From assembly GCF_019649055.1 (NCBI RefSeq), contig NW_026570292.1, forward strand, positions 248,001 to 312,000: a stretch of DNA of 64,000 nt, given 5' to 3'. This DNA is from Paramacrobiotus metropolitanus. Lineage: Eukaryota; Tardigrada; Eutardigrada; Parachela; Macrobiotidae. Shown piece by piece: positions 1-64,000 of the stretch (the first letter of the stretch is position 1; every line of letters begins with the position of its first letter). The position numbers and the translations under genes are program-made. The notes under the pieces were generated by a model that saw only the letters and a program-made list of their open reading frames with translations, ran no database searches and was not told the origin of the DNA.

Positions 1-551
1 TCACGTGCTCTGCATTTCGAGTGCGGAACTGCTACACTTTACGCGTGGATTGTTGATTGGCGTAGGTCTTTATTGCCAGTTTCCAAAATACAATTAGTCA
101 AAATTTATACGTATTTTTGAAATTTATTTTCTATGGCGTAGACATGCACGTTTTTCGTATCCGCCGGCATTATTGCACAAGAGATCGTCAGCCGCAGCGA
201 AGAGAGTCTACTGCTTTCCCACCTGTGCGGAAATCATTCAAGCAAATAACATCGATTGATAGCAGTACCGCTTGTAGCAATGTTGACAGTTATGTTGTTG
301 TAACTGCGTGTTGCGTCTGTAATCTGAATGCGAGTTGTTGTTGGTTGAACTTTCTTCTACGGAGCATTAACGCTCTCTTACCAGCCATTTGGAAATCTCG
401 TTTGCAGCTATGCATGTTTATGAGAAGAGTAACACTTTTAACTGGCATTAAGATGTGCATCACCAGAAACTGCATTCATGATCCCAGAGTATTTTTGACT
501 GAAACCTCATTATTTTTATCTCCAATAAAGGTTGCAGGTAACTAAGCGGTT
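1..551. other. Intergenic, nothing recognised
   Basis: No exon with recognisable protein similarity was seen. A 142-codon forward open frame (117-545) has no domain, signal peptide or family motif and is probably chance. Confidence 0.4.
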
Positions 552-1541
552 CTAGTGCACAGACATTCTACATCCAAATGGCCGTAATTCTTTGAGTGCT
601 ATTGCAAACAGCACCGGATCGAAAACTGACTGCAACGCAAAAAGCACATAGCAAATCTGGAAAACACTAGCATTGTCCACATTGATGAAAAGCTTAATCG
701 TGAAATAAACACGTCCTGGTGTCCAAGTTGCCAGTAAAGAAACGGTCATGAGAACATATAAAACTGTGCCTCTGGTCCAGATCTTTGATAATCTTTCGCT
801 TCTCTTTCCTTTCCTTGATTCAGTAACGGAATTATCGGAATTTTCAATACCAATCTGATTCCGCGTAATATGCTGTGTGATACCGCCACCCACAACTCCC
901 ACGCGTTTTCTTAGTAGCTGCTTTCCCAAGATATACGGAAACGTGAGAATTACAGCCACCAACGGCAAAATGTATCCCAGAAAATGTTTGGCCAATGCCC
1001 ATTTTGGCTGAGCGGACGTGTTAATTGAGCAACCAAATTTATCCAAAGGTCGTCTGTAATACAGCGCATCTGAGACAATTCCCGGTACAACAATCACGTG
1101 CACCCAAACCCATACAAAAATACAGAGCTGAATGGCAGTCCGAAGTGTATGATGGTGCTTATAATGCAAATGATATGTTAGCGCCCAGACGCGGTTCACC
1201 GATATGAGGACATGGGATGCCATGATTACGCCGATGAGCACATTGTTGGCGAATAAGTATACAGTGCACGCCGTCCATCCCATCCACCAGCGGGAGAATA
1301 AGGCGCTGGAAATTTCCAGCGGGACTTGTAGAGTGATTTGTAGAATGTTCGTAACCAGGAGATTAATCAGGTACACGTTGAAGGGAGTGCGCAGTGTGGG
1401 GGTACAGAGCATTCGCAGTAATACGGGTATGTTGGTTATGAGTGCCGCACAACTGATGATCAGTGCACTGGTAGGAATAAAAGTCCATCTGGCAACGTTT
1501 ACCGATGAACTGATGTTATATCCGCTACTAGAATTATTCAT
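552..1541 (-). CDS. Rhodopsin-like GPCR, paralogue 1
   Basis: Single-exon seven-transmembrane receptor of 329 residues at the plasma membrane; ligand unknown. The ATG at 1541 is chosen because it gives an N-terminus with glycosylation sites (NNSS, NIS) just before TM1 (about 19-43). Visible class A features are a TM3 cysteine in the motif WWMGWTAC (C92), a partner cysteine in the second extracellular loop (FGCSIN), and TM6/TM7 motifs. Key class A motifs are altered: DRY is NRVW (116-119), the TM6 CWxP is TWTPG, and NPxxY is DPVLF. The third intracellular loop is long and basic. It is closely related to the genes at 5862-7318 and 8782-9756, and more distantly to the one at 20082. GPCR is sure from topology; subfamily is not. 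Confidence 0.9.
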   Translation of the reverse strand: MNNSSSGYNISSSVNVARWTFIPTSALIISCAALITNIPVLLRMLCTPTLRTPFNVYLINLLVTNILQITLQVPLEISSALFSRWWMGWTACTVYLFANNVLIGVIMASHVLISVNRVWALTYHLHYKHHHTLRTAIQLCIFVWVWVHVIVVPGIVSDALYYRRPLDKFGCSINTSAQPKWALAKHFLGYILPLVAVILTFPYILGKQLLRKRVGVVGGGITQHITRNQIGIENSDNSVTESRKGKRSERLSKIWTRGTVLYVLMTVSLLATWTPGRVYFTIKLFINVDNASVFQICYVLFALQSVFDPVLFAIALKELRPFGCRMSVH

Positions 1542-3614
1542 ACTTTTGCAACAATCGATCAAAATTCCTCTTGCAGTAATAGTTTCCCCAAACTAACCTC
1601 CAGTTCAGCCAGTGAGTGTGGAAAGCAGGTAAATGAACTTAAACAAGATGTATGGTTAAAATCCAAGGATACTCTGGAAAATACACTGGAAAACTGTTCT
1701 TTTAAAAACTAAAACCATTATGGGGAAAGTTTCTGGTTCATACCATAATAATCCATCTGAAAATTATTATAAGCTTTTTCGTTGAACACCAGATCTGGTG
1801 AATCAGAATGGCGGAATTGTTACACCGCAAGAAAAAGGAAACTTCGGGAAAATACGCAGAGGCTACGTACTCTGTACATGTCGAACAGCATACAGAAAGC
1901 AACTGAGACCTGATACTACGCATCTTTGCTCGCACAAAGGAACATTCAACACAAGACGCAGAGATTGTGTATGGTCTCTGGAAGATGCTGAATCAACCGG
2001 GGAAATTACTAAAGATTCATCCAGCTGTAAAGCGGTAAGGATAAGCAGGGATTACATGGTAGCGTAGGCGACTAATGAATCACGTCAAAGGTCGTGTGAC
2101 AATGAACCAGCTGTGGTCGCTGTGAAATAAAGAAAAGCATGGCACTAACGGTCTATACTGCTCTCTGCATTCGTCACTCGTTAGTGACCATTTTACAAGA
2201 GGTTCGCATTCATCTAACGGCGTCCCAAAGCTCTGTTCTAACTGTGAATGTATTATGTGGCTAAATGAGCCCGCCGTGTCAGAACGGCCCACCTGGGATA
2301 CAGAGCTAACTGTACAGAATTTGTACTACAGATAATAACAAAAGTTTGTTTCTGGTTGAATACATATCCTACTCAGACAGACTGGCTAGACTTACTGGTT
2401 TGTTCCTATATTTAACATTAATGTCGTCAGTACCAGATTGGTACTATGCATACTTCTAAGTATATATTATTACGTGCAAATTTTTTATAAGGGATAATTT
2501 TTTCCATCCATGGATTTGTCGATCTTATCGTTTGCGAGTCTTATGACTTCAGCAAATAGGTACTGGAGATATCTGATAAATAATCTCTAGATCAATATAC
2601 TCGTATATGCATGGCAGTAACTGCCTTACCTAGCAGACAGAAATAAGTAACACGGTTTACGGTAAATTTTTGTACACTAAGCGGCAATGAAAACGGCGGG
2701 AAGAGTACTATAGCACAGTAAGTACTGTATTTGAGTAGAAGCTTACATAAATAGCGGCATCCGCAAAAATATAAATGAATGCATAAGTGTTTACTCAAGT
2801 GTTTACCGGCCGACGAACTATGACCTTGATAACATCATCCCGAGTGCCACCCCTTTCCTGTAACATCTACGTGCACGAGCCGTACACTCATAGTTGTAGC
2901 GCTTTGCGTTTCACATAAGTACCAGGAATGTGAACACTACATACCAACATTGATACGACATCGGACATTTTATTGCCAAGTTACAACGTGTTTAGCTAAC
3001 ATAGCTGCAACCAAAATTGACGATTCTCGCCAGGATGGTACCCTGTGGCGGTTGGCAGCCGTGCGCCTACGGTGCGCCGGGAAGTCATCGTAGGCCCATA
3101 ACAACAAGTGCTTATCCCGGCACTTTTTAAACAGTGCGCGTTCGCAAACTATGTTGTTATTAAATTGGGCAGATACATGAAAATTTACAGAAAACCATTC
3201 TCTGCAAACAAGGAAAAAATGTGTGATAAAAATGGTTACGGTATTCTTAAATTTAGCGCAGGTGCTATGGCCACGATATTGCATTACCGCCTCGAAAATT
3301 TTAGCACACGAACAGAAACAGAGCGAATGCATAATTCTCCTGTTGGCGCACTCCAAAATCCCTGTTTGTTAGTGACGTCAAAATGACACACTGCCAGTCT
3401 GCAGTCTCGGCGAGAATCACGAATATTACGGTTTTTCGCTGTTTGGCAACAGCATGATGGCGATGCACTGGAATTGCGGTGTTTAATTATTCGGGCCGAT
3501 ATATAACCATTCAGGCTTATTTTGGTACTACGTAGTAGAATAATTAACGTTTCATCGCGAAGTACATCGTTTTTATTTTTAGAGTAAAGAGTAACTAATT
3601 TTTGTTTTAAAAAA
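1542..3614. other. Intergenic, nothing recognised
   Basis: About 2 kb between a reverse-strand GPCR start and the RNase T2 start. It presumably holds both promoters. Several open frames (for example 2970-3356 reverse) show no domain or signal peptide and look like chance. No repeat was noticed. Confidence 0.4.
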
Positions 3615-4664
3615 ATGCAGCACGTAAGTTTTCTCGTGTGCGGCATTGCTTTCACGAGTATCATCCAATGGACCATTCTGGAAGCGGTGTTATTTCCACA
3701 TCCTCCGCCAAAACATCATAAAAATTCGAAACTGCTTGCAGACGATGCATTTGACTTCCTGCTCTTTGTACAACGCTGGCCAGCATCAGTCTGTGTAAAT
3801 GGGCATTTCACCAGTGGAGTATGTGCGTTCCTCCTGGGTTATCTGCAACTGTAAGACAACGTTTTTTATCTTGGTTGTTAAACTTAAAGGATTCTGATTA
3901 TTAAGAGAGCTATAACTCATACTTACTCATACAATCGATTTAACTCATACTCATTGTTAGTTGAATTCCAGTTGGGTTCTGCTGTTGGTTGTTTTTGGAA
4001 ATGCGGTACTACAAAACAAAACTGTTCTCGAGTTGTGCATTTTTAAGCCATTGTTGTGGGTTAGGATTGGATAATACATGGCCTATGGCCGTCCAAATTC
4101 AATTCCAGCGGTCTAGAGCACTGCCGTACCATCCCCTTTAACCCTGATCCCTTGCAACCGCTCCTCAACGACCTCAACGCCTTTTGGCCTAGTCTGACCG
4201 CTACGAAACGACCGGACAAATTTTGGGGTCACGAATGGAAGATGCACGGCACCTGCGCCCAGAGCCTAGCTTCTTTGACTGGCGAACTGAACTACTTCCA
4301 CCGCTCCCTGGAGTTGCGGGCGCAGTATAATCTGTACAACGTTCTCCAGGGGCAGAGTATCGTGCCAAGTTCCAATAGGACCTATACCCATGACGATGTG
4401 GCCGGAGCCTTACAGCGACAGTACAATAAGCGGATTGGTGTTTATTGCTCGTATAGTAACGTTACAAGCCAGCACTACTTTGCGGAAGTAAGAGTTTGTC
4501 TGCAGAAAGATTTATCCTTGATGGACTGCCCGGATTACGTCACGCATACCGAAGAAGCATCATCGTGTCCGAAAAGGAAGCCGGTGCTGTACCCTGTCTT
4601 CTCTCCCAGTTCGTTTTTCGAAATACCTGTGCACCAAAAAGGACGTAGCAACAAAAAAGGATAG
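3615..4664 (+). CDS. Secreted RNase T2
   Basis: Acid endoribonuclease of the T2 family, which cleaves single-stranded RNA via 2',3'-cyclic phosphates, usually in lysosomes or outside the cell. Two exons are inferred: 3615-3818 and 4065-4664, phase 0, with donor GGA/GTATGT and acceptor TTAG/GATTGG; 267 residues. A hydrophobic signal sequence (about 1-25) precedes the family start motif (FDFLLFVQRWPASVC). The first residues of exon 2 give catalytic site CAS I (WIIHGLWP), and CAS II (HEWKMHGTC) follows about 55 residues later. Both active-site histidines and the CAS II glutamate and lysine are present, so it should be active. Spacing between the motifs is as usual for the family. The reading frame is closed just upstream of WIIHGLWP, so the intron is required. 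Confidence 0.92.
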
Positions 4665-4793
4665 AACTTTCCCCGATAACGCTCGGTGTCAGGATTGTGT
4701 TCCAATGTGTACAATACATTCTGTAAAGTACTCGTACTTTGTGCGTATGTTGATTATCAGGACGGTGGAAGACGGCTTTGGCATAATCTTCCA

Positions 4794-4799
4794 AATAAA
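4794..4799 (+). promoter_or_regulatory. Polyadenylation signal of RNase T2 gene
   Basis: AATAAA lies 130 bp after the RNase T2 stop codon, just before the foldback element. Position and hexamer fit; cleavage itself is not shown. Confidence 0.55.
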
Positions 4800-4844
4800 A
4801 ATTCACAAAGTGTTGTACTTATTGTTAATGATTAACCAATTTAC

Positions 4845-5580
4845 TTACAGTACGAGGAGGGGGTAAATGAGCTCGATGTACCCGAGCAAGGGGTAACAGA
4901 GCTCGTTATCCGTAACCGTGCCTGTGCAATACGGCCAGCCACCAAGAGACGGCAACCTGTTCTATAACGCAAAATAACTGAAACAGCCGCTGAGACCGAT
5001 AGCTGCTTTTTTCTCCATAGACTCGTATGCTAAACAAAATCACTTGTTTCTTACACATTTCGAAAGAAAACCACTCAGCCTACATTTCAAAAGAATAAGA
5101 AAAAAATTGCAAGATTTTTGATACCAAGAAAGTTATTATTAAGGATGAAAGAGAAAAGTTATCGCCATTTATGTTTCTCATAGACTTAGCATGAGATCTC
5201 GATCCACGGTCGGGTCCACGCACAAACTCTATGCTTTGTCTACGAGAAACATGAATGGCGATAACTTTTCTCTGTCATCCTTAATAAGAACTTTCTTGGT
5301 ATGAAAAATCTTGCAATTTTTTTCTTATTCGTTTGAAATGTAGGTTGAGTGGTTTTCTTTCGAAATGTGTAAGAAACAAGTGATTTTGTTTAGCATATGA
5401 GTCTATGGAGAAAAACGCAGCTATCGGTCTCAACGGCTGTTTCAGTTATTTTGCGTTATAGAATAAGTTGCCGTCTCTTGTGGTGGCTGGCCGTATTGCA
5501 CAGGCACGGTTACGGATAACGAGCTCTGTTACCCCTTGCTCGGGTACATCGAGCTCATTTATCCCCTCCTCGTACGGTAA
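4845..5580. mobile_element. Foldback element with about 350-bp inverted arms
   Basis: The left arm (about 4845-5195) and right arm (about 5227-5580) are near-perfect reverse complements around a loop of about 31 bp. The outer ends read TTACaGTACGAGGAGGGG and its complement with one mismatch. The arms contain repeated GAGCTCG-type words and polypurine/polypyrimidine runs. No open frame runs through it and no clear target-site duplication was found. Such structure fits a foldback transposon or MITE, or a locus whose transcript makes a long hairpin RNA. It lies between RNase T2 and a GPCR 3' end. Confidence 0.85.
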
Positions 5581-5861
5581 CTGAATTCTGCTTGGCTATA
5601 TTTACTGTAAATCTACAATAATTTCGTATACTATAACAGCCTTGTATTAAAACCGGCCTCCACATCTACCCAGTATCCACAACGAAGTTATGCTCAGTCT
5701 ACCATCATGTCCAACTTTGTTTAAACGGTTGCCAGGTTCTGTGTGACGTGGACCTGAGTTCTGCATACTCGTGCTTTTTAGCGATGTTGCACAGCAAAGG
5801 TACGTACAGATATAATGAATTCTTCGTGCCTTAAGCAAAAGCAGAAACATGGAAAGGTCAT

Positions 5862-7318
5862 TCAGGCAGTCTGTTTCACAGAGCACGTTTGGTTGGTAAA
5901 TGAAAGCCGCAGATCTTTTATGGCGAATGCGAACAGTAACGGATCAATAGCCGCTTGACATGCAAAAAGTGCAAAGCAAATCTGAAAAGCTGCAGTACTG
6001 TCAATGGCAGTAAACAATTTTAATGAGAAGTACACCCTGCCGGGAATCCACGTGATAAAGATCGACGCCGTCAATAAAGTGAGTACCAGCATTCCTTGAG
6101 ACCGTTTCTTGGCAAATCCTGACTCGTCAACAATATCCATAATTTCATTATTGGCTTCCGGTGAGCTTAGCTCAAGTTTCGCCGTTTTGTCATCTACCCA
6201 AAAGGCAAACGATAAGTCGGTCATATGTACAACTGGATCAAACATCTTCAACAATCTTGTTTTCTTTGTTTGTGAAGCTTTAACACTTGGTGCGATACGG
6301 TTTGTTTTAGTTTTTAAAATTTGCTGGCGATAAAGTCATTTGCAGCAGCCGGAAAGAGTTGTTCGTTTCCTGTTGCAGTGCTTATCACGACTTATAATAG
6401 TAACAAAGCAACGAGCGTTTGGATATACGAGTATTTGTTCTGTTGCGTCCCTGGCTGAGAAAATTTTGCATGTACGAGCGGAAACTTAATCTGAAATATG
6501 AATAGCCCGTACTTCCAGTTGTACGGTTTTTTTCCAGTTTGAGTCATTTTTTATAGATTGTGTACGCTTTTCTGTACAGTTATTTGTCATACAAGCACAA
6601 GCTGTGCACGGACTTTTGAAGAAGCAGTTCACTTACCTTGATCAGTTCCCTGCGCTGCCACACGCACGCCCACCACTCCGCGCCTTCGGCGTGCCCGTTT
6701 TATGGTTACATAAGGAAAGGAAAGGAGAATCAACAGTGTGGGCGCAACATACACCACCCAGTGCACAGTCATCGACCACACCGGTTGAGCTGCTTTGTTC
6801 AACTCACATCCGACCTTTTCAATGGGACGCCGATAAAACAAAGCATCGCTGATTATTCCCGGTAGCAGAAGTATGTGATTCCAGATCCAGGAAGCCACAC
6901 AGATACTAATCGCTACAGATTTTGAGTGGTGGTGGCGATAGTGGACGGGAAAGGTCACCGCCCATACTCTGTTAATTGCGATTAGCAGGTGCGAGAGCAT
7001 GATGACCCCGGCCAGCACATAATACGCGTAAATGTACAGATTGCAAGCTGTTCGACCCATCCACCAACGGGAATATATGGATTCAAGAATCGCCAAGGGA
7101 TTCTGCAAGAACACTTGAAGGATATTGGCCAGGAGTAAATTTATCAAGTAGATATTAAACGGCGTTCTAAGACGCGGCCTGCACAGTATCTGCAACGTTA
7201 CGGGAACGTTGGTGATGAATACAGAGATCATGCTTGCCAGGGTGAATACAGACACAAAAGTCCATTTGCCCGAAACATTACCAGCCACCGATGTGGTTGT
7301 GTTGTTTGTGCTAGCCAT
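5862..7318 (-). CDS. Rhodopsin-like GPCR, paralogue 2 (two exons)
   Basis: Seven-transmembrane receptor of about 365 residues. Exon 1 is 7318-6637 (ATG at 7318, N-terminus with NNT and NVS glycosylation sites), ending CAAG/GTAAGT in the third intracellular loop. Exon 2 is inferred as 6277-5862, phase-compatible after the acceptor TTAAAG/CT. That acceptor lacks a good pyrimidine tract and is the weakest part of the model. Like its neighbours it has WWMGRTAC at TM3, NRVW in place of DRY, TWIPG in TM6 and DPLLF in place of NPxxY. The intron is absent from the other three paralogues. Confidence 0.85.
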
Positions 7319-8781
7319 GGAATTGCTTAGAGAGAGAAAACTCGAAGTTTTGTAGAGCAATGACGCTAACAAAATAACATCATTATTATCCTTAAATCTG
7401 CCAGCGAGCGATGCAAATGTTGCGATATCTGAATAACATACGTAATATATTTAATTATACAGTAGAACATACCGGAAACAAACCAACTACTCGAAGATCA
7501 GAGGAAGACTCCAAAGCCTCTGCTTCCTGGGATGCTAAATCAGACGCTCCTCCTGGATAAGCACATTCACGGAAAAAGGATCTCGTGTCATGAGTCATGA
7601 CACTCCTTGTTTGTTGTCCATATTGCTACCTAACCGATGCTTCCGGTTTGATTAAATTAAGGAAGCCAAGCAGCGAACAGTGTTTCGGATAATTTTCTTT
7701 ACCTCAATTACGACTCTATTTTAGTGTCCACCGTATCTACTATCTACTAATGAACTTGTGTCTAATGTCTGTATTGTACTGTAGCGAAGGTATCAAGTTA
7801 GATCACAGAGTGTGTTTACCGGAAAAATGCGCACTGTATATACCCACGCTTCACGGGCAAAATTCACGATATTTTACCAGCAAATCAAAATCGGAGTTGT
7901 TTGAGCTGCTGAACAACGTTCTTGTTTTAACAATTCATTTAACTAATTAATACATAATACTTAAAAATGAAAAATCAGCTAATATTTGTATTACAGCAGG
8001 CTGGAAAGTAATGCATACAAATCAGAGCTCTGATTATCATGTTGGTTCGTTGTGGTTTTGGGGGGGTGCCCCTGCACGGGGTGCAGTTTTGTCCAGATTG
8101 GGATTGACGGTGAATGAGTTTGCAGGATGGGCGCAGAAAGGCGATGATTTTCAGAGCTCTGGTGATAAGGAAATCTGGGTGAATAAGTAGTTAAATTTAC
8201 GTGGAGATTTGCTATCTGAAATAAGAAAATGGGATTTGGGTCGTGAATTTTGCCCGTGCAGCATGGCTATATCCAGGGCGAATTTTTCCGGTAAACACAC
8301 CCTGTGGTCTTACTTGATACCGCCGCTACAGTACTGCTTTCGGTGGAAACTGCATGGTTTATTTTCTAGAATCAAAACAAAATCTGCTTGCTTACATTTT
8401 CTGGTTCCGAAGATGCTATCAACAACCACCGCTTCTTTCGACAAAAGAGAATTATGCTAATGCTAATATTTGCAGAATGGCATGCTGATATCAACAATAC
8501 CAGGCCCCAGCTGGCTGGTATTGTTGGGTAAGAGCGTATTGAAATATCATTTCGTTGCGAATATCCTGAGACCACAAACGGAAAATTAAGTAATTAAAAC
8601 TTCGAAGCAAAATACATAAATTTACTAAAACTGTAGAGTAAACCGGAACGTCATCTTGTTGTGGGTGGAAACCGAAAACAGTACGTAACTGTATCACCAT
8701 ATGGGACGCTGTGAACTGCTAAGTGGCTTCGTTATTCCACTTATCGTAATGACATTAGAATGATATAAGCCATCATTTCCG
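7319..8781. other. Intergenic with an inverted repeat
   Basis: Between two GPCR genes. Apart from the inverted arms at 7776-8335 nothing was recognised. Confidence 0.4.
7776..8335. repeat. Inverted repeat, arms about 95 bp
   Basis: Left arm 7776-7869 and right arm 8241-8335 are imperfect reverse complements (outer ends GTACTGTAGCG and its complement; inner part shares TTTACCGGAAAAATG and CACGGGCAAAATTCACGA-type words). The 370-bp spacer holds no gene. This may be a diverged MITE. No target duplication was seen. Confidence 0.6.
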
Positions 8782-9756
8782 CTAACTGGGCGTGAGCATT
8801 CCCCGAAGGTCTTTTAACGCAACAATAAACAGCAGAGGATCCAGCGCTGACTGGCATGCGAACAGTACGTAACAGATCTGGAATGCCAGGTTGTTGTCGA
8901 TGCTCGTATACAACTTGATGGTAAAATAAACCCTTCCCGGTGTCCATGTAAAAAAAATCGAAGCCGTCAATAGCGCAAATATCAGCATTCCTTTGGACCG
9001 TTTCTGTTCCTTGTTTTCGGTGGAAGCTGCATTGACACTGTCCGCGTGATGCATATTGCGGTTCTCCGTCGCAGTTCGCGATGGCCTCTTCTCGTTCCCC
9101 CCAGCATCAGTCGGTAGTAATCGAGAGTGGACTAACCGTTTATGTCGCATTTGCTTGATAATTACATAAGGGAACGATGCCAGAATAAACGGGGTGGGTA
9201 AAACATACAGAACCCAGTGCATCGTCATCGCCCACACCGCTTGGGCTGCATTATTAACCTGACAGCCAAAAGATTCCACCGGTTTGCGGTAATACAGAGC
9301 ATCCGTAATAATCCCGGGCAGGATCAGTAAATGAATCCACATCCATGAAACCAGGCAAATGCCCAACGCGACGCATTTTGTATGCTTGTGGCGGTAATGA
9401 ACGGGAAAGGTCACAGCCCAGATACGATTGACGGCGATTAGGACGTGCGTGAGCATGATGACACCCCCCAGTACATAGTTGGCATAAATATATAAATTAC
9501 AGACTTTCCATCCCATCCACCAACCGGAATACAGTGCTTCCAGAATATCCAGGGGATTCTGAAAAACGACTAGAAGGAGATTAGCGATGAGCAGGTTGAC
9601 TAGGTAAATATTGAATGCTGTTCGGAGATGAGGTCGGAGCAGCAGTTGTATGAGCACCGGCGTGTTGGTCAGCAGGACCGCGATTAAGATGGTCGTGGCG
9701 AATATTGGGACGAATGTCCACTGTGCTGCTACCGGAATCTTGGTATCGTTAACCAT
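8782..9756 (-). CDS. Rhodopsin-like GPCR, paralogue 3
   Basis: Single-exon seven-transmembrane receptor, 324 residues, starting at the ATG at 9756 just before TM1. It has the TM3 cysteine in WWMGWKVC, NRIW in place of DRY, TWTPG in TM6 and DPLLF in TM7. The extracellular loop 2 cysteine (FGCQVN) and a long polar third intracellular loop are present. It is most similar to the gene at 5862-7318. No frameshift or stop is present, so it looks intact. The ligand class cannot be told from sequence alone. Confidence 0.9.
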   Translation of the reverse strand: MVNDTKIPVAAQWTFVPIFATTILIAVLLTNTPVLIQLLLRPHLRTAFNIYLVNLLIANLLLVVFQNPLDILEALYSGWWMGWKVCNLYIYANYVLGGVIMLTHVLIAVNRIWAVTFPVHYRHKHTKCVALGICLVSWMWIHLLILPGIITDALYYRKPVESFGCQVNNAAQAVWAMTMHWVLYVLPTPFILASFPYVIIKQMRHKRLVHSRLLPTDAGGNEKRPSRTATENRNMHHADSVNAASTENKEQKRSKGMLIFALLTASIFFTWTPGRVYFTIKLYTSIDNNLAFQICYVLFACQSALDPLLFIVALKDLRGMLTPS

Positions 9757-11199
9757 GGTCTGCTTTTTGATTCGTGATCGTCGGATGCCACTGAAAAAGA
9801 CAGATGTGAAAAGGGGAAGTTTCTGAGAAGGAAAGCGGACACCAAAATCGGTTTAGCTCCAGACTGTTTCTGTGCACTGTTGATACCGGTACGGCGGTAC
9901 CGCTTAGTTGCATGATTACTCCCCCTCTTTCACATTTACAAAGGCCACCACCATATGCTAATTAAAAATTCTCCTCGAAGGAACTTGTGGGTTATATACA
10001 ATGCAGTGTTATGATCACCGAATAATAAAACTGCAGGGCTGTAAACGATGCCACTAACGGGCACTTAACCGATCATCCGAACCTTCCATGCACAGTGTAC
10101 CATCACAATGTCCCCATTTTAATGGTAAAATCGTAGGTGTAAGTTTACTCAGCAGTTGATTTATATTCGTATCCGTATTCCGCATCTTCCAATGCACTTT
10201 GCACTACATGCAGTTATACATTATTACAACATTATTATACATTATTATTATACATTATTACAAGTAAATATCCGTGCAGCAGCTAAAAACAATGTCGAAT
10301 TAGCAATAATAATACATCTATTAGGATCCGCAATATCGCTTGTACCAGGAGCGAACGTTGTTCGATTTGGCACAGCGTGGACTATTAGAAATTTATTGTT
10401 GTAATTTTACGATAACTTATTCAGCTGTGTACCGCCTTCGCACTTGATTAATTGTGTTTAGTTTCACCGATTCATAACTGAACAACTCGCCAGACACCCC
10501 CACACGGATCCCTCGCGAATTATGGTAAATGTTGTTAATTTTTGATATGCACCAATTAATCAAGCGGATGCAGAACTTCTAGTGATTATCTGGTTACATC
10601 GTAGAAAGAGAGCAAGTGGGGGCTGGGACCGTGCTCCCATGAAAGTGCATGACATCCGGGATAAAATTTGCGAAGGCGTACGTAGCAGCACTGCCCAGGA
10701 GACATTATATACATTATATACATTATATACTTATATACATATACATTATATACTTCGTTCAGACATTATATACTTCAGACTTCAGACATTATATACTTCA
10801 CTGAAGTACTGAAAATGTATTGCTTGAAAAGTAATATTATTCTCTGAATAATTTCGATATCCGTATTTTGATTCCTAAGAAAAAAAAAACTTAATAAGAG
10901 TAGCATACCGTCAAAATACGGAGCTACAGCCCTACAGGTACATCCATCTTATCCTTGATTCCATCATCTGAACTGCTACTAAAATGCAAGATTCGACCAT
11001 TTTTTAATTATTTCACAAATTATGCATCTCGCATATCTCGGCTGTGTATTGACCATCCAAACATAAAACTTTTTATTAACGATAACAATAATTACGGATT
11101 TCATGCGTTGCTACAGAGTGCCGGTACGGATTGATAAGAAAGCGTTGCTTACAGTTACAGTAGATAATGCTCTATCAAGTCCAACGGATGCGTGCACGT
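9757..11199. other. Intergenic with simple repeats
   Basis: AT-rich, with ACATTATTA-type repeats near 10216-10262 and ATTATATAC repeats near 10703-10800. No coding exon recognised. Confidence 0.5.
10703..10800. repeat. Microsatellite (ACATTATAT)n
   Basis: Consecutive copies of ACATTATAT, then shorter variants separated by TTCGTTCAG and CTTCAG. A related ACATTATTA array lies at 10216-10262. Confidence 0.8.
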
Positions 11200-12059
11200 T
11201 TAACAGCTGGGTTCATTTAGAGAAAATGCGGTTTGACTAAAGTCAGCGAATTCATCCTCAAAAGGAAAAGGATCCGCAGAACAATCGATCGGTAAGTAAG
11301 ACTCGCCGTCGCGGTATTTGTATGCGCCATTTAACCACCCTCCAGCCACGGAGTATATTTGACCGGTTTCAGCCTCCCTCAGCAGACGAAGGTTACCCTG
11401 TCTCCATCGGCGAAACGATGCAAACTGACAGCCACAATGTAAGTTAAACAAGTAATCTTTCACGGCCTGATTACACATACACAGATCTTTGAGACCGTTT
11501 TCTAAAGACAAGAAGCGTAGGTCAGGCAGATTCGTAAAAGTGTCCTTCTCCAGACTGTTTATGGTAACATTTAAAAACACAAGAATCCTTAATTTGATGG
11601 AGTGCTCGAAGTCATTTTTGTAAATAGTTAGGCCGCGGCAGCTGGTTATTCCCAAATCGAGAAGATTCGGCAAGCGTAACTCGTGGAGCTTTCCTGTTGG
11701 TCGAGAGGTCATACAGCGACTCAGATAGAAAACGGCAATTTGTCTGCGAATTGGAGCAAAAGTAGAAAATGCGATGTGAGGTCCGTCGTACTGCTTGAGA
11801 AGCGTCGCGCGCGGTGGAAATTTTGCTATAGACGCCACCAGATCGATCACTTCTTGCGAGCTGACTTCCTGGACACAGCTGAGCTCGAACCGTCGGAAAC
11901 TTGTGCAGCTTTCCAGTCCCAGTGTGGCTGGAACACAGTGTGCAGTGTACTGTTCTATACACTCCTCCGTCGTCATGGGCTCAGTTGAGAAATCAGCGAA
12001 GTCGGCCTCGAATTCGGTAGTATCGTCACACTGGTTGTTTTTGTTTGCAATATCAGAGC
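11200..12059 (-). CDS. LRR protein with C-terminal cap, paralogue A (5' exon not found)
   Basis: Terminal exon of an extracellular-type leucine-rich-repeat protein, about 286 residues. It begins at a good acceptor (CATTTTTTCAG/GC) in phase 1, so an upstream exon with a signal peptide is expected, but I could not place it. LRR-like stretches (LPNLLDLGIT, LRILVFLNVT, LPDLRFLSLENG) are followed by an LRR C-terminal cap (LHCGCQFASFRRW). The C-terminus is acidic and ends in cysteine. It is a tandem paralogue of the gene at 13428-14735, sharing the motif (F/L)TNLPDL(R/K)(F/L)LS(L/M)ENGL and the pre-LRR segment ending EPM. Role unknown; secretion is inferred. Confidence 0.75.
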
Positions 12060-12546
12060 CTGAAAAAATGAGGACCATGAGGAGTCACAATATTAAAGCG
12101 GCATTAAGAAAAAGATCGATATTACGCGCGGCCTCCCACAGTCTGGAGATCTCTCTAGCCAAAACTTTTAAAAAAATCTGGTACCACAGTTAGATCGGCA
12201 GTGGCCCAGAACTGCGTCACATGACTTTTGTTTTTGAATACGTCCTATCGGAATCGTGCCGGCACGATGCCGCAAACGATACAACCCAGTTTCAAGGTGA
12301 CCTTGAAACTTTAAAATTTGCCTGGGTACATTACGTAACGTACGTAAATTATTAAATACGCAAATTAAACGGAATAAATTGAACTTATTTTCGTACAACA
12401 CTAACCAAAAAATTAAGTAACTAGGAAAAATGCACGTTGGCGTGCATTTGGCAGACCGGAGCGCAACATTTCCTTTGATTACATTATTTTCCAAAACGAC
12501 TTAGCAACATAAGCATGCACTTCCAATTACTCGTTGGAAATGGTTT

Positions 12547-12594
12547 TCGTAACAACCTTTCGTAACGACCTTTCGTAACGACCTTTCGTAACGG
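12547..12594. repeat. 13-bp tandem repeat
   Basis: Three to four consecutive copies of ACCTTTCGTAACG. Confidence 0.85.
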
Positions 12595-12804
12595 ACAGAA
12601 ATCAACGAAAGTATTAGTCTTGAATATAGAGGACCTCCGCTACGCTCCGGTCGATTACATGTTAACCTGTCGATTTTCGTTTTCGGCATATTTGTAGTAA
12701 ATGGTAGGTCTTAACCATACGGACGTCGGGCTTTTCGATTTTGGCAGGACCACTTTTCTAAACAACTGCTTAAAGCAAAGAGCCGCATTTATTATTGTAA
12801 GGTG

Positions 12805-12965
12805 AGTGAGTGACCGAGATACCTTCACTGCGAGCAAAATCGCTAATTGATTGAGTGAGGTACGGTCCCGTACGGAGCTACCACTGTTGTCCAGTGATCA
12901 GAATCGCTAATTGAGGGAGTTACCGAGCTACCACTGCTGTCCAGTGAGCAAAAACCATAACTGAG
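12805..12965. repeat. Degenerate tandem repeat, unit about 65 bp
   Basis: Repeated words GAGCTACCACTGYTGTCCAG and ATCGCTAATTGA alternate two to three times. Confidence 0.65.
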
Positions 12966-13427
12966 TGTGCTCAGAACGCTACGTTAATGTGTAACCGGGC
13001 TATTCATTGATTCAGGCCGTGGATCACAAGAAACGCGGAGGCGAAGCAGCAGCTGTTTCTCGTAAATATTTAGTACTGCTTGTACAGAGTATGCAGTATT
13101 AAAGCGCCGTAATGATATCGTCTGATATTTTAACCATAACCATTCGTGACTACCTGGTCGGCTGGTCCTGTTCTAACCAAATTACAACGACGATGCACAG
13201 TCAGCGGAAGCCGGCCAAGCTATTTCCAAAGCTGACTTACGTACTTTCCTTACGTAAAGGGGGCTATCGAAATAAACTGAGCCTGCGGTCAGACCAGTGA
13301 TGCATTAAAATGCAGTGGTATGGCAGTCTTAGACTCTTAGTCATAACTACTTCGAGATCCTGCATTCTATTCTTTTCCAACCTACACAGTCACAACTTCC
13401 TTCAGTGCGTTTACAGTAAACGTAAAA

Positions 13428-14735
13428 TCATTGGCCAAAACACTCACTATACGAGTACACAAGTTCGCAATGGGTGCTTACTAGCTCAGAAAAGGGCGCC
13501 ATATTAGGCGGTTCGAGGCACTTACTGTCGGGTACGTTGGTGGAAAATCTGTGTTGACTGTAATCCACTGAAGACGAGCCGGTTATTAAAGAAACGGATG
13601 TGCAATCAATCGGTAAAAAAATTTCCGCTCTGTTAAAGGCAGCATTGCTCCACGAGTCCGTAATTCGGTAAACTTCGCCAATGTTTGCCTTCCGTAACAG
13701 CTGCTGATTTCCACTCCACCAATTTCGAAACCACTGAAACTCACAGCCACAATGCAGACGCGTAAGGTATGCAAGAGCACCTTCGCTGAACGTCTTCACA
13801 TCGCTCAAACCATTCTCCATAGACAGCAGCTTCAAATCGGGAAGATTGGTGAATGTGGCTTTTTCCACAGTTTGAATAATGGTATTCTGAAATAAAATCA
13901 TTCTGAGTTTGTTCGTCTGGCTGAAGTCAGCCTTTTTGATGTCCAGATTAGAGCAACCAACGGTTTTGAATTCCAGTAAATTAGCAAACTGAAGAATTAC
14001 AAGTCGGTGCGTAGCACGAGTAGAAATACAGTTGTACAAATGGAACAGAACGACTTGTTTCCGCACTGAAGCAAAGTTGACCACATCAAGCTTTTCCCCG
14101 TCGTATGCGCTGAGTTTAATTGCTCTTAAAGGTGATTTGGACATTGCCGTACTCATCCGCTGGAGATCTTGAGAGGTAGCAGCACTATTGCAGTTGATGT
14201 CCAGAGTCAGGGCTGATGTGCAATTGAAAATTGTAAGTCCAGGTTTATCGCAGTTAGCGTTGAACTGAAGCCGACATTGGTCGAGAGACATGGGCTCTCG
14301 GGAAAACTGGGGAAATACTTCCGGCAGAGGTACATCTTCCTGGTCGTCACCTATGTAAAAAAGAGTAATTCAGTAAGCCATGCTTACTGCCAGGTGCCAA
14401 TACAATTTTCAGTGAGCAGGACTTGTATTGAATAAAACCGCTATGACCAGCAGAATACAACATTTCTTTTGATAAAACATTAGCGACAAAATGTACTCGT
14501 TCAGATACAAAATATGCAAAATACGGTGACTGACGATAAACCGTACCTGTGTCAGGACAGGGAAGTGGACAAACCGGACACTGGTCGTCAGCCTTTTCAT
14601 TCGTTATCTTTTGAGAAATCGTACTTGTTTCAGGACATTGAAGTGGACACTGGTCCTCCACCTTTTCGGTTGTTGTTTCTTTAGACGACTGCAGATCCGG
14701 GCATTTCGTTCCGTTGTCTTCTTCGTCGCTTTCAT
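13428..14735 (-). CDS. LRR protein with C-terminal cap, paralogue B (5' exon not found)
   Basis: Two exons are read: 14735-14547 (after a strong TTTTTTCTTTTCAG acceptor, phase 1) and 14350-13428 (phase 1 join). Exon 1 is acidic and has two cysteine-proline repeats (QCPLQCPETS and QCPVCPLPCPDT). Exon 2 carries four or so LRR-like stretches (FANLLEFKTV, LRMILFQNT, LPDLKLLSMENG) and an LRR C-terminal cap (LHCGCEFQWFRNWW). A 5' exon with a signal peptide should lie upstream but was not identified. The last 25 or so residues extend beyond the end of its paralogue at 11200-12059. Probably secreted or surface bound; partner unknown. Confidence 0.75.
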
Positions 14736-15214
14736 CTGAAAAGAAAAAATATTTCCAATTCCCATACATCGAAGCTTTGCAAAAATGGATGCGAACGCTT
14801 TACACATCAACGGCAAAAAAAGAATCCAGCATAAGTTTTAATCGGTTGCAAGCGGATATGTACTACTTGTAGTTATGAAGCATTCGGCCTAACATAGGAA
14901 TGTAATATTCGCGATCCAGTTGGCTCGATAACACTACCAGAGCCTTAAAGTATAAATTTTTTAATTAGCAAAACAGCCGTTAGCATGCAATGCCAGACCA
15001 GAGCGTAGCAGCTTCTGCATAATACTCCTACTTATACTTAGTCATTGAGGGAAGTTGCACAATTTTATTTAAAAACTGTTCGAATTGGACGTTATAATTA
15101 CGATAGTTTCCATTGTACATATCGAATTTTCTCTGTTATAAGACACACATACAACAGTTTTATAAAAATATGATGTTTTTCACCATTTACAAAGATACTG
15201 GTAGAATGCGGTAG
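14736..15214. other. Intergenic, nothing further recognised
   Basis: Should contain the missing first exon of the LRR gene downstream. No convincing signal peptide exon in the right phase was found. Confidence 0.35.
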
Positions 15215-16629
15215 TTAATCAGTACCTGCGGAATTGCTAGGGTCGGCAATCTGACAGTGAAATCTTCTGTAAATCCGTACAATATCCAGCGGACTAAGAT
15301 TCTTATTTTGTCCAACTCTGGATTTTTTGACTGTCGGGAGAATGGTTGGAATACTGCTATCTTTTGCGAACGCGTTGTATTTGTAATGCATAACAGATTC
15401 GTAATCGTACGGAAGCCCGTAGGTATTGCCTTCTTCGTGCTTGGCGAACTGATCGCGGTCACCTAAAAAAAATGCGTCATCAGGAAATTGTAGGGCAAGC
15501 ATTTTCGCTTATTTAGCTCTAAATCTTACTTTTAGCAATATTATCCCAGAGTATTAGCACGTGCTGATCGCGGTCAGATCGCGAATGTTCGTGAAAGAAG
15601 CCCATGACGTGCATCAGCTCGTGCTGGACATCTCCATGATGTTTTAAGCAACCCGGTGCATACGTAATTGCTTGTTTTCCACCAATACGACCGATGTTCG
15701 ACATACACCTGGAAATAAAATTACAGTAATCGTTAGTTATGGTACTGCTTCTGCTCAAGTTTTGTAAAGCAACAACTCACTGCAATCCTTTCTGAAAGCT
15801 AATATAGTCTTCTTCGGCGGTACGCTTCACGAATTTTACACAACCACCAGAAAGACGGGTAATTATCTGCATGGATTCTAAAATTATCTTCATCTCTTTT
15901 GGTGCTGCAATAACAAAGGAATATTATACACTGTCTGGTGGATGTTAGCCTAAGCATTTATATCAAGACCGTTACAAATTAAACGTATTTGTGCGGTACT
16001 ACTTACTCATTAAAGCATATTGCTTCTTGGAGAATTCATATGGTATGGTGTTATTGGGCCAAAAAGAACTAGCATCATTGATAGCATTTGCAGCGCCCTG
16101 GGACAGCTATAACAACGGTAAAGAGCAAATGTAACACTGTAAGGCAGAAATGTCGCCAAGGTTTTTATTTTTTTGTCAAAGAGAACTCACATGAAACACT
16201 GCGTTACCCGCAAGGATTACTGAGAAGGTCATAACGATGCAGTAAGTACTTTACCCATGTCACGAATATTTACTTGCTTTGCATATTTTTTCCTTTTTAT
16301 TTGCCGATTACCTGAAGAGTCTGCAGCCCCAGAATGTCACCTTCAGGTAAATCACTATCGTAACGAGTAAAGTCTTCGTTGCTATTCGCCAAAATATCGG
16401 GATCAATAAATTCTTTCCAGTCTACAGCACAATAAAACACTTGCATTAACATATAATTATATCACCCTTTATAGCTCTAAACTTCTAATACAATTCACAG
16501 CAGACGCGATTAGCATTTCTACAAATCAGTTGGCGTACTATCAGGGAGGTTTTTTATCAATGACTTCGACATTGTAGCGCAAAATGTGTTGAAAAGAAGT
16601 AACAAATGCCAGGAGAATATGCAGCGCAT
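15215..16629 (-). CDS. Astacin-family zinc metalloprotease
   Basis: Secreted peptidase (M12A), 283 residues, from six exons that keep phase throughout: 16629-16539, 16421-16312, 16106-16007, 15904-15781, 15708-15530, 15462-15215. The start gives a clear signal peptide (MRCIFSWHLLLLFNTFCA). The zinc site and following signature are complete (HELMHVMGFFHEHSRSDRD), and the Met-turn is SVMHY, with its tyrosine. The catalytic domain start (WPNNTIPYEF) and the cysteine motif before the zinc site (CMSNIGRIGGKQ) are typical. It ends shortly after the catalytic domain, with no EGF, CUB or ShK domain, so it is a minimal astacin. The short propeptide contains a PEGD segment where family members carry the inhibitory FxGD aspartate. 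Targets are unknown. Confidence 0.93.
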
Positions 16630-18437
16630 TTTGTAATGGTTTTATGTAACGACACGAGACTTTAGACGTTGCTGTAGTCAGACTGTCAAAAACTGCTATG
16701 ATACCAATCAAGTTTTCAAACAGAAGAGACATCAGTCCCAATGTTCGTAGAATCGATGCTCAGTATTCCTGCTAGGCTCCACCGCGAATTTTATTGATTT
16801 GTGAAGATGGTCACAAACCGGTTTGTATCGGTAATGACGACAGTACATTGTTTTTTAGACTGTTGGTAAACGTCTCTGACAGCAAAACAGCTTGCAGCTG
16901 AATATGCATCCTGCTAGATTGAGAACTTCTTCTGAACATTTTGGTAACCGGTATTTAAATCAATCAAGTTTTTGCGCGGTGGCCCATACTCCATACGACT
17001 GAACAGGCACGTTCCTATTGTACATTGTAGGTCTATACTGTACATTTGTAAGCTTTCATATATTTGTACATACATTAAGCCACAGTGCCAGAAAAAAGTG
17101 TTCGGAAAATAAATAAAGACTTAGTGGTAAATAAAATAAATTTATTTACGCTGTGTAGAACTAAGCGCAAAGTGTACTGTAGCTGCGGTCACATGCACAA
17201 GCTCGGAAGCTAGACCATCGAGGGTGGTTTAATAAAATTTGCAAATTTGCATACACGTTAAAGATGCTCAAGACAGCGTGTGCAATGCCCAACAGAGGGA
17301 AGACACCGGCCGGACCAGATGGTGTTCTAACATGTGTGCCCGCCTCTAGTACACTAAACTACAAGCTCCTTTCTACTATTAATTTTATGTAGTTTTTAAA
17401 AAAACTTCCCGTAAGAAAATCGGATTAAAATTAAACAAACGCTAAATATGTCATCGACTGTTACTATATCGGCCACAACCTGCAATATCTACAGAGTACT
17501 AGCACTGAAATAATTGTGTGGCTTTGTGTGCTGCTTGTCAACAAGCGTGTACGAGTTTGTGTGACATGTGGACTTGTACTAACCTCGTTTATTATGTATT
17601 CTGGGGTGGTGAAAATAATGTAGTAAAGCTGTTGATGGTTTTGTGGTGGGGTATATATAGACTAACCAAGGCATGGTCACCGCCTTTCCCCTCCGAAAAA
17701 ATTCATTTGTTTGACAATAGAATTTGTTGTAGAAAAACTTAAGAAATTAATAGTTTCATCGGCAATGGTCTACTGGGCGTGACCAAAAACCAGTTTCGGG
17801 CAGACTACAGATTATGTGATATTGATTATGTTTATGCGGTGACACAAATTTTATAATATAAACACCGACAAGTGGGACAAGCAGTCCCAAGTTCCAAAAG
17901 TGAAACGCGGTATCGGCTCTGGCATTCAGAAGATAAAGTGCATTAAGTCCGCCCCGTCACCTTTCATCACGCCTTCCTCCAGCCACACATAGATTGACTG
18001 TTCGTAGGCTTGGTCGGCGGCGTCTTTGGGAGAGCAAGGAAAACTGATGAAACGGCAGCGCGCAGCCTTGAGGACCATCACCGATTACAGAAAAACGAGT
18101 AATACCGGAGCTGTGTAAACGGCTGGGCAAAGCCGCAGCAATCGACCATGGCGCCAAATGGAAGCAGTGTGGCTGTACATACAAAATCCTCAACCGTCGC
18201 AAATGCAAGGTATCATGGAACCCGCATGACCTGATTCCGTTTAAAGAGACAGACTCAAGGTATGCACTCCACCGGGAGGAAAGCATCAGCATCACAACAC
18301 GGTCACGGATTGGAATCACGACCCTATGAGGCTGAAAGCTTTGTTTGGTACCTAAATAAATTTTTCATTTGAATGCATCTTTTGTGAGCAACGCTCGCCT
18401 TTATACATATTATGAATAAAATTCAACTGAGTAGATA
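16630..18437. other. Intergenic, no gene recognised
   Basis: No supported gene. A forward open frame at about 18085-18327 has basic, cysteine-containing codons but no start, splice site or family match, and a reverse frame covers the same bases. Confidence 0.4.
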
Positions 18438-19272
18438 TGGCCCATTTCGTACCACTCTAGAAAACCGGCCCCCTTTTTGTTACTGTATTCCATGTATTCC
18501 TAAGTAGTCCCGTTGTATTCCTACTGTATTCTCCGCTTCCGGTATGATGTAATTTCAGTATTCTCGGACAGTGAGCCGGTATTCCTACGTATTCCGCGTG
18601 TATTCTGCCCAAATTCAAGGCGTATTCTAAGTTTTCCAATTCGAAAACCCAAGAATACACGGGGAATACAGGCGGAATACGGAAGAATACGGGGACACAC
18701 TAAAGAACACAACAGTCATGTCTAAATTAAAGCTACTCGGGTATATAATGGAAAATCCCTCGCGAATACGGTAGGAATACAGGCAGAAAACAGATGGAAT
18801 AAATACATGGGAATTTTGCTAAAGACTAGGTACCTCAGTCAGTTTAGGCGAGATTATTTTACCTTTGAGTGTGCCCGTATCCCCACGTATAGTACCTGTA
18901 TTCTGCCTGTATTCCTAAAGTATTCCCTAACTCGCTTCTCTAACCTCTACGACTGCTGTCTTCCTGCAGCATATTAGCGCATTCCCACGTATTCAGCCAG
19001 TATTCCCCAGGTATTCCCTGCTGTTCTAGCTAAAAATCTAAGAAGCCTAAGAAACCAGAGAATACATTGTCAACACGGACAGCATACGGGTAGAATACGT
19101 GGGAATACGGAAATACAGCACAGGAAGACGTAGTCAAACGTATTTGCAAAAGCAAAATAATGGAGAACATAACGTGAATACAGACAGAATACGTGTGGGA
19201 TACATAGGAATATGTGGAATACAATCAACAAAAAAAGGGGCCGATTTTCATAGAGTGGTACGAAATGGGCCA
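18438..19272. mobile_element. MITE-like element built of GTATTCC repeats
   Basis: Terminal inverted repeats of about 45 bp (outer end TGGCCCATTTCGTACCACTC) bound an 835-bp element flanked by TA on both sides (18436-18437 and 19273-19274), as for Tc1/mariner-type insertion. The interior has no open frame. It consists of dozens of degenerate GTATTCC or GGAATAC words spaced 8-20 bp apart, with orientation switching between segments so that the element can fold on itself. The repeat content and terminal repeats are seen directly; classification is inferred. Confidence 0.85.
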
Positions 19273-19274
19273 TA

Positions 19275-20081
19275 GGCGCTACACAGCACTATTGACCGTC
19301 GCAGATACCGCGGTACTTGACCTTAGCATTGAAAAGCCCTTTGTTAGCAGCTGCCGATGTACAGATGTCACAGCTGGCATTCTCTTCCCCGACAAACACC
19401 TAGCCCAATAACTCCAAAGTGTGCAATCGAAGTGGTATTTAATATAGGACATCTTTTGTCCGCACCGACGCATCGTTGACAACAACACCAACGGAAACTG
19501 TATTTTTGTGCTGCAGCCATTGTTCGCTTGGTACAATGGTAAGGTAAAATTCAATTATGTAATTTTATGTTCAAGGATCATTCCGACTAACCTTTTAATA
19601 ATTAACGTTGCACATGATTTGCATCTGATACCTTTATGGTTTCTACAACGCCGTCACGTGGAGCTTTATTCCTGTTATGGCATGGTACTCATTATGACGC
19701 TCTCGACAAAACCGTGTGTCACACCACATGATTATAATGTACAATTTCTCGATATGCGATGTGAACATGCTTCGTTACATCTTTTATGAACTTCCATAGA
19801 TTATTCAATTTCATATGAATGCCCTTGTGGTCCCTACCGGCGCTCTGCTGTATGCGGCATCGTGTTTCTACGACAATATACTCGTACTTTATAAATGGGA
19901 TTATCCAATTCAAAGTCACTCACATTGTACACCAATATTACACGCCTTTGCACGACGCTGACGCTGAAAATTCACCTGTTACAAAGAGTCTGTCCAGGTT
20001 GAATGTCTTGAGTCCGTTCGACCTCAGTCACACGCTTGCTCGCTAAATTCGTCAAGTCAACTCAAAAATCTTCGATTTTTG
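19275..20081. other. Intergenic, nothing recognised
   Basis: Upstream region of the forward GPCR. Open frames here show no family features. Confidence 0.4.
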
Positions 20082-21044
20082 ATGGAGAACAACGTGACCA
20101 ACCAATCTTTGCGCGAAATCGCCGTAGTCTGGTCAGTAAGTCCAATTTTTACACTAATAATGGAAATTCTAGTTATAGTTTTGAACGGTGCTTTGCTGAT
20201 TATCTTGACCACGTCATATTCGCTTCGTATCTCGACATTCCACGTCTACGTCGTTAACGTCACCTTGGCCAACTTTTTACATGCCATTCTCGTTGACCCG
20301 TTCAGCATTATCACCGACATTCACGGCGGAGTCTGGATCTTTTCGTACGCTGTTTGCTCCTTCTACCAGTTTTCCTTATGGATCCTGAGTGCCGCCATGC
20401 AGAACGCGCACGCCCTCATTACACTGAACCGGCTGTGGGCCATTATATTTCCTATACATTACCGGCAAACTCACCGCCGAACCACCGCTGTACTCCTATG
20501 TATTGGAATGTGGATTTGCATTCTGATTATTCTCTTACCAGGCATGATTCCCGATGCAACGTACTACCGGCTGCTAATGGACAGAGACGTGTGCCGGGTC
20601 AACAGCGCCGGTCAAGTGGACTGGTCAATCACCAGTCATTTTCTCGCTTACGGTTTGGCGGAGTTTATTATTGTCATTGCCTATCCGTTTATTGTTTACG
20701 CTCACTGTCGGCGGAAGAAAACGACCGGCACGAGTGCACCCACAACGCGAGCGCTGCCATCGGCAACGGCAGCCGGACAGCTTCCATCGCAAAATAAAAC
20801 TCGCTCTTCGAAACGGCTGCATATTTTGACTTTATTGACCGTGTCGGTGTTCATCTGCTGGACACCCGGCTCGGTTGTGTATTCGATTCTCCCGTTCAGG
20901 AATATTGATATACCGTTATTTGCGGATTTGTTGTTTGCCTTTCAAGCCGCACTGGACCCGGTTTTGTTTATGGTCACCCTGCCAGAGCTGCGGCAGTCTG
21001 CACGGCGTCTGTGTTGCAGAGGGAGCGTGCATCCAGGCGCATAG
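20082..21044 (+). CDS. Rhodopsin-like GPCR, paralogue 4 (diverged)
   Basis: Single-exon seven-transmembrane receptor of 320 residues on the opposite strand from the other three. The ATG at 20082 gives a short N-terminus with two glycosylation sites (NVT, NQS). It keeps the extracellular-loop cysteine pair (TM3 AVCSFY; loop 2 DVCRVN). DRY is NRLW, the TM6 motif is CWTPG, which keeps the CWxP cysteine and tryptophan, and TM7 has DPVLF in place of NPxxY. It is clearly related to the cluster at 0.5-10 kb but more diverged, with Ser/Thr-rich intracellular loop 3. It looks intact. Confidence 0.9.
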   Translation: MENNVTNQSLREIAVVWSVSPIFTLIMEILVIVLNGALLIILTTSYSLRISTFHVYVVNVTLANFLHAILVDPFSIITDIHGGVWIFSYAVCSFYQFSLWILSAAMQNAHALITLNRLWAIIFPIHYRQTHRRTTAVLLCIGMWICILIILLPGMIPDATYYRLLMDRDVCRVNSAGQVDWSITSHFLAYGLAEFIIVIAYPFIVYAHCRRKKTTGTSAPTTRALPSATAAGQLPSQNKTRSSKRLHILTLLTVSVFICWTPGSVVYSILPFRNIDIPLFADLLFAFQAALDPVLFMVTLPELRQSARRLCCRGSVHPGA

Positions 21045-21506
21045 CAAGGAACAGTCTGCAAAGCAACAAATTTACTTTTGAATAGGTAAGTATTTGTCAG
21101 TATTTGTCGATTGCTCGCACTGGCCGATATCAGAAACGTTTATCAAAGCTACCAACAACTGCTCTGCCTCACCTACTAGTTTACGACCTGTCGACACTAT
21201 GGACGGCAATAATCAACGCAAAACAGACACAACAACAGTATTACAAATTCTTGCGCCACTATGACTGCAATCTCTCTTGATAAGGTGTTTATATCGGGTA
21301 AAAGAAGTTACTGTTGATGACTAAAACGCCATCCGCTGAAATTCATATCCATATCCGAGCATGGTACTGATTATAAAATCAACCATCATTATTGCTCGAG
21401 CGGCGTACTTAACGGCAAGCAACGCAAATTTAACACGAGCTTACCTGTGCAACCCACCATCACATGGTGTAATTTCATTAATCCCGCGCGCAAGAGATTA
21501 CCGAAA
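21045..21506. other. Intergenic, nothing recognised
   Basis: Between a GPCR stop and the signal peptide of the LRR-repeat gene; presumably holds the promoter of the latter. Confidence 0.4.
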
Positions 21507-23792
21507 ATGTTTCGAATCTTGTGGATTATTTTCGCCATTTTGCCCTGCCTTGCATCGAAGACAGACCAGTCTGAACAGCTATTACCAAGCACCGATTGCC
21601 ACTACATCGATTTAAAGTTAGTTTGCGTCAACAGCCGCGCTCTGTTTCCCTCAACTTTCTCAGTGGAGCAGATCCCCGAAGGAATTACCCGACTGCATCT
21701 GGGATGCGCTGCCGTCAGAGGACACCATTGCAACATCTTGGAGACGAATTTCCAACCACTGCCATATCGGGCCAACCTGACATCGGTGTTTATGCTCAGC
21801 GTCGACTCACCGGGGCACGACAGGATCCCAGTTCCTCAGTTTCTGCACAATGTTAAGGCCACCATAGAATATCTCACTATACAATACTCGAAAATTAGTT
21901 TCCTTGATGCAGCTTTCTTGGACGGATTTTCGGCTCTGCAATATATCGATTTTAGTTACAATGATATTACAAATATTGACGTCGGGACATTTCATCCACT
22001 GACGTATCAGCCAGTGGGATTGGTGCTAAGCGACGATCAGTTCAAAATTCTGAACGGACTCCAGCAAATTGATCTCACCCAAAACCGGATCGAGTCGTTT
22101 GACTGGAGCACACTTAAACCGATAAAGAACACATTGGTGAGTACGAGTGATAACAATATAATTTAATCTGTGTACCGATACTTAAAAATTCGTATGCTGT
22201 TCGACGAGCCGAATTTTATTATTACTGATTCATTCATAATATTTTTAGCTCGTCTTGCGATTAAGCAACCAGACCCCAAAACTTCAGACTCTTTATCAGA
22301 GCGGAAGTGTCTTTTCACACAAGCTATACGATCTCCGTTTGGAGGGCAACAATTTGACCGGTGTTCCAGACCGGATTTTACGCTCTATCCAACCGTACGA
22401 CGGCCCAACGCATTACAACTTTGCCGGTAATCCGTTTTGCCCTGATCATGCTGATTGCTCATGCTGCGAAATGGAAGCTTTTGTTGCACGGATGCACGAC
22501 ATTGTGAAAGCAAGCCCGACTAGTGACACGATATTTTCTTGTGGAAGCAAAACTCAGCTGACAGTATACGTTAACACATCGCTTCCATCGCTATCCCTGT
22601 ACGACAAATGTAAGGCGGAAATGTTGCTACTTATCCTCTTCTCAATGTTACAGTTATATTGTAATTTGTACTTCGGATGCCTTAAAAATAATATAGCGTG
22701 ATGTTTCAGTTAGCTACATGCAATGAAAAATTGTAATACTTGTACAGATCGTACGTATGTGCAGCACAGTGCGTTTAATACTACGTTTTTCAAACAGTCA
22801 AGATAAACTTCGAGCTATCTATGCATCGGTTTTCACAGCACCAACCCATCCTCGTATAACTTATTATTATTTATTCAGCTACTTTTGTGTTTTGCGCTCC
22901 ACCAGGTGAACGAGCCAGTATAGCATCTGCGACATGTCAAGACCCATCTCCTCTCGTGATTAGCTGCAAAAACGGGTATATCACTTTTTCCGAAACGGAT
23001 TTCCGCAAAACCGACGCGACAATGGCAGTCTTTCACGGCGACAAAACGCAGCAGTGCCGCATGATTTTGCACGATGCGTTCCAAAACCTCGTCGACATCT
23101 CCACATTCCACATCCACGCGAAGCCCAACAGTCCCACTGGTCGCGACCGTATCGAAGCACAGTGTATGCAGGGATCCATCCGTCTGGAGGCTCACGAAGA
23201 GTACTTCGACGAGGACGAAGAAGATTTCGATCCAACTCACTTCACCGCCACATCCCTGACCTTTGAAATTGATACCACCTACAACTGTCGGCAGCTATTG
23301 ACCAAGTTCTTGTTGGCACTTCACGAGTTAACTGAAACCGGAGAGAAAGTGAGCAGTATCGCCGTACCTCTGGTACCGATCGAACAATGGTTGAGGTCGT
23401 CGCTTGTATGTTCCAAAGATCAGCCACTGCAGCTGAAGTGTCGCAATGGAAATTTAGATTTCCCGCTCAAAACATATCGGCGGACAACAGCAACCAGCTT
23501 CATAATCCAAAGCGATGGCGGCCCGGGGTGTGACGCACTTATGTCTAACATGTACGATCATATTCTGCTGCAGCGCCAGGTCCTTGTTCTTCCGCCTGAA
23601 CATGATCCCTATCCCGATGGAATTGTAGTTGTGTGTCAGAAGGGCCTTCTTCTCATTTCGGAACAGCATCCCCACTTTTCGGCAAAGAAAGATTTACACA
23701 TTTACTCAGCCCCTAATCAGTTATGCTGGGAGAAATACATCCAGTTCTTGGATTATCTAGGAAGTCATGCGGCCATAACCAAGGAAATTTAA
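21507..23792 (+). CDS. Secreted LRR protein with four novel cysteine repeats
   Basis: Three exons are inferred: 21507-22136, 22249-22609, 22879-23792; 634 residues. The start gives a signal peptide (MFRILWIIFAILPCLAS). Residues about 60-310 hold LRRs (LQYIDFSYNDITNID, LQQIDLTQNRIESFD, LYDLRLEGNNLTGVP) and a cysteine-rich cap. Exon 3, joined in phase 1 from AAAT/GTAAGG to TTATTCAG/CT, encodes four copies of a repeat of about 60-75 residues. Its pattern is C-x2-G-x-[ILV]-x-[FLI], a spacer, a short beta-like stretch, then C-x3-[LIY]. Repeats 1 and 3 share the extra upstream cysteine. I do not recognise this domain. If the second splice is not used, exon 2 runs to a stop at 22701 with a hydrophobic tail like a GPI signal. 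That isoform would leave exon 3 without a start. Role unknown. Confidence 0.72.
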
Positions 23793-24383
23793 AAAGTGGA
23801 ATTTCTCTACCGCATTCTACGTACAAGCACTTATCTTGAGCACTGCTTCCAAGGTGTTGTCAAGACTGTCTGATACTGAAGTAAATGCTGCTCTAAAAAT
23901 GACAACTCAAACCGATGGTAAAGTTTTTTCTATTTGCCTACTCTCTACGACTGACGAATAAAAATGGTTCGGTGCCATAACCGGTCCGGCATTACGTCCC
24001 ATCATGCGCGATTTCGTTTCAAAAGAAGGAAGAATGGAGTGATCCTTGTCGCACAAGCGAAACGTTTCCGTTTCAAGCAATGCTAAAATGATTATAGGTG
24101 AAAAACAATTCTGCCAAAAAATACCAGTCCAATACTACACCTACAATACTTGTATGGAAGATCGGATTTTAAAATTCGGAAATGAATCAGGGTTACAATA
24201 TTGGGAGAAGCAATAGATTAAAAGTACAGTTTCAGGAGCAGCACGACCTCGACCAGCGCATCACTGGATCCAGAGTAGGCTAGATTAATGAAATGTACTG
24301 CTTACTTCAACAGAATTAGCGACATTTAGTGTCGGAATTTCCCTTAACCGCCCAACCACTCAGGATTTTATAATCAAACAAAT
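23793..24383. other. Intergenic, convergent 3' ends
   Basis: Between two genes ending toward each other. A forward AATAAA lies at about 23958. Nothing else recognised. Confidence 0.4.
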
Positions 24384-27300
24384 TTAATGAACTACTTGTC
24401 CGACGTCGGTATAAACTGTATTAACAACCACGCTTGGAGAAGTCTGGATCTGATGGTCCGAAGGTATATTACTCTCGCAGCGCGACAGGACATGGTAAAG
24501 ACCATTCTGCATAGCAAGTAGATCGGCACACAGGCACTGAAAGTCCGGACGCATCTTCGGCTCGATATGCCAGCAGGCACACATCAGACTGTACCTGCGC
24601 AAAATAGAAATTAATGGATAAAAAAATTGTATCAATGAAATTTTAGCTTTAATACCAATAATAAAGCCGACATCGAAATTGATGCTACTGAGTCTTAACG
24701 ACATACTGCTTATGATTTCCATTTGAAACTAAACGGCGTGGAGTGATTCCATTAGGTATGGATCGTTTACGTAAAATTTCAACTAGTTTTCGTGTTTCTT
24801 TCCTTATTTTGTACAATAAGTATGATTTGACCGATAAAGTTAAACAAGTTAAATCTGTCACAAACTCTTCTGGCTTACAGTTCAGGCGGACAAATCGCTG
24901 GTTGAGCCAATCGGCAGCCTTTATCAAGCAACTCCAGGACGGTCAAAATATCCAAGTTTCCGTAAGGATGTTCTCCACGCTCTAAGAGTTCCCAAATTAC
25001 GATTCCAAAGCTCCACTGTAAACATAATTACCAAATGCAGATGGTGCTATGCGCTATACATGCTGTTTTAGCAAAGAAAACAGCAGTTTAATTACCACAT
25101 CACATTCTGTAGAGTAATCACGGTAAGCGCATTCCGGCGCTAACCAATGATACGCCAGGCGAGTCTTTGAATTTGGATCGAAATATAAATTTTGCTCGTA
25201 GAGGTCACGAGAGTGTCCGAAATCCGAAATGCGGACGTCGAGGTTTTCGTCAAGCCTACAGCACAAATCTTGTAAATAAGCGGGCCACAGTGGCATTATG
25301 GCTGTTCTTTTTTCCAGCTGCAACCTACAAGCAGTTTCTTGCGGCGAGATCTCGGTGCAGAATTCTTTGACCAGACAGGTACGCCATCCCGTCGGCGATC
25401 TGAGCAGAGAATTTTAGGACATCTCTTAAGGAGACATCCTGCAACATGAACAGACAATTACTACCAAGCATTTTTTGTGCTAGTTAATTCAATTTCTTGG
25501 TACTAACATGTTTCTTAACATAAGAATGCAAATCGCCGTTACTCATAAACGGCATGACCAGTCCTGGTTGGTTAAGTACTCCATCGGACGAGTAGAGACA
25601 AACGCCGTACAGCATCACGATGTTTTTATGGCTGAGGTTTGTCATGATTAGTCCTTCCTCCATTAGTTTCTTCGTGCTACTTTGGGCCATTTCTGGGGTA
25701 CAGTCTACACGAGATTCGAATGACAAGTTACAAACTAATCCGTTTTGTCGGCCACAAGATCCGTGATATTACCGGGGAGCCTCGATCTACAGCCTTTTTG
25801 AGACAACGTTTAAGTCTAGCGGTAGTAAGAGGAAATGCAGCTGCTGTTCTGGGTACACTTAACGCACGTTCTAAACTCATGAAAGACTCTAATAATTTTG
25901 GCTGTTTTTTCAGTGTTTAAAATTTGAAACTTTTTATTAGAGTAAACCCGCGCAAGCGCATTATTATATGAGTTACATACTACTTCCTAGGAAAATGTCT
26001 GAGAGCTAATAAAAATAAGGTTTCAGCACCAGTTACAGAAGCCTTCAAGCCCTTACGTACTACTAGTAGTATCACTTGCTGGTTCTTTCCCCAAAAACTA
26101 CTGGGGTCCGGGTGTCACTAAGTGTATCTTCGGACATTTAAATGGAGTAAATAGGTTGTACTCTGTTAAGTACGTACCGTAAATCGTTTTAACAGCAACG
26201 CGCATGTTCGGTGCACATATCCTGGCCAACCACGACCCCGATCTCCCTCGCAGCACGCCCTCGTAAACAGTTCCAAAGTTTCCCTGACCCAGTACGCGGG
26301 TACACCGTAATCTCTTCGGGTGGATAATCAACTTGTCCGCTTTATATTCGTCATAAAGTGTCTTAGGCATCAGTGAAGCCATTTCGGTTGCTGCAGCTTC
26401 CGCTGCAATAGTTTTTCTGGAGCGATGCAGAAGAAGACCGGCAAGTACCGCTGCAGCAGTTACAGCAGCAAAGCCGCCAAAGGCCAAGAGGATTATTATA
26501 ACAGTTCGACTGTTTTGTGCAGCTGAGTGGTTGGGGTTGTTCAGTAACAGTGGAATGACTGGCAGAGTAAAGTTGACTAGTCCTAGCTGCACCGAAGAAT
26601 TAAGGCCTGCTGTAAACTAAAAACAGCACTTTTGCATATACATGTACCATTATATCTATAGTATTAGTCTAAATGACAAATGTTTGGACTTTTTGGGTCT
26701 TACCAAAACAATGGCAGAGCCCTTATCCGTCACCTCTGATGTGGAGCTAATTCGACATTCCAATGCATCCTCGTGCAGTTTGCTGACAGGACATTCGTTT
26801 CCATCAATGGTTATTCGGTAGTCTTTTTCCGTTAAAACTGTATTCAAATGTTTGCCCTACCGCAGAAATCAACTAACATCATTAGCTATAGCCGAATCCT
26901 AGGTAGTACATCTAGCAGTCATTTCGAGCTCCACAAAATTTTGTTTAATACCAGTAGTCAAAACTTTACTCTCCAGTCTCCACTTACACAAACTCTGATT
27001 ATAAACTGTCCACCTTGTCGAGTGCTGTACTCAGCATTTTGCTCGCCCTCCCATGGTGTGACCAGTGGATCGGGTATAATCTGGAGTTGGTATTTTCTGT
27101 ATTCAAAAACAGGAACTGATATTTTCTCTAATTCGTTTCCGACTAAGGTGACGGATGCATTAAGTATATTATCGATGCCTCCGATTTCCGCTTTCATGGA
27201 GACAGCGGGACACTGAATTTCTGTTGCTTGATGGATAGGCAAACAATCCTGTAAGCCGAAAACAGGTTTTCTGGAATCCAAGTTCATGGCAAAAAAATGG

Positions 27301-30300
27301 TATCACCTTAGTCAGATGAAAATAGTTTCGTGCCACCGTTGTTCCTTCCAATAGTAAAACGGGAGTTACACTAAACGAATCTAGATTTGCTCCACGGAAC
27401 GCTAACGTATTATATCCGCTAAATTTAAAAAAGTAGCATTCATATCAATCAACATTTAGCTGGGATTGAAAAAGCGTTTTCTAATACCTCAATGTTATTC
27501 GTAGCTTGGAATTTGGCTGGTCGAATATCGGTTCATTCCGATAATGGAACCTCACCGATTCGTTTGTGGTCAGAAACTTGTTTCCATCGATAAACAACTT
27601 TACTGCACCTTTCTGGGAGTTCCGAGATTGGCCAGTGTAGCACACTATGCTTGTCGTGGTAACGAGTTCCATTTGGCAGGGAATTCCGGCTACGAAAATC
27701 TCTTGTTTGTTACCTATCAACAAGTTCTCACCGAAAATCGTCAGGCGCGTATTGCCAGTTTTCGGGCCAAAACCTGGCACTATGCGCGTCATACTGGGAA
27801 CCTACACAAAGCGTAAAATAAAGGTTTCCTTATGATGACAGCGGAAACTTCGCCTATTTACCAGATAACGAAAACCCTCTTGGTGCAGAATATGTTTGCC
27901 GCTTATATCAAACTGAGCGCTGTGCGTGCGATTTTCCTCCACGTAAATTTCAACCGACCCTTGGATTGGTACTGACGACGGTGAAGTCTCGCAATGAACT
28001 CTGCAACCATAACAAGCAACACTCAAATCCAGTGCATTTCGCTGGTATTGCATATTAATTTCAGTCCTCACTCGTTGTCATTTATTTTTTTAAGGGCTTG
28101 ACATGGGATTCCGGCGATATTAACCGTTAAGTTAGCATCCCTGGAGCCGAACAATTGACCTTTAATAGTAACCTCGGTGCCACCAGCGAGACTTCCATTC
28201 ACCGGATAAAACTAGCATCACAACAGATTATAAGAAACAGTAAGATTTACTGCTCGACACGCCACAAGGACAAGACAGTCCGGACTTACGGTTTCGATGA
28301 CAGGCGCACATTTGTGAGTCGACCATGCGGCTGTACAGGTACCTTTTGCGCTGCAGTATCCTGTATCGCACCAGCCGCATCCCATCCGCTTGGAAGCTTG
28401 CAGGCACTGGCTGCAAGTTGCATGCATGCCACAGCCAATCGGGAACGACATAATCTAAATGGATTCACACACGAAAATTTTTCGTACACTGGCTCTACTC
28501 TTTTACTCCACTGGTAGAGGAAGTTCTTATCCGTACCTTGTTTTTGGTAGCTACGACGTAAAAGGAAGGACCAGAAGAGTCTGTGCGCAGTGACGGGACA
28601 AACTCGTGCGGATCGGTCCGGCGCCGGCTTATCACTTGCGTTGGCACGCTGGACAATACCCTTGCCTGGCATTGGTCTTTCGATACTAACTGCGTAACAA
28701 GCATAATAACGAGTTAGCGGCTTGTATTCACAGTAAAAGTTTGACTGCTTTGGGTAATTGTCGTAAGCAAATCGCACCGCAAAGTGAAATTCATACATCG
28801 TAGTTCCAGATTACCGTACCTACCAGTTCAGTTAAACGGAGCGTTGAATTGTCCACGAACATTACGGCCAACGTATCCTACAACAAACTGGGGATCAGCC
28901 TGCGACGACACTTCGACCAGATGGTCACTGTTCAATGCTTTCAACGTCGAATAACAATTTAAAAGGTCATGTATCAGATACGTATATATTGGAGAAGCAA
29001 TGACTGCATATTATAAGATCTTTCGTGTAGTTTTTTATCAGCTCTTCGCAATGTTTAAGCCCAGAAAGCGAACAAGAGGGTGTACTGTTGTTCGTAAACA
29101 ACAGCTGAGAAAAATTTGTTTTAGAATACTACATAGCATGAGTACATACATCATGAAATCTGCACTTTGTTATCTGGTATGCCCGCTTGTGCACAAATCT
29201 ACGTACAGCTCTTTCTTCACTTCTTAGAAAATTTAGAAAAACAACTTACCTTTCTGCTTCCTATATCGGAAACAATCCCGACGCTGACAAGTCGCATAGC
29301 ACGAACATCCGAGCGCACCAGACATTCGCTTCCATCTAACACAGTTTTGACATCGATGAAACCATTGGGAACTCGCGACTGGGAGCACATCGGCATCGCA
29401 CTCTGAAAATTTCATGACGAACGTAACTATTAAAAATGCAAACATTTTACAGTTATAGGAGTAATGCAAAAATTTCCTAGCTGCTACATCACATTTACTT
29501 GCCTGGTGGCACAGGAGGGGATCACCTCGAGAATCCAATCCAGTAATCCAGGGCAATTTACTCCTGCGCTGATCCTGTGGGTCGGTACTTTTGTAAGCGT
29601 AATCTTTACATTTATCAAAGGCTTCGTCAAAACGGCGATTTATGTCATCCAGGCTAAATACACACAGGGCGGTGTTGAATCCTTTCGCCACTTCCCATGA
29701 AAATGGCACATGTTTCCCGAAGACCACACCGAGGAAGGTTTTTCCTTCCAGCACCAACACACTTGCACTGATAGCTACAGTGTAGGAACCTCCACATTGA
29801 ATGGTCATTTCGCTGTATGACTGAAGCGATAAGTCGTCCGCACAGAATCGACCGAGACGTGCCTCGAACGACCGCCCCGGCCGCCGTGAGGTCTGCATGG
29901 TGATCAGATAACCAAATGGATGTGGTTTCGTCGGCAGTATATGCAGAAATACCGGTTTGATCTTCCATGGATTTTTCTGGCGGAAAGTTTTGTTGATTGA
30001 TAATTCGACTACGCTGACAAATTGTGAGGCATGGTCGCCAGCGGGATTGGTCTTTACTTGACGAATGCTAAGAACCGGGATCGCATCCGATGAATTGCGA
30101 AACCCGTTGTCTTCGGCTGCGATATAATAATAACGGTCGTCAAAGTGGTCCGCGACGGAAACAGCAAGCTGCCGGTTTGCAAAAAGGGTGGGGTTATTCT
30201 ACCAAAAAAATACAAGTTAATTTTTCGCACAGTACTTTAGCACAAAAAGTGCCACATGCGACAAGTAGGCCAATGAAGTAGTGAAATTTCGTAATATAGT

Positions 30301-30962
30301 TTTGTGCCTCTCGTATAATATTGCGCAAGAAACAAAAAGCCCGTCAAGCGGTAATTTTATGATATTCTATCGATGCAATATGATGCAGTCTCAAATATGT
30401 AATAACTTAATCAGCGGGTGTTTCTGTACTGTTATTTCTCTTTACAGTATATTTGAGCATATTACAGGATATTTTAGCATATACAATTTTTCGTAAATCA
30501 CTACTCTACATTTTATTTACTCGAAATCCAAATTTCTAAAAGTTTTAAGAAAAGTTGCCTAACCAGATGTATAAAATTCGTAAAGTTATCTTCAGTGGAT
30601 ATTGCACATGTCCCTTGATTACACGCTATCAGAGAAGCCTCTGTCCCGTTTTTCTTGACCAAAAGGATTTGGCTACATGGCGGCGAGGAATCAGTGGAAG
30701 ATATCCTGGCCAGCAATGTCGAAAATAATGACGAGTCGTTGGATATTCCGACATTATGGAGATTAAATGTGTGCACCGTCCCGTGCTGGTCCAAAGCAAA
30801 CAGAGAACCATCCAATCCTTCGGCAATTTCTTGAAATCTCCTGCTGCTCTCTGGATGCACAGCAGTTTGTGGAGCAGTACGCAACAGCTGATGCGTGCGT
30901 ACAAATGCGCCAAACATTAGACTTACTACCACAGCAAGATATTTGATCGTTTTGATGTACAT
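24384..30962 (-). CDS. MET/RON-family receptor tyrosine kinase
   Basis: Plasma-membrane receptor kinase, 1336 residues. Eighteen exons keep phase: 30962-30564, 30198-29503, 29402-29250, 28877-28824, 28689-28537, 28454-28290, 28211-28072, 28000-27862, 27801-27488, 27418-27307, 27248-26970, 26856-26704, 26616-26178, 25704-25508, 25438-25329, 25255-25096, 25015-24879, 24594-24384. Order: signal peptide, diverged sema domain (about 30-480), PSI (CSQCLQASKRMGCGWC), IPT domains (about 541-900), membrane segment (about 957-982), kinase. The kinase has the glycine loop LGQGNFGTVYEG, VAVK lysine, [12 protein letters not shown] and APE. The order, the PSI motif, the EGLIM...SHKNIV segment and total length match MET, not plexins. 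The activation loop has two tyrosines (DLYEQNLYF). The tail ends with one candidate docking tyrosine (VYTDV) in place of the MET pair. The exon 2 donor is GC, not GT. Confidence 0.88.
25744..25866 (+). mobile_element. Retrotransposon C-terminal fragment in an intron
   Basis: Forward-strand frame with the motif TGEPRSTAFLRQRLSLAV followed by RGNAAAVLGT. It matches the decayed end of the R2-type element at 37193-39700 (FFRQRLSIQIQRGNA and VMGT). It lies in the MET-like gene intron 26177-25705, antisense to the gene, just 40 bp from an exon. Only this short 3' piece is present. Confidence 0.8.
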
Positions 30963-32047
30963 GGCGGAAATCTGATCCAACAAAGAATGCTAACAGAATC
31001 AGCGTAAATACAAGTTTTGATACGTTTACTGCCGGAAGAGAACTGGTCGCGACCAGTTAACGTTCGTGTGATCGGTACTTGTGGTCGATGCTACGTTGTA
31101 AATTGTAACTAGTAAAATTGTAAACAAGGTGTGTAAATTAATGATAAGATATCTGCAGATCACAGTTAGTCGATTGAATGCACTGTACTATTGAAAAGTG
31201 GAAATATACAATTCTTGTTTTGTGTTCTGATAAGATAATAGTAACTATGCCGGTTACCTTAGCTTCTAAGAACAGTTCAACAAACATGTGTACGAATTCA
31301 CATGCGTAAGAAAATTACACTGCTATTACAAAAAGCTACTACAACAAAGATTTTCTAAATTATTGTCAGGAATTTGCACCGGTTCGTATTACTGAGTTGC
31401 AAAATCAAAATAGCTCAAGCGGTTTCCTTGTCAATTTAAATTGCAGTTTTTAACCTTGACAGTCCGGTCACTGCGGCCCCCCGACACATGAATGCACTAA
31501 ACTGATGTCGCAACTTGCAACCTTGTTTGTTTAAGTAGCAACTTCATTCATTTTTCCCGCTTAAAATTCTGCGCGACTTATACGCGCTGTTCTTCATCTA
31601 CACTCTACAGTATAATGTGCATATCAAAGCGTTTTATCGCACTGCACTTTGTACGGAATACAACAACACTGCATTTTAGTATGTTTGTTCTTCTACTTAT
31701 TTTACTGTAAAAAGCAAACATCTTGGCCAGCTACAACGAGATAGCGTGCAATGTGCATTATCAAATGATTTCTAGTTTACATTGTTTTAAAGGCGTCGCC
31801 ATACACCGACACGCTAGTCATCGAAAATTTTCCATTAGGAAGACGAGCGGCGTGTGAGAACGGAAAAGTTCGTTTACCGCCAATTATGCAAGCACTCCAG
31901 TCTCCCAATCAGTCATCACACAATTATTGTTTTCGTCTTATCAGATCGCCATGGCCACGGCACACGTGCGTTTGGTGAAACGGGCAATGTGTGTATCAAT
32001 ACACTTCATGGATATATCTCGGTATTCCGTCCGCCATCACCGATAAA
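30963..32047. other. Divergent intergenic region
   Basis: About 1.1 kb between the starts of the MET-like gene and the galactosyltransferase-like gene. Presumably holds both promoters. No repeat or exon recognised. Confidence 0.45.
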
Positions 32048-33231
32048 ATGCTGATGTTATGGCCCCTAAAAAAAGTTGCCATTGTTACGCTACTGGCAGC
32101 CTCTTGCACGGGAATCTTTCTGTACACGGTGAACAGCATTCTCAGAACAGAACCAGATATCTTGGCTGATGCTGGATTAACCCCGGGTGGCACCAACCGT
32201 CAGTTGTACTCATCTCTTTCCAGCAGCCAGGAAGAAAGATTCGACAATGATCTGCATGATTACCTGGATGATGCGGTTTTTTCCTCATCCGACAGTCTCA
32301 ACCGCACAGTGCATTTCGTTAAGATCTATTCCAGTGCGCCTAATAAAGCGTCCAACAGCTCATGCTGGGTGGAATGTCTGAGCCTGTTGTCAGTGATGTT
32401 GTACATTAATCCAGAGTATGTGTATTTACATACGAATTACCCGGATTTCTGGCCATTCGAGCCGTGCCAGGCGACCATTACAAAATGGCCGAAATTACGG
32501 ATTGTTCCCGTGCAGAGACGGTTTATTATGGGAGGGAAAGTCATTACATTTATCGAGCACCAAGCGGATATGGTTAAGTTGTATTCGGTGTACAAATACG
32601 GTGGGATTGCCATGGATTTTGATGTGTTCCTTTTGCCGCGTCTTAAAGGTCAGTTTAAATTTGCTTTTATGTGTACATTAACGATTATATCTATCAGTTT
32701 TTATTGGCTGTACAATTTGTAGATTTGCTACCGACAATTCAGAGCAAGTATGAATGTATCGTGTCCAAGGAATACTCCTATCTCAATTTGGGTTTAATCG
32801 GTTGTCGAAAGGACTCGGAATACATTGCCGAAATCTTGGATAAATACGTCACAGACTACCGACCAAGCGAATGGGTGTACAACTCCGGACGAACACCATG
32901 GAAAATCTACTATACCGGCAAATATCAAGAGCGGGTGTATGTAGACGATGAAATCTCCAATAAACCGGATTACGACCGACGGAATGTCATGTTGCAACAA
33001 CGTGGCATCATCAACTGGATGCAGAAAACTGGATTCCATTCGTACGCGCATGCATCGCCCTTCAGTATGTGCTCGTTAACAGAGTTAACGTTGCCGGCGA
33101 TGAAAAGTAGCTTTGCGGACATGTTATTGTTTATCTTAAACGACGGTAGACTAGCCGGTTTAGTCGACCGTCCAGTTACAACAGCCCCACTAATGTACAA
33201 AAAAACGGTGCTGGAGAATCTCGTTTTCTAG
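32048..33231 (+). CDS. Alpha-1,4-galactosyltransferase-like glycosyltransferase
   Basis: Type II Golgi membrane protein, 369 residues, exons 32048-32648 and 32723-33231 (AAAG/GTCAGT to TTTGTAG/AT, phase 1). A cytoplasmic tip is followed by a membrane anchor (about 9-26). The sugar-binding region has the family DXD motif in GGIAMDFDVF (about residues 190-199), which binds manganese and UDP-sugar. The upstream segment with a line of surface residues ending KLYSVYKYGG is typical of the DXD glycosyltransferase family that includes A4GALT and A4GNT. Donor and acceptor sugar cannot be fixed from sequence. An AATAAA lies at 33315. It is convergent with an HtrL-like gene whose stop is 127 bp away. 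Confidence 0.87.
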
Positions 33232-33314
33232 ATTACCGGTGTTAACTCAGAAATTTTTATTTCACCTGCATGCCAGGTGTGAAACAGAAATTGTTTATTC
33301 CTGTCTGTAATCGT

Positions 33315-33349
33315 AATAAAAATAAAAATCCTGGTTACTTAACTTTTAT
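33315..33349. promoter_or_regulatory. Back-to-back polyadenylation signals
   Basis: AATAAA on the forward strand (33315-33320) serves the galactosyltransferase-like gene. TTTATT at 33344-33349 is AATAAA on the reverse strand, 8 bp after the HtrL-like stop. The two transcripts therefore probably overlap at their 3' ends. Confidence 0.5.
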
Positions 33350-33357
33350 TAATACGT

Positions 33358-34302
33358 TCATGCATGGGTAAGATAATATTCCAAATAGAACCAAGCATCA
33401 CCAGTCCCATTAAAATATGCTACAGAAGTCAAAAGCTGAAAATTTTCCGGAAATTTCATTATCACGGCATTAACAATATTTTGATCTTTTCCGGCGTTTA
33501 ATCCTTGCGCAAAAAAATACGCTTGCATGCTGAAGTATTCGCGAATGAAAATTCCCCAGGCCTTTTCATGGCCGGCCATTAGGCCTGCTGCCGAATGATC
33601 GGTGCGTCCTTCGCGAAGACTGATAGACAGCGATCCGTTCTCATAAACCCGATCGCGGTTGGTATTAAATGGATGCAAAATCGCCAGAGCGATTTTATTC
33701 TGATCCGGTAGTTTCCGTCGCAATACATCTGGATCAGGAAACTGTATTAAATGCGGTACGAATTCCGCTTTACGAAATGCCCCAATGTCGCACCACACGA
33801 AATACTCCGAACGAAATACGTTTTCTTTGATAGCCTGTTCGACAAACCGCCACTTCTGATTCCAGATGATGTACAGTTCCGGCGTATGATACTTCTCGTA
33901 ATCGGTACTTTTTATTCTTCTCCAGTGATGCATCTTAGAGTACTCTTCCAGTTCTTCAAATCCCTTGATGATAAACCGGGTGCTATTCAGATGCTTCATT
34001 CGCATGGTTTTCAGCGTCGGATACATGGCAGAACTGGTAAAGATGTATAAATAGCAAGGTATATTCGGGAGGAAGTTCTCAATCCACCTGAGATAGTTGG
34101 CATGGGGTCGTTTCGAAGGAATCTGGTAATAAGCTGTCACAACCGTCACAAAGCCGGTACTGTAGTTTTGATTAGGAATAAAGTCAGCGTTTGACAAATT
34201 TTTTATTGTTTGTACTGGAGATGGTGTAGCAGCACAATTAACCACATCGAGAAATCGCGAAACACTGGTGAAGAACAAGATTGTAGCTAGTACTGGCGGC
34301 AT
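33358..34302 (-). CDS. HtrL/YibB-like putative glycosyltransferase, paralogue 1
   Basis: Single exon, 314 residues from the ATG at 34302, chosen because it starts just before a membrane anchor (MPPVLATILFF). The lumenal part resembles the HtrL/YibB family, whose function is not well defined but which is thought to be glycosyltransferase-like. Visible family features are TVVTAYYQIPSKR, the W-IENFL-IPCYLYIFT segment, the conserved IIWNQKWRFV, the acidic motif WCDIGAFR, and a C-terminal AGLMAGHEKAWGIF segment. Several NxS/T sites fit the secretory pathway. It is paralogous to 49963-50952 with the same motifs in order. Upstream in-frame codons to 34365 lack an ATG. Confidence 0.8.
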   Translation of the reverse strand: MPPVLATILFFTSVSRFLDVVNCAATPSPVQTIKNLSNADFIPNQNYSTGFVTVVTAYYQIPSKRPHANYLRWIENFLPNIPCYLYIFTSSAMYPTLKTMRMKHLNSTRFIIKGFEELEEYSKMHHWRRIKSTDYEKYHTPELYIIWNQKWRFVEQAIKENVFRSEYFVWCDIGAFRKAEFVPHLIQFPDPDVLRRKLPDQNKIALAILHPFNTNRDRVYENGSLSISLREGRTDHSAAGLMAGHEKAWGIFIREYFSMQAYFFAQGLNAGKDQNIVNAVIMKFPENFQLLTSVAYFNGTGDAWFYLEYYLTHA

Positions 34303-35042
34303 TGCTAAAACAAAATAATTGGATCGGTCCTTTGGAAGATCAATGTGAAATGGAAACCGCTGCACCGCACCCTCCCACGCCAGATTGAGAAATATACTAA
34401 CTCGCTAATTCTAGGCTGCGTTCAAGCGGAAGCGTACTGGTTACACTCGGATAAATATCAGTACTTAATTCTCAGCAACAGCACTGATTATTTATTGCCG
34501 GAATTTTATTAGTGTGATGACACTTCGTACATTATTCTGATTGCACAGCAGTTACAGACTTGCATGCCAGTTAGTCAGGCTTTATAAACGGCTTCTTAAG
34601 GCAGCGATCGTCTCATTAGTACTCCTTTTATTGTAGATTTCCACAGGACAATTATTTAGCTGCGCTTTGATCACCGCGCTGATTAGGAACCTGCAGTATA
34701 GTATTGTGTATCATGATCATTGACCACAATCCACAGATCAGCGGAAGCAGTTCACGCAGTACACGATCATAATAATTACCTATGACTTATGAGCAAAGGT
34801 ATAGTAATCAAGCTGTAACAGAGTTATAACGTTAATTCTATCAGCGCAACATGGGCTCGTGCCGCCCGTTCGCTGCTACTGATATACTATTATGAGTACG
34901 CAATTTAAAAAAATACCAAAATTTCTCCTGTCGCAAACTGTTGGACCGCGAGATCGATAAAAGACACTTAGTTAGCACTTTGTTAATTAGCTGATTTTTT
35001 TTATTTAGCTTATGTCTTTTATTGTGCCCGGAAAGCCCGCTG
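34303..35042. other. Intergenic, nothing recognised
   Basis: Promoter side of the HtrL-like gene and 3' side of the next reverse-strand gene. No repeat or exon recognised. Confidence 0.4.
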
Positions 35043-36086
35043 TCATCGTTGAGGTTGAGGGTGTATTAGTACTCCTTTCGTTTGTTCCAGCTCCCTTTCG
35101 TTCGAAACTAACTCCCGTCGAGTTAACCAACAAGAGCCCGTAATGCAAAACAGGGCACAAGAAAAATGTAGTACAGCTGGTACCGCAACTGCCATTCCAG
35201 ATACCTGAAAACAATAAATGTTTTCGCTGTTGTCATGTTGTACCGAGTAGGTACTTAAACGCGTAGTTTTATAAAATGCTTCTACGATAATTTGGCCATG
35301 TTCCCATCATAAAACAGATGATCTAGTTTATGGGCTTACTGCAGAATAGAACATTCGTTGTGGCATTTCCTTATTGATGAACTCCAAATACAAGAGAACA
35401 CTTGTGGACAGCAAGCCGACCGCTGTCACTAACGGCAAAAAGGTCAACTAGAAAACGTTAACTGGAAGACTTATTAGCAAAACAGGAACTTACTCGTAGA
35501 GCATATTAGAAACTTTTTCTAGCAAGGTTTTAAATATTAGGAAATATGCGCACCGTAAAAGTAACAGAAAAAAACCCACCAGAGAGTAACATCAAAAATC
35601 ACTGATGAGCATCAAAAATACGAGTACAGATCCTCGCTGATCGGAGGCTTTTTTTTCGAAAAAACGTAATATAACGGTTTTTTTTACCAAGTATGCACAT
35701 CCAAATTGCCAGTTCTTATGTCTAAGGCCCATCTCAATATCCTTTTCCCTGGTTTTCTTCAGCCTGGCCACAATAATATTGTGAGCATATATCAATAAAA
35801 TCGACAGCACAAAAGCATATCCCAGTGCAGCATGCCATTTCCATAATTCCGGGATCATTCGTGCCGGAAGATGCATGTCCAGCATCTGCTTCGTGGCTGT
35901 GGCTAATGAAGTTGCAGCCGCAGTCTGTGCAATATACGTCGCAACGTTTAAATTTTACGTAATGCCAGCTAACTGATCATAATTTAATTTCATTTCTAGT
36001 AGGAGATTCGCTCTTACCAAGTAAAATACGATGAACAAAAAGAGGCACCAGAATTTGAATATCAAAAAGCACTTACTGGCAGCCAT
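35043..36086 (-). CDS. Small four-transmembrane protein
   Basis: Four exons, all joined in phase 0: 36086-36018, 35924-35688, 35447-35340, 35204-35043; 191 residues. Exon 1 is a start plus hydrophobic helix (MAASKCFLIF then FWCLFLFIVFYL). Exon 2 has a second helix (GYAFVLSILLIYAH) followed by a basic loop (ARLKKTREKD). Exon 3 supplies a third (LVTAVGLLSTSVLLYL) and exon 4 a fourth (AVPAVLHFSCALFCIT) with a charged tail. No family is recognised; the layout resembles small tetraspan proteins but no tetraspanin CCG motif is present. A decayed copy of exons 1 and 2 lies at 41779-42166, which supports the exon limits chosen here. Function unknown. Confidence 0.7.
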
Positions 36087-37192
36087 TTTAGTGAGCTTAG
36101 AAATTATTTGGTTGCGGTACCTTATTTCGCAATGAAGTCAGAGTGCAAAATATTTGTGTATTAATTCTGCTGGCCTGCTTCAATTACTTACTCGTTCAAT
36201 ATCGCGTGTAAGTTTTGCCTTGCAAAGCAGAATAAACAGAGTGGTGTTGATATTGATAAGACTCATGAGAGTATTTGAAGGCGATAACGTTTGTGCGGTA
36301 CAATCGTTAATTTTTGATTAGAGATCGTTTTGTCAGCATTTTTGAATAAGCGGAACTTTGTGGTTGTAAATTATGTCATAGCTGTAGTCCAAATAGTTCA
36401 GAATGAATTAATATTCTTTTATTCCGTACCATTATAGGTCAAGCGCAACAATTTTCACATGTAAGGAACGCACCAAGCGTTAAAGCGAACGAAATTTCGC
36501 AACATTTACACTGTCCGCCAGTGCGCGCAAATACAACAAAATTATAAATGTTGATAAACTGAGAATCATTGAGAGCGCACACTTCAAAAGGTACTACATG
36601 CATGTAGTACCTTTTGAATGTAGTACCATGCAAGCGTACCCCACATCAGACAGATCGAGGTGCAAGGAAGGAAGTTACCATAGAAGTAGCCAGCATTTTC
36701 GAAAACTAACCAGCATTTTCATGAGCAGCAACATATTTTATCAGATATAATACTCTGCAGAAATAAAAAAATAAACAGCCATATGCGTACCTGCAGAGCC
36801 ATAACTTCTGCAACGGTATAAACAAACGATAACACAGAAAAACTACTTGTTTAGTTCTTGCAGTAATCTTCGTTGTTACTTTTATTTCCACACGTTTCAA
36901 GGAATATTAATTAAAAATCACTTGCGCGTCACCCATCAGCCATCGTGCCATTCTGATTATCTGAAACAGAGCGTCGTCGCTATTAACATCACCACCGTAT
37001 ACGCAAGCCAGCCACCCGTTCCCAAGAATTTTCTATCGTTTGCGTTATTGCCGGGGTTGCGTATCTCAAAATAATCCATACGGAAATCCTCTAGCAACGG
37101 GCGCAAGGACAGCACTGCATTAAGATAAAAAAAACTAACCTTTAATAAGTATCATGTCACAAGTACAAACTTAGTACTAGAAAACATTAATC
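36087..37192. other. Intergenic with a perfect palindrome
   Basis: No exon recognised. Contains the 36-bp palindrome at 36583-36618. Confidence 0.45.
36583..36618. repeat. Perfect 36-bp palindrome
   Basis: TTCAAAAGGTACTACATG followed directly by its reverse complement, with no spacer. GTAGTACC recurs a few bases downstream. Confidence 0.9.
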
Positions 37193-39700
37193 TCATAACA
37201 GAAACACTTCCTCAATGCTATCCTGATCGGGAATTGTACCCATTACACAAATCGCATTCCCCCGTTGTATCTGGATAGAGAGCCGCTGTCTAAAAAACTT
37301 TCGCACGCTTCTGGCCTGTGGCGGTGGCCATACCGCTTCCAACCTTATCCACAAGCCTTTTTGTTCCATCTCCCCACGGTCCGTAAATTTCGAATGCTGC
37401 CGCCATGAAGTTATACCGTGGCTGCAGCCAGCTGTGTTTCGTCAGTTTCGCTCTTTCGGCATGTTCAGCTGCGGCCCCGGCATTCATTGAGGTGCGATCG
37501 ATATAAGAGGCTGCAAGTGTGTCCACGCAAGTCACGTCGACGGCCAGCGGCTTTCCGCGTTCCCATGGTACGAGTGTGATCACATCCGGCCTTTTGCGAT
37601 CCTTCGCTGAAAGACCTTTCGGCTCCATTCTGGCTGGGAAACCGGCTGTCTTTAGTCATCGGGTGAGCTCCCCACTGATACCGTCGTGTCGTGGCAGCCG
37701 TCCGGCAGATCGTTTGCAGCGGAGTCCGTGCCGGCCTAATTCGTCAACCGATCCACCGCACACGCACACGTGCGGGGATACAATTGGTGCACCCAAACGC
37801 AACGCCACGCTGATTCGGAGAGCGTTATTTTCCAGCAGATTACCGAGGCTTGCTGCGGGCAGTGCATGGATCCATACGCCGGATTCCGGGACCGAAACAG
37901 CCTTCAGGTGAGCGACCTCATCCTTTGTGGTGCGCAATGAGGTCAGCCTAGAAAATGCGTGTAGCGTCGTAGGCGTGTCCCAGGCCTTCTGAACGTGTCG
38001 CAGTGCTTCCGCCGGGAGATCGGCTGTGTTGGCGATAACCTTCCAGGCACGAGTGGCTACGGTTACATCCGTTGGCTTAAGCGTCGGACACAGCTTGGAG
38101 ATCAGTGGGTGCAACGAGGAAGCCGATGCCAGATAAGCAGAGGGAGCTAGCTTCTCGGTGCGTCTGATCCCCAAACCGTCCAGACGAACGGGAAAGGATG
38201 CCTGGAGCCACGTCGGATAGTCCATCCGTACGTTAGTGATGGATTCTATTGCGTCGCGGAACACCTGATCCAGTCTGTACAACTCGCTGGGAAACATCCA
38301 GGCGGGAGAGGTGCGTAAAATATGCACTATTTTCGGGACTCCTAAGCAGTTCTTCAACAAGAACAACGCATGGTGCTTAGGAATCAGCTGTAAGCGGCCG
38401 CACATGATCTCCAGCTGCCTGATCTTTTCGTCGATCGTCGGGATTACGGCGGCTGGTAGAAGCGGGGATCCGAGGAGTGTAAGTTTATCTGCTGATACAA
38501 TGGCAATACCAGGGAACAGACTGGTGAAGTCGCTGGCGGCCGTTGCTCTTTCTGCTTCAGTACCACCACACAAAAACACTTCGCATTTTGCGATGTTAAC
38601 AGTCAGGCCAATCTTCGCAGCTTCTAATATTAGTTGTTGGAAAATGCTGATCACTTTCACTGGTTTATCTTCCAGTGTCCCATCATCCATATACCAGGCG
38701 TTCAAATCGGCATCCAATATGTCAACGACACACTGCAGTACCAAACAAAATAAGGCTGGGCCGAGTGGATCTCCTTGCTGAACGCCAGACTGAGAGGAAA
38801 TTACTGTATCTCCCAAAAACAACAAAGAATATGACCGTAACACATTTTAATGAAGGGATAATACTCTGGAATAACTTCAGCCGATATCTTTAATACTTCC
38901 TCGCGTGAGATGCAATTGAAAGCGTTGGTGAAGTCGATTTTGAGTAGGACTTTAACGTCATCACTGTACTGGAGGAGAAAGTCTCTTGCAGCGTGGATGA
39001 TGCCTTCGACGCCCCTCTTTACACCTGACCCAAGCTGATGCGGTTGGAGGAACTCCGATGTAATTGGCCGGATGCGGATATCCACCGCCTTAGCAGCAAT
39101 GCGGCGATACACATTCCCAACAGCAATCGGGCGCAGTCCTCCGTCTTTTTTGCGTAGTGCGACGAGCCGGGCGCCACAAAGCAGGGGGACTATATCAGAA
39201 GGAATTTTGCCCGTTAGTAGGAGATTCAACAAGTCTGTAAGTGAATCACACAGGTCAGACGCAGCGTCATTCATTCTTGCACCGATCAGGTCCAACAGAT
39301 GCTGCGGACGCAGAAAATCAAGGCCACCTGCACTACCACGTGGCATGCTCTCCAAAACTGACAGGACTTCCGCGGGAGTGAGCGGGACAAATGTCATGGC
39401 CGGAGGATCGTTGGGGCAGTGGGTAATGGGGCTGCTGGGTGTTTGCGCTGCATGCTTTCTATCACCTCTGGGGTTGGGTTGGCTACAGAATCCGACGAAA
39501 GGAGAGTGCGTACGGCCCCGCTGACGTTGAAGTCGTCGATCTGCATGCCAACGCGACGGGGAATCTCGTCCTCGGGGGTAGCGCGCCGATGGTTCTTTGG
39601 GGCGACGGGCTCTTCACTATCGAGCTCTCCGCTTTCGAATTTAGCGATCCGATCACGGATATAGGAGGTGAGGATGTTTTGTGAAGAGCACAGGACGGTG
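37193..39700 (-). mobile_element. Decayed R2-type non-LTR retrotransposon
   Basis: Reverse-strand reverse transcriptase gene broken by at least four frameshifts (near 39395, 38840, 37656 and 37295). It includes the RT core with GVQQGDPLGPALFC and the active-site YMDD (AWYMDDGTL). Then follow a CCHC motif (VCVCGGSVDELGRHGLRC) and a PD-(D/E)xK-like segment (KRPDVITLVPWERGKPLAVD), the layout of R2-clade elements with a restriction-like endonuclease. The frame resumes to a stop at 37193 after FFRQRLSIQIQRGNA. The 5' part (39400-39700) encodes a charged region that ends in a frameshift. Not functional. A short piece of a related copy sits at 25744-25866. Confidence 0.85.
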
Positions 39701-39939
39701 GAGACCTGATAACTACGGGACAGCTGCCACGACAGCCTCCGAAGTATTTCCGAAGAAATGCTTCAGACTAGGTCCCGTAGCCACCCATCTTACACGGATG
39801 AGGGAAATTAATCATCCGGGGGCAATTGAAGAACCCAATAACAAGTATTAAATAAGATCAAGGAGATAGTTTTAAATAAGATCGTTTTAAACACAAATTC
39901 ACGTAAGATAATAACGCAAAACGTATCGAAGCATCCTCA

Positions 39940-41134
39940 TTACAGTACAGTGTGCCTAGGATCTGCTGCTGGTAATGCGCGTAAATTAACCACGTCTGCC
40001 AAATGGGCTATAGTGACATTCATCTTTGGAAACTCCTTGGTGTTCGGAAATCCTAAGGTCAGGCGGGCTTGACCATCCAAATGCCAGGTGGCAAAAGTCG
40101 TCGAATTCCAGCTGGTCCAGCGCAGTTGAAGCGTGTGATAATCAGCCGACAAGTCATCACCACTGTAAACATGCCATGTACTGTAATGAGGATGCTTCGA
40201 TACGCTCTGCGTTATTATACACTGTGCAAGTGTGCGCACACTTGCACAGTGTATAATAAAATACCCTCGCACTTCGGACACCAGAGATACGTCGACCAAA
40301 AATATTGATAAGCTTATAAATCTCGAGTGCAAGCTCGGATGACGACACTAACAATTATCATTTATTTCATTTAAAAACACTTTAACTTTTAAACTTTTTG
40401 TCCATTTGGAGCAACATTGAAAATTTTATTTGGTGTCCAGAATGCGAAGATACTGTATATTGTGCAAATGTCGAGAATGCCAAAAACATCGAAGTACGAT
40501 ATTTTGAATAATAATAAAGTTGCTGGCGCGGTAAAACTTTTTAACAATTAAGCGCGGTTACACCTCTTATTTGCAGCAAAGCAACTGTACTGCACTGCAA
40601 CTTACCTCAAATAACGTGCACTAGCGTTACGCTCGTAATCTGCATTGTCCTGAAAATCTGCATTAGCGTAAAGGACGGATTTGCCTAGAAGAATTTTGGA
40701 ATATTCCAGGTTCACACTGGTCTTAAAACAGCCGCTCGCTGTTACCGGGCATTTATTCGCTAAATGTATATAAAAAAAGAAGAATGGACTACGAGGAAAC
40801 CGTAATCGTGTGCTCAGTTCGGTGCCGGGACGAAAACTGAATGCTTTCACCGTTTCTATAATGGCGCCTGTAAGGTGCATTTGCGCAGATCCTCTGACAG
40901 CGGCATCCAGTACCAACGTTCATTCTGACGAACGTCCACATTTGCACCACTAACATAATGCGAATAATCAGTCAAATTTGGAGAAAGCTCTTGGTTAAGG
41001 ACGGTCCACTTTTAGGTATTTAGGCGAAGTCCTCTAAACTCCTCGCGAAAAACCTCATCTTTCGATGGACGTGCAGCAGTAAACACTAAACGTAGCAGAA
41101 AAATGGCACAGTTACACCGAAGAACTCGCATCAT
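39940..41134 (-). pseudogene. GH16-like secreted protein, broken copy 1
   Basis: Homologous to the intact gene at 47510-48700. Exon 1 (41134-40606) starts with a signal-like sequence (CAIFLLRLVFTA) and the domain start (EVFREEFRG), but has an in-frame TAA at 41012-41014 and a frameshift near 40917 (NVDVRQNE to LVLDAAV). The exon 1 donor (TTGAG/GTAAGT) and exon 2 acceptor (TTTACAG/T) keep the family phase. Exon 2 (40162-39940) encodes DDLSADYHTLQLRW and a shortened end. The intron holds a 48-bp perfect palindrome. Two independent disruptions make this a pseudogene unless the assembly is wrong. Confidence 0.8.
40212..40259. repeat. Perfect 48-bp palindrome
   Basis: Arms of 24 bp (TTATTATACACTGTGCAAGT, then GTGC) meet at GC with no spacer, in the intron of the GH16-like pseudogene. 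Confidence 0.9.
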
Positions 41135-41778
41135 GAAAACGCTAAGTTAAAACGAATAAGGTCAAAGCTTAAAATGTCACGCTTTTTATCAAAATTAGTT
41201 ACAAGCGTAGCAGCGCTTAGTCTGCTCGAATTTCGAAGTTCTCTGCCGGCGTCGCGTTGTGCCTTTTATCTGTGACAGGACCTCGTCATGCAAATACTTG
41301 CATGTTTGCCAACAACTCCATAAAATTTAACAACCGCATCACATGCGGAACATACAACGCTTAAAACCTCCGCTTTGCTCATACTGTTTCATTACCTTGG
41401 ATGTCACACTCTTTCATTCTCTGCCATCTATAAATGCGTCACACACGGTATGCGACAATTAGGTATTTACAGTGCTTTCACACGGAAACAATGCTGTGTA
41501 CTTGAATATTTGCTGTACGTACTCGTATAAATTTTATCTTTCCACAAAAACCATATTTGCATCGCCGTGATGGGGAAGTGGCGTCAGTGTGACTGCACTT
41601 AAACTCGTACTGCTGTGGTGGCCATTGTTAACTGATTCATGAATCAGCAGCAACCTATTTGGGTGTGGCACAAAAGGCACCCGTAAACCGGTGTTAATCA
41701 TTTAATCCTTTTTAGACAAAGTAATCGGAGGGATGCCTTGTTAGCTTTGTTAGTTTGGAGAAAACTTGACACAGGCTT
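41135..41778. other. Intergenic, nothing recognised
   Basis: Between two pseudogenes; no exon or repeat noticed. Confidence 0.35.
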
Positions 41779-42166
41779 TTCTTACCCAGTATGCACAACC
41801 AAACTGGGCTTCTTTTGCTTATAAGTTATAACCCATCTCGATATCCATTTCCCTGTTTTTCCTAAATCTGGTAATAATAATATTGTGAGCATATATCGAT
41901 ATAATGGACAGCACAAATCCATCTCGCAGTGCAGCGTGCCGTTTCCATAATTCCGGGAGCATCCGTGCCGGAAAATGCATGTCCATCATGTATTGTGTAA
42001 CTGATTGATTAGCGAAGTTGCAGTCGCAGTCTGTTGGATAAATAGCAACCTTACCTGCTCATTTACTTTGCATTTATTTATAAATCTTGAATTGAAGAAG
42101 ATTAGGAATCGCTCTGACCAAGTAGAACATGACGAACAAAAAGAAACACCAGAATCTGAAAATTAG
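41779..42166 (-). pseudogene. Decayed copy of the four-transmembrane gene
   Basis: Exon 2-like sequence (MMDMHFPARMLPELWK, then IYAHNIIITRFRKNREMDIE) matches 35688-35924 but hits a TAA at 41819-41821 where the intact gene reads MGLRHKN. Exon 1-like sequence near 42118-42166 (FWCFFLFVMFYL) has lost its start codon (ATG followed at once by TAG). Exons 3 and 4 are not seen. It lies just beside a MITE insertion. Confidence 0.8.
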
Positions 42167-42192
42167 GTAGCTACATCCACTTGGTAGTGTTA

Positions 42193-43224
42193 AGCCCAAG
42201 TTATACTTCCATCAGGCGAGCCAAATGATTATCATTTAGCGTCATTTCACTGATGCGCATTCATACTCGAATGAAGGAATGTGGTCAATCGTTGTCATTT
42301 AAGTATAAACACACCTTCCTGAAAACTGATACCTGACGCCGATCATGCAAAAATGACACTGAATGATCACGAAAATTGACGAAATAGTCGTGTTCATTCT
42401 GTCATGTATCATGTGTCAGGTTTACAACGGTTTTTCAAAGAACTTTAGCAAGAAAACTGCTGTAATTGTATTTGAAGATGTTCGCTGAGACACTGCAACT
42501 CTGAAATGAGTCTAGAACGGCAAAGTCTTTATGCAAATGCAATGACTGAACTCAAGAAATTCTTTTTGATGTAATTAAGGATAGAAAACCATAACCATAC
42601 AGTATTTTGTGATATCAAATATCAAAGCATACTATAGTGTTTTGTGAAAAGGATACATTTTTGTAGAGGGCGACCGCCCTTAGTAGTAGTTGCTGTCAAC
42701 CGCCCACGGTAACGGCAGGCGGCGATGGAGGCACCCGCCCACGTTACGGCTGTGTACTGCCGCCCACGGGGGCGGGCTACTCAACTATGGCGTGCCGACA
42801 TTAGACGTATGGCAAGCCGGGCAATAACAAATACGGCTCGGGGGTGAAAATAGGGCATGTTTTGCTATGCGCCGCTATCTATCAAGTTTTACAACGTATA
42901 AGAATCAAACATTTTAAGTAATCAAAAACATTTCTTGTGATTTTACATAGTATTTTCTAATGAAATCTTGATAATACTGCATGCTCGGTGTCACAGTAAG
43001 TTCTAACTGTAAGTACAGAAAATCTTATGCTTTTGCCATAGGTTGTTGCAGCTCTTTTCTTCCTAAATTATTATGTGTGCCGTATTCATGCAACATTTGC
43101 CATCATGTTTCCGGCATCATTTTCATGTTTCCACCTTCATTTAAATGACGCCACATGTTAAATGAAAATGAAAGCGCATGATCGTCAGTTTCATTTCTCA
43201 TCAGGTGGAAGTATAACTTGGGCT
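42193..43224. mobile_element. MITE with PIF/Harbinger-type ends
   Basis: Terminal inverted repeats AGCCCAAGTTATACTTCC flank 1032 bp with TTA on both sides (42190-42192 and 43225-43227), the three-base target duplication typical of PIF/Harbinger insertion. The interior near each end carries repeated AAATGA and TCATTT words and the middle has a GC-rich block (42668-42780) with CGCCCACG repeats. No open frame. Non-autonomous. Confidence 0.8.
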
Positions 43225-43855
43225 TTACTGAACAACGCAACATTTACAGTATCATGACATTGTGTAAGTTTTTGCCCTGTTAAGCAGAGCAAGCAGTTAA
43301 GCCTGTCCGAAAATCATAACGTTTGATCAGGGGTCGATTGGGCAGTGCGTACTTCTGAATCAGCGGACAAATATATGACAAAAATTATGTCAAGGATAGC
43401 AATTTTCATTTTACATACTGTACAAAGGGTGCGCTAATGTAAGCAAAATGTCACCACATCCGCACATCCATCAGTAGTGTGAGCAAAAATTTCTGAAGAT
43501 AACTAATTTTAAGGATAAGTGAGAATGATATCGCTTTGGAATAGCGCACGCACGCACCAAGAACTTAGCAAAAACCGTAACAAGTGCACGCGTAGGACGG
43601 CTGCAAAAAAGTCGACGTGCTAAAAGAGTACACATGTCACGACATGGCGCACAGTATATTAGCAGCCAGGAAGCTGCTCAAACGCAGACTAAATGTCACC
43701 ACAGCACATCTGACAGCCACAACGGCAACCACTGCTGCCATGCCGCTTCGTCACAACACAAAACTTGCATAGCAAACAAATTTTATCCATTGTGCAAAAC
43801 AGCAGCATCTTTTAGAAAGGAATTAAACCCAATGTTTAAGAAAGCGCTTCCTCTA
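43225..43855. other. Intergenic, nothing recognised
   Basis: 3' side of the receptor kinase gene. A 92-codon forward frame at 43634 overlaps the kinase gene end and shows no family features. Confidence 0.35.
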
Positions 43856-46800
43856 TCAGGCACTGCCGTCCGTCTTGATAGCGGGCTCACAAATGTCTGT
43901 ACTTTCCCTTAACAGAACGTGATATTCTTCGTTAAACAGGGTATATGGGTCATCCAATGGCAGGTAGTCTTCTTCTGATCTAACGGAAGAAATATGGCGC
44001 AGACTCTCCGAGAGTTGGGCGAAGGTGGGTCGTTCTCCGGATGTCAAGCTCCAACAACGACACGCCAGATCGTAACTAAATATAACCTGACAGATATGTT
44101 TCGGATAATTAACCTATCGCGCCGTTACATTTAAAATTTTAAAATACGAAGCGGAGAGTGCTTATTATTATTCTAATTAGACTACTAGTTTGGACACTTA
44201 CATAACAGGCGGGCATGCTTCTGGTTTTTCTAAACGTAATCCACCGTTCAGGAAAGATGGAAAATCGGATATATTACGAGCAGTCACAGTGCCGCCATAT
44301 GGTACGGCTCCTAGGCTGAAGATCTCCCAAACTACCACTCCGAATGACCACACATCCGATTTCTCGGAAAACATCCGGTTGATCATGGCTTCCGGTGGCA
44401 TCCAGCGCAGCGGCAGTTCTTCCTGCATTAACCGGTTAACCGGTGTCATTTGTTGCCCAGATTTTTGCTATATGTGTGCTATGTTACAGTTCAGTCTAAC
44501 ACCTCTGGATCAAAGTGGGAAAGTGGTGCGCCTTTTTTTGCCATTCCAAAATCTGAAACTTTGGTGATTAGCCCCTCACAGATCAAAACATTCCGCGCTG
44601 CCAAGTCCCGATGAACAATGGATCTCTTGCTCAAATATTCCATTCCTCTGCTGATTTGGTAAGCAAAGTTGAGCTGCACGCCACTGGACAAATGCTGACC
44701 GTTTCCGTGCTGTTCTTCATTCGCCGACTGATGGGTTTCAAACGGAACTCCCAACGTCCGCGCGTCGCCAAGATGGATCTCCTCATCCAGATGCCGGTAA
44801 GATTTTAAAAACATCAGTAGTGATCCAAACTGCGCGTACTCCATCAGTAAAAGTAATTTTCCTGAAAGCAGGAATGTAAAGTATAGGCCGATGTTCTCAA
44901 ATTTGTACTTTCTGCATTTAGCCATTAAATACGTATGTGACATAACATGTATCTGTACAGATACACCGAACTGTAGAATACAGAAGCACCTTTCACTACT
45001 ATCCCAAGAAGATTTATAATATTCAAATGGCGCCCGGCATGTGCCATAACCTCAATTTCCTGTGTAAGTTGACGGATCTGGCGCGGATCGTGAGCGTTTC
45101 TAATGGTTTTAACTGCAACTTCCATGGTGGCGAATTTTCCATGCAGATCCCTGGCCAGGCCTTTGCACACCACACCAGTTTTGCCCTGACCCAGAATTTC
45201 GTTGGCTAAAAAAGGTTATAACGTTGGGAGCTTATAGGATGATTGCGAGGTCACGCGCTAAGAATAAAGCATAAAAGGAGATCTAAATGAATGCTTGCGC
45301 TAATAGTGCCCCTCTTTATTGGTCAAATCAAATGCAGTGCACAAATTATTAGAAAAGACACGCAAAATACAACAGAAAAATTTCGTTTAGTTTGTGCTAA
45401 TAATGACAGTAGTTGCTAGTGCTACAAACTGCACCGCATAAAGAACAGAACTAAAGAACAGAATAAATAACCAGGGTCTACACTAGAGTATTCAGATAAG
45501 TATTGTAGTTCTGAATCTTGTGATATGTAAAATAAGTTAAGGAAAAAGACGAATTTGGGAAGACTTACTGATATGGACATGGGCTAATGGGACTTCCAAA
45601 AGATTAACGTACTTTTCTAGTTCCACGGGATAATCAAGGCAAAATGATCCCGTCTGAATGCCACCTAAATTGCCCGTTAGACAGAAACTGCCATGAAATC
45701 GGTTGACCGACGGTTTCATTTTATCTCGACGTAGCAACCGTTTCCTGTTCTTGACTATCCCGCATACTATTAACGCTACCGCAGATATCGGGATTACAAC
45801 ACCTAAGGCTATCCATAACGCATGTTCCCCAACACCATTCATTTCATCCACACTCATGAGCAATCTAGGAGCTCTGGGCTTGCACGTGGAATTGCACACG
45901 GCAATGTAGTCAAAGGACCACTCGTCTTTTGGTTCTGCCTGTATGTCCCTGTGGTAGCTTGCCATCATATCGTCTTCAGGATACGCCAGTGGATTAGGTG
46001 CCAGCGTCAGATAGATCCGCAGTGCAGGGAACCCTTTGAAATTCGGCAGCTCCAAGTGCATAATGAGGTCATCGTTTAATAGCCAGCTGATGGAATTCCA
46101 GTTTAGCCAAACCAGTCTGAGTGTGTGATAGTCTCGCGACAAATCTAGAGAACTAGCCGTAACTGTTAGTGCAATGTACAGTTGCTGTTTTATATAATGA
46201 AATCCGTAGCAAATCAAGCAGATACATCTGGGATTACTACCCGAGCAGGTGCGGCTTGAACTGTGCACACGCTGAGCTGCATTTGTGCTGTTAATTCTAG
46301 TTAAGGTGATATGTAATAACTTGATTGCACAAGGTCGAAACGTACCTGACATTCATGGCACTTACGGTATGGCTACCGTTTGCATTGTCCAAATAATACA
46401 CGGACGCTCTCAAAACCGATTGGTTCTGGCTATTTTTGAAATGTTGAAGATCGATCATTTGTTGTCCCGCGTCCTGCAGGCAGCTTGCTGTGGTGCAGAC
46501 AATGATTGGCCCGAGCATTATGGTCGAGAACACGTATCGGACACGCGGAAATTTACACCGCAGGGCTAATTCGGTTTTAGAGCGGTAACGGACAGTGGGA
46601 ATAGTTGCTATAGCGGCACCGCTGAGGATAAACCGGGAAGCGTCGAGTTGGTTTGAAGTGATCAGGTGCAGACCTCGATTATCAACATGTACGTTTTCTC
46701 GTGATATCAGCCTTGTAGCGTTGTCCATGAATGGTTCGAATTCCCCATGAGAAACAACCCATTTCTCGGCTCCGAGTGGTAGTCCATCGAAGTTATCGCG

Positions 46801-46893
46801 GAAGAAGTCGCTATCACTGGCGCACAACGAGACGCCAATCAAAATTAGTAAGCATGTAATCCTAATAAGCCAAAGTTTTCGGCACGCCTGCAT
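43856..46893 (-). CDS. Receptor tyrosine kinase with GH16-like ectodomain
   Basis: Type I membrane kinase, 730 residues. Six exons keep phase: 46893-46346, 46152-45569, 45205-44990, 44861-44503, 44467-44202, 44075-43856. A signal peptide ([18 protein letters not shown]) precedes a GH16/laminarinase-like jelly roll (about 30-270): [44 protein letters not shown], and final strand SFDYIAVCN. At the catalytic position the ExDxxE motif reads MIDLQH, so both glutamates are missing and the domain is probably a lectin. A membrane segment (about 293-315) follows. The kinase has [23 protein letters not shown] and PPEA, so it should be active. The activation loop has no tyrosine. The tail has EDYLPL, DPYTLF and EEYHVLL. 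The 35-bp intron (44502-44468) is unusually short but required by a stop. Confidence 0.87.
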
Positions 46894-47509
46894 ACCTAAA
46901 GGAGAAAAGAAGTACTTACAGTTACAGTGCAGGCTTGCGATATTAACGTCTGATTGAATATCCAAGGTGTTTCGTCAGTATTAGTGTTGAAGTTTAACAG
47001 TTTTGTTGTGATGTTTTTATCAGTTCTTCCCTATAGGCTCATGACGCATGAATTAGCTCACCAAAGTATGCGTCTTGCTTGCTTTAATACTGATACTACC
47101 GCAGCTAAACAGCAATGCGACCATAAAGCCAGTCGGAAACTTTTGACGATCAAGTTGTAAACGAGCGCCACTGCAGTTCGTGTTGACATATTATTATGTA
47201 CGTTGTACGGAGGTCGCAGATCGCTGTAATGGCAGCTTGTAAACGATAATTTTATTTGTGTAAGTTGGAATCAAATTTAAAACAAACCAACACGTATCCG
47301 GGTATTCGCTCAAGGCAGAATTCCGGCACACTTAAAGGAAGCAGCTGCACACAACTAGTGCAATGCAGTACTTGTACAAACATTTACAACACCCAGTCAC
47401 AAACAAGTCACTGGTTCCAAAGGTCAGTGTGCACATACAATTAGCATATAATTTTTTGGAGTAATGCAAGAAAATGGCCAAAGGCCAACGGAACGGTGGA
47501 ACGATTTCT
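46894..47509. other. Intergenic, nothing recognised
   Basis: Promoter side of the GH16-like receptor kinase. No exon or repeat noticed. Confidence 0.4.
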
Positions 47510-48700
47510 CTATTCTTTCCCTACATAGAAAACTGATACGATCACAAACGCTAGGTGCACAAGCCACCAATCGGGAAATGCCAGTTTTGCGCAGCTAGAT
47601 AATATTATGCAAGTGGAATTTCTCACGACAATGTGATCCACGTGAAATTCATTATTCTCTGGGCGCAAAAATTCAGTAAGATTCGATGCTGAAATTTGGT
47701 CAGAATGAGCCGGTTGTGGCAACGCCATCAGAATGAGGTGCAGTTTTGGGAACATTCTGGCTTGGGAAAACGAAAGGTTCAGAAAAAGGTTTCCATCCAA
47801 GCTCCACGTGAGACCGAGACTTGTCCGCAGAAGCTGCAGGGTGTGATAACCAGCCGACAAATCTTTGGCGCTGCAATACAACGCCGTGGTTAAGCCAAGC
47901 CAATTTTTGTATCATAGCGCCACACCTGCTCTAGTAATAAGCAGTTGCAATTATTTCTGCGCATTGTGTTGTTATAGGCTTGGCATCCTTAAAAAACCCG
48001 CAACCCTTTTTTGGCAGGAAGTTGTTAAGCTGCTGAGATGTCGGTAGACCCGGATTTAGCTTTTCATACACTAAACCTCCACGAAAATTGTGTAAACTGT
48101 TAACATTACAGTAACTTTCAGTAGTATTACAGATACATACATCGGGCATTCAGACAAAGGCTGTGAAGTGATGCTGCGCAGAATCTGTAGTTACGAGTAC
48201 TTTACATGCTGATGCGCTAAATCATAATACCTCTCGTAGGTTGCAGTGGAATTTTGGCTCTTGTTGGATATGTCCAGATAGTCCGCTGATGCCAGGAACT
48301 GCCATTGAATAAGTGCAATCCTTTCAATACGAAGGTAAACCTTGGTTGTTTGGCTTTCGGCCAGCGTTACGCTTGCGACGGTAAATGGGCTACGAGGAAG
48401 TCTCACGTTTAAGGTCACTTCAAGGCCTGGTTGGAAATCGATATTCTCAGCCGCGTATACGGACGCACCAGTAAGACGGGACGCAGCGTCTAATTTGACC
48501 GAAGTATTTAAAACAAGTTCATTATTATTAAGTTGCACATTTTCCATAGCAAGATGGACCGAAGTCATTGGTAGGGTGGCACCAAGGACTGTCCACTTGC
48601 CAGCCTCAAGAACCCGTCCATTGAAATCTTCCCGGAATATTTCGCTGCTACAGCCTGTTACCGTACAGATGCAGAACAACAGTACAAAGAACACCAGCAT
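47510..48700 (-). CDS. GH16-like membrane-anchored protein, no kinase
   Basis: Two exons: 48700-48231 and 47870-47510, joined in phase 2 at the same place as in the neighbouring kinase gene; 276 residues. A signal peptide (MLVFFVLLFCICTVTG) precedes a GH16-like domain: FREDFNG-EAGKWTV, NVQLNNNELVL, RLPRSPFTVASV, KDLSAGYHTLQLL, LTWSLDGN, final strand FHVDHIVVRN. No ExDxxE motif is present (IERIALIQWQ occupies the region), so it should not be a hydrolase. A hydrophobic C-terminus (WWLVHLAFVIVSVFYV) could be a GPI signal or membrane segment. It matches the kinase ectodomain along its full length and may act as a decoy or co-receptor (inference). Confidence 0.83.
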
Positions 48701-49489
48701 GATTACTGTTTCTTAACAAAAACCTCTCCTACAGTTATGTACATCGCAGCAGATGGAGTAAGGAGCAAGTCTGTTAGCATGTGCATGTCATGCCATTTCG
48801 CATGATGTACGCGAACAATATTACATTTCCGGTGTGTTTATTCCTTTTATTGCATTATATTTGATCAGTGGTGTAATAAATGCATTCCCTGAGCGATAAG
48901 AGCATAATTTTCTTCAACCTTTAACATCGAAGCAATCTACCCGACAGTACTCTGCAGTTGTACGAGTACATTAGCAGCGTGCATCATTATTTATAGCACT
49001 TTTATCGTCCGTAAAGGATTAAACATGTCTAATCCAGCATATGCAACAATCTGACTCTGTGATTACTATAATCGATGTGCAAGACCTTTGCTTCTTTGTA
49101 AAATACGGGGGCTTTTTTGGTTATAAAGCGTGTTTGCAAGACAACAATCATGTGGAATGAGCTACTCTAGTACTACAACGGAAATTAGTTAGAATTTCTA
49201 AAGCGCTTGCACGTAGGTAACTACGCCAAAACCGCAGACTGACCCAGAACATAATCAAAGCTCTGCTGGGCTTAACAGTAGCTCTACCTAATAATATCGG
49301 AGCCCACTCCACAAAACATTTGGAGACCGATGGAAGTACAGAGTAGAGTACGAAAGGATGGATGGAAGTAGTGTATAACAGTATAAGTAGGCCGTACATC
49401 CATGACAGTTTTTCCATCCTCTTCTTATATTGAATTTAGGGTAAAATGTTTTTAGGGTACCATGACATTACAGTCCTCGCAGAAGCTAC
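48701..49489. other. Intergenic, weak reverse frame
   Basis: A reverse 89-codon frame (49417-49148) begins with a signal-like hydrophobic run (MYGLLILLYTTSIHPFVLY) but has no homologue in the window and may be chance. Nothing else recognised. Confidence 0.3.
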
Positions 49490-49682
49490 TAGTACATATT
49501 ACTCTCTGGACGCAGAAATTCCCTCATATACTTCACGAACATAGTCAAGTTCATTCTAGGCCACGCTCTAGCAAGGGAGAATCGAAAGATCTGAAACGGG
49601 ATCTTCACCCGTAAACCACGTATGATTATCGCTCGTCTTCAGCAGCCGAAGCGCGTGGTATTCCGTCGCTAAATCCTTACAT
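49490..49682 (-). pseudogene. GH16-like gene, exon 2 remnant
   Basis: After a family-type acceptor (ATATTGCAG/A) the frame reads KDLATEYHALRLLKTS and TWF, then a frameshift leads to FSLARAWPRMNLTMF and EFLRPESN, matching exon 2 of the gene at 47510-48700. Internal parts are deleted, stops occur, and no exon 1 is found upstream. Confidence 0.8.
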
Positions 49683-49962
49683 CTGCAATATCGCTCTGAA
49701 TTCTAGAGTAGTGTTCGAAGTTTTGTTCGAACATATTTGCATGCCAGTTGCGGCTTCGATCCAGCATTGCAATTGTTCCAGAAAAGCAAACCATTAATTT
49801 TGTTAATGTGCTCGGCCTTCTGACAAAATCATTTTATGAAAATTGTCGCATTGTCGCGTTTTGTGACATTACTACACTTTTGCTGCAACCATTAAAGTTT
49901 TTTTAATTTTGATATCTCTCAGGTTTTTCATAGGATCCAAGTGGTTAACAATATTGTTTCAA

Positions 49963-50952
49963 CTAGCTGAAATAATACTGCAGATAAAACCAAGGATTGC
50001 CAGTGCCGTTAAAGTACGATTCGGGCCGGACAAGCTGAACATTGTTCCACGACCGCACGACCACCGCATTCATGAGGTTCTGCTCTTTCCCGCCGTTCAA
50101 GCCCAGCTTGAAAAACAGCACCTGCATATTGTAATAATTGCGAATCCAAATTGCCCACGCTTCTTTGTGTCCGGCGACAATCCCCCCACCCACATGATCG
50201 GCAAAAGTATTCCCATTCCGTAAGGTCAGCCAAAAGGACCCATTCCCTCTCTCGTCTTCGTTATACGGACTCATCAAGTTAAAGGTCAGCTTGGAATGAT
50301 CCTGTAATTTATTCCGCACGACGTCGACATTCGGAAAAGTTTTTAGTAAATGCGCTAAATTTGTGTCTCGAAACGATCCAATATCGCACCATAGAAAATA
50401 CTCCGAATTGAAGGCATTTTCTTCGATGGCCTCCTGTACGAACCGCCACTTTTGATTCCACACCACGTAGACTTCCGGTGTGTGGTACCATTCCGGATCA
50501 ATGGATTTGATGTAATTCCATTTGTCCATTTTCGCATATTCCGCTAACTCATCGAATTCTCTTACAATGAATCTGCTCCGATCGGTATAATTACTCCGCA
50601 TATGTCTCAATTTCGGATACATATTTCTTGTTGTATAAATGTATAAATGGCAAGGAATAATCGAGAGGAAGTTGTTAATCCATTCTAAATATTCCGAGTG
50701 ATTGTGCTTCGAAGGAACCGGATAATAAGCCGTTACAACGGTCACGATATTCGATGTATAATTCGGTTTGTCGGAGAGAATTTTGAAATGGATGGTTTCT
50801 CTGTTTTCCGGGACAGAATATCTCCAAAACGATTCCGTATTAATTAAAATAAACGCGCTGGAAACCGCTGTGATAATAATGATCATAACCGCAATATTCC
50901 TATATGAAATTATTTCTGGGCAAATTTTTGTTTTTGCGTAGCGCATACTCAT
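49963..50952 (-). CDS. HtrL/YibB-like putative glycosyltransferase, paralogue 2
   Basis: Single exon, 329 residues from the ATG at 50952 (a second ATG lies at 50946). A membrane anchor (NIAVMIIIITAVSSAFILI) near the N-terminus suggests a type II Golgi protein. Family motifs: TVVTAYYPVPSKH, EWINNFLSIIPCHLYIYT, VVWNQKWRFVQEAI, WCDIGSFR and GGIVAGHKEAWAIW, in the same order as in 33358-34302. The C-terminus (YFNGTGNPWFYLQYY) is strongly conserved between the two copies. The biochemical reaction is unknown; the acidic WCDIG site could bind a metal and nucleotide sugar (inference). Confidence 0.82.
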   Translation of the reverse strand: MSMRYAKTKICPEIISYRNIAVMIIIITAVSSAFILINTESFWRYSVPENRETIHFKILSDKPNYTSNIVTVVTAYYPVPSKHNHSEYLEWINNFLSIIPCHLYIYTTRNMYPKLRHMRSNYTDRSRFIVREFDELAEYAKMDKWNYIKSIDPEWYHTPEVYVVWNQKWRFVQEAIEENAFNSEYFLWCDIGSFRDTNLAHLLKTFPNVDVVRNKLQDHSKLTFNLMSPYNEDERGNGSFWLTLRNGNTFADHVGGGIVAGHKEAWAIWIRNYYNMQVLFFKLGLNGGKEQNLMNAVVVRSWNNVQLVRPESYFNGTGNPWFYLQYYFS

Positions 50953-52284
50953 GGTAACAGGAAACACAAACACAAAGAAAACTTAATCTATATTAGCGCA
51001 CATCCATTTTTGAAAAACGGACGGAAACAAACTACCTTGGTGTCTTTACGATCGATTGCAGTGTGATTGTTCTTCTTAACCGGATGCGCGCAGAGCTGCC
51101 GTATCGGTACTCTTATTACATATTTAATGTGCTAGACAGACCGCCTGTTAGTACGTTGACCGGTGTGATCGTTCTTTGTCGGGAAAATGGTTATACTAGA
51201 TATCCAGCCGGAACGAGTTACGTAATTACAGGTATCGCATGTTTGTGTTTGTTTGTTGCGGTATGGAAGTGTAATGCTTCGATCGCAATTAAGGACAATG
51301 CGAATGACAAATTACAAGATCGTTTATTATGATATTAGTATTATCGTTTATTGATACCCAACTTTTGATTGAATGACATACTCTGTAGTACGTACATAAA
51401 TGATAAACGAACACGGAAACGCGTCATTCTAGCATAACATACTTACTACAGAACTTTAAGGGCTTTCTTGCAGTGTACTTTTGCATATAGAATGATCTAA
51501 CTGTACATGTATTGTTCCTGTATGTGATTTTTATTTTAGTTTTAGGTAGTTTTCTTGAGTACGTATGTATATCTGTACTGATAATACCAAAAATGTTTAC
51601 GTAAATTAGGGTTGCACACTGTACAGATATTGATGCAGCATCAATAATAAAACGAAAAAACTAGAAGCCAGCAACATTCAAGTTTTCGCTAACAAAGGTC
51701 ACCAAAGATACAAGCATACTTGTTGATTATTGTTCTTACTGGCTATTGATTACAGGTTTTGATGTACACCACATGAATAACTTCCGGCTGACACTAACCG
51801 ACAACTGCTTTTACAGCAAAAATGTGCGATGGTGTGTGTACTCGTATTACGAAGATGCAGAGTGCACTGCATATAATATTATATTGATATGAGTACAAAT
51901 ACTGCTGCTTACGATCAACATACGGAAGTTATATACAATTAACTACGAAAAATTTCTTGTCCATAATTTTGATATGGCTTATTGATCCAGACGCCGATAA
52001 TAAATCAATGATTTACTCAACCTAAGAATTAACTTGTCGAGACTTTCCAATCTTTTTCAGTACCTGATAAACCGGAATACTGCGCTGGAAACGCTGCTGT
52101 GTGATTCTGTCCTGCGCATTTTCATGCGGGCAGTTGCTTTGTGGCTTCCGGCATCAATACTGCAATTCAATGTTCACCAGAATTCTCCACAACTTCGGAT
52201 AATACGTGATAACTGACAGATTGGTGTAAAATTTTGATTTGAGCTTTTCCATTTCTTGAACAAAAATAAATCAGTTTACTGGAA
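50953..52284. other. Divergent intergenic region
   Basis: About 1.3 kb between the starts of the HtrL-like and beta-1,4-galactosyltransferase genes. A forward 89-codon frame at 51063 shows no family features. No repeat noticed. Confidence 0.4.
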
Positions 52285-54009
52285 ATGTTTCGGGAAACTT
52301 GCCTACCGCTTGCGATCAGAATAATTCGTACAATAATTATTTGCGCTTTATTCTTCAGTGGCACATATTTATTGATAACGCTATCACCTCCCGGGAAAAA
52401 TAATGCAGAATTTATTGCGTCGGAATCTAACATTTTTCAGCAATTAGTTAAGCCGGACAATGACCGGATCAAGTTTTTTGACACTGTTCCCTCGATATCG
52501 TCCGACGGAAAAATATTGTGTGCAACATTTCCGCCAACTTTAATCGGTTGGCAGAATATGGCACCATTAATATTTCCCGCACCGGAAGGACACATTTCCT
52601 TCATGAATCCCCGTGTACGTTCCGGTGGGCAGTGCAAACCGGAAGACTGCCAAGCCAAACAGAAAGTGGCCATTATTGTGCCTTATCGCAATCGCACGGA
52701 CCACCTGTGTAAGTATTTTATTTAACATAAAAGTTGAATTTTCTTTTAAAACTCTCTCGTTTCTTGTGCCTGCTGGCATAAACGTGTTATAATAATTATA
52801 AAGACTATTTTGAAAAAAAGCAGATTACACATGCGTGAGCAAATGTGTGTGAAAAATAGGCTAACTGCATGGCTTCCAGCCCAATGCAAACCCGTTTATA
52901 CTGTAGAAAATTTTGGATGGGAATAAATTTTCGGTTTTTTGCTTGGTTAAAATCAAAAGGGTAAGGATCAGTTCATTTCCATAATAATCAGAGGATATAT
53001 ATGCCGGGTAAATCTCTGTGGAAAAAAAGGCACGGATTTCTAGGGCAATATAAACCCATGCATCGGTAACGAATTATGGTAGTGCGTATTTCGTATGTGC
53101 TTGTTATGTAAAGTCAAAATGGTAAAATCAAGTTTTTTTTTAATAATAAGAGATTTTGCATGTCGGTCTTTGTAGTTATCTTTCTGCGGAATATACATCC
53201 ATTTTTACAACGCCAGCAACAAGATTACAGAATATTCGTCGTAGAACAAAGCGGCCAGTTGCCATTTAACCGAGGTACTCGTATATATGATAATCACATC
53301 GAGTATGTATGTGATTTGGTTAATATTAGGTAACAGTTTAATAGAAAATGCTGTTTCGAATTCCTTAGGGAAGTTGTTGAATGCTGGTTTCGTTGAAGCA
53401 TGTAAACCCTCGGCGTTTGACTGCGTCGTATTCCATGATATTGATAGTCTACCGGAAAATGACCACAATTTTTATACCTGCACGCAGCAGCCGACGTTGT
53501 TAGCGGTGGCGGTTAGCAAGGAGAACTACAAACTGAAACACTGGAATTTCTTCAGCACTGCGATATCTATCAAACAGGAGCAGTTTTCCGCTGTCAACGG
53601 ATACCCAAATCTATATTGGGGGTGGGGTAAACACTGGCAAACGACGTTTCAGTTTAAATTTTTGTCATAAGCAATTCTTTCGTATCGTGTGTGTATAGGT
53701 TCGGAAGATGATGACCTTTCGGAACGTGTTCGCCACCGGTACGGCCGCATACTCCGCCGACCGAAGGATATCGGCCGTTACACGTCGGTGCAGCACAACG
53801 CTGACACGCTGAATCCGAAGAACGCGCTGAACTACCACATGGCGAAGAGTGCACTGCTGCGCGCCGGCGAAGATGGTCTGAACAGTCTCCGTTATCGCGT
53901 TCTAAGGAAAGAGGAACGGCCGTTGTATACGTGGATTCTCGTGGATATCGGGCAGCCACCACGACTGGTCCGTGTGGACGAAAATATTTTGGGATATCTC
54001 AAAGAGTGA
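52285..54009 (+). CDS. Beta-1,4-galactosyltransferase
   Basis: Golgi type II enzyme of family GT7, transferring galactose (or GalNAc) from the UDP-sugar to terminal GlcNAc or xylose; 376 residues. Exons 52285-52708, 53176-53274, 53330-53626 and 53699-54009 all join in phase 1. A membrane anchor (about 12-32) precedes a stem and the catalytic domain: VAIIVPYRNR, HPFLQRQQQDYRIFVVEQ, FNRGNSLIENAV, the metal-binding DID in FHDIDSLPENDHN, and YWGWGSEDDDL, which is split by the last intron. GLNSLRYRVL and PLYTWILVDI close the fold. All key motifs are intact. Which mammalian B4GALT type it matches best, and so its acceptor, cannot be set by eye. Confidence 0.92.
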
Positions 54010-56656
54010 CCTTGGTAGCGAAACTGAACTGAAACACCTCACTGAAAATGACAAATTAATCACAAACGTCGGCATATGCATATGAAGTTATAGACTTACC
54101 TAATCGTTTTCTGTGCATAATTTATTGTCGTTTAGTTCTACCGCTAAATTATGCGCTGGTAGAAGTACTTACGATTATTATCGTATGGTATAAATACAGT
54201 ACTATCTGTGCAGAGTATATAATTATACACAATACAAAGTTACATTGATTAATAATTTCTATATGCGAGTAATTATGTTCCTGTATAGAATATGCGTACA
54301 CGAGTTCGTAGTTATTATGTACGAGTATAGCTGATGGTCGATTTTTCCCAAAAAATGCGCAATTGATCCAAACCGTGAGCGGACCGGAAGTGACTACTGC
54401 ATCTATTGTCAACTGGCAACTGCAGTATTCGTTGGTTTTTCCAGTTTGTTGTTGTTAAAAATTCTTGTCGTTTTTGTTGTATTTAGTTATTTTATTGGAG
54501 TTTTTATCACGCTTAAGTGATCAAGTAAACGATATGGCGTTCAGAATTATATTTTATTGTTAGAACTTGAAGTACCTCTTAGAAAGAATGCTGTCTTCGA
54601 AAACTTGTTACTGGTCACCTGTACTTTTTGCAGTTCAAATCAACGAGTTCTTAACTCGCGGTCAGGTTCCTTTATAAATTTAGACCTTCAATATTTTTGT
54701 CTTGATAAAAACTTGTTTGGCAGTCATCGCACGCGTCTTTTGGCCATAAATGGTGTAAAGCGTCGATTATGTGCCTTATTTTTCTGTTCGTAAAATGTTC
54801 CACAATCGGCTTCTCTGAGGTATGGCCATGGAGGTATGTGTCCTCATCTTTTCTGACGAAGCTCTTATGATCATTTTAATGTAAATTATACACGAATCGA
54901 TAAAGAATTCATTTCTCTATCTACTGATGTGAATCAAGCATTTACAAAAAAAAAACTGTACACCCTTAACTATTTTAAAAACTATGATAGAGCAGAAATC
55001 TTTCCCAAGGTTTTAATACTGCGCAGAAGTGGAGATATCTCTGTTCTTGGAAGATAACAAGTTTGCTGACCACATGCCACGAAATTACCAGCGGCAGCAA
55101 ATGTTTGTGTAAGAACCAGAAGATATGCGCGCTGATCATAAATGATAAGTAGAACTATGAAATTTATTGCCCTGTTTTCATCTTCACCTCCATTTACCAC
55201 CGGCGCTTGGGTGTCATTCCTGCTCAGCTGAAACAATACGTGACCTGATGAGGCCGGGACACAGAAGGAGGCGCAGCACTAGCACCAAGAATAGGCCTGT
55301 TGTCCAGCCTAGTATATACCGTTCACAAAAAAATCATTTTCTCAAAATAGCAAATGTGGGGCAAATAATTCGGTGTTTTACCCGACTCCAAGTTTGATCG
55401 CTCCATCACATGGAGTAAATTCCCATACACATTCTGAACCAAAATTAAGCTGGTCAGATCTAAAATGACCAAGTTATGAGCGTTTAAAATTTTTTAAAAT
55501 TTAATGCATCCTTGTTTCTTAAGATATCATCATAATAATGGTTCAGAATGTTCTTTAGATATAGATTTACGATAATGGCAAGTTTAGTCGGAGTCGGATA
55601 GATAGGTGAATTATTTGACGCGTCAGAGTTTTTAAACTTTTTCCGGTGATAACGCAGCAGCCGGCTATTGCGCGCACATTTTGAGTTTAAATCGGTAAAG
55701 TACTTACAAGTTAGTTAACATAACAACATGCCTGCGCTGATTTACACTAATAAAAATGATCGAATCGGTAAAGTTCAATGTTTTGAACACCGAAAGCAGT
55801 AACGTACACTTTAGAACAGTTTATGAGCCCGCAGTGGTGTTTTTTCTCGCAAGAGGGGTGCAAGCGAGTAGAAACTCAGCTTAACTGTCATCTTCAAAAA
55901 TGCGCAATTAATTTAAGCGGTATTGTTGTTTTCTTACTACTGCAAATTGCAGTATTGTTATGTTTTCCTGATGATGTACAGATATGTAAACGATATAGGA
56001 TTCAAAGTTACATATATACTTATGAGCTGTGCACCTGATGGGAAAAATGATGTGTTTTCAAAAAGAGCGCACAATTAACTGCTAATTTTTGGAAAAATTT
56101 AACCTTTAGCGAGACTTGTATGTATTGCCTGCAAATTTGCATGTAATGTATGTAACTCGTACATACTTATTGGTCACCTAATTTTGGTTTTCTTGATTCT
56201 TCTTTTTCCCAGTCCCATTGCACTGAGTTTTACCTCGCTGTCTTGTTTCACCAAAAAATTAGACTGTACGCAGCTTATTCTGTAATTATTTTGATATTTT
56301 TGCTTTGATTGTGTCACATTTGTGTGGTGTCCTCCTCATTTATGATTCGGTTACGCTTACACGAACGCCGATCACACCGACAATTTTACTGTCATCTTTA
56401 TTATATATACAATGCGCCACACATAACAATATGCAATGCATCATAATACAATTATCCGTAAACTTTTCTCCAAAGAGCCATTTTTGTCTGTACACATTGG
56501 TAAAAAATTACAATCCCAGAAGAATACTTAAATATGTAATGCAGAGAAGATCCGACCAGGAGGAAATATCGGAGAGAGAGAGAAACAGAAACAACCGACC
56601 GTTAGAATCACCCCAGCGGCTTCGCGGGGCGGAAGACCACGGGTGTCCATCCATGA
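54010..56656. other. Intergenic, nothing recognised
   Basis: About 2.6 kb, AT-rich, with no supported exon and no obvious long repeat. Open frames are short and lack family features. Confidence 0.4.
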
Positions 56657-59600
56657 CTACGATTCACTCTTGACCGTCGGCTGTGCATCATAGCTGTCGA
56701 AGAGACTGAGACTGAGGAGGTCCTCGGCCGAGGAGTTGGCCGGATTGGTCGACGCCACCGAGATACCCGAGTCGGAGCCGGCGCCGGCCGAATTGGGGAA
56801 GCTGGACCCCAGGGACGTGCTGGACGTCCCCAAGGGGTCCGTGGTGGGGTTCTCGAAGAACATGAAGAGATCCGTCTCCGTCATGTTGCTGATCAGCTGC
56901 AGGGCGTCGTTGTCCGTGTCACCCTCGGCTTCGAAGTTAATGTCCAGGAAGTCGGTGGGATTGTTGGAAGGCGGATGACTTCCTGTTGAGAAATAAAATA
57001 AGGAAGATTAGCAGAGAAATTAGACGCGATAGCGGCCGAACTGGGTCGGACAATAATCCCCAGCTAAAACTATGATGAAGTAGTTGAAGAATTTCTGGGT
57101 ACATAGCGGATGTGAATATTTCGTCTTATTTTACTGGAGCATCCAGTGAAATCGTAGTACGGTGGGTGGAACAGCCAAAAGATGACATAACTTGTCAAGC
57201 ACGGTTATGGCTCAAAATTCTACTAGTAATTCTTTACTTGTGAACTATTTTCAAAATTTTTTATTTTTGTCGCATGCCCAGTGTTTCGCACTGATATTTC
57301 TGTATAAAATTAGCGCCATGCTCTTCTGATTCACATGTACAGCGGAGTGCATAATCAATGTGCACCGATTAAAACAACCTCTTGAACGTTGAAAATGACC
57401 GGAATCAAAACTTTGTATTACTCTGTACTGTTATTTTTGTTAATATACAAGGAAAGCTTCGCGAGATATTTTTCGGCCATCGCTACTTCGCTAGTAATTT
57501 TCTAATTTTCCACCGGTCTTTACCTGGAGTTCGCGGCGTACTGGGCAGGCTGCCGTTGGAGCCGTTGGAATGTACGGACTGCACCTGCGGCACCGGCGTC
57601 CGCGAGTCGGCGGCCGTCATCGAGGGCGTGGGAGATTTCTGCGGACAGGAGGATAAACCGGGGAAGACCTTGCCCGTGGGCGAGACGGGCACGGTGGCCG
57701 GCATGGAGGCCGGCGAGCCGTAGTCCCCGTTGCACAGCGGATGGCCCACGCTGGCCGGGCCTTTGGGCGTGTTGCGGCCGACGGAGACGCTCCGCTCCGG
57801 CGGATAGGAGGGACAGCGGGCGCTGCCCGGACTGCTGTGCTCCCACGAGCTGATGGTGGTGCTGGGACTGACCGGGTTGTACCGGGGCGCTGCAACATCA
57901 CAGTGTGTTGTGCACGGAACTTGTGTGCAGAATCGTAGTGCGGTGGCTACAACTGTGGACCGCGTAATGCGATGACATGTTAATACAGTACGTACTGATT
58001 TCAAGCGTATCGAAACCGTTATAGTACGAAAACCATAACATTTTTGGAGAATGCAGTGCACTTTCTCATTAAAAGAAACCTTGACGCACTGCACCACATG
58101 CGAGAATATTTTATTTGAAAAACATTGGAAGGACTAAGGGTTTAGCATACGATGGCTAACACTGGAGGCTCCAATTTGGAGCCCAAATTGCTGGTGTCCG
58201 ACCTTTCATTATTTCTGTAGAAGTACGACCTTATGAACGCCAGGTTCTGTTTATTAATCAAAATTACTGTTATTACAGAATTAAAAAAGTTCATTAAATA
58301 AATTTTATTGAGTGAAGATATTATGTGTTTTGGTAAACATCGTACCTTCATCAGGGCTGAGTTTCAGCGGGACGTTAGGCCTCCAGCCGCCGTTGACATC
58401 CACCAGCACCGAGTCGATTTGGTTGAAGGCGGGATTGGAAAGACATTGCTTGAGGATGGAGGACATGAACTCGTCCACTTGCAGGTTGTCGATGGGTGCC
58501 GAGCACTTGCAGATGGGGCACATGAAGATGTTGCTGGTGCTGTTGTGCAGTAGGTACGACTCGAGATCAAAGCACTGGGCATGCTGACACAGACTGCTGC
58601 GTGCCGGTAGGACGATGCGCTGCCGGCTGAGGACACACCGGAGCGGCAGCACCAGTTCGTCGTTGGCGGCAAAACCCCGGCCACCGCTGATGAAATTGCT
58701 TTTCACTGCAACAAACCATCAGGTGAACCAAAATCTCCTTAATAAAAAATTTCTGCACCTGTTTAGGCCATTATGCTAATTATTACGACCAAGTTTAGAG
58801 AAAAAAGAATTGGCGGAGCAGTTAATAACTGAAGACTTAAAGACAGTCATGTACAGAAAAGTCATGGAGACGTTGGTAACGAGAGCACAGCCATTACACT
58901 ACAATACGCCGTGAATCTATACAGTATGTAGTATGTACATGTCTTCATGATACGCTGACACAACTATAGTTAAAATCGTCATGATCAGCACTGAAAAAAA
59001 AACACCGCTCCTATCATTAAAAACCTTATGTTTTCCTGGCAAAGTTTCGAAAATATGGAGATTCTTATTACTAGCAAGTACTACTCCAACGTACATCGTT
59101 CAATGCCTTGTGGGATAGCCACGGTCCGGAACTTGACGACATGATTAATCACAGAGCGGATGGTGGGCCGGTGCACCACATGGAGAACGAAGAGATGCGA
59201 GCAGCAGCACTGCTGCGCGTGGAAGCTGATGACGTTGCGCTTATTGGGCCGTAAGAGCTCCTTAATGTGCAGGGGCCGGTGCGGCTGCTGCGGTCCGCCG
59301 CGCTGAATGGCCACCGGCCGCCCGTTGACCGCCACCGAGATGGCGTCCGGCCAGTTGGTGAACCAGGTGTTCTCCGGGCGGTAGCACTTGAGCTCCACCT
59401 GTAGTTGGGGGTTCTGCGTCAGACCGTTGTACACCTCGGGTCGCAGTTCGAAGGTCTTCTGGCTGTTTGGGCGATCGTGTTCTAAGCGGAATGGCGGGAT
59501 GATGGGATCGTAGTGCTGGATGATGGTCATGGTCGGCTCCAGATCGGGTTCTGCAAAGAAACCGGGGTCAATTAATGGAAACATCCGCGGTATATACGCG

Positions 59601-61881
59601 GGGACACCGGCTAGAGTTGCGTTCGTTATCGGAATTAACCAAACAAGTCGCTCCACTAACTAAGAACTGTTATTCGCCTTTTCCCACGAAAACCGGTAGA
59701 ATAGATTACACATTTTTTTTCAATCATCGGTAAACGTACTAGCAACAAACGGCGGCTCGTTGGACACCATCATCATCTGCTGGGGATCCGGTGCGCCGAC
59801 CATCGGATTGGCGAATTGCTTGATCTCCAACGGTCCCATCCCGTTGCCGTTGAAGGACTGCGCCATCACGGCCTGCCCGCCGACATTGTACGGGCCCTCC
59901 ATCATCGGACCGCCGTTGGCCGTCGCGCCACCGGCGAACATGGGATTAGCCGGCTGCGGTCCTCCGCGCATCATCACGCCGCCGGGGGCGCCGGGCGGGG
60001 CGTTCATGTACTGCGGGTAGTTGCGGTTGTCCATGGGGAGAGACTGCTGCATGGACAAGGAGGTGGGTGGGTAGGAGGCCGCGCCCGGGTCCGGCCGGCG
60101 CTGGTAGGAGGGCGGGAGGGTCTGCGCTTTTTGTTGCGGATTATACGGGGGCATCTGCTGGGCGAAGGGGGCCGGGGATATGCTTTCGTGACCGTAGGGA
60201 TTCGGGAGCATTTGCTAAAACAAAAAACAACAGTAAACAAAAGCATAAATACTAAATATCGATCGACACGTACTGTTGACAACATAATGTTATCAAATTT
60301 TAATTTCGGCACCAATTCCCGCTTGATACGATTATTTTGCCCCTGGTAGTCAAATTACGTATTTACATTATACTACTCTAGTATAATACCGGCTAATATC
60401 TCTCCTGCATCTGATACAATTGCAGTTTTTAAAGATCTTTCTTCACTGGCAAAAGCCACTCAATTGCAAGCAATGATATACTTGATAGTTAAAATTTTTA
60501 AGCATTAAAAAAACAGCCTCAAGGCGTACTCAAAACAGCCGTAATTAGCATTTCCGTTAACAACAGCAAGACTAAAACGTGCTGAAATTATATTTTAGTG
60601 ACGCAATGTAACGCTTATAAAGTCGTGATACACAACCCGGCTGAATCTTCTACGCACCTGATTTGTGACGACAGTCTGGAAGTTGGCCATCGGCTGCGAC
60701 TGCTGCTGGGCCATCATCAGGCGCTTCGGGCCCATATTGACCATCCCGTTGGCCTTGCCGTTGGGGGTGTGGTAGGGACGCGCCCGGTTACTGCCCATCG
60801 GACCGTTGGCGCCCGGCATGCCGCGCATACTCCCGGGGGCGGCGGTGCGCTGCTCCATGGGCATCCCGTGCTGGTCCAGGTACTTTGGCACCCCATTGGG
60901 AACATTTGGCATTGTGTCGTAATACTGCGTCGGCACACCGTTGGCCGTTCCCGGATACTGCGCGTACACCGGCTGACGCGGCACTCCCATCGCGTTCGGG
61001 TGGGAGAGCGGGCCGCCGGGGGCGTGGTTCATTGCGGGAATGGTTTGTTCCGGAAAGACTTGTTGGTTGCCGAATTTATCCACAGATCTGCAAGAAAATA
61101 ATAATCTAAATTTACGTCGTCTAATAATAAATAACTTCAGAACTGTTTCTTGAGCGGAATATACAGTATAGCTTTACATTAACGGCCGACTGCCGAGACA
61201 AGATTTTTTTAATGGCATACTATCAAAAAAACTGGTTGTAAAAAAGAGCAGAAAAATTATCAGTTTAGTCTGTGTGAAAAACAGATTATTTTTCGGAGCA
61301 GTTTAAGTACTGAATTATTCAGCTTTGCAGCCAAATTTTGGTTGCTACGTGCGTTATAAAAATTCACAGAACAAGATTAAAGTGCCATTTAATTCAAGAG
61401 TTCCAACCTACATCTACCGTTAATTTTTTACAAGAAAGATGTGCATAACACACATGTCCTGCGTATGTCTCTGCAACACGTATACGCGGAAAGACAAGAA
61501 AAGCTGCAGTGCACTTCCGTCGCGCGCACTTCCGGCATCGTGATCACGATGCACAAGTTCACAACACCGGCGTGTGCGATCTATATTGAGCCTCATTAGT
61601 CAGATCCCAATTCCCAATTACCTGATATCCATATCCCCGTACATCCCCGCTTCCTTCTTAACGGCACTGCTATACATGGGCGGCGGCGCGGGTCCACCAC
61701 CGCCACCCGGCGGCGGATAGGCGGGATACTGATTGAGATTGACATTCATATTGGGATTGGCATTCTGATTGGCGTAGACGGCCCCGTTGGGATAGGGTGG
61801 GGCGGGGTAGGCGGGACCCGTGGGGGTGGGGTTCCAGGCGGCGTTGCTATTCGGCTGCATACTGTAGGCGCTGGGTTCCAT
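56657..61881 (-). CDS. ZMIZ-family SP-RING transcription co-regulator
   Basis: Nuclear protein related to ZMIZ1/ZMIZ2 and fly tonalli, a PIAS-like SUMO-ligase type co-activator. Seven exons keep phase: 61881-61622, 61087-60658, 60214-59740, 59550-59095, 58705-58346, 57889-57524, 56982-56657; 890 residues from the first ATG. The N-terminal half is rich in Pro, Gly, Gln, Asn and Met. A conserved domain follows (about 390-540; PFRLEHDRP, FELRPEVYNGL, TNWPDAISVAVNGRP, CCCSHLFVLHVVHRPTIRS). The SP-RING (about 555-620) has LPLRCVLSRQRIVLPA, CQHAQCFDLESYL and CPIC. After it come GGWRPNVPLK and a Ser/Pro-rich tail ending in an acidic, leucine-rich activation-like stretch (EDLLSLSLFDSYD). The exon before 61881 is in open frame, so the start could lie further upstream. 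The N-terminal TPR-like domain of vertebrate ZMIZ1 was not found in the window. Confidence 0.88.
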
Positions 61882-64000
61882 GTCAAAATGTACTGCAAAA
61901 GACCGTACATGCATTTTTCTGTGTGTTGGGGAAAATTTAAACAATTAATCCTGACATTGATGTGACGGTTGGGGCTGGCGGTGTGCGGCAGCGGCGCGTT
62001 AAACGCCAGACTGATCGGTCTTGTCGTTTAATAATTGATAATTGACTACGGGCGATATACAGTGTACACTTACGCCTCGTCATCTATACGCCGCTGAACA
62101 AAGCGCGCGATTTTTACAGTTACAAGAAAAACTACATGCCCGGCACGTGTGCTGTTTATGCGCCGCGGTTGATTATGCGAAAACATGAGTAATATGGAGC
62201 GGTGCGCTGGGGATGACTGAGTGAGTGATGCCGTTAACGAGGGTCCTCAGTACCGTACTTGAATAACAAAAACCCCGTAATGTCGCACAAAGGAAACGCG
62301 GCTGGGCAACGTGATGTTGCCTACTTCACTCTGGCAATTTATACACGCCAGGAACAGCAATATTTTCTCAACGCCTGATGAGGAATGATTAATTTCCGAG
62401 TGGCCCCATACACGGGTTCTCGAATGCCAATTAATTAGTCACATCGTTTAGCGCACGATGGTCCCGGGACCCGGCGCATAAATCAGCGCTTACATATATA
62501 TTCTGTATATAAACACGTCGACCAATTACAAATCACCGCGGACTCGCATTCCGCGGTGTGTAGGACCCATCAACGCAACCCGCCTTTAAACTGTCGATAT
62601 CGCGGACCTGTCAATCATGGCAGCGGCCGTCGGGCCCGTACATAAAATGTACCGATCAGAGAAAAACTCGAATTAGACTCCCGTGGTGTTAAGGTGATGT
62701 CTCTCAACGAACCTGCTCATCAACATTTATTTGGCCAGCGCGACGGCGCCGCTGTACGTATGTACGCGGCGTATATATATTCGCGCCGGGCGAAACAATG
62801 CCCCATGGTTAAGTGTTGACACTGTAGCCACTGCGGTTACCAGCGCGAAGTATACACCGATCAGATTGATGAAGCGCACAGTTCGCTGCGTACGCATAAT
62901 ATACACAGGCAACGGCGTTCCGTGTACAATATCAATTAGATTGTTTTTGATATTGATGACATAATTCCTCAAGTATGGCGCTGATTGAATGGAGGCGGCT
63001 AACCAAACTAATCATGGTCTTCAATAAACACATGCGCGGAATTGACTGTATTAATGATCGGCAATCTATAATAGAATTTATATGTTCAACACCTTCAATA
63101 GATGCTAATCAAACCTTTAACGAACTAATGCACCGGAAGGAAGTTGTACCGCTCATTTCCGCGTATCCAAACTTTACACTTTACTTTTCTTTATGTGAAT
63201 ATTTTCTGTTCATACGCAAAGCTGTATAAACCGCTTTAATTTACTATTTTTTTAAAAACATATTTTCGAATTTACTGCAGCAAAGATCAATAAAACAAAT
63301 TGCAGAAAATTTTGATTTACAAAAACACTTGTATGTTTTTCTAGGTCATGTAACACTGTTTCTACAAAGTCATGATTATGACTCAGCAGACCGACTTGTA
63401 CGCACGAACAAAACAAAAATTATTTACCTTAAAAAAGCATAATCATAAAGCATCAAGAGCGGTCAGTATATTTTTCAAATAGCAAGATTTAATGCGATTG
63501 CCGAATTAATCCGGATTAGCCGAGCTTGTCACCGCCGCAAAAACGGCAGAGTAATCTACACCATAGACACCGGGGGTTTACAACTTACAGCTGATGCCTC
63601 TCAGCATATTGTACCGAATGACCGATTTATTGTATGCAGGGCCCAATATTTAAATAATAATAACAATAATCAGCCACATAATAAATAATAATCAAACCAC
63701 GATTGATGTGTGCATGTGTCTATACAAGCAGGGCCGAGAATATGTACGCTTGCCAGTCATGTTCAATCGGAAAATGGACAATAATGATATATAACCGCTA
63801 TAGGCTGCTGTTTGAATTCAAAATCACACTAACCAGTCAACAGCCAAGCGACGGCTAGACACAGGGCTTCAACAAAAATTGACGGTTCGCTGCCAATAAG
63901 CAGGCCGTCGTCGATATATTGCACCCACCGGGTTGCAATAGCTGGTATATTATAACAGTATACCACACGTCTATACAACAAATATCGTATGTACTCCGTG
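61882..64000. other. Upstream region of ZMIZ-like gene
   Basis: No supported exon. It may hold the ZMIZ promoter, a 5' UTR exon or a missing N-terminal exon. A forward 84-codon frame at 62975 shows no family features. Confidence 0.4.

Follow-up and report, generated by a model that had tools for sequence, protein, structure and literature searches.

Can an animal receptor tyrosine kinase (RTK) carry the fold of a polysaccharide enzyme as its ectodomain? The question is raised by a gene of the tardigrade Paramacrobiotus metropolitanus on the minus strand (46893 to 43856) of the window, the 64,000-nucleotide stretch of DNA analyzed here (C72:248001-312000; the contig is 720,740 bases long and belongs to the 169.8-Mb assembly that we searched). 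Animal RTKs pair their kinase with varied ectodomains, and a polysaccharide-enzyme fold is apparently a new pairing. We consider it likely that the gene encodes a type I RTK of a tardigrade family whose ligand-binding ectodomain is a GH16 domain of laminarinase type that no longer has its catalytic glutamates. The gene model, the architecture, the GH16 homology, the catalytic losses and a gene family in two eutardigrade superfamilies were each established by computation, and a close family member has a predicted GH16 fold. The receptor gene and its neighboring copies are laid out as follows.

46346..46893, minus strand: exon 1, with the ATG at 46893, a signal peptide at about aa 1-25 (from model, hydropathy and homology) and the first two thirds of the GH16-like domain, to aa 183 and a split codon
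45569..46152, minus strand: exon 2, with the last third of the ectodomain, the membrane helix and the juxtamembrane segment; equal to P0001 from aa 186
44990..45205, minus strand: exon 3, kinase N lobe with P-loop GQGKTG (aa 383) and VAVK (aa 407)
44503..44861, minus strand: exon 4, kinase with a long insert, HRDLAARN (aa 533) and DFG
44202..44422, minus strand: exon 5, kinase C lobe with PPEA (aa 578) and SDVWSFG
43856..44075, minus strand: exon 6, kinase end (Pfam match to near 44000), tail motif from aa 680 and stop
46144..46151, minus strand: alternative acceptor of NCBI isoform X2, exon 2 starting at 46144 with loss of the exon 1 frame
47510..48700, minus strand: kinase-less tandem paralogue of 276 aa, with exons at 48700-48231 and 47870-47510
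39985..41134, minus strand: decayed ectodomain paralogue with a stop and a frameshift
49492..49699, minus strand: remnant of one more ectodomain copy, weakly supported (E 0.008 by profile, 1.7e-4 by tblastn)

Enumeration over GT/AG pairs yielded 10,780 stop-free models, of which the best six were inspected. Donor 46346 and junction 45569/45205 were common to all six; acceptor 46152 appeared in ranks 3 and 4 and acceptor 46116 in ranks 1 and 2, with splice consensus alone placing 46116 above 46152. We chose rank 4, which consists of the six exons above and encodes 715 aa, because the intron of the tandem paralogue matches in position and phase and ends at an acceptor equivalent to 46152, because the NCBI protein P0001 equals exons 2-6 letter for letter (acceptor 44422 included), and because GH16 homology spans the exon 1/2 junction. 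The residues gained via acceptor 46152 match SAKDLSAGYHTL in the tandem paralogue and QDLSRDFHIYKL in the relative P0002. The coordinates and both junctions proposed by the first-pass annotation (46346/46152 and 45569/45205) thus exist, and the six exons keep phase in a stop-free model. The tandem paralogue itself has a signal peptide, a GH16-like domain and a hydrophobic C-terminus, and aligns to the window gene with 29% identity over 267 columns (E 5e-25); used as a protein query against 744 candidates, it gave no match up to E 10.

P0001 is the NCBI record of the window gene, a 532-aa protein named “PDGFR alpha-like isoform X2” that starts at the ATG at 46352. From aa 186 onward, it is identical to our model (530 residues, DLSRDYHTL among them). 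Its acceptor, 46144, lies 8 nt downstream of 46152, and the exon 1 frame then stops after 207 aa. The NCBI model joins exons 1-6 in one mRNA, as had been proposed for the GH16-like and kinase exons, but since this acceptor breaks the frame, isoform X2 does not carry the full-length frame. From the intact frame, the paralogue and homology, we infer that a full-length isoform exists. Two acceptors only 8 nt apart could also form a splice switch, in which the downstream choice would lead to truncated products.

The encoded protein has the layout of an RTK. Hydropathy peaks at aa 3-30 and 290-319 indicate a signal peptide and a single membrane helix, and weaker peaks fall inside the GH16-like domain (aa 121-139) and the kinase (aa 438-456). 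The ectodomain (aa 26-292) contains five N-glycosylation sequons; the helix (about aa 294-316, or about 45821-45753) is followed by basic residues, the kinase spans aa 379-668, and the tail extends to aa 715. Along with the catalytic lysine, HRD and DFG, the kinase gives a Pfam tyrosine kinase match of E 3.6e-73. The layout as a whole agrees with the earlier call of a signal peptide, a membrane segment and a full tyrosine kinase. The window kinase has no activation-loop tyrosine. A tail motif of the type YLxLDEPYQxFN is found in the window copy and in relatives from both species that carry the family.

Compared by sequence with the PDB, the window kinase matched a list led by EGFR, FGFR4 and PDGFRA chains, and in Foldseek the predicted P0002 kinase grouped with VEGFR2, KIT and FGFR. 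The likeness to PDGFR/KIT/CSF1R, FGFR and VEGFR extends to the kinase domain, the one membrane helix, the juxtamembrane segment, the long kinase insert and the tyrosine tail. Those receptors have ectodomains made of Ig domains, whereas that of the window receptor is of GH16 type.

The GH16 assignment rests on profiles. Pfam GH16 matched with E 0.12 for the whole protein and 0.021 for the ectodomain, both below the cut-off. Against a tardigrade GH16 profile (whose members include the enzyme fragment, C84, C9_586, C136 and P0005), the window ectodomain scored 68.6 bits, compared with 7.4 for the best of 400 shuffles, which rules out a chance look-alike; against a bacterial GH16 profile, it scored 27.7 bits (shuffle maximum 10.9). 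The corresponding hhalign probabilities were 99.4% and 97.2%. A phmmer search of the ectodomain against the PDB gave only two meaningless matches (E 0.52 and 1.7), and a query of 5.8 billion proteins (710 candidates scored) returned only the gene’s own NCBI record. In structure prediction, exon 1 alone folded with a low pLDDT of 61.1 and gave no significant match (best E 0.12), though rows 1-12 of its match list were beta-glucanases or agarases. The predicted structure of P0002 has a GH16-type jelly-roll fold. The first-pass interpretation stands in part: profile searching upholds GH16 homology of the window ectodomain, and the jelly roll, predicted for P0002, is putative for the window protein itself.

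On the alignment, the catalytic E-x-D-x-x-E motif is missing: the enzyme’s EIDVME corresponds to MIDLQH in the window copy and to AVSVID in P0002, so the reported loss of both catalytic glutamates is confirmed, and we reject the reading as an active GH16 enzyme. Of 17 distinct receptor-type rows, 16 have lost both glutamates. The exception, C74, has lost the first and has a glutamate aligned at the second position, beside a one-residue gap. For the window’s paralogue, two alignments disagree at the catalytic site, and neither glutamate is kept in either. The segments WPALWM, WPP and NVAVGGNFPG, which we take to be the residues lining the sugar cleft, are kept in P0002 and replaced in the window copy. 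The window domain hence differs from laminarinase-type GH16 enzymes (Thermotoga maritima laminarinase, 3azz/3azx) in its MIDLQH, in its lost cleft residues, and in being joined to a membrane helix and a kinase. Insect beta-glucan recognition proteins (GNBPs) also use a non-catalytic GH16-type domain for recognition; they are soluble and have an N-terminal glucan-binding CBM39 domain. Set against this general description of GNBPs, the window protein differs by its membrane helix and kinase, and Pfam found no CBM39 match in it.

The architecture recurs throughout the genome. PF00722 matched 40 places. For 23 of them, a kinase place follows on the same strand at a distance of no more than 4 kb; 21 different kinase places are involved, against a chance expectation of 0.06. 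Among the 131 distinct kinase places (taken from the listed part of 172 matches, with 120 of 1,557 candidates scored), none lay within 4 kb of a GH16 place in another order or orientation. The other 17 GH16 places, one of which is a secreted enzyme on C25, have no listed kinase place nearby. Our own profiles added six kinase genes with an upstream GH16-like domain, five on C98 and one on C130; the minus-strand gene of L012 fell under the length limit of this search. The family thus numbers at least 28 loci: the window gene, these six, and 21 defined by a kinase match that has a same-strand Pfam GH16 match no more than 4 kb to its 5' side. Full gene models were built for the window gene and L004 only, and there are relatives in which GH16 domain, helix and kinase start lie in one open frame.

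At least six proteins contain both Pfam domains among the matches listed (best 120 of 744): P0002, P0003, P0005 and P0008 from P. metropolitanus, and P0007 and P0012 from Hypsibius exemplaris, a species of a different superfamily of the order Parachela. The window gene shares with this proposed tardigrade family the ectodomain, an LLExP juxtamembrane motif, the kinase clade and the YLxLDxPYxxFN tail. Searches by name would miss the family, whose members bear NCBI labels like “FGFR4-like” and “PDGFR alpha-like”. We reject bacterial contamination in view of the introns, the animal-type kinases and the long contigs of the same assembly. Another protein, P0004 (515 aa), has two GH16-like segments, a membrane helix and the juxtamembrane sequence ALEIPHSSLEI, and then ends; it may be a relative lacking the kinase or a gene model that stops short.

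On C98, HFG replaces DFG in three relatives, and a fourth has HRN and lacks DFG. With these substitutions, the family seems to include pseudokinases, and judging by their motifs the following members are probable ones.

L011, 2821-4130: pseudokinase candidate
L012, 7249-8453: pseudokinase candidate
L013, 5664-7067, plus strand: pseudokinase candidate
L013, near 437-1764, minus-strand gene: pseudokinase candidate

In a GH16 tree rooted by bacteria, with no other animal GH16 in the set, the 17 receptor-type rows formed one clade (97/95), with the secreted tardigrade GH16 at C25:1201190-1202302 just outside and 21 bacterial sequences beyond. C136 was dropped as equal to P0005, and C84, C9_586 and the window’s paralogue count as receptor-type by sequence, without a nearby kinase place. 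Both window rows sit on very long branches, that of the window copy (2.49) being among the longest. The C25 protein (L039, L036) is the nearest enzyme-type relative found in the genome: unlike the receptors, it has an intact EIDVME and no kinase, its protein starting with a signal peptide and ending after the GH16 domain, with no kinase place within 4 kb downstream. Some 27 kb away on the same contig is a cluster of six GH16 places, with two kinase places beside the cluster. On sequence grounds, the C25 protein is a candidate for the enzyme-type ancestor lineage, and the most likely origin of the receptor ectodomain is within a tardigrade lineage of GH16 enzymes. With an intact secreted relative and dead receptors in one genome, the path from enzyme to receptor is traceable.

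In the kinase tree, the window kinase (nearest identity 46%, to P0008) falls among the GH16 receptors, in a 7-row set with support 100/99 and a 10-row set with 97/97. The GH16 label requires two changes on this tree, and 0 of 500 shuffles were as low; one change is row L013_165, whose “other” label reflects only that the analyzed stretch does not include its upstream part. For this tree, we left out L008, L015 and L016, which duplicate other stretches, had L003 and L004 represented by P0003 and P0002, and used the spliced model in place of the window’s stitched row. Two of the 18 “other” rows, L025_274 and L026_8874, seem to be a single gene present in two overlapping stretches. Because the positions of P0007 (H. 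exemplaris) and of the C130 pair lack firm support, the GH16-kinase fusion may have arisen more than once.

How would such a receptor work? By analogy with RTK biology, a ligand on the pseudo-enzyme domain would make the receptor dimerize or rearrange, the kinase with its intact motifs would phosphorylate in trans, and effectors would dock on the conserved tyrosines of the C-terminus (YLxLDxPYxxFN). The catalytic motifs, long insert and shared tail motif suit trans-phosphorylation and effector docking. For cleft-keeping relatives, the likeliest ligand would be a beta-glucan or related polysaccharide, a prediction open to direct test; for the window copy, with its cleft residues lost, another glycan or a protein would be about as likely. 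A broader scenario, which we put forward tentatively and hold to be possible rather than probable, is that eutardigrades turned a beta-glucanase into at least 28 pseudo-enzyme RTK loci reading microbial, algal or fungal polysaccharides, with kinase-less decoys or co-receptors and pseudokinase partners. If true, this repertoire would be directly wired animal glycan-to-RTK sensing for food or immunity.

The strongest competing account, plausible at somewhat under even chances, is that the protein is a receptor for proteins or the animal’s own glycoproteins, its jelly roll a mere scaffold that lost sugar binding along with catalysis. The replaced WPALWM, WPP and NVAVGGNFPG segments and the long GH16 branch, as if freed from an old constraint, fit this account, whereas P0002-type relatives keep their cleft residues. 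It is unlikely that the copy is mainly not a full receptor, being splice-regulated or decaying, with a dominant transcript via acceptor 46144. Such a transcript would give a secreted truncated ectodomain of 207 aa from the first ATG, or the 532-aa protein from ATG 46352, which lacks a signal peptide and has only half of the ectodomain. NCBI isoform X2 does use 46144, and neighboring copies have decayed; yet with acceptor 46152 the frame is intact over six exons, the catalytic motifs are intact, the intact paralogue uses the equivalent of 46152, and the label “isoform X2” itself implies that one or more further isoforms exist.

That a GH16-like gene and a kinase gene were wrongly joined is very improbable. 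The kinase-less tandem paralogue does illustrate an ectodomain existing by itself, but the ectodomain end, membrane helix and juxtamembrane segment all share exon 2, and the NCBI model joins exons 2-6. For the relatives, wrong joining is contradicted by single open frames running from GH16 domain to kinase start and by the 23 of 40 GH16 places lying 5' of a kinase.

To our knowledge, no RTK with a GH16 ectodomain is known elsewhere, and the first-pass annotation likewise knew of none; searches of open-access papers found no report of one. The terms glyco-, hydrolase, lectin and concanavalin are absent from the main text of a study of the holozoan tyrosine kinome (PMC8662651). What is new here is apparently a GH16 ectodomain class, in many copies, on an otherwise ordinary RTK plan, and this large family of GH16 receptor kinases appears to be previously undescribed.

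Several other features of the window were recorded. Non-LTR-type reverse transcriptase frames (37656-39613, minus strand; PF00078 at 27.2 bits, just under cut-off) adjoin the decayed paralogue. No GH16 match lies close to a second tyrosine kinase gene (24884-26616, minus strand), whose P-loop is preceded by a stretch resembling a membrane helix. The receptor array is flanked, one per side, by two similar proteins that are each encoded in a single frame and contain HtrL_YibB, a domain with a bacterial name (33358-34404, minus strand, E 1.5e-9; 49963-50982, minus strand, E 1.2e-5). A single-frame rhodopsin-type GPCR lies at 552-1592 (minus strand, 8.8e-24), and open frames at 6629-7450, 8782-9852 and 19968-21044 look GPCR-like by eye. 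The window also contains a single-frame ribonuclease T2 at 4065-4664 (plus strand, 5.8e-42) and a galactosyltransferase piece at 53245-53670 (plus strand, 4.9e-14).
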